Positions 1-47,469 of a stretch of 47,469 nt of DNA are shown in pieces. The notes below the pieces were generated by a model. It worked only from the letters and a program-made list of their open reading frames with translations, was not told the origin of the DNA and searched no databases. Numbering within the stretch: position 1 is the first letter of the stretch; every line of letters starts with the position of its first letter. A program made the position numbers and the translations under genes. This stretch comes from an uncultured Bacilli bacterium (GTDB lineage Bacteria > Bacillota_I > Bacilli_A > RF39 > UBA660), in contig CALVKE010000038.1 in assembly GCA_944332535.1 (NCBI GenBank), positions 1 to 47,469 of the forward strand, written 5' to 3'.

Positions 1-86
1 TTTGTGATCTTTTCTACTTCATCATAGAAAATAGGTAATGATTCTTCTTCGTTGTAACATGGTACAACAATTGATACTTTTTTCAC
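1..86 (-). CDS. Glycosyltransferase family 2, N-terminal fragment (cut by window edge)
   Basis: Only the first 28 or so residues are inside the window. They read (M)KKVSIVVPCYNEEESLP, the standard first beta strand and PCYNEE motif of GT-A fold family 2 glycosyltransferases, most like the polyprenyl-phosphate sugar synthases (DPM1/GtrB type), though the subtype cannot be fixed from so little. The start is a GTG at 86, preceded by the ribosome site AAGGAAG. It begins 4 bases after the stop of the PssE-like gene upstream, so it is the next gene of the same operon. The acceptor, the donor and any C-terminal membrane helices are beyond the left edge. Confidence 0.8.
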   Translation of the reverse strand, partial: MKKVSIVVPCYNEEESLPIFYDEVEKIT

Positions 87-90
87 TTTA

Positions 91-573
91 CTACTTCCTT
101 CCTTCGATAAAATTCTCAATTAAACGAATCATATTGGGGGTATTACTCTTATATTGCCTCGGAGAAAATCGGGGTAATTCTTTTAGTGCCTTTTCAAAGC
201 TTTTTTCATCTTGAAAAGATAATATGTATCCTTCTTTGGTAAACTCCTCCGTAATTTCTAATTGATGATCATTATGATGTTCTTTGTATTTGGCTAGGCG
301 TGGCATCACCAAAATTTTTTTATGGTGTTTTAATCCTGTGAAGATGCTGCCGACTCCTCCATGTGTGATTAAAAAACTACAATCTTCAATATATTTTTCA
401 AACTGATCTTCGGGTACATAGTCTAAAACCTGCATATATTGAGAAGAAAATTTCGTACAACCAGCTTGCACAACGACCTCTTGGGTTATTTTCTTTTTCT
501 TAATTTCTTTTTCTAACAATTCTAGTAATCGTTCAAAACTTTTATCCTGGGTTCCTAAGGTTACAAATATCAA
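91..573 (-). CDS. PssE/Cps14G/EpsF-like glycosyltransferase catalytic subunit (Alg13-like)
   Basis: A 160-residue protein beginning IFVTLGTQDKSFERLL, the N-terminal signature of the C-terminal half of GT28 enzymes (Alg13 fold), with ITHGGVGSIFTGL as the nucleotide-sugar binding loop. In the known families (Alg13, Cps14G, PssE) this subunit binds the UDP-sugar and works only with a membrane-tethered Alg14-like partner, which is encoded directly upstream. I place the start at a TTG at 573, not at the longer in-frame option at 627. TTG sits 5 bases after GGGGGGTGG, gives the family's usual length of about 160, and overlaps the stop of the partner gene as TTGA. That overlap implies translational coupling and equal expression of the two halves. 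The sugar transferred cannot be told from sequence. Confidence 0.88.
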   Translation of the reverse strand: MIFVTLGTQDKSFERLLELLEKEIKKKKITQEVVVQAGCTKFSSQYMQVLDYVPEDQFEKYIEDCSFLITHGGVGSIFTGLKHHKKILVMPRLAKYKEHHNDHQLEITEEFTKEGYILSFQDEKSFEKALKELPRFSPRQYKSNTPNMIRLIENFIEGRK

Positions 574-1040
574 AATATCCACCCCCCATACGTTGCTTTC
601 GGATACACTTCTAACATACTTTTCCACTGAACGATAAATAAATCGGCAATATGATAAAGTAATTTCCCTGTTACCGATTTGCTATGAGCATTGGCAAATG
701 TTTCAATATAAATTACTTTTCGCCGAAAAAGTTTGGCGATACAACACATTGGTCCAGCCGTATGAGCTCCCGTTGTTACAATAAATTGTGGGCGATACTT
801 GAAAAAGTAAAATAAGGAAATAAAACAATTTGCTAATAATTTAAAAGGATACGATATAGGATGATGTTTGGTTCCATAAATTAAGAAATGAACTCTACCC
901 GGATATTTTTCTTTTAAATTCTGATTACTTTTTGTTTTTTCCGTTACAATCTGATAATCATAATGAGAAAACATCTCTTTTAATTCTAATAATTCTGTAA
1001 GGTGTCCTCCACAACTGGAAATAAATAGTACTCTTTTCAT
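570..1040 (-). CDS. PssD/Cps14F/EpsE-like accessory subunit (Alg14-like)
   Basis: A 156-residue protein starting MKRVLFISSCGGHLTELL, the Alg14/PssD signature. TTGAHTAGPMCCIAKLF and YIETFANAHSKSVTGKLLY are the other conserved blocks. The Alg14 family anchors its Alg13-like partner to the membrane and contributes the acceptor side of the GT-B active site; bacterial Cps14F/G and PssD/E pairs add the second sugar (often beta-1,4-Gal or GlcA) to a lipid-linked primer. A hydrophobic stretch near residues 70-85 fits a membrane association role. The stop overlaps the TTG start of the pssE-like gene. The upstream GT4 gene ends 10 bases away, so all three are co-transcribed. Donor and linkage are unknown. 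Confidence 0.88.
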   Translation of the reverse strand: MKRVLFISSCGGHLTELLELKEMFSHYDYQIVTEKTKSNQNLKEKYPGRVHFLIYGTKHHPISYPFKLLANCFISLFYFFKYRPQFIVTTGAHTAGPMCCIAKLFRRKVIYIETFANAHSKSVTGKLLYHIADLFIVQWKSMLEVYPKATYGGWIF

Positions 1041-1050
1041 AAACGATCCT

Positions 1051-2187
1051 CTACTTTAATAGTTTTAACCACATTTCTTTCACAATATCTACCGTATAGT
1101 GTTCACTTGTTTTTCTGGCATTTTTTCCTAATTCACGACGCTTATTATAATCTTTCATCAACTTTAATACTTTCTCAGCCATCTCATCTATACTACGATC
1201 GTTGATCAAATATCCATTTTCTCCATCTTGAATTAGTTCACACGCTCCTTCCGCACTAGAAAAAGCAATGCACGGAATTCCAAAGCTCATCGCTTCAATT
1301 AAAACGATTCCGAAAGATTCGGTATAACTTGTCATTAGATAAAGACTAGATTTGGCAAGAAGGGAGTTAATTTTATCTTTGGTCAAAAATCCGTGTACAG
1401 TAACAACATTTTCTAAATGATACTGATAGATTTTATCCACAACCATATTTTTTTGAGCACCATCCCCGATTAAATCTAAGCGAAGTTTCGGATTTTTCTC
1501 ATAAACTTTTTGAAATACATCGATTAAATCTGGAAAGCCTTTTTCTCTAGAAAATCTTCCAATCGAAATGATTCTATTTTCGGTTAATGGAGAAACGTGT
1601 TCTGGCAAATAATCTAAGATATTCGGAATTGTTACACAATGACATTTATAATTGGCTTTTTTCATTTCTTTCTTATAAAAATTACGAAGCGAATCGGAAA
1701 CTAGTACCAATTGATCGATGTTCTTACAAGAATCGACGACTTTTTTGACATATTTTACATTTCCATGATGATGATTATGTTCCCAGGCAATCTTTTTGGT
1801 ACCCTTTCTTACGTAACGACCTAACCAGCCATTGAATAAACATCGTGTAGAAATAGCAATATCGGCATCGACTTCTTTCATTGCTCGTATTGTTCTTTGT
1901 TTACGAAGAAATAAACAATATACCGCTTTATAACTTTCTTTGATAAAAGAAAGGGGGCGTTTGTTACGAAGTGCGTTTTTCCATTCTTCTCCATTTGGCT
2001 TAACTTCGTCGATTAAATAAGTAACTTGAATTCTGGAATCTACATGAAAAGCAGATTCTTCATAAAGTTTATAAGTGGATACAATTTCTACTTGGTAATG
2101 GCTGCAGATAGCATTGGCTAGCGCTACAACACTTTTTTCTAATCCACCAAATCCAAGATGAAGAGAAAAGATCGTCACCTTCTTCAT
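1051..2187 (-). CDS. Glycosyltransferase family 4 (GT-B)
   Basis: A 378-residue GT-B enzyme. The N-terminal half has LGFGGLEKSVVALANAI, the glycine-rich loop. The C-terminal half has IISIGRFSREKGFPDLI and the ESFGIVLIEAMSFGIPCIAF block holding the EX7E pair that binds the nucleotide-sugar diphosphate. No membrane segment is obvious, so it should act on the cytoplasmic face on a lipid-linked acceptor. I use the ATG at 2187, 6 bases after AGGTGA, instead of the in-frame GTG at 2196, which lies inside that ribosome site. It is the first gene of a unit running left to PssD, PssE and a GT2, with its own promoter at 2205-2233. The sugar is not predictable. Confidence 0.88.
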   Translation of the reverse strand: MKKVTIFSLHLGFGGLEKSVVALANAICSHYQVEIVSTYKLYEESAFHVDSRIQVTYLIDEVKPNGEEWKNALRNKRPLSFIKESYKAVYCLFLRKQRTIRAMKEVDADIAISTRCLFNGWLGRYVRKGTKKIAWEHNHHHGNVKYVKKVVDSCKNIDQLVLVSDSLRNFYKKEMKKANYKCHCVTIPNILDYLPEHVSPLTENRIISIGRFSREKGFPDLIDVFQKVYEKNPKLRLDLIGDGAQKNMVVDKIYQYHLENVVTVHGFLTKDKINSLLAKSSLYLMTSYTESFGIVLIEAMSFGIPCIAFSSAEGACELIQDGENGYLINDRSIDEMAEKVLKLMKDYNKRRELGKNARKTSEHYTVDIVKEMWLKLLK

Positions 2188-2204
2188 TTTTATCACCTAT
2201 TTTT

Positions 2205-2233
2205 ATTATAGGGGAAAAGCGCCGAAATTACAA
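2205..2233 (-). promoter_or_regulatory. Sigma-A-type promoter for the GT4-PssD-PssE unit
   Basis: On the minus strand TTGTAA (2233-2228), a 17-base spacer and a perfect TATAAT (2210-2205) precede the GT4 gene. The leader would be only about 10 bases long, with the ribosome site at its very 5' end. The -35 box begins 10 bases from the left copy of the ISAs1 target duplication, so the insertion just missed it. Confidence 0.55.
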
Positions 2234-2251
2234 GAAAAACTAAAGAAGATT

Positions 2252-3720
2252 CAGGATAAAAACATGAAAGAAATGGAGAAAAAGTATTGACATCTAGATA
2301 TAGCAAGCAACAAGAGATATCTTTTTGTCTTAAACCACTCATTTTTTGCTGCTTTTTTCGTAAAGTACATGTAAAATAAGATTGGGTGTGTGATTATGAA
2401 AAAGAAGAATTTAACCAAAACAGAAATTACCGAAAAATTATTAAAAAAATATGAGGTAAGCCTAGAAGAATTAAACTATGATGCTTTAAAACAATTTAAA
2501 GAAAAAGTAAAAGCATTATCTGATTCCCGTCAAAAAGGCAAAGTGAAATACAAAATATGGGACATTATCATTGTCAGCTTTTTAGCCATATTAGGTAATT
2601 GTAATGATTGGGAAGAAATAAGAGAATTTGCCATTGCCAAAAAAAGTTGGTTGAAAAACTTTTTACTTCTCACTGGAGGTATTCCTTCGGCCATTACCTA
2701 CAAGAGAGTCTTCTCCATTATTAAACCAGAAGAGTTAGAAAATATATGTGTTTTGTTTGCTCAAGATGTTCTGAAATTATTTTCTAGCGAAAGAGATATT
2801 ATGAATATTGATGGGAAAACAGACAATGGTAGCAAAAGATGTGAAAGTGATATAAGAAATAAAGTAAAAGCTTTGAATGTTTTAAATGTTTATTCCAATC
2901 ATTTGGGACTATGTATGGCTAGTGAACAAATTAATGATAAAACAAATGAAATACCAACTATTCCTAAATTATTAGATAGAATCCAAGTAAAAGGAAACAT
3001 TATTACTTGGGATGCTTTAAACACTCAAAAGAGTAATGTTGAAAAAGTAATAAAATTAAAAGGAGACTATGTTGTTCCTATCAAGTTGAATCAAGAAAAT
3101 TTCTATAACGATCTAGTACTATATTTTAATGATAAACAACTAGAAATTATTAGAGCTGGTGGCATTGGCAATGGTTATTTTAAAGATACTGAGAAATCTC
3201 ACTCTTCTATTATTACCTATGAATATTTTCAAACAGAAGATGTTTCTTGGTATCATGATTTAAAGAGTTGGAAAGGCATAAAAACGTTTGGGTTAGTAAA
3301 GAAAACAATCGAAAAGCACGGACAAAAAACTACAGAATTCAGATATTATATTTCTAGTTTGTATTTAGATATTGAAACCTTTTCTAATGCCATTAGACAG
3401 CATTGGAGTGTAGAAAATAAATTACATTGGCATTTGGATTTTACTTTTAAACAAGACGAGAATTCTACTATGGATAAAAATGCACTTTTTAATTTACAGA
3501 TATTAAAAAAATTAAGTTTAGCTTTTCTTAATGATGTAAAAAGAATTTATAATCGTAGTTTAAGACTAATAAGATTTCGATTATCACTATCTTTTGAAAC
3601 AGAGATACTTAGATTTTTTAACATTCTTGCTCATTAAATTTTTTCATTTTAAAACAGCTAAAATCCTTATATTATAAAGATATTTTAACTGTTCTAAATT
3701 TTTTTCATGTTTTTATCCTG
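2252..3720 (+). mobile_element. ISAs1-family insertion sequence, complete, with 9-bp target duplication
   Basis: A 1469-bp element. Its ends are inverted repeats beginning CAGGATAAAAACATGAAA (2252-2269, and complementary at 3703-3720). It is flanked by exact 9-bp direct repeats AAGAAGATT at 2243-2251 and 3721-3729. Both the terminal CAGG and a duplication of 8-10 bp are usual for ISAs1 elements. It carries one intact transposase. The intact repeats and open frame suggest a recent, possibly active insertion. Confidence 0.93.
2396..3637 (+). CDS. ISAs1-family DDE transposase
   Basis: A 413-residue protein with the order typical of ISAs1 (H-repeat) transposases. An N-terminal region (about 30-120) carries the DSRQKGKVKYKIWDIIIV block. 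It is followed by MNIDGKT (first catalytic Asp, near 140), ITWDALNTQKSN (second Asp, near 205) and the closing HWSVENKLHWHLDFTFKQD block with the Glu and the family-specific HW. Length is slightly above the usual 370-400. A GTG at 2390 is an alternative start; neither it nor the ATG at 2396 has a strong ribosome site, which is common for transposases. It is read opposite to the surrounding glycosyltransferase genes. No frameshift or stop is seen. Confidence 0.92.
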   Translation: MKKKNLTKTEITEKLLKKYEVSLEELNYDALKQFKEKVKALSDSRQKGKVKYKIWDIIIVSFLAILGNCNDWEEIREFAIAKKSWLKNFLLLTGGIPSAITYKRVFSIIKPEELENICVLFAQDVLKLFSSERDIMNIDGKTDNGSKRCESDIRNKVKALNVLNVYSNHLGLCMASEQINDKTNEIPTIPKLLDRIQVKGNIITWDALNTQKSNVEKVIKLKGDYVVPIKLNQENFYNDLVLYFNDKQLEIIRAGGIGNGYFKDTEKSHSSIITYEYFQTEDVSWYHDLKSWKGIKTFGLVKKTIEKHGQKTTEFRYYISSLYLDIETFSNAIRQHWSVENKLHWHLDFTFKQDENSTMDKNALFNLQILKKLSLAFLNDVKRIYNRSLRLIRFRLSLSFETEILRFFNILAH

Positions 3721-3749
3721 AAGAAGATTCTAGCTGAGAGAATCTTCTT
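3721..3749 (-). terminator. Intrinsic terminator stem of the DPM-like GT2 gene, split from its T-tract by the insertion sequence
   Basis: An 11-bp perfect stem (AAGAAGATTCT / AGAATCTTCTT, 7-base loop) follows the stop of the GT2 gene. If the element and one duplication copy are removed, the stem is followed on the minus strand by TAGTTTTTCTTG (now at 2242-2231), a normal T-tract. In the present arrangement the hairpin leads into the element end CAGGATAAAAAC, so termination should be weakened. Confidence 0.75.
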
Positions 3750-4698
3750 ACTTGGAACTTCTAGAGGATTGGTCCTCTTTCATTTTTAACGTGTTTAAAT
3801 ATAATTCATATAACTGCTTATGTTTCTTAGCAATTACTTCAAGGATAATTCCAGCAATCCACAATAAAATAGAAAGGACGAGGAAAATTCCAGATACAAT
3901 TAAAGTGGGGAACCGAGGAACTAGTCCTATTTGAAAGTATTCTATTACTACTGGAAACCCCATAATACAAGAAAGAAGTAAAAAGAAAAAAGAAAACATT
4001 CCAAAAAACCAAAATGGTTTATACTCTTTAAATAAAGTAGCAATCATTTTTAATACTCTTAAACCATCACTATATGTATTTAACTTAGAAACACTTCCGT
4101 CTGGTCGATCGCGATAATTAACAGGAATTTCCACTAATTTGAAATTCTTATCTACTGCATGAATCGTCATTTCAGTTTCAATTTCAAATCCTTTGGATAA
4201 CACTGGGAAGCCTTTTGCAAATTCATAACTGAAAGCTCGATATCCTGTCATGATATCTTTGACATTATTTTTAAACAATTTATTAATCAGAAACCGGACA
4301 ATTTTATTTCCAAAGTTGTGAAATGGCCTTTTATTCTCTGTAAAATAGGTACTAGATAAACGATCTCCAATCACCATATCCGCCTTTCCGCATAGTACTT
4401 GCTCACACATTTCTTTTGCATTTTCTGCTGGATAGGTATCATCCCCATCGATCATTAAGTAACAGTCTGCATCAATTTCACGAAACATCGTCCGAATCAC
4501 ATTTCCCTTTCCTTGACGATATTCATAACGAACAATAGCTCCCGCTTTTTTGGCAATTTCATCGGTTCCGTCTGTAGAATTATTATCATAAACATAAATA
4601 TCGGATTCTGGAAGAACTTTTTTATAATCTTTTACCACTTTCTCTATTGTTTTTGCTTCATTATAACAAGGAATTAACACTGCTATTTTCTTTTTCAT
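3748..4698 (-). CDS. DPM1-like family 2 glycosyltransferase with two C-terminal membrane helices
   Basis: A 316-residue GT-A enzyme. The N-terminal strand is IAVLIPCYNE (5-14), followed by YDNNSTDGT (37-45), and DGDDTYP (84-90) is the metal-binding DXD region. GYRAFSYEFAKGFP (152-165) and the ETEMTIHAV block match polyprenyl-phosphate sugar synthases. Two membrane helices follow at about 230-252 and 265-290. The family moves a sugar from a nucleotide donor to undecaprenyl phosphate (or dolichyl phosphate in archaea) on the inner face, for use by a GT-C enzyme outside. AGAGGT lies 6 bases before the ATG. It stands alone between two terminators; which GT-C partner uses its product is not evident, though the DUF2142 protein in this window is a candidate. 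Confidence 0.85.
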   Translation of the reverse strand: MKKKIAVLIPCYNEAKTIEKVVKDYKKVLPESDIYVYDNNSTDGTDEIAKKAGAIVRYEYRQGKGNVIRTMFREIDADCYLMIDGDDTYPAENAKEMCEQVLCGKADMVIGDRLSSTYFTENKRPFHNFGNKIVRFLINKLFKNNVKDIMTGYRAFSYEFAKGFPVLSKGFEIETEMTIHAVDKNFKLVEIPVNYRDRPDGSVSKLNTYSDGLRVLKMIATLFKEYKPFWFFGMFSFFFLLLSCIMGFPVVIEYFQIGLVPRFPTLIVSGIFLVLSILLWIAGIILEVIAKKHKQLYELYLNTLKMKEDQSSRSSK

Positions 4699-4765
4699 AT
4701 ACTACCTCTATTTCTTTTTTATTTGATACTTATAGTGTATCATGCTTTCTTTCCTTTTAAAAGAG

Positions 4766-4797
4766 TAAAAAAGCACCCAAAAGTGCCTTTTTATTTT
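4766..4797 (-). terminator. Intrinsic terminator of the large surface-protein gene
   Basis: AAAAAGCAC and GTGCCTTTTT form a stem with one bulged base and a short A-rich loop. On the minus strand the right arm is followed by GCTTTTTTAC. It starts a few bases after the stop at 4801. A/T tracts on both sides could make it work in both directions. Confidence 0.75.
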
Positions 4798-4800
4798 TTG

Positions 4801-5703
4801 CTACTTTTCAAAATAAGCATTCGATGTAGAACCGGGAGCAGCTCCACCTTTTTTAACAAGAACCACTTCAAGTCCTTCAAGACGATAAGCGTATCCTGCA
4901 GTTCCAGCTTTTGCTCCATTTTTTGCCCATCCTAACCATCCAAAGTTCTCGGCATGAACACGATAATAAACATCATAATATTTTGCCATTTCTCCAGTTA
5001 GTTTTATTTCGATTGCTTCCAAGCGTTTTGCTTCTCCGCTCGTTCCGCTCATCTCTCCATTTTTCTTGAAGCTACTTTCCCATCCATAATCTTCAATGTG
5101 CGTACGATATTCGATATTTCCGCTATATTCTGGATTATCTAAATAGATTCGAACTCCTTCGAGGCGTTTTGCTTCTCCACTTGTTCCACTCATTTCTCCA
5201 TCGTATTTATATCCTTGCCATCCGTAGTCTTCTACATGCGTCTGATAATGCACGTATCTTTGCACATACGGTCTACTCGTTACTCCTGGCGCTTTTCCAC
5301 CTTTTTCAACCAATACGATTTCGATTCCTTCTAGACGATAAGCATATCCTGCGGTTCCAGCTTTTGCTCCATTCTTTGCCCAATCTAACCAACCAACATT
5401 TTCGGCGTGGACACGATAATAAATGTCATATTCTTTTGCCATCTCACCAGTTAGTTGAATTTGAATAGCTTCCAAACGTTTTGCTTCCCCGCTCGTTCCG
5501 CTCATGGCGCCGTTTGTTTTCCAACTTTCTTCCCATCCATAGTCTTCAATATGCGTACGATATTGCACTCCTCCACTATATGGAAGATTTTCTAGTTTAA
5601 TATTGATTCCTTCTAAGCGTTTTGCTTCTCCTTCTGTTCCACTCATCGCACCATTTTTTACATAATTTTGCCATCCGTAATCCTCAACATGAGTTCGATA
5701 AGA
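4801..5703 (-). repeat. ChW repeat region: a three-module block duplicated
   Basis: Six ChW modules of about 45-55 residues form two triplets with the same order: a DYGWQ module, a DYGWE module ending LTGEMAK, and a module with YYRVHAEN and AGTAGYAYRLEG. Corresponding DNA in the two triplets is about 453 bp apart (for example the AGACGATAAGC stretch near 4878 and near 5331). The order shows that a block of three, not single modules, was duplicated. Confidence 0.88.
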
Positions 5704-8700
5704 AACATTTGGGATTTTTTCAACGACTTTTACTGTACATGTTGCCGTTTTTCCATTCGATGTTTTTACTGTAATCGTCGTCGTACCAATCGTTTTTGCG
5801 GTGATTTTTCCCGTACTATCTATGGTTGCAACACCAGTATTGCTCGACGTCCAACTAAGTGTTTTGCTATCCGTCGTATTACTTGGATTAATCGTTGCAG
5901 TCAAAGTAGTTGTAGATCCTTTTTGTATACTTGTGTTTGTTTTATTTAGGGTAACACTAGTAATGGGGCGAGACGGTACTGTAATCGTACAAGTTGCAGT
6001 TTTTCCATTAGAAGTCTTTACGGTAATTGTTGCTGTTCCATATCCCTTAGCTGTTACTTTTCCAGTGCTGTCTACCGTTGCAACAGTTGTACTGTTTGAA
6101 GTCCAAGTAAGTGCTTTACTATCTGTTGTATTACTTGGATTGATCGTTGCACTTAGTGTTAATGTCGATCCCTTTTCAATTGTTGCACTCGTTTTATTTA
6201 ATGTTACACTTGTAATAGGATGCGTTGGTACCGTGATCGTACAAGTTGCAGTTTTTCCATTTGATGTTTTTACTGTGATTTTGACTGTTCCATATCCTTT
6301 AGCTGTCACTTTACCGGTACTATCTACGGTTGCAACATTTGTATTACTTGATGTCCAGGTAAGTGTTTTACTATCCGTTGTATTACTTGGATTAATTGTT
6401 GCACTTAACGTTAGTGTAGATCCTTTTTCAATTGTCGCACTCGTTTTATTTAATGTTACACTTGTAATTGGAATGGGGTTTACTGTAACCTTACAAGTTG
6501 CTGTTTTCCCATTGGATGTTTTTACTGTAATCGTCGTCTCTCCAATCTCTTTGGCGGTAATTCTTCCTGTACTATCTACGGTCGCAACACTTGTATTACT
6601 TGATGTCCAAGTGAGTGTTTTGCTATCTGTCGTATTACTTGGATTGATTGTTGCTGTTAATGTGGCAGTAGTTCCTTTTCCAATCGATAATGTCGTCTCA
6701 TTTAGTGTTACTCCTGTAATTGCCACTGGCTTTTTAATTACGTAGATATACGAACGACTTGTTTTACCGTTAGAAGTAGTTGCAGTAATCGTTGTGCTAC
6801 CTATCGCTTTTGCCGTTACTTTTCCAGTATTATCCACTGTCGCAACACTCGTGTTACTAGAGGTCCAAGTAAGATCTTGACTAATCGTTGCATAGGTTGG
6901 CTTAATCGTAGCTTTTAATTGTAATGTATCTCCAACATATACATTGGAAGTGATTGGTGAAGTGCTTACTGAGGTAATTTCAATAGGAGAAGAGGTTACA
7001 ATTACATCAAAAGCTTCTGTTTTCGATGGATTATTAATTGCATTGGCAAAGATCGTAACTCTTCCCTCTCCTTCTTTTACTCCTGTTAATATTCCATTTT
7101 CATCTACTGTTACAATATCTTTATCCCAAGAAACAAACTTTGTAGAATAAACAAGAGCATTACTTGGCTCATAAGAAAAATCAATCTTTTTCTTTTCTCC
7201 TACGTCTAAAACAATAGTATCTGCTACTACAATTTGATTAAGATAAGTCCCAATTGTAATAATATATTCCTCGCTAACACCAGCAAGTGTTACACGAATT
7301 GTTGCTGTTCCGTCTTTTAAAGCAGTAATAGTTCCATTTTCATCAATCGTTGCAATCGTTGGATTTAAGCTTTCCCATTGAAAAAGATTTTTTGGAATGT
7401 CTCGTTTTGCTAGACCCCATTCTACATTGACTAATCGCGTATATTCCATTTCTTTTGTTTCCCCAACTTTCATTGGGTTAGCAATTTCAGAATCATCTTC
7501 TGTGGTCCGTAATCCCACATCAAAATTTATATACTGTTTAGCGAGTAGTTCATATTCTTCTTTTTCAGCTGTTACCCCCGTTTTGGTTGATAATCCATTG
7601 GATTCTTCATAAGAAAATAATTGAACCCAATAATAAATTCCATTTGATTCATAGCACCCTACACCAATGGATTGAAAACTAGATCTTAAAATATTGGCTT
7701 TATGTCCATACGAACCCATCCAACCATTTACTACATAAGCAGCTGTTGTATAATTTGCTGCAATATTTTCTCCATTTGCTTTTTGTATATCTAAAGCTTC
7801 TGCCCCGGTCGGCCTCGTATGGCTATAGTAAAGAGCAAGTTCTTTTGCCCGTTGCATAGCGGCCTCCGTTAACTCTGCATCCATTTTTAATGGACTAACA
7901 CCAACATTAAAGCGTTCCTCATTTACAAGAGTAACTACTTCATTTGCCATATCATAATTATATTTTCCTGAAATTGGCACACTAATTACGTCTCTATAAC
8001 TTCCGTCATTTATAAGTGTCAAGTTATCAGGAACAGTGAAGGTTGGAGTATTTGATTGATAATAGAAATTATTATTTAAAAAATCTACTTCCTCTGGAAA
8101 CTCAATGTAACGAAGCTCTGGTGAATAACTGATTCCAGTATTAAGAATTCCTTCTAACGTACCGTTAAAATAAATTTCTTCTAGGCTAGCATTTCTGTAA
8201 ATAGCCCACATATCGACAACTCCAACATTTCCATCAAATATAATGGTATCTAACAGGTCACATTCCGCAATCGATTTATAGGGTACTTCCTCAATATCTG
8301 CATGTATTGTCAATGTCTCAAGAGCATCTAATTCATAAAAAGCAAACATTTCAATTAAAGTTACGCTTTTGGGAACGACTAATTCTACTAGACTATCACA
8401 ATAGCTAAATGCAGATTCTCCAATTTCTTCTACCCCGTTTGGAATCGTGATACTCGTTAAGTTAGAAACGTAGGTAAAGGCCGCTTCCCCAATTATTTTA
8501 ACGCTAGATGGTATCGTATAAGAAGTTCCCGTCTTAGCAGCAGGATAAGCAACTAATTCTGTTTTATCTTTTGTAAACAAAACTCCATTTATAGCAGTAA
8601 AGTTTTTATTTTCGGAGTTCACTACAATTTCACGAATATTCGTATCCATTGCAATTCCTGAACCAATTTTTGATACATTCTTAGGAATGGTTACAGTACG

Positions 8701-9147
8701 AATTTGTGTATTACCAATAAATAAATTTACTCCTATCTCTTCTAATGATGTTGGGAAAGTAATCGAAGAGATTTTGGTGTTTTGTAGAGCATTATCTCCT
8801 AGCACTTTTAGATTGCTTGATAGGCTAATCATTGTCAAATTACTGCAATCGGCAAACGCTCCCAGTTCAATCGTCTCGATCGTATTTGGCATTTCTATCG
8901 ATTCGATTGTTGTTTTGGACATAAATGCTTTTTGTCCTATTATCGTAATATCTTTCCCATCAATTTGATTTGGGATTTCTACGATTTCCTCCTCTCCCAA
9001 ATATTTATCAATTTGAACAGTATTATCTTCTAAGATGGTATATTGATATTTCCCATCTGATGTTGTTTCTGCCAAAACATTAGATGATATGAAAAAAGTT
9101 GCAAAAGTTAAAAATATAAACAATATTTTTCTATTTTTGCCTCTCAT
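4801..9147 (-). CDS. Large secreted mosaic surface protein: BspA-type LRR, CAP domain, Big_2 repeats, ChW repeats
   Basis: A 1448-residue exported protein. A signal peptide (basic KNRK, hydrophobic core, cut after VLAE near residue 25) leads into BspA-type leucine-rich repeats (about 30-390; pattern IP..V..IG..AF..C..L). Next comes a CAP/SCP domain (about 395-512) with NEERFNVGVSPL, the HTRP motif and GENIAA. Seven Big_2 Ig-like repeats follow (about 555-1145), the first two divergent. Six ChW (clostridial hydrophobic W) repeats, each with a GW and the SGEAKRLE or AGYAYRLE block, reach the C terminus. There is no LPXTG; ChW repeats probably bind the wall or its glycans. LRR and CAP parts suggest adhesion or host contact, which is inference. 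I use the ATG at 9147, 9 bases after AAAGGAGTGG, not the TTG at 9168. It is a single-gene unit. Confidence 0.93.
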   Translation of the reverse strand: MRGKNRKILFIFLTFATFFISSNVLAETTSDGKYQYTILEDNTVQIDKYLGEEEIVEIPNQIDGKDITIIGQKAFMSKTTIESIEMPNTIETIELGAFADCSNLTMISLSSNLKVLGDNALQNTKISSITFPTSLEEIGVNLFIGNTQIRTVTIPKNVSKIGSGIAMDTNIREIVVNSENKNFTAINGVLFTKDKTELVAYPAAKTGTSYTIPSSVKIIGEAAFTYVSNLTSITIPNGVEEIGESAFSYCDSLVELVVPKSVTLIEMFAFYELDALETLTIHADIEEVPYKSIAECDLLDTIIFDGNVGVVDMWAIYRNASLEEIYFNGTLEGILNTGISYSPELRYIEFPEEVDFLNNNFYYQSNTPTFTVPDNLTLINDGSYRDVISVPISGKYNYDMANEVVTLVNEERFNVGVSPLKMDAELTEAAMQRAKELALYYSHTRPTGAEALDIQKANGENIAANYTTAAYVVNGWMGSYGHKANILRSSFQSIGVGCYESNGIYYWVQLFSYEESNGLSTKTGVTAEKEEYELLAKQYINFDVGLRTTEDDSEIANPMKVGETKEMEYTRLVNVEWGLAKRDIPKNLFQWESLNPTIATIDENGTITALKDGTATIRVTLAGVSEEYIITIGTYLNQIVVADTIVLDVGEKKKIDFSYEPSNALVYSTKFVSWDKDIVTVDENGILTGVKEGEGRVTIFANAINNPSKTEAFDVIVTSSPIEITSVSTSPITSNVYVGDTLQLKATIKPTYATISQDLTWTSSNTSVATVDNTGKVTAKAIGSTTITATTSNGKTSRSYIYVIKKPVAITGVTLNETTLSIGKGTTATLTATINPSNTTDSKTLTWTSSNTSVATVDSTGRITAKEIGETTITVKTSNGKTATCKVTVNPIPITSVTLNKTSATIEKGSTLTLSATINPSNTTDSKTLTWTSSNTNVATVDSTGKVTAKGYGTVKITVKTSNGKTATCTITVPTHPITSVTLNKTSATIEKGSTLTLSATINPSNTTDSKALTWTSNSTTVATVDSTGKVTAKGYGTATITVKTSNGKTATCTITVPSRPITSVTLNKTNTSIQKGSTTTLTATINPSNTTDSKTLSWTSSNTGVATIDSTGKITAKTIGTTTITVKTSNGKTATCTVKVVEKIPNVSYRTHVEDYGWQNYVKNGAMSGTEGEAKRLEGINIKLENLPYSGGVQYRTHIEDYGWEESWKTNGAMSGTSGEAKRLEAIQIQLTGEMAKEYDIYYRVHAENVGWLDWAKNGAKAGTAGYAYRLEGIEIVLVEKGGKAPGVTSRPYVQRYVHYQTHVEDYGWQGYKYDGEMSGTSGEAKRLEGVRIYLDNPEYSGNIEYRTHIEDYGWESSFKKNGEMSGTSGEAKRLEAIEIKLTGEMAKYYDVYYRVHAENFGWLGWAKNGAKAGTAGYAYRLEGLEVVLVKKGGAAPGSTSNAYFEK
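5718..6730 (-). repeat. Tandem Big_2 repeats of about 252 bp
   Basis: Four highly similar units with a period of 252-255 bp (equivalent points near 5958, 6210, 6462 and 6717), each coding for about 84 residues with INPSNTTDSK, LTWTSSNT, VATVDSTGK and KTSNGKTATC. More divergent units extend to about 7475. Near identity at DNA level makes the array prone to copy-number change by recombination. Confidence 0.9.
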
Positions 9148-9172
9148 TTTCTCTCCACTCCTTTTCAACTGT

Positions 9173-9178
9173 ATTATA
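9173..9178 (-). promoter_or_regulatory. Possible -10 box of the surface-protein gene
   Basis: A perfect TATAAT on the minus strand lies 25 bases before the ATG, but no convincing -35 lies at 16-18 bases. A second candidate is farther upstream (TAGACT at 9458-9453, 18 bases, TATAAT at 9434-9429). It would give a leader of about 275 bases containing three hairpins. Confidence 0.35.
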
Positions 9179-9282
9179 TCACTAAATGTTAAAATTTAAT
9201 ACCTTTTTTTTAATAAAATCGTTAATTTTCATTTGGAATTCCGTTTTTTAAAGAAAAGTGGAAATAAGTCTGATTATATTTT

Positions 9283-9408
9283 ATAAGATTTATAAATCAA
9301 GGGCGAATGAAATGAGTTTATGAAACCCTTGATTTTTAAATCTTATTGATTATAATAAGTTATACAAATAAAGTTCATCTTTATTTGTTATCAATAAATT
9401 AATTGATT
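9283..9408. other. Cluster of three stem-loops in the intergenic region before the surface-protein gene
   Basis: The 317 bases between the surface-protein gene and the IS3 element hold no convincing ORF but three consecutive inverted repeats. The first has 21-base arms with one mismatch (9283-9303 and 9326-9346; loop 22). The second has 10-base perfect arms (9364-9373 and 9379-9388; loop 5). The third has 6-base arms ATCAAT/ATTGAT (about 9390-9408). None is followed by a T-run on either strand, so simple terminators are unlikely. A structured leader on the minus strand or a small RNA are both possible. Confidence 0.6.
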
Positions 9409-9477
9409 TTTATCCTTTTATAGTGGTTATTATAATATCTAAAGCGGAATTTAGTCTAAAAATTGAAGTTGTAAGAT

Positions 9478-9513
9478 AAATGTAGACACAAAAATACATG
9501 TCTACATTTTTTG
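9478..9513 (+). terminator. Terminator-like hairpin inside the left end of the IS3 element
   Basis: AAATGTAGACA and TGTCTACATTT form an 11-bp stem around a 10-base loop, followed by TTTTTTG, just upstream of orfA. Such a hairpin would block read-through transcription into the transposase from outside, a known way of keeping insertion sequences quiet. A TATAAT at 9515-9520 directly after it could start orfA transcription. Confidence 0.65.
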
Positions 9514-9540
9514 TTATAATAAAATTGGAGGTATAACAAT

Positions 9541-9909
9541 ATGGCAAGAATAAGAAAAGAACCTAATAGGTATTGGTCAAAAGAAGAAAAATTAAAATTA
9601 ATAAAAGAAGTTTTAAATGGTGAATCGTCAGTTCAAGTTGCAAAAAGATATGATATATCTGATGGAATGCTCAGAAATTGGATTATTAAATATAATAAAT
9701 ATGGTGAATCATCTTTAGAAAATAAAAAGAAACCTGGAAATCCTTTATGTAAATATTCAAATAGAAAAAACTTAACAGAAATAGAACAACTTCAATATGA
9801 AAATATGAGATTAAAAATTGAAAACAAACGATTAAAAAAAGGTTACCTAGTGAAAGGAGATGGTACAGTTGTAGTAGTAGACGAGAAAAAGTTTTGGAAT
9901 TCGAAATAG
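9541..9909 (+). CDS. IS3-family OrfA, helix-turn-helix protein
   Basis: A 122-residue protein. An N-terminal helix-turn-helix (about 10-55; WSKEEKLKLIKEVL, SVQVAKRYDISDGMLRNWI) binds the element ends. A leucine-zipper-like helix (about 82-105, IEQLQYENMRLKIENKRLKK) mediates pairing with OrfAB. It starts at an ATG 9 bases after GGAGG. Its stop at 9907-9909 lies past the start of orfB, which is in the -1 frame, so the functional transposase is expected from a frameshift near 9886-9891. Confidence 0.9.
   Translation: MARIRKEPNRYWSKEEKLKLIKEVLNGESSVQVAKRYDISDGMLRNWIIKYNKYGESSLENKKKPGNPLCKYSNRKNLTEIEQLQYENMRLKIENKRLKKGYLVKGDGTVVVVDEKKFWNSK
9851..9891 (+). promoter_or_regulatory. Probable -1 programmed frameshift region between orfA and orfB
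   Basis: In the orfA frame the codons AAA AAG at 9886-9891 form an AAAAAG slip site. An AAAGGAGA ribosome-binding-like sequence lies about 30 bases upstream and could act as a stimulator. Slipping back one base joins orfA to orfB. The upstream base is G instead of A, so the classic A6G heptamer is not complete. Confidence 0.5.
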
Positions 9910-10778
9910 TAGAAACATTAAGTAAAGATTATTCTATAAAATCATTATGCGATATAATGAATATTTCAAGAAGCGGATATTATAAATGGTTGAAAAACAA
10001 AGATATTTTAAATCAATATGAAAGCAATCGTAGAGATTTAGAATCATTAATTAGAGATATACATAAAAGAAAACCAAGTTATGGTTATCATAGAATAAAT
10101 GCTATTATTCGAAGAGAAACAGGATGGGTCGTTTCAGATAATTTGGTACATAAAGTTTGTAAGATCTTCAAAATAAGAAGTAAAGCTAGACACTATTCGA
10201 TTTATAAGAAACCAGGAGAAGAATCAATAAAATATCGTAATATTATAAATAACAATTGGAAAACTTCTCGCCCTTTTGAGAAAATAACGTCCGACACAAC
10301 AATGATTTGGTTTAAAAGACAAAGATATGATTGGACATATTACGTAGATGCATTTGATGATTCTATAATAGGATCAGATATTAAACCTTTTTATCACGGA
10401 GTAAGCGTGTCTAATCATAGAAATGCTTTAAATGATATGTTACAAAATAAAATAAAAAGAGGATATAAAAGCCAAGAAACTATTTTCCACTCAGATCAAG
10501 GCACAATATATTCCTCATTGGCATTTAATAATGCACATAAAGATTATAAAATAATTGGGTCTATGTCGAGAATAGGTACACCAACAGATAATCCAATTAT
10601 TGAATCAAAAAACGGTTGGTTAAAGAAAGAAATGTATATTGATTTTAATCAAGAAGATTATGAAACTGTTGAACAATATATAGAGGCTATTATATATGAT
10701 CATAATTACTTAAGACCCAGTTATGCATTAAATTATAAAACCCCAATTGAGTATAGAAATCAATTGGGGTTTAAATAA
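9894..10778 (+). CDS. IS3-family OrfB, DDE integrase/transposase
   Basis: A 294-residue frame containing an N-terminal HTH_21-like segment (about 50-105; HKRKPSYGYHRINAII) and an rve integrase core. The three catalytic positions are present: Asp in ITSDTTMIW, Asp in HSDQGTIYSS and Glu in NPIIESKNGWLKKEM. The YRNQLGF tail is typical. The only start in this frame is a TTG, without a ribosome site next to it, so the protein is probably made as an OrfA-OrfB fusion. The Asp of the first motif is followed by TT instead of the usual VT or IT. No inactivating change is visible. Confidence 0.9.
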   Translation: MEFEIVETLSKDYSIKSLCDIMNISRSGYYKWLKNKDILNQYESNRRDLESLIRDIHKRKPSYGYHRINAIIRRETGWVVSDNLVHKVCKIFKIRSKARHYSIYKKPGEESIKYRNIINNNWKTSRPFEKITSDTTMIWFKRQRYDWTYYVDAFDDSIIGSDIKPFYHGVSVSNHRNALNDMLQNKIKRGYKSQETIFHSDQGTIYSSLAFNNAHKDYKIIGSMSRIGTPTDNPIIESKNGWLKKEMYIDFNQEDYETVEQYIEAIIYDHNYLRPSYALNYKTPIEYRNQLGFK

Positions 10779-10882
10779 ATGTTTTTTATTGTCTACTTTT
10801 CATTGACAACTTTATTTAGTCTAAAAATTCACGTTTTTTTAATAAAATAAGCATTTTTATACATAGTACAAATATCCAGCAA

Positions 10883-10917
10883 AAAAAGAATGCGTTCTGT
10901 CATTCACGCACTTTTTT
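10883..10917 (-). terminator. Intrinsic terminator after the fucosyltransferase-like gene
   Basis: On the minus strand GTGCGT and ACGCAT form a stem (one G-T pair) followed by TCTTTTTTTGC, starting a few bases after the stop at 10920. It would end the long unit that starts near 24410 or 26390. Confidence 0.6.
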
Positions 10918-10919
10918 CC

Positions 10920-11816
10920 TTAAAATTCTTCTTGTTTATAGACAGATGGGAAAAAAGGAAAAAACTTATATCGTCCTTTGTCCCAGAAATAGGTATAATC
11001 GAACCCTTTCGAAAACAGGACAGCACCAATGGTGCCACTAGTTCTTCCTGCAATAAAGCAATCACATTTCGATAATAGAATAATTGTCGTTAAATATTCT
11101 AGTCCTTTTAAATAAGCATCATTTTTTCGTTCGAAATGGATTTTCGATAAATAAGATCCTTTTGTATTTGAAAATCGCTTTTGATTACTGTAAATTAATT
11201 TTTTCCCGAAAGCCTTTTGAAATTTTTTTAAAATTTCTTCGTCTTCTGTTGCTAAAAAAAGTTTTTGACATTTGCGTCTTTTCATCACTTTTTTGGCTTT
11301 TTCAATAACTTCTTCTGCCGTTGGTTGCACAGGATGACGGAACGGTTTTAACTGCACATAATCCGTTCCTCTACAAAGTACCCCTAAAACTCTATCTTTT
11401 CTATCTTTTCCAAATAAATTTCTTTCTTCTTTCTCAATGACTTTTCTAGTTCCATAATTCAATCGTATATATTTTTGAGCAATCTTTTTCCAATAATCTC
11501 TTTTTTTCTTATTCAAAAAGAAAGACATCGAATCATTTGGACGATTTCTCGGCACACTTGTTAACTCTTCCCATTTCTTTCCTTCAATATCTTTTAATGA
11601 AATATTCATTGGCTGTTCAAAAAAGAATTCCCAAGCATTCTTGAGTCCTACTTCCCCTTCTTCTAGATAAGCATTGGGGTAGGTTTGCATATCAATCACA
11701 GGAATCTTCCCCTCTTGGATTACCTTATTAATATTTCCAATATTCGTAATCACATAAGAAAAAAGTCCGAGATGATCTCCATATCTTTTAATTACTACAT
11801 ACTTTTCTTCTGTCAT
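10920..11816 (-). CDS. O-fucosyltransferase/NodZ-like glycosyltransferase
   Basis: A 298-residue protein. Its central block GVLCRGTDYVQLKPFRHPVQPT (about 145-165) resembles the GDP-binding HxRGTDY...HP loop of the GT23/O-FucT superfamily. LFLATEDEEILKKF and a late CDCFIAGRTSGTIGAVLFS block also fit. The superfamily moves L-fucose, or related sugars, from GDP donors. No membrane helix is seen. The start follows AAGGAGAAGAAC. It lies 10 bases after the flippase-GT11 gene and closes the operon, so two GDP-fucose-type enzymes are adjacent. The assignment is from motif resemblance; the donor sugar is inference. Confidence 0.65.
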   Translation of the reverse strand: MTEEKYVVIKRYGDHLGLFSYVITNIGNINKVIQEGKIPVIDMQTYPNAYLEEGEVGLKNAWEFFFEQPMNISLKDIEGKKWEELTSVPRNRPNDSMSFFLNKKKRDYWKKIAQKYIRLNYGTRKVIEKEERNLFGKDRKDRVLGVLCRGTDYVQLKPFRHPVQPTAEEVIEKAKKVMKRRKCQKLFLATEDEEILKKFQKAFGKKLIYSNQKRFSNTKGSYLSKIHFERKNDAYLKGLEYLTTIILLSKCDCFIAGRTSGTIGAVLFSKGFDYTYFWDKGRYKFFPFFPSVYKQEEF

Positions 11817-11826
11817 GTTCTTCTCC

Positions 11827-13929
11827 TTATACTTCTATTAAAATCCAATCATCTTCGTAAATATCTACTTTTTGATTTGGATTTTGAAACCATTTCGATG
11901 GAGCTATGGTAATTCTTTTTTTACTATCCGTCAAATATTGTGCCCACCAACTAAAAGAAGAATTGGAAATGATAAAATGCTTACAGTGATACATGAGACG
12001 TAATTCCTCATAATTTGGATTATTTCCTTCTATAAATACCATTTTCTCATTCGATTTTAAATGTTCCTTCACCCAAGCAATATCGTCTGAGAAAATAAAG
12101 AACGTAGGATCTTTCACTCTTTTTTTCATCACTTGCATTGCGTTTTGATAATACTCTATTGTACAAACTTGATGATTACTTCCTACATAGTCTCCTCTTC
12201 TAATATGGACACACACGGATGTTTCTTTTTTTATTTTGTCTAATATCTTTTTATTTTGAGGGAGTACTTTCTCTTTTACCCTTAATTCCTTCTTTAAAAT
12301 ATCTTTGTATTCCTCAAAGTATTTTAACGATTGATAGTATCCTACCATCACCTGGTGACGACTAGGACTTTCTTGTAGTTCCATATACCCATCTGGAACA
12401 CAGTAAAATCCAAAATAATTTAGTATTGGTTGCATTTTTTGCATAACTCTAAAACCGTTTTTTCTCTTTCCTAAAAATACGTAGTAAAATCCATAGAGGA
12501 GATAATTCAAGGAACTTTTGATCCCTTCTCTTTTTGTTATTTTTATTTTTTTTGAAATACAGAAATGATTTAATGAATAAACATTATGTGTTTTGTTCGT
12601 AATTCCTTTTAAAGAGAGCTCTCCTTCTATATGGTACTTCAGCATATGACTTCGCAGTGCACAATATTCAAACATTTGGTTTCCTAATCCTCCTGCTAAA
12701 CGCATCGTTACCTTTCTAGAGGAAGAATTGCTATAATGTTCAATTAAGAATAAATAAACGGTAAATTGAAAAAACATGATGAATAAGTAAGAAAGACTGG
12801 CTCCTAATAAGGCATGTCTCGGAATAATATAATAGCATACAAGAATAGCAGAAAAAGCATCTATTATTAGTACCATTAGTTGTGAAAAAGTCTTTCGCAT
12901 CGCTATTAAGACTGCTGAAAAAAAGGAAGATAGTGCGTAAAAGGTAGAAGCTAGTAGAATGATTACTAAATTTATTTGCTGGTTAACTAAGTCAATTCCA
13001 TATAATAACTCTAAGACTGGTTCTCCTAAGAAATATCCTCCGATCATACAGCAACCGCCGCACACTGCAACGAACGCTGAAATTTTAAAAAGAAATACTT
13101 TTAAATCATGATATTTTTTATCTCCTACCATCTCTCCGATTCTTACTAAGAAAGGTTGAATAATATACCCGGCAACCAAAGATAGAAAGGAAGCTGGCAT
13201 AATAATAATTCCATAAATTGCTTGAAGGTCATTCTGTCCTAACAATTCTAATGCATAACGAGGGGCATTTAATAAATATATGGTCAAAAAAGAAAACAAG
13301 AAAGTATAGGTACCATCTCTTAATAAATGGAAGTTGCGTCTCCAAGAAAAAGGAGTTTTCTTGATTGGTTTAGCAGATGGAATATCATAACCTATTAAAA
13401 ATAATACGCCGGTTATCACAATGGCAAGACATGCTAAGACTAGATTTTTCGTTCCATAATTAACGAGGAAAAATACCCCTGTTATTACAACTGCTCTTGC
13501 AAAAAGAGAAATTCCTGCTCTATACAAATTACCATTCTTTTGGGTAATTGCATGGAAAGATTCCATAATTGCATCTAATCCGCGGTATAGTGTTAAAAGG
13601 AATAATACCATTCCCTTTTTTCCATCACACCCCGTACATAAAATAAAAATAACTGCAGCGATGATGGCAATAATATAGGTAAAAAGGCGGTTATAGATAT
13701 AATCGGTATCGGAATACTGATTTTTAATATCTGTAATTTGAAAGGTCTTTCCACAATAAGCTGCAACTGCATATAGAATACATGCTGTTGCAAAACAATA
13801 CGTAAAAATTCCTGCATCTTCGATCCCATTAACTCTGGTTGTAATCATCATGAAAAAAAGAGAAGTGAATCCAAATATCAAAGATCCGATAAAATTCCAA
13901 ATAAAATTCTTTTTCGTTTTCTCTTGCAT
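11827..13929 (-). CDS. Wzx-type flippase fused to a GT11 alpha-1,2-fucosyltransferase
   Basis: A 700-residue fusion. Residues 1-408 form a polysaccharide-synthesis/MATE-like flippase with about 12 hydrophobic helices, the full family number. Residues 409-700 are a complete GT11: MRLAGGLGNQMFEY at its start, HIRRGDY (about 575), FSDD, and ISNSSFSWWAQYL (about 657). With an even helix count both ends should be cytoplasmic, placing GT11 on the donor side. An internal ATG at 12705 falls exactly where free-standing GT11 proteins begin and is preceded by AAAGG 5 bases away, so a separate 292-residue GT11 might also be made. The main start follows GAAGGAGG. The fusion suggests fucosylation coupled to flipping; that is inference. 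Confidence 0.88.
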   Translation of the reverse strand: MQEKTKKNFIWNFIGSLIFGFTSLFFMMITTRVNGIEDAGIFTYCFATACILYAVAAYCGKTFQITDIKNQYSDTDYIYNRLFTYIIAIIAAVIFILCTGCDGKKGMVLFLLTLYRGLDAIMESFHAITQKNGNLYRAGISLFARAVVITGVFFLVNYGTKNLVLACLAIVITGVLFLIGYDIPSAKPIKKTPFSWRRNFHLLRDGTYTFLFSFLTIYLLNAPRYALELLGQNDLQAIYGIIIMPASFLSLVAGYIIQPFLVRIGEMVGDKKYHDLKVFLFKISAFVAVCGGCCMIGGYFLGEPVLELLYGIDLVNQQINLVIILLASTFYALSSFFSAVLIAMRKTFSQLMVLIIDAFSAILVCYYIIPRHALLGASLSYLFIMFFQFTVYLFLIEHYSNSSSRKVTMRLAGGLGNQMFEYCALRSHMLKYHIEGELSLKGITNKTHNVYSLNHFCISKKIKITKREGIKSSLNYLLYGFYYVFLGKRKNGFRVMQKMQPILNYFGFYCVPDGYMELQESPSRHQVMVGYYQSLKYFEEYKDILKKELRVKEKVLPQNKKILDKIKKETSVCVHIRRGDYVGSNHQVCTIEYYQNAMQVMKKRVKDPTFFIFSDDIAWVKEHLKSNEKMVFIEGNNPNYEELRLMYHCKHFIISNSSFSWWAQYLTDSKKRITIAPSKWFQNPNQKVDIYEDDWILIEV

Positions 13930-13941
13930 GTTGGCCTCCTT

Positions 13942-14904
13942 CTATAAATATAAATACTTTGCAAGATGTTTTAATAGAAATTTAAGAAGTGCATAATATT
14001 TTTTATGAATGATATATAAATATGTTCGGTAAGATATCGGAAGCGTAGAAATATAGCGATTTTGATACCAATTTGGATACTCTTTTTCTACATGTTCACA
14101 AATCTCTTGAATCATTTCTTTGGAAAAATGTTGGTGAAAACTAGCTCGATACGTAGTTCCTATTAAAATATGATATAAATTCATAAATTCAATGTTTTGA
14201 CGATATTTTTGATAAATTCTTTTTTTCTTTGCAAATGATTTTATCTCTTCCATAATTTGATAGATATCAAAAATTCGATCGTCCGCCCTTCTTACTAAAG
14301 ATCCCTCTTGCTGGCGATAATTATGTAAGAATTCATCCACAATGCTAAAACTTTTCGCACTAATAAATACTTCTGCTCCTACTAATAAATCCTCATACCA
14401 AATGTTTTCGGGGAATCTTATTTTATTATCCTTTAATAAACTTAACTTACATAATTTATTCCACATGGCTGGAAATTTTGCAAGATATACATCTTCTTTC
14501 GTCATGTGATGATATGTTACTTTGTTCGGATAAATTCTTTTAATGCTACAAATCGTAAAATCTACATTTTTTTCTTGGATTTCTTGATATAAATTTTCTA
14601 GATAAGTGTCTTCCAAATAATCATCGCTGTCGATAAAGGAAATATACTCTCCTTTGGCTCGATCTAATCCATAATTCCTAGCACTACTGACTCCTCCATT
14701 TTCTTTGTAATAGTAATGAAATCTTTTATCTTCTTTTATTTCTTCTTGAATAATGGTAGCTGTTTGATCGGTACTCCCATCGTCTACTAATAATACTTCA
14801 AAATGGGGATAGGTTTGCTTTTGTATGGATTGAATGCATTCAGCAATATATTTTTCCACATTATAGCATGCAATAACAATTGTAATCTTACTTTTTTTCA
14901 CCAT
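13942..14904 (-). CDS. Glycosyltransferase family 2 (GT-A)
   Basis: A 320-residue enzyme with ITIVIACYNVEKYI (about 7-20), LLVDDGSTDQT (38-48), NGGVSSARNYGLDRAKGEYISFIDSDDYLED (the acceptor loop and DXD, about 68-98) and NIWYEDLLVG (the ED base region, near 165). The C-terminal third is basic and aromatic without clear membrane helices, so it probably sits on the inner face of the membrane. Its ATG at 14904 overlaps the end of the DUF2304 gene by 17 bases, which suggests translational coupling. AGAGGA precedes the start. It is most like the capsule-type transferases that use UDP-Gal, UDP-GlcNAc or similar; the sugar is not predictable. Confidence 0.87.
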   Translation of the reverse strand: MVKKSKITIVIACYNVEKYIAECIQSIQKQTYPHFEVLLVDDGSTDQTATIIQEEIKEDKRFHYYYKENGGVSSARNYGLDRAKGEYISFIDSDDYLEDTYLENLYQEIQEKNVDFTICSIKRIYPNKVTYHHMTKEDVYLAKFPAMWNKLCKLSLLKDNKIRFPENIWYEDLLVGAEVFISAKSFSIVDEFLHNYRQQEGSLVRRADDRIFDIYQIMEEIKSFAKKKRIYQKYRQNIEFMNLYHILIGTTYRASFHQHFSKEMIQEICEHVEKEYPNWYQNRYISTLPISYRTYLYIIHKKYYALLKFLLKHLAKYLYL

Positions 14905-15226
14905 AACACTTTTCCTCTAATAACGCTACTCTTTGCGCTAACTCTGTTATTTTTTCTTGTTGCTCAGAAATTCTCTTGCTGTTTCGAAAGTTGATAAATA
15001 CCAAAAAGATAATACAAAACACAAAAAATAAAGAAGGCGGATAATATACTCCAAAGAATTCTGCTACTTTGTTAATCGAATAAGGAAAAATTGCTAAAAA
15101 TAACATGACGATAGCTGCTATCGTCCACCAAAAGCTTTCTTTGATCGAAAACTTTTTCTTTCGCACTTCTGAAATAATATAAATAATGCTGAGTAGAGCA
15201 ATGATAATAAAATAAATCGTTTTCAT
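14888..15226 (-). CDS. DUF2304 small membrane protein (GacJ-like partner)
   Basis: A 112-residue protein with three hydrophobic segments (about 1-18, 33-50 and 62-79) and a charged, coiled-coil-like tail (80-108, SEQQEKITELAQRVALLEEK). This is the DUF2304 layout. In group A streptococcus the DUF2304 protein GacJ binds the polyprenyl-phosphate GlcNAc synthase GacI and strongly raises its activity. Here the gene starts by an ATGA overlap with a GacI-like GT2, the same arrangement, so the same role is likely. AAGGTGAAAG precedes the start. Confidence 0.87.
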   Translation of the reverse strand: MKTIYFIIIALLSIIYIISEVRKKKFSIKESFWWTIAAIVMLFLAIFPYSINKVAEFFGVYYPPSLFFVFCIIFLVFINFRNSKRISEQQEKITELAQRVALLEEKCYGEKK

Positions 15227-15951
15227 CGTTCTTTCACCTTCTTTTTAGGATGTTGAATCAAAATAAATACGATGGTATAAAACATATTCACCATATATCT
15301 TATGGGTTTGATAATGCCACCATGCATGCTTTCTCCTGCCTTTCTAAGGCGCATTTTAACTGGAATTTCTTTAATTTTATATCCTTCTAATAACATTTCA
15401 ATAATTAAATTGGCATCTGGAAATTCTGGATATCCTCCCATTTCAGAATAACGATCGATCACTTTTTTATTGATACACTGAAATCCAGATAAAGGGTCTG
15501 CTATTTTTTCTTTACAAAATAATTTAATCATCCCAGAAAACAACTTAGTTCCGAGTTTCCGAAAAAAAGGGGCTGGATAACCCATATCTTTTAAATATCT
15601 GGATCCAATCGTAATATCATAGTTGCCTTCTTTAGCCGCCTCATATAATTTTAATGCTTCCTTTGCAATATGTTGTCCGTCCGCATCAAACTGAATCACA
15701 TAATCATAATCGTACAGATTCGCATATTTAATTCCCGTTTGCACAGCCATCGCGTATCCCATATTAAATACTCCTGTGATACATTTTACCTTATTTTTTC
15801 TTACAATTTCTTCGGTTGCATCTTTCGATGAGTCATTAATTACTAGAATATCTGCAAAACTAGCGTCTTTTTTAATTTCTTTTAATACTTTTTCAATATT
15901 TTTTTCTTCATTATACGCTGGGATGACAAATAACACCTTTTCTTTTTCCAC
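15223..15951 (-). CDS. Polyprenyl-phosphate sugar synthase-like GT2 (GacI/DPM1 type)
   Basis: A 242-residue GT-A enzyme: VLFVIPAYNEEKNI (about 6-19), VINDSSKDAT, FNMGYAMAVQTGIKYA, QFDADGQH (DXD) and DPLSGFQCINKKVI. This matches the DPM1-like group that charges undecaprenyl phosphate with a sugar. A single hydrophobic stretch (about 217-232) lies near the basic C terminus. The start is a GTG at 15951, 8 bases after AAGGAGG; the family's short N terminus supports it. It sits between a GT-C-like DUF2142 gene and a DUF2304 gene, as in lipid-linked side-chain systems: the product would be flipped and used outside by the GT-C. Confidence 0.87.
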   Translation of the reverse strand: MEKEKVLFVIPAYNEEKNIEKVLKEIKKDASFADILVINDSSKDATEEIVRKNKVKCITGVFNMGYAMAVQTGIKYANLYDYDYVIQFDADGQHIAKEALKLYEAAKEGNYDITIGSRYLKDMGYPAPFFRKLGTKLFSGMIKLFCKEKIADPLSGFQCINKKVIDRYSEMGGYPEFPDANLIIEMLLEGYKIKEIPVKMRLRKAGESMHGGIIKPIRYMVNMFYTIVFILIQHPKKKVKER

Positions 15952-15964
15952 GATGATTACCTCC

Positions 15965-18085
15965 TTATAAAAAATAATGAATAATTGTATTGATTACATT
16001 AAAATGAACAAAAATGATAAGGGCTGTATAAACGAGTCCTATTTTAGGAAAGAATAGATATCGTTTCTTATTACATAATAGAAGGAATGGTAAAATAGCA
16101 ATCGGTAAGAAATATCTTCCTTGTACTCCTTCTGCTACGCTTGCTCCAACAGAGGTCCAGGTTAAATACATTCCAAAAATAGTAAGTAAGAAAATCACTG
16201 CAAATACGCTTATCATTCCGATCTTCTCCCATTTCGTGTATTCTTCTTTTTCTTTGATTAAGAAGGGAGAAAGTAATAAGAGTAAGATATAAATATTAAT
16301 AACCATTCGATCAATAGAAATGTTAAACCAACCGAGTTCTACGCCGAAAAAACTATCCCAGTAAAATGTTGCATTTGTTCCGATCGTATTAATAAATACT
16401 CGCAAAATAGAAAATGGATGCGATAATAGATTGGATAGTTGAGAACCCAAACTAATATTTTTTACTGCGACTTCCTCACTGACCACTTGTGTTGGAGTCA
16501 TTGCATGAAGAATGTATAGTCCAATACATACAAGGATAGATGCAATCGTAAAGAGGACAATTCTTTTTTTATCTTTAGTTGGGACCCATTCTTTTTTCAT
16601 AAATAAAAGAAGAAGACTCAGCAAAACGAGAGGAATATAGACGTATTTCATGCAAGCAACCAATAACATGGATAATAATAGTAATACTTGTTGCTTTTTG
16701 GTCACTTTCTTCTTTCGCTTTAGTAAATATAAGATATAACATATATAGAAAATACCAAACATATTCATCATGGAATCTGCGGATACCGAAATTGCTTGTT
16801 GCAACCACATTGGATTTAGAAAGTAGATTGTTAAAACGAGCTTTCCGATCGGTAATATTTTGATAGAGAAATAAGCAAGTAGTAAGAAAACGATAAAAGT
16901 GAGGATTCTTGCCAAGTAAAATCCTACGAAATAAGGTAGATGAAATACCTTTCCCAAAGAAAGTCCTATAATAGATGGAAGATAGGAAACAATACTATAA
17001 CCAGATGCCGTAGACTTTCCCATTTCGCCATTCGGAGGCGTCAATAGTAGATCATTTAACTGCTGGTAACTTTTTAAATTAGAACTATTATTGTCTTCTA
17101 CTATTTTAGGAATCTCTACATAGGTTCCAGTATCTTCTAAAACACCTTGTGTTATTTTATAGGCAGAAGCATAGTGAACGATCTCATCCGGAACGTGCGT
17201 TGGAGGGAGAAACAAAAGATATCCAAGGCCAATTGGAATCGCAAAAAGAAGAAAATAATCTTCTATTTTACGAGTGTGTCTTGATTCTTGATAAGCTTGT
17301 AGAAAAAGAAGAATTTCGCCACATAATAATAGGCCCCCAAAGCATAAATAAGAAAAGGTAAAATGATAATAAAGGTGGATAATAAACACGTATAACAAAC
17401 CGAGCGATAAGCCACTCAATAAGAAATAAATAATGTAAAAAATAGTTTTTTTCTTAAGGAATGGTAGGTATGAATGAATCTTTTCGTTTTTCCATACCTG
17501 TAAATAAAAATAAAAGCTAATGACAAAAAGGAAGAGGAAAAGTACTAAAATTCCTGCTAAAAACACTGTATCTCCCGTTAAAATGATAGCACTCTGATAA
17601 GGATAATGCTCCTCTTTTATTTCAACGTATTCCTCCCTTTGATTACTTTCTTTTCCATAAATTGCAATTTTTTCTTCTTCTTCGCACTCTCTACACTGTA
17701 GTTCAAAACTCAATAGCTTTCCTTTACTATCTCCTATTTTGTCAAAGGAAAATACGACGTAGGTGTTATCTGTAATATCGTCTGTCTTTAAATCTACTTT
17801 TCGAATCTCCTCTCCCTGGCTGTTTCTTAGAGTGAAATCTAATGTTTTATCTTCTATTGTCTGTTGATAGGTTCCTAATTTTATAGCAATTGAATCTAAA
17901 TTATCTACACTTGAATAAAAGAATTGCGTCACACTATTGTCTTGATAAATATTCGTATAGACCAAATCGTCTGAACCTCGATAATTTTCTACATGATAAA
18001 AGTTGCCTTTCAACAAAATCCCTATTAAGGAAATAGAGCATAAAAGAAATAAGCCAAATAAAATTTTATTCTTATTCTTTTTCAT
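15965..18085 (-). CDS. DUF2142 polytopic membrane protein, GT-C-like
   Basis: A 706-residue membrane protein. After a first helix (about 8-25) comes an outward domain of about 140 residues, then some 12 more helices. Diagnostic DUF2142 blocks are LPPTHVPDEIVHYASAYKI (about 295-312), NPMWLQQAISVSADSMMNMFG, and WDSFFGVELGWFN. The PDE motif in the first long outer loop parallels the metal-binding acidic loop of GT-C glycosyltransferases that use polyprenyl-phosphate sugars. By analogy with GacL it may add a side-chain sugar to the growing or exported glycan outside the membrane. It overlaps the upstream tandem-GT2 gene by 14 bases, and the GacI/GacJ-like genes follow it. Specificity is unknown. 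Confidence 0.82.
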   Translation of the reverse strand: MKKNKNKILFGLFLLCSISLIGILLKGNFYHVENYRGSDDLVYTNIYQDNSVTQFFYSSVDNLDSIAIKLGTYQQTIEDKTLDFTLRNSQGEEIRKVDLKTDDITDNTYVVFSFDKIGDSKGKLLSFELQCRECEEEEKIAIYGKESNQREEYVEIKEEHYPYQSAIILTGDTVFLAGILVLFLFLFVISFYFYLQVWKNEKIHSYLPFLKKKTIFYIIYFLLSGLSLGLLYVFIIHLYYHFTFSYLCFGGLLLCGEILLFLQAYQESRHTRKIEDYFLLFAIPIGLGYLLFLPPTHVPDEIVHYASAYKITQGVLEDTGTYVEIPKIVEDNNSSNLKSYQQLNDLLLTPPNGEMGKSTASGYSIVSYLPSIIGLSLGKVFHLPYFVGFYLARILTFIVFLLLAYFSIKILPIGKLVLTIYFLNPMWLQQAISVSADSMMNMFGIFYICYILYLLKRKKKVTKKQQVLLLLSMLLVACMKYVYIPLVLLSLLLLFMKKEWVPTKDKKRIVLFTIASILVCIGLYILHAMTPTQVVSEEVAVKNISLGSQLSNLLSHPFSILRVFINTIGTNATFYWDSFFGVELGWFNISIDRMVINIYILLLLLSPFLIKEKEEYTKWEKIGMISVFAVIFLLTIFGMYLTWTSVGASVAEGVQGRYFLPIAILPFLLLCNKKRYLFFPKIGLVYTALIIFVHFNVINTIIHYFL

Positions 18086-20189
18086 TTTTCTCTACCTCCT
18101 TTTTATCTAGTACAAAACACATTTCTTTACTTAGATTCGGGTTATAAAAAGGATCATTTTGTAATATTTTTTTCCACTTTTTTTTCATATATTCCGTGGA
18201 ATACTGCAATTCTTTTGCTTTTTCGGGACTTTGGCTCTTGCCACGACTTAACGATTCATAATGATAAAGCTCTACTTGTGGTAAACAGATATTATAGTAG
18301 CCTTTTTCTAGTAATTTTAAGCAAAAATCAATGTCATTATAATTTATTTCTAATTCTTCTGTTAATCCGTTCACTTCAAAGTATTTCTTTTTATCAACCA
18401 TTAGACAGGCTCCAGTAACAGCAGCATAATTATAAGGAACAAGTAATCTTCCCGCTAGGGCAGATGCAAATTTGTCTTTTAGATAGTACGCATGATTTGC
18501 AATCTTTTCTTCCCCTACTCCTACTACTACTCCAGCATGTTGAATCTTTCCATTTGCAAATAAAAGCTTTGCTCCTACTGCGCCAATGCGTTCTTGCATT
18601 GCATAACCTAACATGATTTCTAACCACTCTCCATCGATTACTTCCACATCATTGTTTAACAGTAATAAATAGTCTCCTTCGGCATGCTTTGCTCCTATGT
18701 TGTTAATTTTTGAATAATTAAACTTTTCTGGATATTCCATCACTTTTAAATTATCGTGCTCTTCTTGTAATTTTCGCAATCCTTCCATCGTATGTGCTTC
18801 TTGACTATTGTTATCGATTATGATCACTTCATAATTTTGGTACTTCGTTTTTTGATATATCGAATTTACACAGGTCTCTACAAGCCCTATTTTGTCTTTT
18901 GTTGGAATGATAATAGAGACTTTCGGATTATTTTTCATTTCATATTTTAAAATATAGGAAGTTGCTATATTAGCGATCGATGCTTTGATTTTTCTTCTTT
19001 TTAAGGCATCTTCTAATGCTTTTATTCCACTCATGCTAGCATAACTTTTATTATCTGTCGTCATGGAAGTGGATCCTTCTATCATTCTCCAATGATATAA
19101 AATTTTAGGAATATGGTAAATGTTTTGTGTTTGTTCCGTAAAGCGGAGCATTAAGTCATAGTCTTGTGCTCCTTCATACCCTTTCCTAAAGTTTCCTATT
19201 TGCTTTACAAGTGATGTTCTTAACAACGCAAAGTGACAAATATAGTTATGACTTAGCAAGGTATCTGGCGACCAGTCTGGTTTAAAATGTGGGTCACATC
19301 TTCTTCCAAATGGATCTATTTTATCTTCATCCGTATAAATAAGATCTAAGTTTTTATTTTTGTTTAACGCTTTTACTACTTCGTAAAGAGCATTTTTGTC
19401 TAATATATCATCATTATCCATTAGACCAATAAATTCTCCTCTGGCAATCTTTAGTGCAGAATTACTTGCTTTGGAAATATGACCATTTTTCTTTCGATAA
19501 ACAACATGCACTTTGTCATATTTTTTTTCCATTTCTTTTAATAGTTGAATCGTTTCTTGATTCGTAGAAGCATCATCGGCGATACAAAGTTCAAAATTTG
19601 GATATGTTTGCAGCATTACAGATTCTATTGCCTCTTTTAGATATTTTGCATCGACATTATAAACAGGCATAATGATCGAAATGAATGGCATGTAGGAAAA
19701 CTTTTGATAAGAAGAAGATTGGGGATTTTCCCGCAGCCAATCATTATAATCTTCTATGCTGAAAAGTTGATAGAAACGTTCCTCTTTTGACCGATTCAAA
19801 ATAATCCGTTTGATAAATAAGGAGGCATATTCTTTTAATTTCTTAGGGGGGATGAAAAAGTGATACTCTCTCCAGAGAAACTGAATATTTCGTTTTATAT
19901 AAGAGCATTTTCTAGTACGATTTCGCTTTCTTTGTAAAGAAGCGAGAGAGGTTTGATAAAGAAGTGTCTCTTTCTTTTTTTCTATGCAATAAACCATCAA
20001 CTTTTTTCCTTCTTTTGGACAAGCAAACATAAAAGAAAAACGACAATCAGAAAGATTCGGATTTTCCTCTAGCAAAACTTGTTGATCTAATAAAACTTTT
20101 AATTGACTTCGGTTAGAAGGAAGAGTTCCAGAAATATATAAATCTGCAGTATCTTCCAATAACTCGATCTTCTCTATTTCCTGTTTCAT
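18072..20189 (-). CDS. Tandem-domain family 2 glycosyltransferase
   Basis: A 705-residue protein with two GT2 domains. The first (about 168-400) has ISIIMPVYNVDAKYL, CIADDASTNQE, GLMDNDDILD and IYTDEDKID. The second (about 420-690) has VSIIIPTKDKIGLVETCV, IIDNNSQEAHT, LLLLNNDVEVID and NYNDIDFCLKL. The first 160 residues resemble no domain I can name but look beta-rich. Two-domain GT2 enzymes of this type are usually rhamnan or O-antigen polymerising transferases that make two alternating linkages. That fits the adjacent rmlA, WsaF-like and ABC-export genes. The ribosome site AGGAGG is strong. Rhamnose as the substrate is inference. Confidence 0.85.
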   Translation of the reverse strand: MKQEIEKIELLEDTADLYISGTLPSNRSQLKVLLDQQVLLEENPNLSDCRFSFMFACPKEGKKLMVYCIEKKKETLLYQTSLASLQRKRNRTRKCSYIKRNIQFLWREYHFFIPPKKLKEYASLFIKRIILNRSKEERFYQLFSIEDYNDWLRENPQSSSYQKFSYMPFISIIMPVYNVDAKYLKEAIESVMLQTYPNFELCIADDASTNQETIQLLKEMEKKYDKVHVVYRKKNGHISKASNSALKIARGEFIGLMDNDDILDKNALYEVVKALNKNKNLDLIYTDEDKIDPFGRRCDPHFKPDWSPDTLLSHNYICHFALLRTSLVKQIGNFRKGYEGAQDYDLMLRFTEQTQNIYHIPKILYHWRMIEGSTSMTTDNKSYASMSGIKALEDALKRRKIKASIANIATSYILKYEMKNNPKVSIIIPTKDKIGLVETCVNSIYQKTKYQNYEVIIIDNNSQEAHTMEGLRKLQEEHDNLKVMEYPEKFNYSKINNIGAKHAEGDYLLLLNNDVEVIDGEWLEIMLGYAMQERIGAVGAKLLFANGKIQHAGVVVGVGEEKIANHAYYLKDKFASALAGRLLVPYNYAAVTGACLMVDKKKYFEVNGLTEELEINYNDIDFCLKLLEKGYYNICLPQVELYHYESLSRGKSQSPEKAKELQYSTEYMKKKWKKILQNDPFYNPNLSKEMCFVLDKKEVEKNEKE

Positions 20190-20202
20190 AGCTTCCTACC
20201 TC

Positions 20203-20970
20203 CTATAACTCTTCTGCAAATCTTTTTTCCAGTTTTTTAAATATTTTATGTCCTAAATATACCAAAATCATACTTAATAGTAACAGTAAGAAGAGATCTT
20301 GAAAAGGGGGAGCAGTTTTATATAATAAAATATCTCGATAACAAGTAATAATTTGAGTCATAGGATTTAATTCTAGAATCCATCTTACGTTTGCTGGAAA
20401 CATAGTACTATTATAGACAATTGGCGTTGCATAAAACAACATATTAATAAAGAAATTGATAATGTACTCTGCATCTCTTATATATACGTCAACAGCACTC
20501 GTAATAAAAATAATTCCTAGTGATAATAAATATTGTGCCAAGATGACGAGTGGTAAGAATAGGATATTATAACTAATTCCAATCCCACTAAAAATAACAA
20601 ATAAGAAGATTACAATAAAAGAAATTAGAAAGTTTACTAACCCACTTGTGGCAATCGAAATCGGTAAGATTTCTCTTGGAAAATAAACCTTTTTAATAAT
20701 TCCAGCGTTCATAAGAATGCAGGTGGTTCCCTGCATAATAGTGGTCGTAAAAATATTCCATGGAATGATACCAACTACTAGAAACGTTAAATAATTTTCT
20801 TGTGTTGTCTTTAAAATAAAAGGAAACACAATAGCATATATCAATGCAGAAAGAAGAGGATTGACAAAGGACCATAATATTCCTAAAAAAGATCCTTTGT
20901 ATTTACCACGAACTTCTTTTTTTACATTATTTTTTAATAATTCTCTATAATTGTATAACTCTTTTATCAT
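20203..20970 (-). CDS. wzm: ABC transporter permease for polysaccharide export (Wzm/RgpC/TagG type)
   Basis: A 255-residue ABC-2-type permease. The family's N-terminal signature is present (YRELLKNNVKKEVRGKYKGSFLGILWSFVNPLL, about 7-40), followed by six hydrophobic helices and a short basic tail. The usual partner ATPase gene lies 14 bases upstream. The family exports complete, undecaprenyl-linked polysaccharides such as O-antigens, rhamnans and teichoic acids to the outer face. GGGAGG lies 5 bases before the ATG. Length equals the family norm of about 255-270. Confidence 0.93.
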   Translation of the reverse strand: MIKELYNYRELLKNNVKKEVRGKYKGSFLGILWSFVNPLLSALIYAIVFPFILKTTQENYLTFLVVGIIPWNIFTTTIMQGTTCILMNAGIIKKVYFPREILPISIATSGLVNFLISFIVIFLFVIFSGIGISYNILFLPLVILAQYLLSLGIIFITSAVDVYIRDAEYIINFFINMLFYATPIVYNSTMFPANVRWILELNPMTQIITCYRDILLYKTAPPFQDLFLLLLLSMILVYLGHKIFKKLEKRFAEEL

Positions 20971-20984
20971 GGTTCCTCCCGTTT

Positions 20985-21713
20985 CTAACCACAGACTTTC
21001 AAATATTCTTCAATGACTTTATCAATTTTTCCATCCATTCTGATTTTTCCATCATAAATCCAAATACCCCTCGTACAAAGATTTCGAATCGCCTCTAAAC
21101 TATGGGAAACAATTACAATTGTTTTGTTACTGTTTTTTAATTGGTTCAATTTTTCGAAACACTTATCCTGAAAATGTTGATCTCCTACGGCTAAAATTTC
21201 ATCGATTAACAATATTTCAGCATCCACATTAATCGCAATCGAAAAGGCAAGACGCATGTACATTCCAGAGGAATACGTGCGAATGGGTTGGTCGATAAAC
21301 TCTTCTAGCTCTGAAAAAGCAATAATTTCATCTATTCTTTTTTCAATTTCTGCTTTCGTAAGGCCGAAAATAGAAGCATTGAAGTAAATGTTTTCTCTTC
21401 CTGTAAAATCTGGATGGAACCCTGCTCCAAGTTCCAATAAAGAAGTCAATTTCCCTTCTGTTTTAATTTCTCCAGAAGTAGGATAAATAATTTTGGTCAT
21501 TAATTTTAGAAGGGTTGATTTTCCACTTCCATTAGTTCCAATTAAAGCGACCGTCTCGCCCTTTTTAATTTTTAAATTAATATCTTTTAGAATCATTCTA
21601 GTTTCTACTTTGTTTTTTCGAAAAACAAGACGTTCTTTGAGGGTTGCGGGTTTGTCCGTTGCTATTTTAAAACTCTTGCTCATGTCCTTGATTATAATTG
21701 CATATTCTTTCAC
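20985..21713 (-). CDS. wzt: ABC transporter ATPase for polysaccharide export (Wzt/RgpD/TagH type)
   Basis: A 242-residue nucleotide-binding subunit. Walker A is GTNGSGKST (59-67), the Q/linker region LLELGAGFHPDFTGREN (92-107), the signature TYSSGMYMRLAFS (147-159) and Walker B EILLIDEILAVGD (166-178). It lacks the C-terminal carbohydrate-binding domain that O9a-type Wzt proteins use to recognise a capped chain end, so export is probably coupled to synthesis instead. The start is a GTG at 21713, 5 bases after GAGGTGA, and the ribosome site overlaps the TGA of the upstream GT4 gene. It pairs with the permease downstream. Confidence 0.94.
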   Translation of the reverse strand: MKEYAIIIKDMSKSFKIATDKPATLKERLVFRKNKVETRMILKDINLKIKKGETVALIGTNGSGKSTLLKLMTKIIYPTSGEIKTEGKLTSLLELGAGFHPDFTGRENIYFNASIFGLTKAEIEKRIDEIIAFSELEEFIDQPIRTYSSGMYMRLAFSIAINVDAEILLIDEILAVGDQHFQDKCFEKLNQLKNSNKTIVIVSHSLEAIRNLCTRGIWIYDGKIRMDGKIDKVIEEYLKVCG

Positions 21714-21717
21714 TTTT

Positions 21718-22890
21718 TCACCTCGGTAGGCATTCTAATTTTTGATAGACTTCTTCGATTAAGTGTGTTTTTGTCTCATTCAAATAGTTCTGACATACTT
21801 TCTCATAAGCCTTTTGCCCGATTTGTTTTCGAAACTTTGCATTCTGATAGAGCAGCTCTATTTTATCAAACCACTCACCAGGATTACAAAATAGACCATC
21901 TACCCCGTCACACACTAAATTTTGATAAACTTCTGTTGGTGTCATACAAGATGGAACTTTTACAATTCCGGCTTCAAAGAACTTTAACTCCGACTTAGCT
22001 TGATTAAAATCGTTGGCAACAAGAGGAATCATGTTAACGTCTACTCCTCCTATCTCATACTGTAGTTTTGGATAAGGAACTAGCTCTTCGAAGATTACCC
22101 TTCCTTGCGTTTGATACTTTTTCAATTTTCCTTCTAACTGCATAAATCCTACGATCTTTACATAAATATTTTGATATTTTTCTAGCAGCCGAACCAGATC
22201 TCGCTCCACTACGCGAAAATCATTCCGGTGAGATGGAGACCCACTAAAGTATCCAATCACAAATTTTTCTTTCTCTTCTTCCCTATTTTTTAAAACAATT
22301 TGGGATTCCTCTTCTTGTTCATGATTTAAAAAGTTCGGAATCACAAAAGTCGGCTTTTGATAATCTTCTTCTATCTTCTTTTTCAAAAAGTCCGTCGTTA
22401 CGATATAGGCATCACATCTTTTTGCTACCATTTCATATCCACTTGCGATAGAAAGATAAAGAGAAGTATTCGTTTTATTAAAAGACACACCAATATGATT
22501 CATAAAGGATGGAACATAATCTATTTTATAGAGAAGATCATCCATATCGTATACGATTGGAATTTTTTTCATATGAGCAAAATGAATCAAATTTTCAACC
22601 TCGATCGTCCAACTAGTTCTTTGAAAAATGAGAATATCTACAGTTTCCAAATAAGGCATTATCTTAGGAATTTCTTCACATAGAAAATAAGTAACTTCGT
22701 ATTTCTTGCTACTAGTTAGTGCTTCTCTTACATTGTAACAGCGGTAGCGAAAGGTAGAATTATCAAACTCATTTTTGATGTAGACAACCTTTTTTTTCTT
22801 AGACTTTTGAAGAAGGAGACGATATCTTTCCTGGTAGGAAAGAACTTGGAGAGGCATTTTAAATTCTTTACTACACTCTATTTTATACAT
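21718..22890 (-). CDS. Glycosyltransferase family 4-like (GT-B)
   Basis: A 390-residue protein with VVYIKNEFDNSTFRYRCYNV near the N terminus, IVYDMDDLLY in the first domain, FVIGYFSGSPSHRNDF at the domain junction and a C-terminal SELKFFEAGIVKVPSCMT block that takes the place of the EX7E motif. This is the GT4-type pattern seen in rhamnan and O-polysaccharide clusters. There are no membrane helices. It overlaps the WsaF-like gene by 8 bases and is followed 4 bases later by wzt, so the three are coupled. GAGGATC precedes the ATG. The specific sugar is unknown. Confidence 0.82.
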   Translation of the reverse strand: MYKIECSKEFKMPLQVLSYQERYRLLLQKSKKKKVVYIKNEFDNSTFRYRCYNVREALTSSKKYEVTYFLCEEIPKIMPYLETVDILIFQRTSWTIEVENLIHFAHMKKIPIVYDMDDLLYKIDYVPSFMNHIGVSFNKTNTSLYLSIASGYEMVAKRCDAYIVTTDFLKKKIEEDYQKPTFVIPNFLNHEQEEESQIVLKNREEEKEKFVIGYFSGSPSHRNDFRVVERDLVRLLEKYQNIYVKIVGFMQLEGKLKKYQTQGRVIFEELVPYPKLQYEIGGVDVNMIPLVANDFNQAKSELKFFEAGIVKVPSCMTPTEVYQNLVCDGVDGLFCNPGEWFDKIELLYQNAKFRKQIGQKAYEKVCQNYLNETKTHLIEEVYQKLECLPR

Positions 22891-24358
22891 CTTGATCCTC
22901 TAAAAAGTGATGCATATGAATGATCGAATCTTTTAGTGCTACATCCCAAGTTCCACCAGTATGAGAATTTTGCCAATTTTTCTTTCTTTGTTCCACGTCT
23001 TTCACAAGTTCTGCTCCTTTTCCTAGTGCCTCTACCATATCTTCTTTTTTTAAATCTGCTGTGATAATATTCTTTGAATAGTAATCTAGATTTTGTTTAT
23101 TGGCATAACGATTGGTTACACAAACTGCCCCTGCTGTGGTTGTATCAAGAGGCGGATAACTTGGATGAGGAGTATAAATCATGCTATAACATAAGTCCAC
23201 AGTAGATGCAAAATTACAATATTCTTTCCAATCCATTACTCCTAATTTTTTTACTTCCACTTCTGTATCAAAACAAAAATCAGGTACACTTTTGTCTCCT
23301 GCAGTGTAGACAACCCACTCCTCTGGGTTTAAGGTTCCGGATAAAAATGCTTCATTTAAATTATCTAATCCAAAATAGAAAATATTTCTTTGATGAGAAG
23401 GTCGTGCATAATAAAATAAACTATATTTTTTCTTTTTTGAAAAACTTGTCTTACTTGGTTTTAGAAGTTCCTCAGAAAAGACAGGTTCAAAATAAATCCC
23501 ATTTTCTCTTACATTTTGGTAACCGTTTGCACACAAATAATCATATAGTAATTTTGAATTTACGATTGGAATTAAGCGATTGTCCGTCAATGTATTATAG
23601 CAGCGTAAATGGTTATCCCCATGATCGTAAAAAAAGGTTTCTACTTCTTGCATAATATAAAATACCTTTCCCGTTATTTCAGGAGTATGTAATACGGCAT
23701 CGGCATTAGACCACATCGTACATAAAAAATGATCCTTTTCTGAAATTTCTAATCGTTGATTCGCATCCGTTGCAAAAAATTCCACTTTATTTGGCTTTGC
23801 TAAATGAAATAGATCCAAAAATTGATAGAAGATGCTCTCTTCTGGATTTTGGGCAATGATTCTCAAATCATAATGATATTGATTTACAAATTGAATCGCT
23901 AAAATTAAAGCGGTTGCTTTTCCACCAAAGAAACATCCTTTATCGAATCCATTGAACACAATATTCAAACGGGTATTTTCAATAGTAGTTGGAATGGTTC
24001 GAAAAGGAATGCTTTCGTTAAAATGGGCATTCAGTAAATCTGTTACCGTTCTTTGAAACTTGGTTTTTGGTCCAATAATTCTTTTGTCGTATTGACCAAA
24101 TCGGGTATAATGAACGATTGGATTGATTGTAATATGAAATTTATAATTGGCCCCTAGATAAAGATTATTATCAAACTCGGCACTAGGATTTCTTCCTTCT
24201 TTCCATCCGGAATAATAATAATGCTTTACTGGATCTACTCCGCTATCAACAATATCTGGATTTTGTGATAAATAATAAGTCGCATCAAAATAAGGACTAT
24301 TCTTAATGATCCAAATATTTCGAATATCGGATAGTTTTCTTTTTATTTTATGTATCAT
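22883..24358 (-). CDS. WsaF-like rhamnosyltransferase family protein
   Basis: A 491-residue protein. Residues about 20-65 carry the motif YYLSQNPDIVDSGVDPVKHY followed by GWKEGRNPSAEFD, a short module found at the front of many surface-glycan transferases. The rest matches the WsaF (beta-1,2-rhamnosyltransferase) GT-B layout. It has a GGKATALILAIQF loop, IMQEVETFFYDHGD, FYYARPSHQRNIFYFGL (a donor-side block) and PSYPPLDTTTAGAVCVTN near the C-terminal donor site. The gene is first after a strong promoter (24382-24410) and leads into GT4, wzt and wzm. GGAG lies 9 bases before the ATG. Rhamnose use is supported by rmlA nearby but remains inference. Confidence 0.82.
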   Translation of the reverse strand: MIHKIKRKLSDIRNIWIIKNSPYFDATYYLSQNPDIVDSGVDPVKHYYYSGWKEGRNPSAEFDNNLYLGANYKFHITINPIVHYTRFGQYDKRIIGPKTKFQRTVTDLLNAHFNESIPFRTIPTTIENTRLNIVFNGFDKGCFFGGKATALILAIQFVNQYHYDLRIIAQNPEESIFYQFLDLFHLAKPNKVEFFATDANQRLEISEKDHFLCTMWSNADAVLHTPEITGKVFYIMQEVETFFYDHGDNHLRCYNTLTDNRLIPIVNSKLLYDYLCANGYQNVRENGIYFEPVFSEELLKPSKTSFSKKKKYSLFYYARPSHQRNIFYFGLDNLNEAFLSGTLNPEEWVVYTAGDKSVPDFCFDTEVEVKKLGVMDWKEYCNFASTVDLCYSMIYTPHPSYPPLDTTTAGAVCVTNRYANKQNLDYYSKNIITADLKKEDMVEALGKGAELVKDVEQRKKNWQNSHTGGTWDVALKDSIIHMHHFLEDQDV

Positions 24359-24381
24359 CGTTATCGCTCCATTCTTTTGAT

Positions 24382-24410
24382 ATTATAATATATAATTCAA
24401 AATATGACAA
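24382..24410 (-). promoter_or_regulatory. Strong sigma-A-type promoter for the ABC-export gene set
   Basis: TTGTCA (24410-24405), a 17-base spacer and a perfect TATAAT (24387-24382) on the minus strand. The -35 box begins 11 bases after the stop of the methyltransferase gene, with no terminator between. The downstream set can therefore be read both from here and from the rmlA promoter. Confidence 0.75.
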
Positions 24411-24420
24411 GTTTCGACCC

Positions 24421-25398
24421 TTACCTTTTGAATCCTCTTTTTATCTTTCTAAGAGGTTCTGTAATTTTCCAACTTGTACTATTTAATATTTTTTCGATTT
24501 CCCTCTGTTTCATTTGTAATTGGTCCATTAATTCTTTTTCTCTTTCACGCAAGACATTTATTTCCTGTCCCTGAATTTCTTTTTCTTCTAATTGCTTTTC
24601 TATTTTTGCATAGTAATTAGGTGTGGTGCGAGAGGCTTTTTTTGCCACTTTTCCAACTTTTAACTCGTAGATATATTGTAAAACACAAAGTTCTCCGTCT
24701 TGATCTAATATTTTGTAAAGATTCGGATAGGAAGTAGCATAAGAGGGAACGACAATAGTCTTTCCTATAATAGTGGGTTGAAACGTTAAGTAATAAAGTG
24801 CATTCATTGCTTCGACCATCTCCAAGAAAGAATTTTTTGTAAAAAAGCGAAGATGGGTATTATCTAGCAATCCCGTTACATTATAGTTAAATGTTCTATC
24901 GATTAAATTTTTACTGATATCCATGTGAGCAATATTAGGAAGGCTAATTAAAATGCTTCCTTGTGCAGTTAGTTTTTTAGAAAATTCATAAAGTACTTTC
25001 CCTGGATCCGGTAAATGCTCTAGAATATCTGCAAATATAATATAATCATATTTTTTCTTATTGCGAAAAAAAGAAAGGTATCTTGGATCTTGTTCATCCG
25101 TTACTGAAAAGTCAAACAGGTTCTGGTAACATTCTTTCTTTTTTGCGATTTCTAATGCTTCAGGATCTATTTCAATTCCATCCACCATACACTCTTTTTC
25201 TCTTTTTAAAATTTCTCCAATATACCCTACGGCACATCCGACATCTAAACAAGTGGATCCCTTAGTGATGTGACTTGCAATAATGGCATGACTATCATTG
25301 GAATCATCTAAACGAATCGTAATTTGTTCTTCATAATATCGATTCTCCTTTTTGGGGCTCACCAAAAGATTTTTTTTAGCATTTCCTAAATGAAACAT
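24421..25398 (-). CDS. Class I SAM-dependent methyltransferase with C-terminal coiled coil
   Basis: A 325-residue protein. Motif I is LDVGCAVGYIGE (51-62), then GIEIDPEALEIAK (about 74-86) and the ADILEHLPDPGKVL block. The last 70 residues form a charged coiled coil (about 262-305, EKQLEEKEIQGQEINVL and so on) ending NSTSWKITEPLRKIKR, a tail seen on many surface-glycan enzymes. In O-antigen systems the methyltransferase WbdD caps the chain, and its coiled coil sets chain length. A capping role here, before ABC export, is a reasonable guess but not shown. The gene lies between rmlA and the ABC set. AGGAG precedes the ATG. Confidence 0.83.
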   Translation of the reverse strand: MFHLGNAKKNLLVSPKKENRYYEEQITIRLDDSNDSHAIIASHITKGSTCLDVGCAVGYIGEILKREKECMVDGIEIDPEALEIAKKKECYQNLFDFSVTDEQDPRYLSFFRNKKKYDYIIFADILEHLPDPGKVLYEFSKKLTAQGSILISLPNIAHMDISKNLIDRTFNYNVTGLLDNTHLRFFTKNSFLEMVEAMNALYYLTFQPTIIGKTIVVPSYATSYPNLYKILDQDGELCVLQYIYELKVGKVAKKASRTTPNYYAKIEKQLEEKEIQGQEINVLREREKELMDQLQMKQREIEKILNSTSWKITEPLRKIKRGFKR

Positions 25399-25420
25399 GT
25401 TTTCTCCTGTCCTTTCTTTT

Positions 25421-26323
25421 CTACTGCCCTTCCTTTTTTCTTTTTACTAATTGTTTTTGCACAATCTTTTCCAAATATTGTCCGTAAGAATTTTTTTGCA
25501 TTAATTCTGCACTTTGCTTCAAATTCTCTAGATCGAGCCAACCTTGATCATATCCGATTTGTTCTAGGCAAGCGATCACTCTTCCACGGTTCTTTTGTGC
25601 ACTATAAATAAAGTTTTCTGCTTCTAATTTGCTTTCAAACGTTCCTGCATCAAACCAAGAAAATCCACCACCAAGCAATTCTGCCTTTAGATTCCCTTCT
25701 TTTAAATACATGGCATTGAGAGTAGTAATTTCCACTTCTCCTCTTTTTGATGGCTTTACTAAGTGTGCTTTTTGACTTACTCCAGATGGATAAAAGTATA
25801 ACCCTGTGATAGCAAAATTACTTTTTGGATACTGTGGTTTTTCTTCTACACTAATAATATTTTTATCTTCATCCAGCTCCATGATTCCAAAGCGTTCCGG
25901 ATCTCTTACTTCATATCCGAAATTGGTAGCTTTTCCTTCTTGGGCATTTCGGCAAGCATTTGCTAACATTTCCACAAAGCCATTTCCATAGAAAATGTTA
26001 TCTCCTAACACCATCGCACAAGGATCCTCTCCAATAAATTCTTCTCCGATTGTAAAAGCTTGGGCAAGTCCCTTTGGTTCTTCTTGCACTGCATAACAAA
26101 GGCGAACTCCAAAGTTTTCTCCATTTCCTAATTGCCTTTTAAATAATTCTTGATCCTGTGGTGTCGTAATAATTAAAATATCCTGAATCCCTGCCAACAT
26201 CAAAGTAGATAGTGGATAATAAATCATTGGTTTATCATAAATCGATTGTAACTGTTTACTGACTGCTCTAGTAAGTGGGTATAATCTTGTCCCACTTCCA
26301 CCTGCAAGTATAATTCCTTTCAT
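25421..26323 (-). CDS. rmlA: Glucose-1-phosphate thymidylyltransferase
   Basis: A 300-residue enzyme of the first step of dTDP-L-rhamnose synthesis: glucose-1-phosphate plus dTTP to dTDP-glucose. MKGIILAGGSGTRLYPLT (1-18) is the nucleotide-binding loop, followed by KQLQSIYDKPMIYYPLS, LGDNIFYG, VEEKPQYPKSNFAITGLYFY and GGGFSWFDAGTFES, all family hallmarks. I use the ATG at 26323, 4 bases after GGGAGG; the longer frame to 26335 would start inside that ribosome site. Length matches RmlA. The other pathway genes (rmlB, C, D) are absent from this window, so rhamnose as the final sugar rests on genes elsewhere. Confidence 0.95.
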   Translation of the reverse strand: MKGIILAGGSGTRLYPLTRAVSKQLQSIYDKPMIYYPLSTLMLAGIQDILIITTPQDQELFKRQLGNGENFGVRLCYAVQEEPKGLAQAFTIGEEFIGEDPCAMVLGDNIFYGNGFVEMLANACRNAQEGKATNFGYEVRDPERFGIMELDEDKNIISVEEKPQYPKSNFAITGLYFYPSGVSQKAHLVKPSKRGEVEITTLNAMYLKEGNLKAELLGGGFSWFDAGTFESKLEAENFIYSAQKNRGRVIACLEQIGYDQGWLDLENLKQSAELMQKNSYGQYLEKIVQKQLVKRKKEGQ

Positions 26324-26361
26324 AAAACCTCCCATTCTGCAATGCTACCATTGCTATAATC

Positions 26362-26390
26362 ATTATAACAAACTTTTCTTTTGCTGTATA
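26362..26390 (-). promoter_or_regulatory. Promoter of the rmlA unit, extended -10
   Basis: TATACA (26390-26385), 17 bases, then TATAAT with an upstream TG (TGTTATAAT) on the minus strand. A small hairpin (GCAATG, 4-base loop, CATTGC) lies between the promoter and the ribosome site and could be a regulatory element. Confidence 0.6.
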
Positions 26391-26440
26391 GAAAATCTCA
26401 TGTTTTCTTGGCTTTCTTTGCTTTTTTATCAAATTTCAAA

Positions 26441-26472
26441 AGAAAAACACGCAATCTTTAAGCCATACGTGT
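26441..26472 (-). terminator. Probable intrinsic terminator after the GT2 gene
   Basis: On the minus strand ACACG and CGTGT form a short stem with a 16-base loop, followed by TTTTCTTTT. It begins about 18 bases past the stop at 26491. The stem is short, so the call is moderate. Confidence 0.5.
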
Positions 26473-26490
26473 CTTATTTCTGTTCCTTAT

Positions 26491-27315
26491 TTATAATTGT
26501 GTTAGTTTTCCCGTGAACTTCAAGAAAAATAATTCTGCCTTACTCGCCCCATTATACGTTTTTTCAAAATAGTATTGACTCTCCTTTAGTATTTTTAATT
26601 TTCGCCGTCTTTGAATATTTTTATCAATCGTTACGGAATGATTATGAATTACGACCACTTCATTGTTGATCTTTGTTTTAAGTTGAATTTTTTCCAACTT
26701 TTTTGCCAAAATATTCTCTTCGTAATAGAGAAAAACGTTTTCATCAAAGAAATCTATCTCTTCTAATACCGTTGACTTAATCAAGAAGAAACAGCCACTT
26801 ACTACCTCAACTGTCGCCTCTTTTTCTTGATAGTGTTCTTCTTTATAATAACGATACTTTTTCTCAAAATAACGATATAACTTTGGTATGTTAAATAAAA
26901 TTTCTTGTTTTGGAGTTGGAAGTCGCCATCCCCTATTTAAGTTATTTTTTTCCACGATGACAGGAGAGGCTACGCCAACATCTTTGGGAAATAATGTCTT
27001 TAACAATTCTTTGATATGTTTTTCTTCTGAGATAATAATATCAGCATTTGAAACAATGATATTACATTTTCCAAATTGTTCGATCAAGTATTTGGCTCCT
27101 ATATTGATAGCGGAACCATAGCCCTTGTTCTCCTCAGCAAAAATAATTTTGACCTTTTTATGTTTTATCGTTTTTAGTTTTTCTTGCTCTTCTTCGGAAG
27201 AGTGATTATCTACAATAACGATTTTTTCAATTACCTTATAGTTTTTCACATTGTTAATTAGTGCAATAGTGGAGTCGTAATCATTGTAGTTTACGATAAT
27301 CATTCCTGTTTTCAT
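26491..27315 (-). CDS. Glycosyltransferase family 2, rhamnosyltransferase-like
   Basis: A 274-residue GT-A enzyme: TGMIIVNYNDYDSTI (about 3-17), IVIVDNHSSEEEQE, ENKGYGSAINIGAKYL (about 61-76), IIVSNADIII (the DXD equivalent) and VVSGCFFLIKSTVLEEIDFFDENVFLYYEE. This pattern is typical of the WbbL/RfbF-like group that transfers rhamnose or similar 6-deoxyhexoses to lipid-linked acceptors. The start overlaps the preceding polymerase-like gene by 35 bases and follows AAAGGAGG. A terminator-like hairpin follows. Rhamnose is inferred from the group and from rmlA next door. Confidence 0.82.
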   Translation of the reverse strand: MKTGMIIVNYNDYDSTIALINNVKNYKVIEKIVIVDNHSSEEEQEKLKTIKHKKVKIIFAEENKGYGSAINIGAKYLIEQFGKCNIIVSNADIIISEEKHIKELLKTLFPKDVGVASPVIVEKNNLNRGWRLPTPKQEILFNIPKLYRYFEKKYRYYKEEHYQEKEATVEVVSGCFFLIKSTVLEEIDFFDENVFLYYEENILAKKLEKIQLKTKINNEVVVIHNHSVTIDKNIQRRRKLKILKESQYYFEKTYNGASKAELFFLKFTGKLTQL

Positions 27316-28558
27316 AGCAGTCCTCCTTTATCCAATTTAAACCTATGATCACCACGTAAAAACTTACTGCTGGAGATGTTAATACATGTCCTGCTAAGCA
27401 AGAAATCAGAAAGAAAATACCAAGAGATAGTATTTGTCTTTTTCGAAAAAGAAGTGGTTGTTTTTCTTTTTTCGTATCTATTATCACAAAAATTCCAGGC
27501 AAGATAATTAGAATCGTTCCAATCCATCCACTGCGATAGAAAATATCAAAAATATCCATTTCAATCGTTTTCAAGTTTACTTGATCGGTTCCATATTTTT
27601 CAATAAAACCAATTCCTAAAAGTTGAGAAGCAGGATCACTTTCCACAAAATTTTGATGTGTTGTCTTCAAAAAAGAAAGACGACTAGAAAAAATAAAATG
27701 ATCGATCCACTCTGGTTTTTGAAAAACTTCGCCAATGTTTTCAATTCCTAAGAAGTCTAAATGCGTCTCAATATTTTTCCAGAAGGAAGTTGTTGGTAGA
27801 TAAAAATAACAAGCTAGTCCTCCCCCTAAGAGAAGAGGAATACATCCTAACAAGATTTTTTTCTTATTTTTGCTTTTTCGAATCTGCCCAAGAAGAAATA
27901 GAAAGGTTACTAAAAGAAGTGTAAAAATAGTGATTTTGCTTCCAAGTGCGAAAAAGACAAGGACGATGACAAGAAATCCTAAGAGAAAAACGCTTCTTTT
28001 TTGTTCTGCAAAAAAGAAATAAGGAAGAAGGCCAGATAATATGGCGCCAATTTCATTGCTCGAATAAAACCATCCAATACTTCCTACTTTTCCTTCAAAA
28101 TAACCGGAAAAATCAGTATGCGTTATCATCGGAACAAAAAGTAAGACGAGATAAATTCCGTAAGTGAAGCGTAATATCTTCTCTGGGATTCGTAGGATTG
28201 TCCTTTTTCTTAAGAAATATAAATTAAGAAGTAAGACAGGAAAATAAAGAAGTCGAGCCATGTTTTTCAGCTCGTAAAATAATACACTGCCGTCTTTTGT
28301 TAACCAGGTATTACCGGTATAGAGAATAAGATAAACAAGAAGCAAAACAAGATACGTTTTTTCAAATTTGCTTGGTTTTTCGAGCCAGAAATTGAATAGC
28401 AAAAGGAGGGCCAAAAAGCCAAAACGAAAAAAGATTCCGAATGTTAAATCAACTTCCCAGAGTTGCATTGATAAAGCAGTAAGACAATCGATAATCGGTT
28501 GTAATACTAGAAAAACCATTAAAATGTGGACTCTTCTTTTTAGGAGCCAATCTTTCAT
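27281..28558 (-). CDS. O-antigen ligase/polymerase-like membrane protein
   Basis: A 425-residue polytopic protein with about 10-12 helices and one long outer loop (about 255-355, from FYLPTTSFWKNIETHLDFLG to the GIGF block), the layout of Wzy polymerases and WaaL ligases. Blocks such as SSNEIGAILSGLLPYFFFA and ALGSKITIFTLLLV fit the O-antigen ligase family. The start is the ATG at 28558, preceded by AAAGAGTGAT. An in-frame extension to 28639 would run backwards through the upstream terminator and is rejected. It begins a new unit after that terminator. Whether it polymerises, ligates, or acts on an unrelated glycan is open, as a separate Wzy is present at 34282. Confidence 0.8.
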   Translation of the reverse strand: MKDWLLKRRVHILMVFLVLQPIIDCLTALSMQLWEVDLTFGIFFRFGFLALLLLFNFWLEKPSKFEKTYLVLLLVYLILYTGNTWLTKDGSVLFYELKNMARLLYFPVLLLNLYFLRKRTILRIPEKILRFTYGIYLVLLFVPMITHTDFSGYFEGKVGSIGWFYSSNEIGAILSGLLPYFFFAEQKRSVFLLGFLVIVLVFFALGSKITIFTLLLVTFLFLLGQIRKSKNKKKILLGCIPLLLGGGLACYFYLPTTSFWKNIETHLDFLGIENIGEVFQKPEWIDHFIFSSRLSFLKTTHQNFVESDPASQLLGIGFIEKYGTDQVNLKTIEMDIFDIFYRSGWIGTILIILPGIFVIIDTKKEKQPLLFRKRQILSLGIFFLISCLAGHVLTSPAVSFYVVIIGLNWIKEDCYENRNDYRKLQ

Positions 28559-28598
28559 ACTATCACTCTTTCTATGGTTTATTTTATCATAATCACAC

Positions 28599-28626
28599 AA
28601 AAAAACCAATAGATTCTCATCTATTG
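28599..28626 (-). terminator. Intrinsic terminator ending the capsule operon
   Basis: On the minus strand CAATAGAT, GAGA loop, ATCTATTG, then GGTTTTTTTG. The stem is perfect (8 bp). It lies 12 bases past the stop of the ABC-permease remnant and was probably that gene's original terminator. Confidence 0.85.
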
Positions 28627-28638
28627 ATTTCAGAAACA

Positions 28639-28827
28639 CTAATGTTTCAAAAACATTTTCTCCAGTTTATTTACTAAGAAATACATTAAGTAGGAAATGA
28701 TGGCTAGTATGACAACAGAGGTAATTACGAGATTGATATTAAATACTTGAGAACCATACATGATAAGATATCCTAACCCTTCTTTTGAAACAAGTAACTC
28801 TCCCATAATAACTCCAGTAAAAGACAT
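28639..28827 (-). pseudogene. Truncated C-terminal remnant of an SsuC/TauC-type ABC permease
   Basis: A 62-residue frame, MSFTGVIMGELLVSKEGLGYLIM and so on, matching only the C-terminal end of nitrate/sulfonate/taurine-type ABC permeases, normally about 250 residues. The G-V-I-x-GE-x-LVS-x-x-GLGYLI block and two helices are well kept. The similarity seems to run a few codons upstream of the ATG (FLKSSLH in the same frame), into the end of the LCP gene. This looks like a recombination junction where the capsule operon was joined to an older transporter locus, leaving its last 200 bases and terminator. A functional small protein is unlikely. Confidence 0.75.
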
Positions 28828-28841
28828 ATGGAGAGAACTTT

Positions 28842-30350
28842 TTAAGAACTTGTTTTGGCCATTAGTGCATCAATTGCATTTCTTGCCTTTGTTAGACTTT
28901 CTTGATCTTGGGTCATAACATATGGTTTAGAGTTTGGTGCTGTGTGTGTTGGCAGATAAGCATCTCCTCCATTTACCCACTGGGTAGTAATCGTCCATGG
29001 TGACATATCATCAATTTGCATTCTAGCATAATTGGTAATCACATTGGATGGCAAGTTCGTAATATATAATCCCGTTAAAGCATCTAGTAACTCGTCGTAT
29101 TTTTGTAGTAGTGTAATATCAGAAGTAACTTTTGTTACAATAGCTTTTAATACGGCTTGTTGATTTTGAACTCGCATCCGGTCTCCTATTTTAAAAGCAT
29201 ATCTTTCTCTTGCAAAAGCTAAGGCTTCTGAACCATTGAAAGAATTATATCCTTTTTGTACCTTTACTCGATTTCCTTCGGAATCTACATGGTAGGTCGT
29301 AAAAGTATATTCACTATAGACATCTACTCCACCGATTAGATCGATGATCTCAATTAGGGAATCAAAATTAATTTTAACATAATAGTTAATATCAATATGC
29401 ATTAAATCTTCTACCGTTGCAACAGAAGTTTCAATTCCGTATAATCCGGCATGCGTCAATTTGTCTTTTAATCCTGTTTGACCATGTACTTGAACATAAT
29501 AATCACGAGGAATTGAGGTTAATAAAATTTCTTTCGTATTTGGATTAATCGTTGCAATCATGTTAACATCACTTCGTGATACATCTGTTAAAGTATGATT
29601 TCTAGTATCCATTCCAGAGATGAAAATATTGATTGGTTCCGTTTCGATATCATAGACTTCTTTCGAAATATCCGTCTGCGCTTCTTCTAAATCGAATGTA
29701 AAGATCACTCTTACTAAATCATCAAAACTATTGTCTTGAAAGTCTTGAAAATCTTCATCTAAATATTCATCGTAGATCAAATCCATTCGCCCCTTATCCA
29801 TTACCATAGAAGAGACTTCATTTTCTAAAAAGGCATCCACTAATTCATACAAATCGTCATACCCAGTAAAAGTTGCATTTACTTGTTTTGTTAGTTTTTC
29901 TTGTACTTGTTCATTTTTCGGATCGGCATTAAAATAAGCAATGGTTTGATTTTCTAAATCTTTAATATTTTCGTATTCACTATTTTTCAAGACATAAATA
30001 GAATAAGCCCCTACTTTGACAGTTTCGTTATCGAACCCTTCTTTTAAAAACTCTAAAATACGGTCTGTAAACAAAATGCAAAATAGCATAATAGCAAATA
30101 AAACGACAGATAATAAATACCCCGGTATCTTAAAATATAATTTTTTGCGAGTCATCAATACTCCAAATAAAATAATAATAAGAGTAAAAAGTATAATTGC
30201 TAGTAGAAAATAACGGGCGGGCAATACTTGGAGATGATAAATTTTCCACCATAACACGCCAGAAGTTGCAAATAATATAAGTAATGCGATAATACCAACT
30301 AATAAAGCTAGACGAACTTTTTTATGGTCCTTCTTTTTTTCTTTCTCCAT
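28842..30350 (-). CDS. LytR-CpsA-Psr family ligase (CpsA-like)
   Basis: A 502-residue membrane protein. Three N-terminal helices (about 12-32, 45-62 and 75-95) precede a region of about 120 residues (DNETVKVGAYSIYVL onward) seen in CpsA-like members. The LCP catalytic domain follows (about 235-400) with FISGMDTRNHTLTDVSRSDVNMI, SIPRDYYV, HAGLYG and FARERYAF, the Arg/Asp set that binds the polyprenyl pyrophosphate. LCP proteins transfer finished glycans from undecaprenyl carriers to peptidoglycan or to protein. It is the last intact gene of the capsule operon, as is usual. GAGGAG precedes the start. Confidence 0.93.
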   Translation of the reverse strand: MEKEKKKDHKKVRLALLVGIIALLILFATSGVLWWKIYHLQVLPARYFLLAIILFTLIIILFGVLMTRKKLYFKIPGYLLSVVLFAIMLFCILFTDRILEFLKEGFDNETVKVGAYSIYVLKNSEYENIKDLENQTIAYFNADPKNEQVQEKLTKQVNATFTGYDDLYELVDAFLENEVSSMVMDKGRMDLIYDEYLDEDFQDFQDNSFDDLVRVIFTFDLEEAQTDISKEVYDIETEPINIFISGMDTRNHTLTDVSRSDVNMIATINPNTKEILLTSIPRDYYVQVHGQTGLKDKLTHAGLYGIETSVATVEDLMHIDINYYVKINFDSLIEIIDLIGGVDVYSEYTFTTYHVDSEGNRVKVQKGYNSFNGSEALAFARERYAFKIGDRMRVQNQQAVLKAIVTKVTSDITLLQKYDELLDALTGLYITNLPSNVITNYARMQIDDMSPWTITTQWVNGGDAYLPTHTAPNSKPYVMTQDQESLTKARNAIDALMAKTSS

Positions 30351-30366
30351 TTTTTCTCCTCTTTTC

Positions 30367-31533
30367 TTAATCTCTTACGAACAAATCACGAGTATAAACT
30401 TTTTCAGAAACATTTCGAACAAAATGATCAATACGGTTCGCTATGATTATCTCGCTTTTTTCTTGAAAGTCTTCTAAATCCTTTATTACCGGACAATCAG
30501 CAAAACTATTTTCTTTTAAAGTTGGTTCATAAATAATAACTGAGATATTTTTTTGTTTTAACAATTCAATAATACTTTGAATCGCACTCATTCTAAAATT
30601 ATCAGAATCTGCTTTCATAGTTAATCGATATATTCCAACTGTTTTAGGATTTCTTTTGGCAATTTGATCGGCAATGTGATGTTTTCTTGTATCATTGGAT
30701 TTTACAATTGCTTCAATAATATTTTCTGGAACATTCTCATAGTTTGCCAATAATTGTTTGGTATCTTTTGGAAGACAATATCCTCCATAACCAAAAGATG
30801 GATTATTATAGTAATCTCCGATTCTTGGATCTAAACATACTCCGTCAATAATATCTTTCGTATTTAGCCCCTTTAATTCTGCATATGTATCTAATTCATT
30901 AAAATATGCAACACGAAGCGCTAAATAAGTATTGGCAAATAATTTTACTGCTTCTGCCTCAGTAGAGTCCATAAATTTCACGGCTACATCCGGTTTCAAG
31001 CAGGAATCTTTTAGTAAGTTAGCAAATTCTTTTGCTTTCTCGCTTCTTTCTCCAACAATAATGCGAGAAGGATATAGGTTGTCATATAAAGCTTTTCCTT
31101 CTCTTAAAAATTCTGGTGAAAATATAATATTATCAATATGATACTTTTCTTTCATTGCTTTAATAAAACCAACTGGAACAGTACTTTTGACAACCATTGT
31201 TGTATCAATTCCCATACTAATTACCTTTTGAATGATATCTTCTACAGAAGATGTATCAAAGTAATTCTTTTGATCATCATAATTAGTTGGTGTACTAATA
31301 ATAATAAATTTAGCTCCTTCAAAAGCTTCTTTATAATCTAAAGTAGCTTTTAGATTCAAATCTTTTGTTTGAAGAAATTCTTCAATTTTTTCATCTTGAA
31401 TCGGGCTAATTCTATTATTAATCTTTTCTACTTTTTCTGCAATTACGTCCAAAGCCATTACTTCGTTTTTTTGACTTAGTAATACTGCTAAGGATAATCC
31501 TACATAACCAGTACCTGCTACTGCAATTTTCAC
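30367..31533 (-). CDS. ugd: UDP-glucose 6-dehydrogenase
   Basis: A 388-residue enzyme oxidising UDP-glucose to UDP-glucuronate with two NAD. The Rossmann loop is [13 protein letters not shown] (4-16). [26 protein letters not shown] and the catalytic cysteine in [14 protein letters not shown] (near residue 253) follow. Length is that of HasB/Ugd proteins. It starts at a GTG (31533) 7 bases after GGAAGGTG and overlaps the Wzx stop as GTGA. UDP-glucuronate or a product of it (galacturonate, xylose) is therefore a likely capsule sugar and would make the polymer acidic. Confidence 0.94.
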
Positions 31534-33080
31534 GATTTCACCTTCCTTTTTTTCAATTTATTCCAAATTTTTCTTAAAATCTGTTTTTTATAAAACTCGA
31601 AATCTGCTGTACGATAATAAATTATAAAATATAGGATATTAGAAATGATTACAATAATTATTCCATAAATAAGAAACTCTAAAATTGGATTTGTAATTGT
31701 GATGAAAGAAAGAGCGACATAGTTAACACCAAACACTAAAAGAGCAACTATTGCATGTTTAAAATACAACCACGCATATTCTTTCTTAGTTCCGTGTAAT
31801 AATTTTTCATATACATATTTTGGATAGTTAAAAATATAAACTACCATTGTACTAATAATCGTTCCCATCAAAACACCTGCAAGTCCAAAGTAATGCGTTA
31901 AAATTAAAGAAGCGACTAAATTTACGATAGACTCAATAACTGGGATGTAACGGTCTTCATAAAACACTCCTCCTGCCTCTTTAAAAGCAGACGGAGTTTT
32001 TCTCATTCCACGTATATATACGTGCAACGTCATAACAACTAATACTAGTTGTGGTAATAAATTATCTGCTCCAATCCAGACTTTAATAAATGGAGTAATT
32101 AAAAAATAAAATAAAGTAGCAGAAAGGCCAAAAATCCAAGAATTAAATAAAAGCATTGATTTATAAACACTTCGTGATTTTTCATAATTTTTTTCAACTA
32201 GTAAATTTCCGACAGACGAAGTAAGAGAGTTAAAAATATTAGAAAAAATAGTGTTGATATAATTTGATATCATATAGTAATTGTAATACAAACCAACATA
32301 AACAATTCCTAGGCCCTTTGTCATAGAAATAATAATGCTATCTGTTCCTGTTACTACAAATCCACCAATTTTATGAAATAGAAGTCCGCTTACTTTTTGA
32401 TGAATATCCTTCTTTATTTTTCTTGGTAATTCCTTTGCATGAGATAAATCTGCTAAATAACTATAATGTTTATTTACATAAAGGTGAATAGCAACGTTTT
32501 CTAAAATAGTGAATATAATCTTTAATATTAGATATAATATAAAATTTTGAGTCAGTAATAAAACAATTATTTGAAATAAATTGGTAAGGAAGAGAAAAAT
32601 TACGCTAATTATATTAATTATATAATTTTTTTGATCCGCATACAAAATACTTCTCTTATATGTAAGAAGATAAGAAACTACAGATTGTAATAAAAATAAT
32701 AAAAATAAGACATATAAATTTTCTTTAATGGTCGTGGGACCAACGATCATTGAAACGAATGGAAGTACGAGTAATCCCAGTATCAGTACAATTCCTGCTA
32801 CGCTTTGATAAACTACTTTATAATATTTTAATAATGATTGAATAGATTCTTGATCATTATCTTTTAAAGGTTTATAAAAATTATATACAATTGCCGATCC
32901 AAAACCTAACTCTGCAATCGACAACATACTTAAAATATTAGTGAAAAGGCTTTTAATCCCGTTATATTCATTTCCCAAGGTCCTAATAAATACTGCTTGT
33001 GCTATCACAGCAATGATGATTGAGATGAAACTATATACGAGTGATAAAATCCCATTTCGTATAGAATTTTTTGTCCTCAT
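31530..33080 (-). CDS. wzx: Wzx-type oligosaccharide flippase
   Basis: A 516-residue polytopic protein of the polysaccharide-synthesis (Wzx/PST) family with about 14 helices. The N terminus [21 protein letters not shown] followed by [34 protein letters not shown] is characteristic. It should flip the lipid-linked repeat unit outward for the Wzy polymerase encoded two genes upstream. The start follows GAGGGTAAGATAA, where the TAA is the stop of the GT4 gene. It is separate from the shorter flippase fused to GT11 elsewhere in the window. The gene looks more AT-rich than the wzz-wzb part of the operon. Confidence 0.92.
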
Positions 33081-34268
33081 TTATCTTACCCTCGATTCTA
33101 ATACTTTTATCCATTGCTCGCCAATTTTTTCCACAGAAAATTTTTCGGCCTGTTCTATGGCCTGCTTTGACATTTCAGAAATTTTAACCGGATCATTTGC
33201 TAATGACAGCATAGCATCTGCATAATCTTGCAAATGATTTTGTTCGATTATATATCCACAATTTTTCTCTTCAAAAATTTCACGAACAGATGGTAAATCA
33301 AAACTAATAACTGGCAATCCATATTCCATTGCCTCCGTTACTACCATTCCCCAGCCTTCCCATAATGAACTCATCAAATAAATAGTGGCATCTAAATATT
33401 GAGACTCCATATCAGAAGTTTTTCCGGGTAAAAAAACACGATTTTCTAATCCTAACTCCTTTACCAATTCCTCACATTTTCTTTTTTCAGGTCCGTCTCC
33501 ATAAATATACAAGTTCCAATCTTTGTTCTTTTTAGAAAAAATGTAGAATGCTCTTATTAACTTATCAAACGATTTTACAAAACTAAATCTTCCTGCTGCC
33601 AAAAACTTTTTAGAAGTTAATTTACTGTGTTTATCTGTTTTGAAGGCATTCGGATTTGCAATGTTTATAACATCATAATTAAAATGTTTTTTAATTTTTT
33701 CTTTATCATCTTTAGTTTGTACGATATAAACATCTAAATTTTGAAACAGATCATTTAAAATTATTTCTTGATGATAAAATCTTCTACCTGGCATCTCAAA
33801 ATAAGCTTCATAAGTACTGTGTTGCCATCCAATCGTTTTTGTATGACTTATTTTTGGCTTTAATATTGACAATATTGTAGAATAAGTACTAGCAATTCCG
33901 ATTATAGCATCAAATTTTTGTTTTTTTATCACTTCAATTATTTCAGGCATATCCCATCGATTACAATAACTATTTTTAATTATTTTTTTACTTTTTTGAA
34001 ACCAACCATACTTTCTATTGCATTGGCCTAAGATTTTCCAAAATTTTCGAATAAGGCGATGAAAAAAATTATTGTATTTTTCTAAAAATACAACTTTTGC
34101 TTTTTCGTCGAGCTGATACAAAGAATAGTCTATATTTTTATTAGAAGACGTCAGTAAAAATGTTACTTGATAACCTTGTTGAATTAAGTAATTAGCAAGA
34201 ACAGTAACTACTCGTTGTTCTCCTCCTAATGTAAACGGAGTATCCATAAAAAAACATATCTTTTTCAA
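33081..34268 (-). CDS. Glycosyltransferase family 4 (GT-B)
   Basis: A 395-residue enzyme: ICFFMDTPFTLGGEQRVVTVLANYL (N-terminal glycine loop), FLAAGRFSFVKSFDKLIRAF, NLYIYGDGPEKRK and the SLWEGWGMVVTEAMEYGLPVISFD block with the EX7E residues. I prefer a TTG start at 34268 (KKICFF...), 8 bases after AGGGGG. GTG at 34277 and TTG at 34274 are in frame but too close to the ribosome site. No membrane helices. It lies between Wzy and Wzx in the capsule operon and adds one sugar of the repeat unit; which one is unknown. Confidence 0.87.
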   Translation of the reverse strand: MKKICFFMDTPFTLGGEQRVVTVLANYLIQQGYQVTFLLTSSNKNIDYSLYQLDEKAKVVFLEKYNNFFHRLIRKFWKILGQCNRKYGWFQKSKKIIKNSYCNRWDMPEIIEVIKKQKFDAIIGIASTYSTILSILKPKISHTKTIGWQHSTYEAYFEMPGRRFYHQEIILNDLFQNLDVYIVQTKDDKEKIKKHFNYDVINIANPNAFKTDKHSKLTSKKFLAAGRFSFVKSFDKLIRAFYIFSKKNKDWNLYIYGDGPEKRKCEELVKELGLENRVFLPGKTSDMESQYLDATIYLMSSLWEGWGMVVTEAMEYGLPVISFDLPSVREIFEEKNCGYIIEQNHLQDYADAMLSLANDPVKISEMSKQAIEQAEKFSVEKIGEQWIKVLESRVR

Positions 34269-34281
34269 AAACAACACCCCC

Positions 34282-35409
34282 TCATGTTTTTTTTGAGCGG
34301 AAAATTAATACAGAGAATACCAATAAAAATGCATTAAATGAAACATTAAATATGATATTTTCCATTAAGCAATAAATACTCAATAAAAATAGGATTAATA
34401 TTATAACATAATCTTTGTTTTTATAAAAGTATTTAATAACTTTTTTATAAGCCAACGCAAATACTAGAAATAAGCAAAGACCATATTTTAACAAAATATA
34501 AAAGTAACCATTATCCAGATATACCGGTGATATTCCTTCCAATGCAGCTTGTTTTTGACCAATAAGACGAATATTGTGTCCAAATAAGTTAATTCCATAT
34601 TGATCCATTAAATTACTGATCCAATAAATTCTTCCGCTTAATAGTTCATTTATCTTTAAACCAATTTCATTATCGGAATTATATAAATAAACACAGAAAA
34701 AAGTAAGTAACGTTAATATTATAAATGAGTGAGTAATAAAGGTTTTTATGAAACGCTGCTCAAATAATTTTTCTAATGTGTGAGTTCGAAATAGTACAAA
34801 TAGCGATAGCAGTATCAAAATAATCATAGAAGTCCTACTATCACAGAAATAATTTATTAAAATTATTGCCGGTAAAATAACGAATAACATTTTTTTAGAA
34901 AATTTATCCTTATGAATATATATATACTCAAAATACGTAAGCAATATTAGATATCCAAACGTATTTGGATGAGAAAATCCCATTGCACTTCGAATACTTC
35001 CATCTTCGCGGTAAACAATATTTTCTTCTGTAAGGCCTAAGAAGTTGCAAATTAAAACAATAGCAATCATACCCACTGTAATTTTGAAAGTATATCGCAT
35101 GAATTTATTAAAATCTATATTTTCACTAGCATAAATTAATAACAGTAATCGTAAGATTTGTCGATCCCCGGCAAAATAACTACAGATTACGGCTAAACAA
35201 AATACAGCAACCATTGCCACAAAAGTTTTTCTAGGATAACAATTGCGCTGTAAAAAAAAGTTTACAATTAAAATGACTAAAGATATATCATTTAAAATGT
35301 CTAAATAATTTGACACTATTGTAACTTTTGAAAAAAGAGCGCTAAACAACATTAACAAATAAGCAAAATAAAATAAAAATATATTTATTTTTGTTTTGTT
35401 TAATTTCAT
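34282..35409 (-). CDS. wzy: Wzy-type oligosaccharide repeat-unit polymerase
   Basis: A 375-residue polytopic protein with about 10-11 helices, very AT-rich. MGFSHPNTFGYLILLTYFEY (about 140-160) and YFCDSRTSMIILILL (about 187-201) are typical of Gram-positive Wzy proteins, and an outer loop (about 245-290) holds ISNLMDQYGINLFGHNI. Wzy joins repeat units at the outer face. Wzy sequences vary greatly, so the assignment rests on these blocks, the topology and the position next to Wzx and Wzz genes. AGGGGG precedes the ATG. Confidence 0.85.
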   Translation of the reverse strand: MKLNKTKINIFLFYFAYLLMLFSALFSKVTIVSNYLDILNDISLVILIVNFFLQRNCYPRKTFVAMVAVFCLAVICSYFAGDRQILRLLLLIYASENIDFNKFMRYTFKITVGMIAIVLICNFLGLTEENIVYREDGSIRSAMGFSHPNTFGYLILLTYFEYIYIHKDKFSKKMLFVILPAIILINYFCDSRTSMIILILLSLFVLFRTHTLEKLFEQRFIKTFITHSFIILTLLTFFCVYLYNSDNEIGLKINELLSGRIYWISNLMDQYGINLFGHNIRLIGQKQAALEGISPVYLDNGYFYILLKYGLCLFLVFALAYKKVIKYFYKNKDYVIILILFLLSIYCLMENIIFNVSFNAFLLVFSVLIFRSKKT

Positions 35410-35419
35410 GATTATCCCC

Positions 35420-36268
35420 CTATTCTATTGAAATCAGGCTACCTAAATAATTCAGATATTCCTGTCGCACATTTTGACAAAGTCCTGCATTAGGGGAAAA
35501 GGTTAATTCTCCAAAATAAATCTTTCCGTCAATATTGTATAAATCCACTCGAACAAAAGGAAAATCATTTGATAATTGAGATGCAATTTCAATCATCTGA
35601 CTTAAATTTTTAGGTTTTTCAATAGGATTGGGATTTTGATATTTCTTATAAGAATAATTAAGATGATTCCAGTTTAAATCAAAATAATCACGATAATTTC
35701 CATGTTCTCGATCAGAGCAAACTAAAATGCATTCCACCTTTCCAGAATAGCAAAAAAACTTATAATCGTTCAAGGAAGCAGAAGAGCTATCCAAATATTC
35801 TTCACATAAAATTTGAGGAGTTATTAACGCATAATGATACTCTAACGAAGCTTTAGCATAATTTTTTTTCAAACTTTTTTCTATTTTTCTTCGTACCTTT
35901 TCTATATCTAAGTTCTTCTTATCTTTACAAACGATCACATCTCCAGAACCATGATTGCACTTTAAAACAAACTGTGTTCCTAATTCTTCAAAATCGATCT
36001 TTGTCGCATCATCATAAGTCTTTATTGTCTTGATAATATTTAGATGTGGAATCTTCTTTTTAGCTAAAATTTCTTTTACTGCTATTTTGTCAGACAGCTG
36101 TGCTTCCTTTTCGCCATACTTATGAATAATGAGATAATGAATTTTTTCGTTGAGATCTTGCGGAGCGGTTAAATTTAACTTTTTATGAAACACACGAAAA
36201 TAAATGATTTTATGAGCTATTTTTTTTGGTAGACGATATAATATCTCATGATACAATGTTTTTAACAT
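35420..36268 (-). CDS. TupA-like ATP-grasp protein
   Basis: A 282-residue protein of the ATPgrasp_TupA family: PQDLNEKIHYLIIHKYGEKEAQLSDKIAVKEIL, FVLKCNHGSGDVIVCKDK (nucleotide loop), CEEYLDSSSASLNDYKFFCYSG and PFVRVDLYNIDGKIYFGELTFSPNAG, with the acidic metal ligands near the C terminus. TupA-type enzymes form amide or peptide links, as in teichuronopeptide synthesis, and are common in capsule loci. With Ugd in the same operon, amidation of a uronic acid by an amino acid is a plausible role, but only inference. The start follows AGGTGTTAGC. Confidence 0.85.
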   Translation of the reverse strand: MLKTLYHEILYRLPKKIAHKIIYFRVFHKKLNLTAPQDLNEKIHYLIIHKYGEKEAQLSDKIAVKEILAKKKIPHLNIIKTIKTYDDATKIDFEELGTQFVLKCNHGSGDVIVCKDKKNLDIEKVRRKIEKSLKKNYAKASLEYHYALITPQILCEEYLDSSSASLNDYKFFCYSGKVECILVCSDREHGNYRDYFDLNWNHLNYSYKKYQNPNPIEKPKNLSQMIEIASQLSNDFPFVRVDLYNIDGKIYFGELTFSPNAGLCQNVRQEYLNYLGSLISIE

Positions 36269-36280
36269 GCTAACACCTTC

Positions 36281-37300
36281 TTAATTAAATCTTTTTTTTC
36301 TTTTCAATTGATATGCGCTATTCATGGACCAATAGAAGAAGGAAATTAAATGAAAGCGAAGAAAAAATAATCGAACTTTATTAGGAAGAGACAAAAGACG
36401 ATAAGGGCATTTCTGAATTGCCTTTCGAAATACTGGTTCTTTGATCTTTTTTTTAATTTCTTCTTTTATTTGTTTTGAAGTTAGGCCAGCCTGCTGTGGC
36501 AAGTATTTTAATTTGATAATATCATTCAACAAATAAATTGTCCTCATTTGACAATAAGGATCCAATTCTAATTGTTTGGATGTTTGAATGAATTTTGTAG
36601 TTTCTTCTATAATAGCGTAAGCAACTTCATCCGCTTTTTCAGAGTATTTATTGGTTACTGATTCATTAAACATTCGATAATGATAAAGAGGCTGGTCAAT
36701 ATAAGAACATATTTCAGCGTGGTGAAATACATTTAAATTAAAAATAGAATCTTGCATTCTTTTTAAGTTGGGAACAAATGTTAGATGATGCTTTAATAAA
36801 AAACTTTTTTTATAAAGTTTGCTCCATGGTACACCAAAAGTAGAAAAGCAAGCCTTTAAAAGCGTTAATTTGTCATTTTTAAATACTTTATCTTTTTCAA
36901 AGAAACTTTTTTTCTCTTCTTTTTCTGCTGTATTTTGATAGTATCCACACATACTTACGTCGCTATGATAAGTATTGGCGTTTTTCCATAGTAGTTCCAC
37001 TAACTTATCGTCACACCAGTCGTCTCCATCTACAAATAGTAAATACTCTCCGTTTGCCTTTTCAATTCCGTTATTTCTAGCGACAGATACCCCAGCATTT
37101 TCTTGGTAAATATAGCGAATCCGCGAATCTTTTTTTGCGGCTTTTTCACAAATTGCTGCACTATTATCCGGACTGCCATCTACAATTAATAAAATTTCAA
37201 TATTAGAGTAAGTCTGTCGAATTAAACTTTCAATACACTCCTCTAAATACTTCTCTACTTTGTAGATAGGAACAATAATAGATATTAAGGGGGTCCTCAT
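36281..37300 (-). CDS. Glycosyltransferase family 2 (GT-A)
   Basis: A 339-residue enzyme: ISIIVPIYKVEKYLEECIESL (about 7-27), LLIVDGSPDNS, NAGVSVARNNGIEKANGEYLLFVDGDDW (DXD, about 68-95) and MQDSIFNLNVF near residue 185. The basic C-terminal third is amphipathic but lacks clear membrane helices. It resembles CpsI/WbbD-like transferases that add hexoses or N-acetylhexosamines to a lipid-linked acceptor. The ATGA overlap with the preceding GT4 gene gives translational coupling. GAGAGTGA lies upstream of the ATG. Confidence 0.88.
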   Translation of the reverse strand: MRTPLISIIVPIYKVEKYLEECIESLIRQTYSNIEILLIVDGSPDNSAAICEKAAKKDSRIRYIYQENAGVSVARNNGIEKANGEYLLFVDGDDWCDDKLVELLWKNANTYHSDVSMCGYYQNTAEKEEKKSFFEKDKVFKNDKLTLLKACFSTFGVPWSKLYKKSFLLKHHLTFVPNLKRMQDSIFNLNVFHHAEICSYIDQPLYHYRMFNESVTNKYSEKADEVAYAIIEETTKFIQTSKQLELDPYCQMRTIYLLNDIIKLKYLPQQAGLTSKQIKEEIKKKIKEPVFRKAIQKCPYRLLSLPNKVRLFFLRFHLISFFYWSMNSAYQLKRKKRFN

Positions 37301-38463
37301 CTTACATCACTCTCTTCTATCTTATCATATATATTTTTTAACTGTCGATAATTATTTTCTTCTTGAAAAATAGTAACGTCATAATTAACAGGGTACTCTT
37401 CAATTTGATTCTCATCAATAATTCGTTGTAATTGTTCTTGATTATGGTAAATTAAACCATAATTGTTGGATTCGATAATATCCTTTACATTCCCAATTCC
37501 GTATCCTATTAATGGGGTTTTTACGGAGATTGCTTCTAAAATTATCATAGGAAAACCTTCATACCATAAAGAAGGAATTATTAACGCTTTCGCTTTAGCC
37601 AACTCGGAAAAGACCTTTTCATGCGGAAGAAAACCACATAATTCTACCTGATCCATTTGATTTTTCTCTATATAGTTTTTACACCATTCCATTGCAGGTC
37701 CTGTTCCATATATTTTTAATTTCTTATCGATTGTTTTCCAGCTACGTAAAAGTTCCTTGATCCCTTTTGATTCTTCCAAACGCGAAAGATACATATAATA
37801 ATCTTCTTTCTTTGTGGATTTTTCCAATGGTTTTATCATATAATTTGGTTTTACGAATATTTTCTTTTCTGATACAATCTCTTTTGTTTTATTAATTTCT
37901 AATAATTTTTTTTTATTAAACTCTGTTAAGCAGACGAAGAAAACATTGCGGTAAATACCAAGCATTCGATGAAGTTTCATCGATAATGCAATGATAATCG
38001 TTTGTAGTTTACTCTTTCTATAACAAGAATGAGAAATTGCGTGATTCAGTCCGAACTGAGGACATTCTTCGCATATTTTACAATCGCGATACAACAATCC
38101 ATTAGGGCAAATCATTCGAAAGTTATGGATCGTTTGTACAACCGGAATTTTTCTTCTTTTCGCCGCATAAAATACAGCCGGACTAATTAAATTTTGTACA
38201 TTATGGACGTGGACAATATCAATATGGTGTTGCTTTATTAGTTTTTGAACTTCAAAATAAGTTTTCCACGAAAAAATGGTCGTAATTGGTAAAACTAACT
38301 TTGCGAAAAAGGACATATTTTTTATCTCGTTATTATTTCGAAAATAGCAAAAAACTTCGTGGCCATGATCTTCTAACATACGCCTTTCATTTTTTACAAC
38401 TGTATCTTCCCCGCCTGAAATTTGGTACTCATTATGGACCAATAATATTCTTTGTTTTCTCAT
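37297..38463 (-). CDS. Glycosyltransferase family 4 with Cys-rich insertion
   Basis: A 388-residue GT-B enzyme: ILLVHNEYQISGGEDTVVKNE (N-terminal loop), DIVHVHNVQNLISPA, VVQTIHNFRMICPNG, YMYLSRLEESKGIKELL and IPSLWYEGFPMIILEAISVKTPLIGYG (EX7E). Four closely spaced cysteines (C-x-x-C in DCKICEEC, plus those in MICPNG and SHSC) in the first domain probably bind a metal, as in many GT4 capsule enzymes. The start is the ATG at 38463; an in-frame GTG lies 3 bases before. The TAG of the preceding gene overlaps that GTG, so the genes are coupled. Confidence 0.87.
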   Translation of the reverse strand: MRKQRILLVHNEYQISGGEDTVVKNERRMLEDHGHEVFCYFRNNNEIKNMSFFAKLVLPITTIFSWKTYFEVQKLIKQHHIDIVHVHNVQNLISPAVFYAAKRRKIPVVQTIHNFRMICPNGLLYRDCKICEECPQFGLNHAISHSCYRKSKLQTIIIALSMKLHRMLGIYRNVFFVCLTEFNKKKLLEINKTKEIVSEKKIFVKPNYMIKPLEKSTKKEDYYMYLSRLEESKGIKELLRSWKTIDKKLKIYGTGPAMEWCKNYIEKNQMDQVELCGFLPHEKVFSELAKAKALIIPSLWYEGFPMIILEAISVKTPLIGYGIGNVKDIIESNNYGLIYHNQEQLQRIIDENQIEEYPVNYDVTIFQEENNYRQLKNIYDKIEESDVR

Positions 38464-38465
38464 CA

Positions 38466-39197
38466 CTATTTTCCTCTTACTATTAACCTAATAAATTTTA
38501 AATTGGTTTTAAAGTATCTACGGAAAAGCCGTTTTGGTTCTTGCAACAAACGATATAGCCACTCCAAACTACATTTTTGCATCCATTTTGGTGCTCGTTT
38601 AATTTTTTCGGCAAAATAATCAAATCCTGCACCGACTCCAATCATGAGTCCTTTTACTTTTCCTTTATGCTGATACATCCACTTTTCTTGTTTCGGTGCT
38701 CCAAGTCCGACCCAAACAAAATCTGGTTTTGTTTTGTTGATCATTTGAATGATTTTTTTATCTTCCTCTTCGCTTAACGCACGAAATGGTGGCGAATACA
38801 TTCCTACAATATTCAAGTTAGGATATTTTGCTAATAATTTTTCTTTTAATAATTCTAACGTCTCCTCGGTACTTCCGTAAAAGTAATGCGTAAATCCGCA
38901 CTCTTCTGAAATTTCGAAAATCTCTTTCATTAAATCAGGTCCAGTTACTCTTTCTGCTTCTTTAAACCCTCTTTTTTTCGCTACGACACTTAATGGTTTT
39001 CCATCGGGAAGACGTAAATAAGCCGTATTTTGTACTTTACAATATTCTGGATCTTCGTAACTCATGACGGTCGTATGCACATTTGATATACAAATGTATT
39101 CTCCTTTTAACACGGAAATCTTATTTTTAAGAAGCGACACTACTTCTTCCATGTTTGTTACAGCAATTTCTACTCCTAAAATATTACATGTCGTCAT
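38466..39197 (-). CDS. WecG/TagA/CpsF family glycosyltransferase (GT26)
   Basis: A 243-residue protein with NILGVEIAVTNMEEVV, YICISNVHTTVMSYEDPEY, RLPDGKPLSVVAKKRG (with the catalytic Asp region), VTGPDLM, FYGSTEETLELL, KPDFVWVGLGAPKQEKWM and GVGAGFDYFAEKIKRAPKWM, all diagnostic of GT26. Members add the second sugar (ManNAcA, ManNAc, glucose) to the undecaprenyl-PP-linked primer on the cytoplasmic face; the C-terminal basic helix (last 35 residues) anchors the enzyme. It follows the initiating transferase gene but is separated by about 100 bases that hold a strong hairpin. AAGGATG precedes the ATG. Confidence 0.93.
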   Translation of the reverse strand: MTTCNILGVEIAVTNMEEVVSLLKNKISVLKGEYICISNVHTTVMSYEDPEYCKVQNTAYLRLPDGKPLSVVAKKRGFKEAERVTGPDLMKEIFEISEECGFTHYFYGSTEETLELLKEKLLAKYPNLNIVGMYSPPFRALSEEEDKKIIQMINKTKPDFVWVGLGAPKQEKWMYQHKGKVKGLMIGVGAGFDYFAEKIKRAPKWMQKCSLEWLYRLLQEPKRLFRRYFKTNLKFIRLIVRGK

Positions 39198-39228
39198 ATT
39201 CTCTACATCCTTTTCTCTTTTATTAAAA

Positions 39229-39288
39229 AATAAGAAATCTCTTCTTTTTACGTTCCGCTTTGTTGTGGTAAAAAGGATCTTTCTTATT
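39229..39288 (-). terminator. Attenuator-like hairpin inside the capsule operon
   Basis: A 60-base imperfect palindrome: outer arms AATAAGAAA/TTTCTTATT and inner arms CTTTTTAC/GTAAAAAG around a 16-base loop. On the minus strand it is followed by TTTTTTAATA. It lies between the initiating transferase and the GT26 gene. It should cause partial termination, or be a site of regulated antitermination or RNA processing. Confidence 0.6.
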
Positions 39289-39300
39289 TATTTGCTATCA

Positions 39301-39975
39301 TTATTTTGCACCATTTTTTCTTAATACGGAACTAACTGTTTTCCAAGCAATCTTAATATCTCCTCTAAGTCCCCAGTTATTGGCATATTCTACATCCATT
39401 TTCACTCGTTTTTTAAAAGAGACATTGCTTCTACCACTCACTTGCCAAGGGCCAGTAATTCCTGGCTTTACTTTGATAATTTCAGAATATCCATTTCCCA
39501 TATCCTTCTTTTCTCTTGGCAGATAAGGACGCGGTCCTACAAAAGACATATTTCCTCTTAACACATTAAAAAACTGGGGGAATTCATCTAATGAAGTCTT
39601 TCGAAGAAATTTCCCAATTTTTGTAATCCGGGGATCATTTTTAAGCTTTTTATTCTTCAAATATTCTTTTCGAATCTTTTCGTCTTCTCGCATGAGTCGT
39701 TCTAGTTCAGCCTCTGCATTAGGTATCATACTACGAAATTTATAAATTGCAATCCTTCTTCCATCTTTTCCAATCCGATATTGTTTAAAAAAGATGGGAG
39801 AAAAGTCATGGTTTTTTACGTAACAAATTTTGATAATGCAGTAAAGAGGAAGCAATGTAAGTGTTCCTATCAGTCCAACGATGATATCTGCCATACGTTT
39901 TATAACCAATTTCACTCCATAACGAAAAGCATCTGTTTGTACATACAACTTTTGTAGTATTCCTGCTTCATTCAT
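39301..39975 (-). CDS. Initiating phosphoglycosyl transferase (WbaP/CpsE catalytic-domain type)
   Basis: A 224-residue monotopic phosphoglycosyl transferase. A single re-entrant hydrophobic helix (about 30-52) leads into YKFRSM (78-83), DPRITKIGKFLRKTSLDEFPQ (catalytic Asp-Glu at 130-131) and NVLRGNMSFVGPRP (137-150), then KVKPGITGPWQVSGR. It moves a sugar phosphate from a UDP-sugar to undecaprenyl phosphate, starting repeat-unit assembly. It lacks the four-helix N-terminal part of CpsE, as many small versions do. It lies 11 bases after the phosphatase gene. AGGATGA precedes the ATG. The first sugar (glucose, galactose, GlcNAc, FucNAc-type) cannot be told. Confidence 0.93.
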   Translation of the reverse strand: MNEAGILQKLYVQTDAFRYGVKLVIKRMADIIVGLIGTLTLLPLYCIIKICYVKNHDFSPIFFKQYRIGKDGRRIAIYKFRSMIPNAEAELERLMREDEKIRKEYLKNKKLKNDPRITKIGKFLRKTSLDEFPQFFNVLRGNMSFVGPRPYLPREKKDMGNGYSEIIKVKPGITGPWQVSGRSNVSFKKRVKMDVEYANNWGLRGDIKIAWKTVSSVLRKNGAK

Positions 39976-39986
39976 AATGAATCATC

Positions 39987-40769
39987 CTATCTATCTTTTT
40001 TTACAAACAACTTAAATTTTGTTCTTGGTACTCTTATTTTATAAGCGTGTATAACCGTATTTTGAATTACTTTTTCAATGTTTTTATCCACTAATTCCTC
40101 AGCAATATATTTGCTTCCGGTCAGTTTTTCTATTCTTTCTGCCGTCTCTTGAATTCGGTGATAACTCGTCTGTCCTTTGTGATGAACATCGCTTCCGATG
40201 AAGTGAATCATGTGACGTTTTAACATCTCTTCTAAGCGTTCTTGTACATTTTTTCCATACTTGCAGTAAAGGCTTCCAATGTTTCCTTGCATGAGAGCCC
40301 CTTCTTGAATCATTTGTTGAAATTCATCTAGATCTTTATAGTATTCATAACGTTCCGGATGAGCAATGATCGGTACGATTCCTGCTGTACGAAGGCGAAA
40401 AATCAATTCGTGTAACATCGCAAATTTAGAATGAAAAGGTAACTCTAATAGAAGATATCTGCTTTCATTAAGTGTTAAAATCTGATCCGTTTTTAAATAC
40501 TTCATCAAATCGCCATCTAATGTTACTTCGTTTCCCAAGTATAGATGAACCGGAATGTTTTGTCTTTCTACTTCTTGTGTTAATTGCTTAAAGATTCTTT
40601 TTTTCTCTTGGTTGTCGCAAGTAAAGTCCTGTATACTCCGATAATGAGGAGTTAAAATAATGTCGGTATAACCATTTTGTACGGCTTCCTTGATAATTTG
40701 AATGCTCTCTTCTAACGATTCACTTCCATCGTCGATTCCAAACAATATATGATTATGAATATCTTTCAT
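39987..40769 (-). CDS. cpsB: CpsB/Wzb-type PHP tyrosine-protein phosphatase
   Basis: A 260-residue metal-dependent phosphatase of the PHP family: MKDIHNHILFGIDDGS (1-16; metal-binding HNH), TPHYRS, YLGNEVTLD, LLLELPFHS, PIIAHPERYEYY and HFIGSDVHHKG supply the metal ligands. In Gram-positive capsule loci it removes phosphate from the C-terminal tyrosines of the CpsD kinase and so tunes chain length and export. The ATG overlaps the kinase stop as TAATG with little of its own ribosome site, so it depends on coupling. Confidence 0.93.
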   Translation of the reverse strand: MKDIHNHILFGIDDGSESLEESIQIIKEAVQNGYTDIILTPHYRSIQDFTCDNQEKKRIFKQLTQEVERQNIPVHLYLGNEVTLDGDLMKYLKTDQILTLNESRYLLLELPFHSKFAMLHELIFRLRTAGIVPIIAHPERYEYYKDLDEFQQMIQEGALMQGNIGSLYCKYGKNVQERLEEMLKRHMIHFIGSDVHHKGQTSYHRIQETAERIEKLTGSKYIAEELVDKNIEKVIQNTVIHAYKIRVPRTKFKLFVKKDR

Positions 40770-41452
40770 TATTCGCTATAGTAACCACTACTGTAATAGT
40801 ATGGTTCATCTTTCACGTCTACTTGGTTTAAGATAACTCCGGCTATTTTCGCTCCGACATTATCCAAAGACTTTTTCGACTTTTCTAATAATTCCATAGG
40901 AGTTTGCTTGTATTTTGCCACGATAATAGAAGTATCGACATAAGAAGATACAACAAGAGCATCATTTAATCCTGTAACAGGAGGACAGTCAATTAAAATA
41001 ATATCAAAATGGTTTCTTAATAACTTCAATAAATTAGCACATCTCTCACTAGCAAGAAGTTCCGATGGGTTTGGTGGGAACGTTCCGGCTGGAAGAAGAT
41101 ATAAATTTTTTATTTTGGTCTTTTTTACATAGTTCTTTGCTGTTGCACGATAATCTTCGTCGATTAATAAGTTAGACATACCAAGCGTTTTATTACTTGA
41201 AATTCCAAATATTTTGTGTTGACGTCCTTTTCGAAGATCACAATCGATTAATAATACTCTTTCATTAAACTGCGCAAAGGCACAAGCTAGATTAGCTGTT
41301 ACAAAACTTTTCCCTTCTCCTGGAACAGAAGAAGTAACCATAATCGTCTTAACCTCTTTGTTTATGGCTGAAAATTTTAAATTCGTACGAACTGTTTTGA
41401 TCGCTTCACTAAAAGAAGAAGTCGGTTTATCAATGACAATTAGTTCATTCAT
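40769..41452 (-). CDS. cpsD: CpsD/CapB-type tyrosine autokinase
   Basis: A 227-residue BY-kinase: Walker A SSVPGEGKSF (41-50), Walker A' VLLIDCDLRKGRQH (66-79), Walker B IILIDCPP (about 151-158), and a C-terminal tyrosine cluster YYYSSGYYSE (last 10 residues) that is phosphorylated. It works with the membrane adaptor CpsC, encoded just upstream (TAATG overlap), and is dephosphorylated by CpsB, encoded just downstream. The set senses or limits polymer synthesis. AAGGGGTGA precedes the ATG. Confidence 0.95.
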   Translation of the reverse strand: MNELIVIDKPTSSFSEAIKTVRTNLKFSAINKEVKTIMVTSSVPGEGKSFVTANLACAFAQFNERVLLIDCDLRKGRQHKIFGISSNKTLGMSNLLIDEDYRATAKNYVKKTKIKNLYLLPAGTFPPNPSELLASERCANLLKLLRNHFDIILIDCPPVTGLNDALVVSSYVDTSIIVAKYKQTPMELLEKSKKSLDNVGAKIAGVILNQVDVKDEPYYYSSGYYSE

Positions 41453-42135
41453 TATTTCACCCCTTTTCCACTGACTGGAATATTTCCAATAACTGGAATT
41501 CCTAGACGATTTTCTACTTCTTCACTAGACTTAATAGAGGTATCAAAATAATAAATAGCAAATACGACTCCTCCAGCTACTACAAGTCCTGCTGCAAAAA
41601 AAAGTAGAAAAGACTTCCCTAATTGAATATTATACGGAGTACTTTGTACTTCTGCTTCATCGATGATCGTTACGTTTTCAAGACTGTAGATTTCCATTAC
41701 TTCCTGCTTAAATACATCCGCTATAGTATCCGCAATTTGTGCCGCTCTCTTTGGATCTTCATCGCTTACACTGATTTGAATAATCTCTGTATCGCTTTTG
41801 TTGGATACTGTTACTTTTTTCGATAACTCTTTGGTTGACTCATTCAATTTCAATTGTGAAATAACTTGGTTCAACACTCTTCTACTTTTAATGATTTCAC
41901 TATAAGTAGCAACCAGTTTTTGGTTCAGTACAATATCATTTTGTGTAAGTGAAGAGGAAGAATCCGCATCTTCTTTTTTCACTAAGATTAATGTAGTGTC
42001 CCCCTTATATAAAGGCGTTTTTAAAACCATTGTATAAACGATTCCAACGGCAAAAATAAAGATTGTAATTAACATCATTAGTGGAATTTTTTTGACAAAA
42101 AAATTAAATAAATCTTTTAAATTTATCTCTTCCAT
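41452..42135 (-). CDS. cpsC: Wzz/CpsC-type chain-length regulator and kinase adaptor
   Basis: A 227-residue protein with two membrane helices: one N-terminal (about 19-40) and one C-terminal (about 172-195). The extracytoplasmic Wzz domain between them includes YKGDTTLILVKK, NDIVLNQKLVATYSEIIKSRRVL and SVSDEDPKRAAQIADTI. The cytoplasmic tail IPVIGNIPVSGKGVK contacts CpsD. I use the ATG at 42135 (MEEINLKDLF), 7 bases after AAGGGA. An in-frame extension of 48 codons to 42279 would run through the promoter and is rejected. It is the first gene of the capsule operon. Confidence 0.93.
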   Translation of the reverse strand: MEEINLKDLFNFFVKKIPLMMLITIFIFAVGIVYTMVLKTPLYKGDTTLILVKKEDADSSSSLTQNDIVLNQKLVATYSEIIKSRRVLNQVISQLKLNESTKELSKKVTVSNKSDTEIIQISVSDEDPKRAAQIADTIADVFKQEVMEIYSLENVTIIDEAEVQSTPYNIQLGKSFLLFFAAGLVVAGGVVFAIYYFDTSIKSSEEVENRLGIPVIGNIPVSGKGVK

Positions 42136-42184
42136 ACTTCCATCCCTTCTTATTACTAATCTCCCCTGTTCATTTACTGATAAT

Positions 42185-42212
42185 ATTATATCATAGATTT
42201 CTAAAATGTTAA
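42185..42212 (-). promoter_or_regulatory. Main promoter of the capsule operon
   Basis: TTAACA (42212-42207), 16 bases, then TATAAT (42190-42185) preceded by TG (TGATATAAT) on the minus strand. This gives a leader of about 45 bases to the CpsC gene. It is one of the best promoters in the window. The rest of the 379-base divergent region (42136-42514) holds no gene I can support. Confidence 0.75.
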
Positions 42213-42456
42213 TCCCTAATTTCACTTTTTGTGTATTTCTCGGTTTTTTTTCAAAAAATGATCCCTTTATTAGAGACAAAAAATTATACCTTCTGTTATT
42301 ATTTTCCTCTTTAGTAGAATCTAAAAAGAAATAGATCCCTATCCATTAATTATTCCATTCTTACTAATTTATGAATTTATTTTGAAATATCCCCACAGAA
42401 ATTAGTCATAAGTTTACAGCGAAAAGATTAAAATTACGTTTATAAATATGAGAAGG

Positions 42457-42465
42457 TGATATAAT
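42457..42465 (+). promoter_or_regulatory. Extended -10 promoter of the acylation operon
   Basis: TGATATAAT on the plus strand, 50 bases before the ATG at 42515. No clear -35 is seen at 16-18 bases, as extended -10 promoters allow. It is divergent from the capsule promoter and uses the same TGATATAAT sequence. Confidence 0.5.
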
Positions 42466-42514
42466 TAATAAAGATATATTTAATAGATTATTTTAGTAAG
42501 ATTCGGTGGTAGGA

Positions 42515-43285
42515 ATGAAAAAAATAGTACTATTAGTTGGCAAGTTATTTCTTTGTGTTTTGATAGCCTTCTTTATTAGTTGGCTTATCATAAAACATGA
42601 TTTTTTGAAATTTTCTCAAACAAGTAAAAAGTATGAAGATACGGAACAATTTTTTATTAACAATGAAAATAGAGATATCGCAAAAATAAAAGAAGACATA
42701 GATAAAGTAAATAATCCAATACTCGAGCCTCCTCTTCTACCAGATTATGATGTGTCTCCTAAGGATTTCTTTCAGCAAAATAGAATCTTGATGATTGGAG
42801 ACTCTATGGTGGAAGGAATGGACGCTTATGAAGTTTTATATTCGTCTAATACGATATGGCAACGAGGAAAAAGAATTGATGACATGTCAGATCAGTTAGA
42901 AAAAGCTGTTACTTATAACCCTAGTGCTATTATTCTTTCCTATGGATTAAACGATGTTCAATTATGGAATGGACGAGTAGATAGCTTTATTAACGCTTAT
43001 AATAATAGTTTAGAGAATATCCGAAAAGCTCTTCCGAATACCACAATCTATGTATGTTCCATATTTCCTGTCAGTCAAGAGGCAATTGACAGAGATTCTT
43101 CTTTTCAATATATCAATTTATTCAATGATAGATTGCAACAATTATGTAATGATAAAGGAATTTCGTTTATAGACAGCAGATATTTATTATCAAATGTATC
43201 TAATCCCTATGGGCCTGATGGCATACATCCGAAAGCTTTTTTCTACAAAGAATGGGCGAATGATATTATGAGTAAAATGAGGTAA
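42515..43285 (+). CDS. Membrane-anchored SGNH/GDSL-type hydrolase or acyltransferase
   Basis: A 256-residue protein. An N-terminal helix (about 4-26) anchors it outside the membrane. The SGNH core follows, with block I ILMIGDSMVEG (91-101, Ser 97), block III YGLNDVQLW (143-151) and block V DGIHPKAF (235-242, Asp and His). SGNH proteins encoded beside MBOAT genes move or remove O-acetyl groups on extracellular glycans. It starts the plus-strand operon, ending 4 bases before the DUF4358 gene. The ATG at 42515 has GGTGG 5 bases upstream; GTG at 42506 is an alternative. Confidence 0.83.
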   Translation: MKKIVLLVGKLFLCVLIAFFISWLIIKHDFLKFSQTSKKYEDTEQFFINNENRDIAKIKEDIDKVNNPILEPPLLPDYDVSPKDFFQQNRILMIGDSMVEGMDAYEVLYSSNTIWQRGKRIDDMSDQLEKAVTYNPSAIILSYGLNDVQLWNGRVDSFINAYNNSLENIRKALPNTTIYVCSIFPVSQEAIDRDSSFQYINLFNDRLQQLCNDKGISFIDSRYLLSNVSNPYGPDGIHPKAFFYKEWANDIMSKMR

Positions 43286-43289
43286 TATT

Positions 43290-43751
43290 ATGAGAGTAAA
43301 ACAAATAATTTTTATTGCACTTTTTATTATTCTTTTATTATTAATACCATTTTTCATAAAGGATAAAAAAGTGGAATGGGACGAGATTAAAGAAGTAATT
43401 AAACCATACATTGATCAACAAGTAGTTCAAAATGTTGATTCCAGTACGATATATAATCATTATAAAATAAATACTAATTTGCTAGATGGCTATATTAGTT
43501 ATGGACCTATTTCTTATATGGATGTTCAAGAAATCACAATCTTTAAAGAAAAAAAGATAGAGCAAAGAGATGTTATCGTAAAAAAAATAAAAGACTACAT
43601 TGCTAAAAAAATAACTACTTTTGAAGGATATGCTCCTTTACAGGTAGACTTATTAAAAAATGCTATTGTAGAAGTTAAGGGAGATTATATATTTTGTATA
43701 ATACTAGAGGATAATACTTCGTTATGGCATGATATTATGAAATTATTTTAG
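43290..43751 (+). CDS. DUF4358 family membrane-anchored protein
   Basis: A 153-residue protein with one N-terminal helix (about 5-22) and an outer domain of about 125 residues. The SYGPISYMDVQEITIFK block and a FEGYAPLQVDLLKNAIVEVKGDYIFC block are the hallmarks of DUF4358. The function is not known. There is no lipobox cysteine, so it is held by the helix. DUF4358 genes recur beside MBOAT/AlgJ-like genes in gut Bacillota, and here it sits inside such an operon, which suggests a structural or regulatory part in the acylation machine. GAGGTAAT precedes the ATG. Confidence 0.82.
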   Translation: MRVKQIIFIALFIILLLLIPFFIKDKKVEWDEIKEVIKPYIDQQVVQNVDSSTIYNHYKINTNLLDGYISYGPISYMDVQEITIFKEKKIEQRDVIVKKIKDYIAKKITTFEGYAPLQVDLLKNAIVEVKGDYIFCIILEDNTSLWHDIMKLF

Positions 43752-43765
43752 AAAGAAGGATCCCA

Positions 43766-45127
43766 ATGTCTTTTAATAGTATTATATTTTGCTTTCTATT
43801 TTTACCAATTGCAATTATTATTTATTTCTTTATTCCCAAAAAATTAAAAAATATATATTTACTAATCATTAGTATATTATTTTATTCTTATAGTAGTATT
43901 TTTCATACCATTATCTTATTATTAATCACCATTTATAATTTTGTTGCAGTTCGAAAAATGGATGAGTTACAAGAAAAAAGAAGAAAATATAAATTGATTG
44001 AGATATTAATAATCAATATTTTTACATTATGTTATTTTAAATATTATTATATATTGCTAGATAATTTATTTCATAATCTTTCCTTTAAAGAAATTATTTT
44101 ACCTCTTGGTATGTCATTTTATATATTTACTATATTGTCTTATGTAATTGATGTATATAAAGGAAAAGTACGTAGTGAATCAAATTTGACCTCTTTTGGT
44201 TTGTATGTTTTATTCTTTCCCAAATTAATAATGGGGCCCATTGTCAGATATCAAGATTTTAACGAGCAAATCGATCATCATGATTTTAATAATTCTTTAT
44301 TTCATTACGGTTTTAAAAGATTTATTATTGGTCTTGCTATGAAAGTGGTGCTAGCAGATACTTTTTCTAGAATTATTTCTTTGTATCAAGTTGATTCCAT
44401 GCTTGGTAGTATTGTCATCATTGTCTTGTATTCTATGCAATTATATTATGACTTTGCAGGTTATACAAATATGGCATTAGGACTTAGTAATATTTTCGAG
44501 TTTGATTTTCGAGAAAACTTTCATTACCCTTATATGTCAAAAAGTGTGGGAGAATTCTTTCGAAGATGGCATATTTCATTAGGCGAATGGTTTCGTGATT
44601 ATGTTTATATTCCTTTGGGAGGTAGTCGAACAACAAAGCCTCGTCTAGTAATTAATCTGTTAATTGTTTGGCTTCTTACAGGAATGTGGCATGGGGCTAG
44701 TTATAATTTTATTCTTTGGGGGATTTTTTTAGGAGTCATCATCGTTATAGAAAAATTAGTATTATCTAAAATTAAAATTCCTACATTTGTTGGCGTCCTA
44801 TTTACTTTTATATGTATATCAATTAGTTGGATATTCTTCTTCAATTCTGATTTTGATCATATCACACTATTGTTTAAAAACTTAGTTAATATCCATCATT
44901 TTGCTGATGATCAAATCTATTCGATATTAAGTAATTATCTTGTTTATCTAATTGTTGGTTTTATCGCTTTGACTCCTGTTATCAAAAATATTGGTATTTC
45001 AATTCAGGAAAAACACCCTTATCTATATAATTGTTTTAGTTGTATTTATCTATTATTTTTAATCCTTTTATCAACATCCTATATGATTAGTTATTCCTAT
45101 CAACCATTTTTATATTTTAACTTTTAA
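43766..45127 (+). CDS. MBOAT family O-acyltransferase (AlgI/DltB-like)
   Basis: A 453-residue polytopic membrane protein with about 10-11 helices. MBOAT hallmarks are YFDF-type YYDFAGYTNMALGLSNIF, FFRRWHISLGEWFRDYVYIPLGG (about 267-290) and the invariant histidine in TGMWHGASYNFILWG (near 309). The family passes an acyl group from a cytoplasmic donor such as acetyl-CoA across the membrane to an extracellular acceptor system. It is flanked by an SGNH protein and a DHHW/AlgJ-like protein, the alginate-acetylation logic. AGAAGGA precedes the ATG. The target is probably the capsule made by the divergent operon. Confidence 0.92.
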   Translation: MSFNSIIFCFLFLPIAIIIYFFIPKKLKNIYLLIISILFYSYSSIFHTIILLLITIYNFVAVRKMDELQEKRRKYKLIEILIINIFTLCYFKYYYILLDNLFHNLSFKEIILPLGMSFYIFTILSYVIDVYKGKVRSESNLTSFGLYVLFFPKLIMGPIVRYQDFNEQIDHHDFNNSLFHYGFKRFIIGLAMKVVLADTFSRIISLYQVDSMLGSIVIIVLYSMQLYYDFAGYTNMALGLSNIFEFDFRENFHYPYMSKSVGEFFRRWHISLGEWFRDYVYIPLGGSRTTKPRLVINLLIVWLLTGMWHGASYNFILWGIFLGVIIVIEKLVLSKIKIPTFVGVLFTFICISISWIFFFNSDFDHITLLFKNLVNIHHFADDQIYSILSNYLVYLIVGFIALTPVIKNIGISIQEKHPYLYNCFSCIYLLFLILLSTSYMISYSYQPFLYFNF

Positions 45128-45136
45128 GGAGGAAAC

Positions 45137-46246
45137 ATGAAAAAACATAATTATTTTATCGGATGGATCACATTAATATTTTTATTAACCATATTTTTTA
45201 TTAATTTCTTTTCCCCTACTTTAACTTTTTCGAATCAAGAAAATAGAATTCTTGCGAGTAAACCAAAATTAGATTTCGATAGCCTATTGGACGGTAGTTA
45301 TTTTTCTTCTTATAGCAAATATTTAGAAGATCAATTTTGGAATAGAACTATGTGGAAAAGTTTTAAAACGAGCTTTGAGAAAAAAATGGGGTTAAAGAAA
45401 ATTGATCATTTATATTTTGGAAAAGATGGCAGATTAATAGAAGAAGCAATTGTTCCAAGTGATGACTTTTTAACACGAAGAATTAATAATTTAACAAAGT
45501 TTCTTGATTATTACAAAGATCTTAATACAGAATTTGTATTAGTTCCAAATAAAATTGGAATATATAATGAAGAAATTGGAGTCGAAAACAAGCAAAAAGA
45601 AATTTATCATAATTTTATCAAGAATTTTGATCCGGAATTATTTAAAGTAAATTGTTTTGATATATTGAACTCTCATAAAGAAGAAAATATATTTTATAAT
45701 ACGGATCATCATTATACCTCTTTAGCTGCACGTTATATAAGTGAAAGTTTATACGATAAAAAAGAAGTAACCTATGACAAATATATTGTAAACGATCATT
45801 TTATGGGAACGAGTGCGAATAAGATTGCTTACTATGATAAAGCAGATATTTTTGAATTATATGTACCAAAAGTGGACGTATCTTATTATTTAACTTATAG
45901 TAATGAAGAGAAGGAATATACTTCGCTATATGATAAGAGTAAACAATATAGTTATAATCCTTATGAGATTTTTTTCGGTGGTAATAAAAGTATTATTGAC
46001 ATTCGGACAAATTCAAAAAAGGAAGAAAAGCTACTTATACTAAAGGATTCCTATGCGAATAGTTTCATTCCATTTATTTTATCGGATTATAGAGAAATAA
46101 TTGTTGTGGATCCTAGATATTATTATGATGATATAAATTCTTTAATTGAGGATAAGCAAATCACTGATATCTTGTTCTTTTACAGTATGAATACATTTTT
46201 TGAAGATACCTCTTTGGACGATATGATTGAAAATACCGAAAAATAG
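45137..46246 (+). CDS. DHHW/AlgJ-like extracytoplasmic acetyltransferase
   Basis: A 369-residue protein with an N-terminal helix (about 8-26) that anchors an outer SGNH-like domain. FSNQENRILASKPKLDFD and YFSSYSKYLEDQFWNRTMWKSFK are typical openings of the DHHW family. NTDHHYTSLAARY (about 188-200) is the signature Asp-His pair and LKDSYANSFIPFIL (about 301-314) carries the serine. The usual DHHW reads DHHY here. AlgJ/AlgX-like proteins put the acetyl group on the polymer after MBOAT passes it out. It is the last gene of the operon, followed by a terminator. AAGGAGG precedes the ATG. Confidence 0.87.
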   Translation: MKKHNYFIGWITLIFLLTIFFINFFSPTLTFSNQENRILASKPKLDFDSLLDGSYFSSYSKYLEDQFWNRTMWKSFKTSFEKKMGLKKIDHLYFGKDGRLIEEAIVPSDDFLTRRINNLTKFLDYYKDLNTEFVLVPNKIGIYNEEIGVENKQKEIYHNFIKNFDPELFKVNCFDILNSHKEENIFYNTDHHYTSLAARYISESLYDKKEVTYDKYIVNDHFMGTSANKIAYYDKADIFELYVPKVDVSYYLTYSNEEKEYTSLYDKSKQYSYNPYEIFFGGNKSIIDIRTNSKKEEKLLILKDSYANSFIPFILSDYREIIVVDPRYYYDDINSLIEDKQITDILFFYSMNTFFEDTSLDDMIENTEK

Positions 46247-46276
46247 GACTATTAAAGAATTGGGAATAAATGATTT

Positions 46277-46314
46277 GGGAGAGATTTTTTTATCTCTCTT
46301 TTTTGTTTTCTTTT
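46277..46314 (+). terminator. Intrinsic terminator of the acylation operon
   Basis: GAGAGAT, TTTTTT loop, ATCTCTC, then TTTTTTGTTTTC, starting 30 bases after the stop at 46246. The 7-bp stem and T-tract are clear. Confidence 0.85.
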
Positions 46315-46373
46315 CCATGTTATCTTACTCATTTTATAAAATGTAAAAAATATAATGGAATGAGGGGATAGGA

Positions 46374-46493
46374 ATGAGAGTATTACGAGTGGAAAATTAT
46401 GATAAGAATGGAAATAGAATCGAACCTAAGAGGGTTACTTTACATTTTTCTTTATTATATACCCTATTAAAGAAATACATGACGGAATCATAA
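46374..46493 (+). CDS. Small 39-residue protein upstream of the serine recombinase
   Basis: An ATG at 46374, 2 bases after a GGGGATAGG ribosome-like stretch (with GAGGGG about 7-12 bases away), opens a 39-codon frame ending TAA. The product is MRVLRVENYDKNGNRIEPKR followed by VTLHFSLLYTLLKKYMTES. A TATAAT at 46351 lies 17 bases before it, without a good -35. I do not recognise a family. Small ORFs ahead of large serine recombinases are common in Gram-positive mobile elements and may be directionality or excision factors. The good ribosome site and position favour a real gene. Confidence 0.55.
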   Translation: MRVLRVENYDKNGNRIEPKRVTLHFSLLYTLLKKYMTES

Positions 46494-46570
46494 GCTAGAC
46501 TATTAGCATGTTATTTTTTAGGAAAAGGGGGGAATAAGTTATTAGTCATTTCAAAGCCGGAGTCAAAAAC

Positions 46571-47469
46571 ATGAAAGCTCTTTACGTTCGAGTTTCCACA
46601 GATACTCAAGTAGAAGGTTATTCGATCGATGCGCAAATAGAGTTTTTAGTGAGTTTTTTAAAGAGTCAAGGATGGAAGGATTATGAAGTATATATGGATC
46701 CTGGATTTAGTGGTAAGAATTTAGAAAGACCTGCGATTCAAAAACTAATTAAAGACTGTGAATCTGGGGATATTGATACGGTATTGGTCTTTAAATTAGA
46801 TAGATTATCCCGTAGTCAAAAAGATACTCTCTTTTTAATAGAAGAAGTATTTAATAAAAACAATGTAGGTTTTATTTCTATTAGAGAAAGATTTGATACT
46901 ACTTCTCCTTTTGGTAAAGCCATGATAGGAATACTTTCTGTCTTTGCTCAATTAGAAAGAGAAACAATTTTAGAAAGAACCAGAATTGGTCTTAAAAAAC
47001 GTGCTGAGGATGGGTATTGGCGAGGGGGTGGTAAAACTCCTTTTGCTTATGATTATGATAAAGAAACAGGAACTTTAGTTGTGAATCCAGAAAGAAAGGC
47101 TATTTTTGATTTAATGAAGACTTTGCGAATACAAGGATATAGTTATCATGAGTTATCGAAAGTAACTGGATATGATGAAGCATGGATTCAAGGAATATTA
47201 AATGCCAAAACTAATTTAGGAAAAATCCCTTACAAAGGAGAACTTTATGATGGAAGACATGAAGCGATTATTAGTGAAGAAGAATATGAACAATTACAAA
47301 TAATAGAAAAATCTCGAAGTAGGAATCAACATGCTAGTCATTACTTATTATCAGGAAAGATATACTGCGCGAAATGTGGTGCCAAATATCGTTATCAAAA
47401 ATGGGGACAAAGAATTATTTGTTACTGCTATTCACAACAGAAAAGCAAACCTAAATTAGTAAAAGATCC
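46571..47469 (+). CDS. Large serine recombinase (cut by window edge)
   Basis: About 299 residues are visible. A resolvase catalytic domain comes first: ALYVRVSTDTQVEGYSID with Ser 9 as nucleophile, DPGFSGKNLERPAIQ, VFKLDRLSRSQKDT and FAQLERETILERTRIGL. Next is the Recombinase domain (about 155-250; KTPFAYDYDKETG, IPYKGELYDGRHEAIIS) and the start of a zinc ribbon (CAKCG near 266, CYCYS near 282). A coiled coil and C terminus should lie beyond the edge. Such enzymes integrate or excise phages, conjugative elements or cassettes, or invert promoters. The ATG at 46571 follows CCGGAG. It does not appear truncated by mutation; only the window ends. Confidence 0.93.
   Translation, partial: MKALYVRVSTDTQVEGYSIDAQIEFLVSFLKSQGWKDYEVYMDPGFSGKNLERPAIQKLIKDCESGDIDTVLVFKLDRLSRSQKDTLFLIEEVFNKNNVGFISIRERFDTTSPFGKAMIGILSVFAQLERETILERTRIGLKKRAEDGYWRGGGKTPFAYDYDKETGTLVVNPERKAIFDLMKTLRIQGYSYHELSKVTGYDEAWIQGILNAKTNLGKIPYKGELYDGRHEAIISEEEYEQLQIIEKSRSRNQHASHYLLSGKIYCAKCGAKYRYQKWGQRIICYCYSQQKSKPKLVKD

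Follow-up and report, generated by a model that had tools for sequence, protein, structure and literature searches.

A flippase and a glycosyltransferase on one chain

A minus-strand gene of an uncultured Bacilli bacterium (family UBA660 of the RF39 lineage) encodes a MOP/Wzx-like flippase and a GT11-type glycosyltransferase in a single chain of 700 residues. The gene lies on contig CALVKE010000038.1 (assembly GCA_944332535.1), of which positions 1 to 47,469 were analysed and are called the window below. The fusion is confirmed as real, and its sequence and gene context lead us to favour, with moderate confidence, a role as one bifunctional membrane protein for the extracytoplasmic decoration of a cell-wall polysaccharide with side chains. 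A sugar-adding enzyme and an exporting transporter are thereby found on one chain in an uncultured gut bacterium and in at least three other genera of its family. The features of the fusion gene are as follows.

11827-13929, minus strand: flippase-GT11 fusion ORF, ATG start, 700 aa, zero internal stops
12730..13929, minus strand: MOP/Wzx-like flippase domain, residues 1 to about 400, 12 predicted helices (AlphaFold2 model and Foldseek)
12715..12732, minus strand: linker of about 6 residues, from the end of helix 12 to beta strand 1 (secondary structure of the model and junction alignment)
11830..12714, minus strand: GT11-type glycosyltransferase domain, residues about 406-700 (PF01531, motifs and fold match)
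12703..12705 (first base 12705), minus strand: in-frame ATG (M409) with a weak ribosome site, proposed as an internal start and unlikely to be used

The ribosome-binding site before the start codon of the fusion ORF, AGAAGGAGG, is strong (-11.7 kcal/mol) and ranks among the stronger ones in the operon. An earlier note on this DNA had described the two parts as joined in frame by only a few residues, and this description holds: the ORF is uninterrupted, and in the AlphaFold2 model the last helix ends at about residue 399 and beta strand 1 spans residues 406-410. A PDB sequence search with the whole fusion protein returned nothing useful.

Distribution and evolutionary history of the fusion

The search for the same domain pair suggested in the earlier note revealed the fusion in three further genomes, which together with the window genome represent four different genera of one family; alignment of the junctions showed that their sequences have diverged. 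The fusion is full length in G304 (699 aa, 53% identity to the window protein) and G270 (705 aa, 40% identity). In G848, the reading frame is cut off by the end of its contig; the missing C-terminus lies on another contig, which overlaps this end. Outside the family, the class and phylum samples contained the flippase or the GT11 protein alone, and the fusion was not found. Similarly, in the best 80 loci from at least 545 relatives in the named collection, GT11 and flippase occurred only as separate ORFs, several of the GT11 ORFs having a multi-helix, Wzx-sized gene immediately upstream. No published flippase-glycosyltransferase fusion was found in the open-licence literature.

One clade of the flippase tree (support 100/99) contains the four GT11 fusions together with a single unfused flippase (L065), and a constraint grouping the four fusions was not rejected (p 0.157). 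In the tree of GT11 domains, those of the fusions fall within a small family-specific set, and a single clade was again not rejected (p 0.457). The two trees are thus compatible with one fusion event followed by a later loss, which would be the simplest account, although the GT11 fusions may also have had separate origins.

Two other fusions of the same flippase type, both independent of the GT11 fusion, were identified in the family.

L034, 9185-11218: flippase-GT2 fusion, 677 aa
L035, 9412-11784: flippase-GT4-type fusion, 790 aa

In L042, the sister of L034 (flippase 78% identical), the homologous GT2 is encoded by a separate gene.

Fold and topology of the flippase domain

The AlphaFold2 model of the fusion, built from an alignment of eight rows, is of modest confidence (mean pLDDT 72, pTM 0.51). 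It is helical to residue 399, consistent with 12 helices, and the hydropathy plot gives 11-12 segments in the membrane part. The best Foldseek matches of this part were WzxE (E 2e-6), MurJ and MATE transporters, WzxE being the best solved fold for the domain, with about 15% identity in the structural match. Pfam gave no match for the N-terminal 408 residues of the window protein, and the Polysacc_synt matches of its close homologues fall below the threshold (E 0.002). We do not claim membership in PF01943 as curated; the fold match supports assignment to the MOP superfamily, whose flippases have 12-14 helices with the MOP fold, 12 being predicted here. Within the family, the domain is 33-40% identical to stand-alone flippases of about 408 residues. 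WzxE and other MOP flippases share the 12 helices and the fold with the membrane domain of the fusion; however, WzxE transports Und-PP-linked lipid III and lacks a glycosyltransferase domain, whereas the window flippase carries one.

In four homologues (L064, L032, L034 and L035), lysine and arginine favour the even (inside) loops (17-22 against 4-7), and this bias suggests that both flippase termini lie inside the cell. The glycosyltransferase domain is therefore predicted to be cytoplasmic. The even number of about 12 helices given in the earlier note agrees with the predicted model, and its placement of the GT11 part on the cytoplasmic side is upheld as a topology prediction from the helix count and the loop bias.

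The GT11-type domain and its donor sugar

The C-terminal domain matches PF01531 with E 1e-43 and 150 bits (curated cut-off 23.9), and the same family is found above cut-off in L064 and L032. The GGLGNQMF, HIRRGDYV and SNSSFSWWAQYL motifs are conserved among the fusions, HIRRGDYV being invariant there. Foldseek matched the soluble part of the model with NodZ and Arabidopsis FUT1 (AtFUT1), more weakly than the membrane part (E about 2e-3). The HxRRxD motif and the fucosyltransferase fold that characterize GT11 are thus both present, and PF01531, HxRRGDYV and the fold are common to this domain and to GT11 alpha-1,2-fucosyltransferases and NodZ. Those GT11 enzymes are normally stand-alone and depend on GDP-fucose, whereas the GDP-fucose route was not found in the fusion-bearing genomes.

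Gmd was not detected over cut-off in any of the 12 GT11-bearing genomes of the family, all of them incomplete drafts and all four fusion genomes among them. The same search did detect genuine Gmd in one family member (G009) and in two genomes from other families that bear GT11. A Gmd match on contig C70 was rejected, as its sequence reads as a GalE-like protein of 335 aa. Fkp was absent from all eight family genomes examined, likewise incomplete drafts. Given these repeated absences, it is doubtful that GDP-fucose made in the cell is the donor. Among eight tested genomes, a ManC-like gene was found only in G304, where a ManC-like mannose-1-phosphate guanylyltransferase (L064, 3287-4354) lies directly upstream of the fusion; finding this gene where Gmd was not detected is a hint that a GDP-sugar different from GDP-fucose may be the donor. 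The fucose-adding GT11 of the earlier note thus stands as a family assignment, by PF01531 and fold: since no pathway to a fucose donor turned up in the genome, 'fucosyltransferase' is best used here as a family label, and fucose transfer is a putative activity.

A GacI/GacJ-type cassette around the fusion

From high to low coordinates, the operon comprises the ABC exporter, a tandem GT2, a DUF2142/GtrII protein, a DPM1-type GT2, a DUF2304 protein, a GT2, the fusion and a FUT8-like protein.

20203-20970 (permease) and 20985-21713 (ATPase), minus strand: ABC polysaccharide exporter (PF01061, PF00005; TagH/Wzt-like NCBIfam matches)
18072..20189, minus strand: tandem GT2, candidate backbone polymerising enzyme (PF00535, two stretches)
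15965..18085, minus strand: DUF2142/GtrII-type membrane protein, candidate GT-C transferase in the role of GacL/WpsJ (PF09913 E 8.6e-47, PF14264 E 2.2e-7)
15223..15951, minus strand: DPM1-type GT2, GacI-like, candidate Und-P-sugar synthase (PF00535; dolichol phosphate mannose synthase in the PDB, E 1.8e-19)
14888..15226, minus strand: DUF2304 small membrane protein, GacJ-like (PF10066 E 1.4e-30)
13942..14904, minus strand: GT2 glycosyltransferase, candidate second-sugar enzyme (PF00535 E 3.5e-41)
10920..11816, minus strand: FUT8-like protein of the fucosyltransferase superfamily, directly downstream of the fusion (FUT8_N_cat E 2.5e-4, below cut-off; homologue in L032)

The gene order of the window is repeated up to the fusion in G848, and the stretch from the DPM1-type GT2 through DUF2304, GT2 and fusion to the FUT8-like gene is repeated in G270. 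At most of the flippase loci examined, the DPM1-type GT2 and DUF2304 pair precedes the flippase directly or with mostly one or two genes between. Unfused GT11 genes (L049, L051, L070, L113 and L114) are also located in GacI/DUF2304 cassettes, right after either a different, longer Wzx-like gene (475-513 aa) or a DUF2304-sized gene.

The DPM1-type GT2 followed by DUF2304, a flippase and a GT-C-type protein in one cluster is the arrangement of GacIJK-type systems, DUF2304 being typical of GacJ-like proteins (PMC8327497). In the GacI-GacJ-GacK-GacL system of Streptococcus pyogenes (PMC8035078, PMC8327497), a DPM1-type GT2, a DUF2304 protein, a Wzx-type flippase, a GT-C-type protein and an ABC-exported polymer are combined as in the window; however, the window cassette has extra glycosyltransferases and its flippase is fused to a GT11-type domain, whereas GacK is described as a flippase alone. 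Among lactococci, the product of WpsA/B, homologous to the GacI/GacJ type, is extended by cytoplasmic glycosyltransferases and then flipped by WpsG (PMC10821137). This WpsA/B-WpsC..F-WpsG-WpsJ system (PMC10821137) resembles our model of the window in its Und-P-linked sugar and in cytoplasmic extension before Wzx-type flipping, but its extending glycosyltransferases and flippase are separate proteins and those of the window are fused. The streptococcal GacIJKL and lactococcal WpsA/B/G/J proteins build side chains on undecaprenyl monophosphate (PMC8035078, PMC8327497, PMC10821137).

Just past the downstream end of the operon, two overlapping ORFs at 9541-10778 resemble, by eye, an IS3-type transposase pair. 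Farther on, at 4801-9168, a protein of 1455 residues with leucine-rich-like and CAP-like parts and many Ig-like (BIG2-type) repeats has the appearance, also by eye, of a secreted surface protein.

Proposed mechanism and its rivals

Sequence analysis has shown that the fusion exists and recurs in four genera, has defined its cassette and has predicted the inside topology, and the following route would be consistent with these results. The GacI/GacJ-like pair would load a sugar onto undecaprenyl phosphate, and the GT2 enzyme would extend this Und-P-linked sugar. Next, the GT11-type domain of the fusion, which the linker of about 6 residues would keep at the inner side of the membrane, would add a further sugar, and the attached 12-helix MOP flippase would carry the Und-P-glycan outward. 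Finally, the GT-C-type DUF2142 protein would transfer the glycan to the ABC-exported polymer. Which substrate and donor sugar are used, in what order the steps run and whether the glycan is physically handed over are matters of inference; the coupling suggested in the earlier note, in which a late sugar is added and the glycan is then flipped by the same protein, is plausible. The repeated fusion of the flippase to different types of glycosyltransferases (GT11, GT2 and GT4) supports the bifunctional role.

The fusion is not required, because in a genome of the same genus (G014, L041) the flippase of the cassette is a protein by itself. For this reason, the main rival is a purely physical fusion, in which the stop between neighbouring operon genes was lost and both domains work with no coupling or hand-over. 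In favour of such a loss, the glycosyltransferase gene next to a flippase often follows it with hardly any gap or none, and unfused versions are common, also within the genus. However, four genera have retained the fusion while its sequence diverged, and this flippase type has been joined to glycosyltransferases of three families, so that we regard a merely physical link as unlikely, although it deserves serious consideration.

The bifunctional reading can be extended, tentatively, to a class of single-chain transferase-flippases, in which a cytoplasmic glycosyltransferase would complete the Und-P-glycan and hand it directly to the attached transporter; the module would be GT11, GT2 or GT4 depending on the lineage, and the donor of the GT11 version may be other than GDP-fucose. 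Such a class is possible, if doubtful at present. How flippases are kept from moving unfinished lipid-linked glycans has long been asked, and a protein in which a late-acting glycosyltransferase is naturally joined to its flippase offers a direct object for testing this. The cassette also adds a family of uncultured Bacilli from gut and rumen to the groups with GacIJ-type side-chain machinery, which has been described in streptococci, enterococci and lactococci.

Capsule flippase or side-chain flippase

The window contains other genes of polysaccharide assembly apart from this operon.

31530-33080: putative Wzx, separate from the fusion (by reading the sequence; Pfam no match)
34282-35409: Wzy-like gene (by reading the sequence; Pfam no match)
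39301-39975: Bac_transf initiator

These three genes point to an independent capsule pathway elsewhere in the window. The earlier note had implied that the fused flippase is the capsule Wzx, which would move Und-PP-linked repeat units, and both its MOP/WzxE-like fold and the Wzx/Wzy-type locus in the same window would suit that role. However, the fusion gene belongs to a GacI/DUF2304/GT-C cassette accompanied by an ABC exporter, and a second putative Wzx is encoded in the window along with the Wzy-like gene; we therefore disfavour a capsule role as improbable. Given the similarity of the cassette to the Gac and Wps systems, whose side chains are built on undecaprenyl monophosphate, the substrate of the fusion is likely an Und-P-glycan side chain and not a Wzx/Wzy capsule repeat unit.

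The internal ATG at the junction

A free GT11 protein made from the ATG at 12705 beside the 700-residue fusion, as hinted in the earlier note, is very improbable. The ATG and its AAAGG are indeed present, and in L064 an ATG with a moderate ribosome site (-5.6 kcal/mol) likewise stands at the junction. The window site, however, is weak: at -3.9 kcal/mol, it is equalled or exceeded by 22% of the in-frame ATGs inside the minus-strand ORFs of the window. Neither a junction start nor a ribosome site was found in L032 and L220, and free GT11 proteins start three residues before the position of the window ATG, which lies within beta strand 1 of the predicted model. The internal start was rejected for these reasons: the strength of its ribosome site, its lack of conservation and the structure.

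An assembly or sequencing artefact, for which the draft state of the window genome (G000; 1.12 Mb, 96 contigs, 90% complete) might speak, is effectively refuted, and with it the unrecognised stop or frameshift at the junction and the lone artefact among relatives for which the earlier note had allowed: the ORF is uninterrupted, and the fusion recurs in independent assemblies of three other genera, where the sequence across the junction has diverged.
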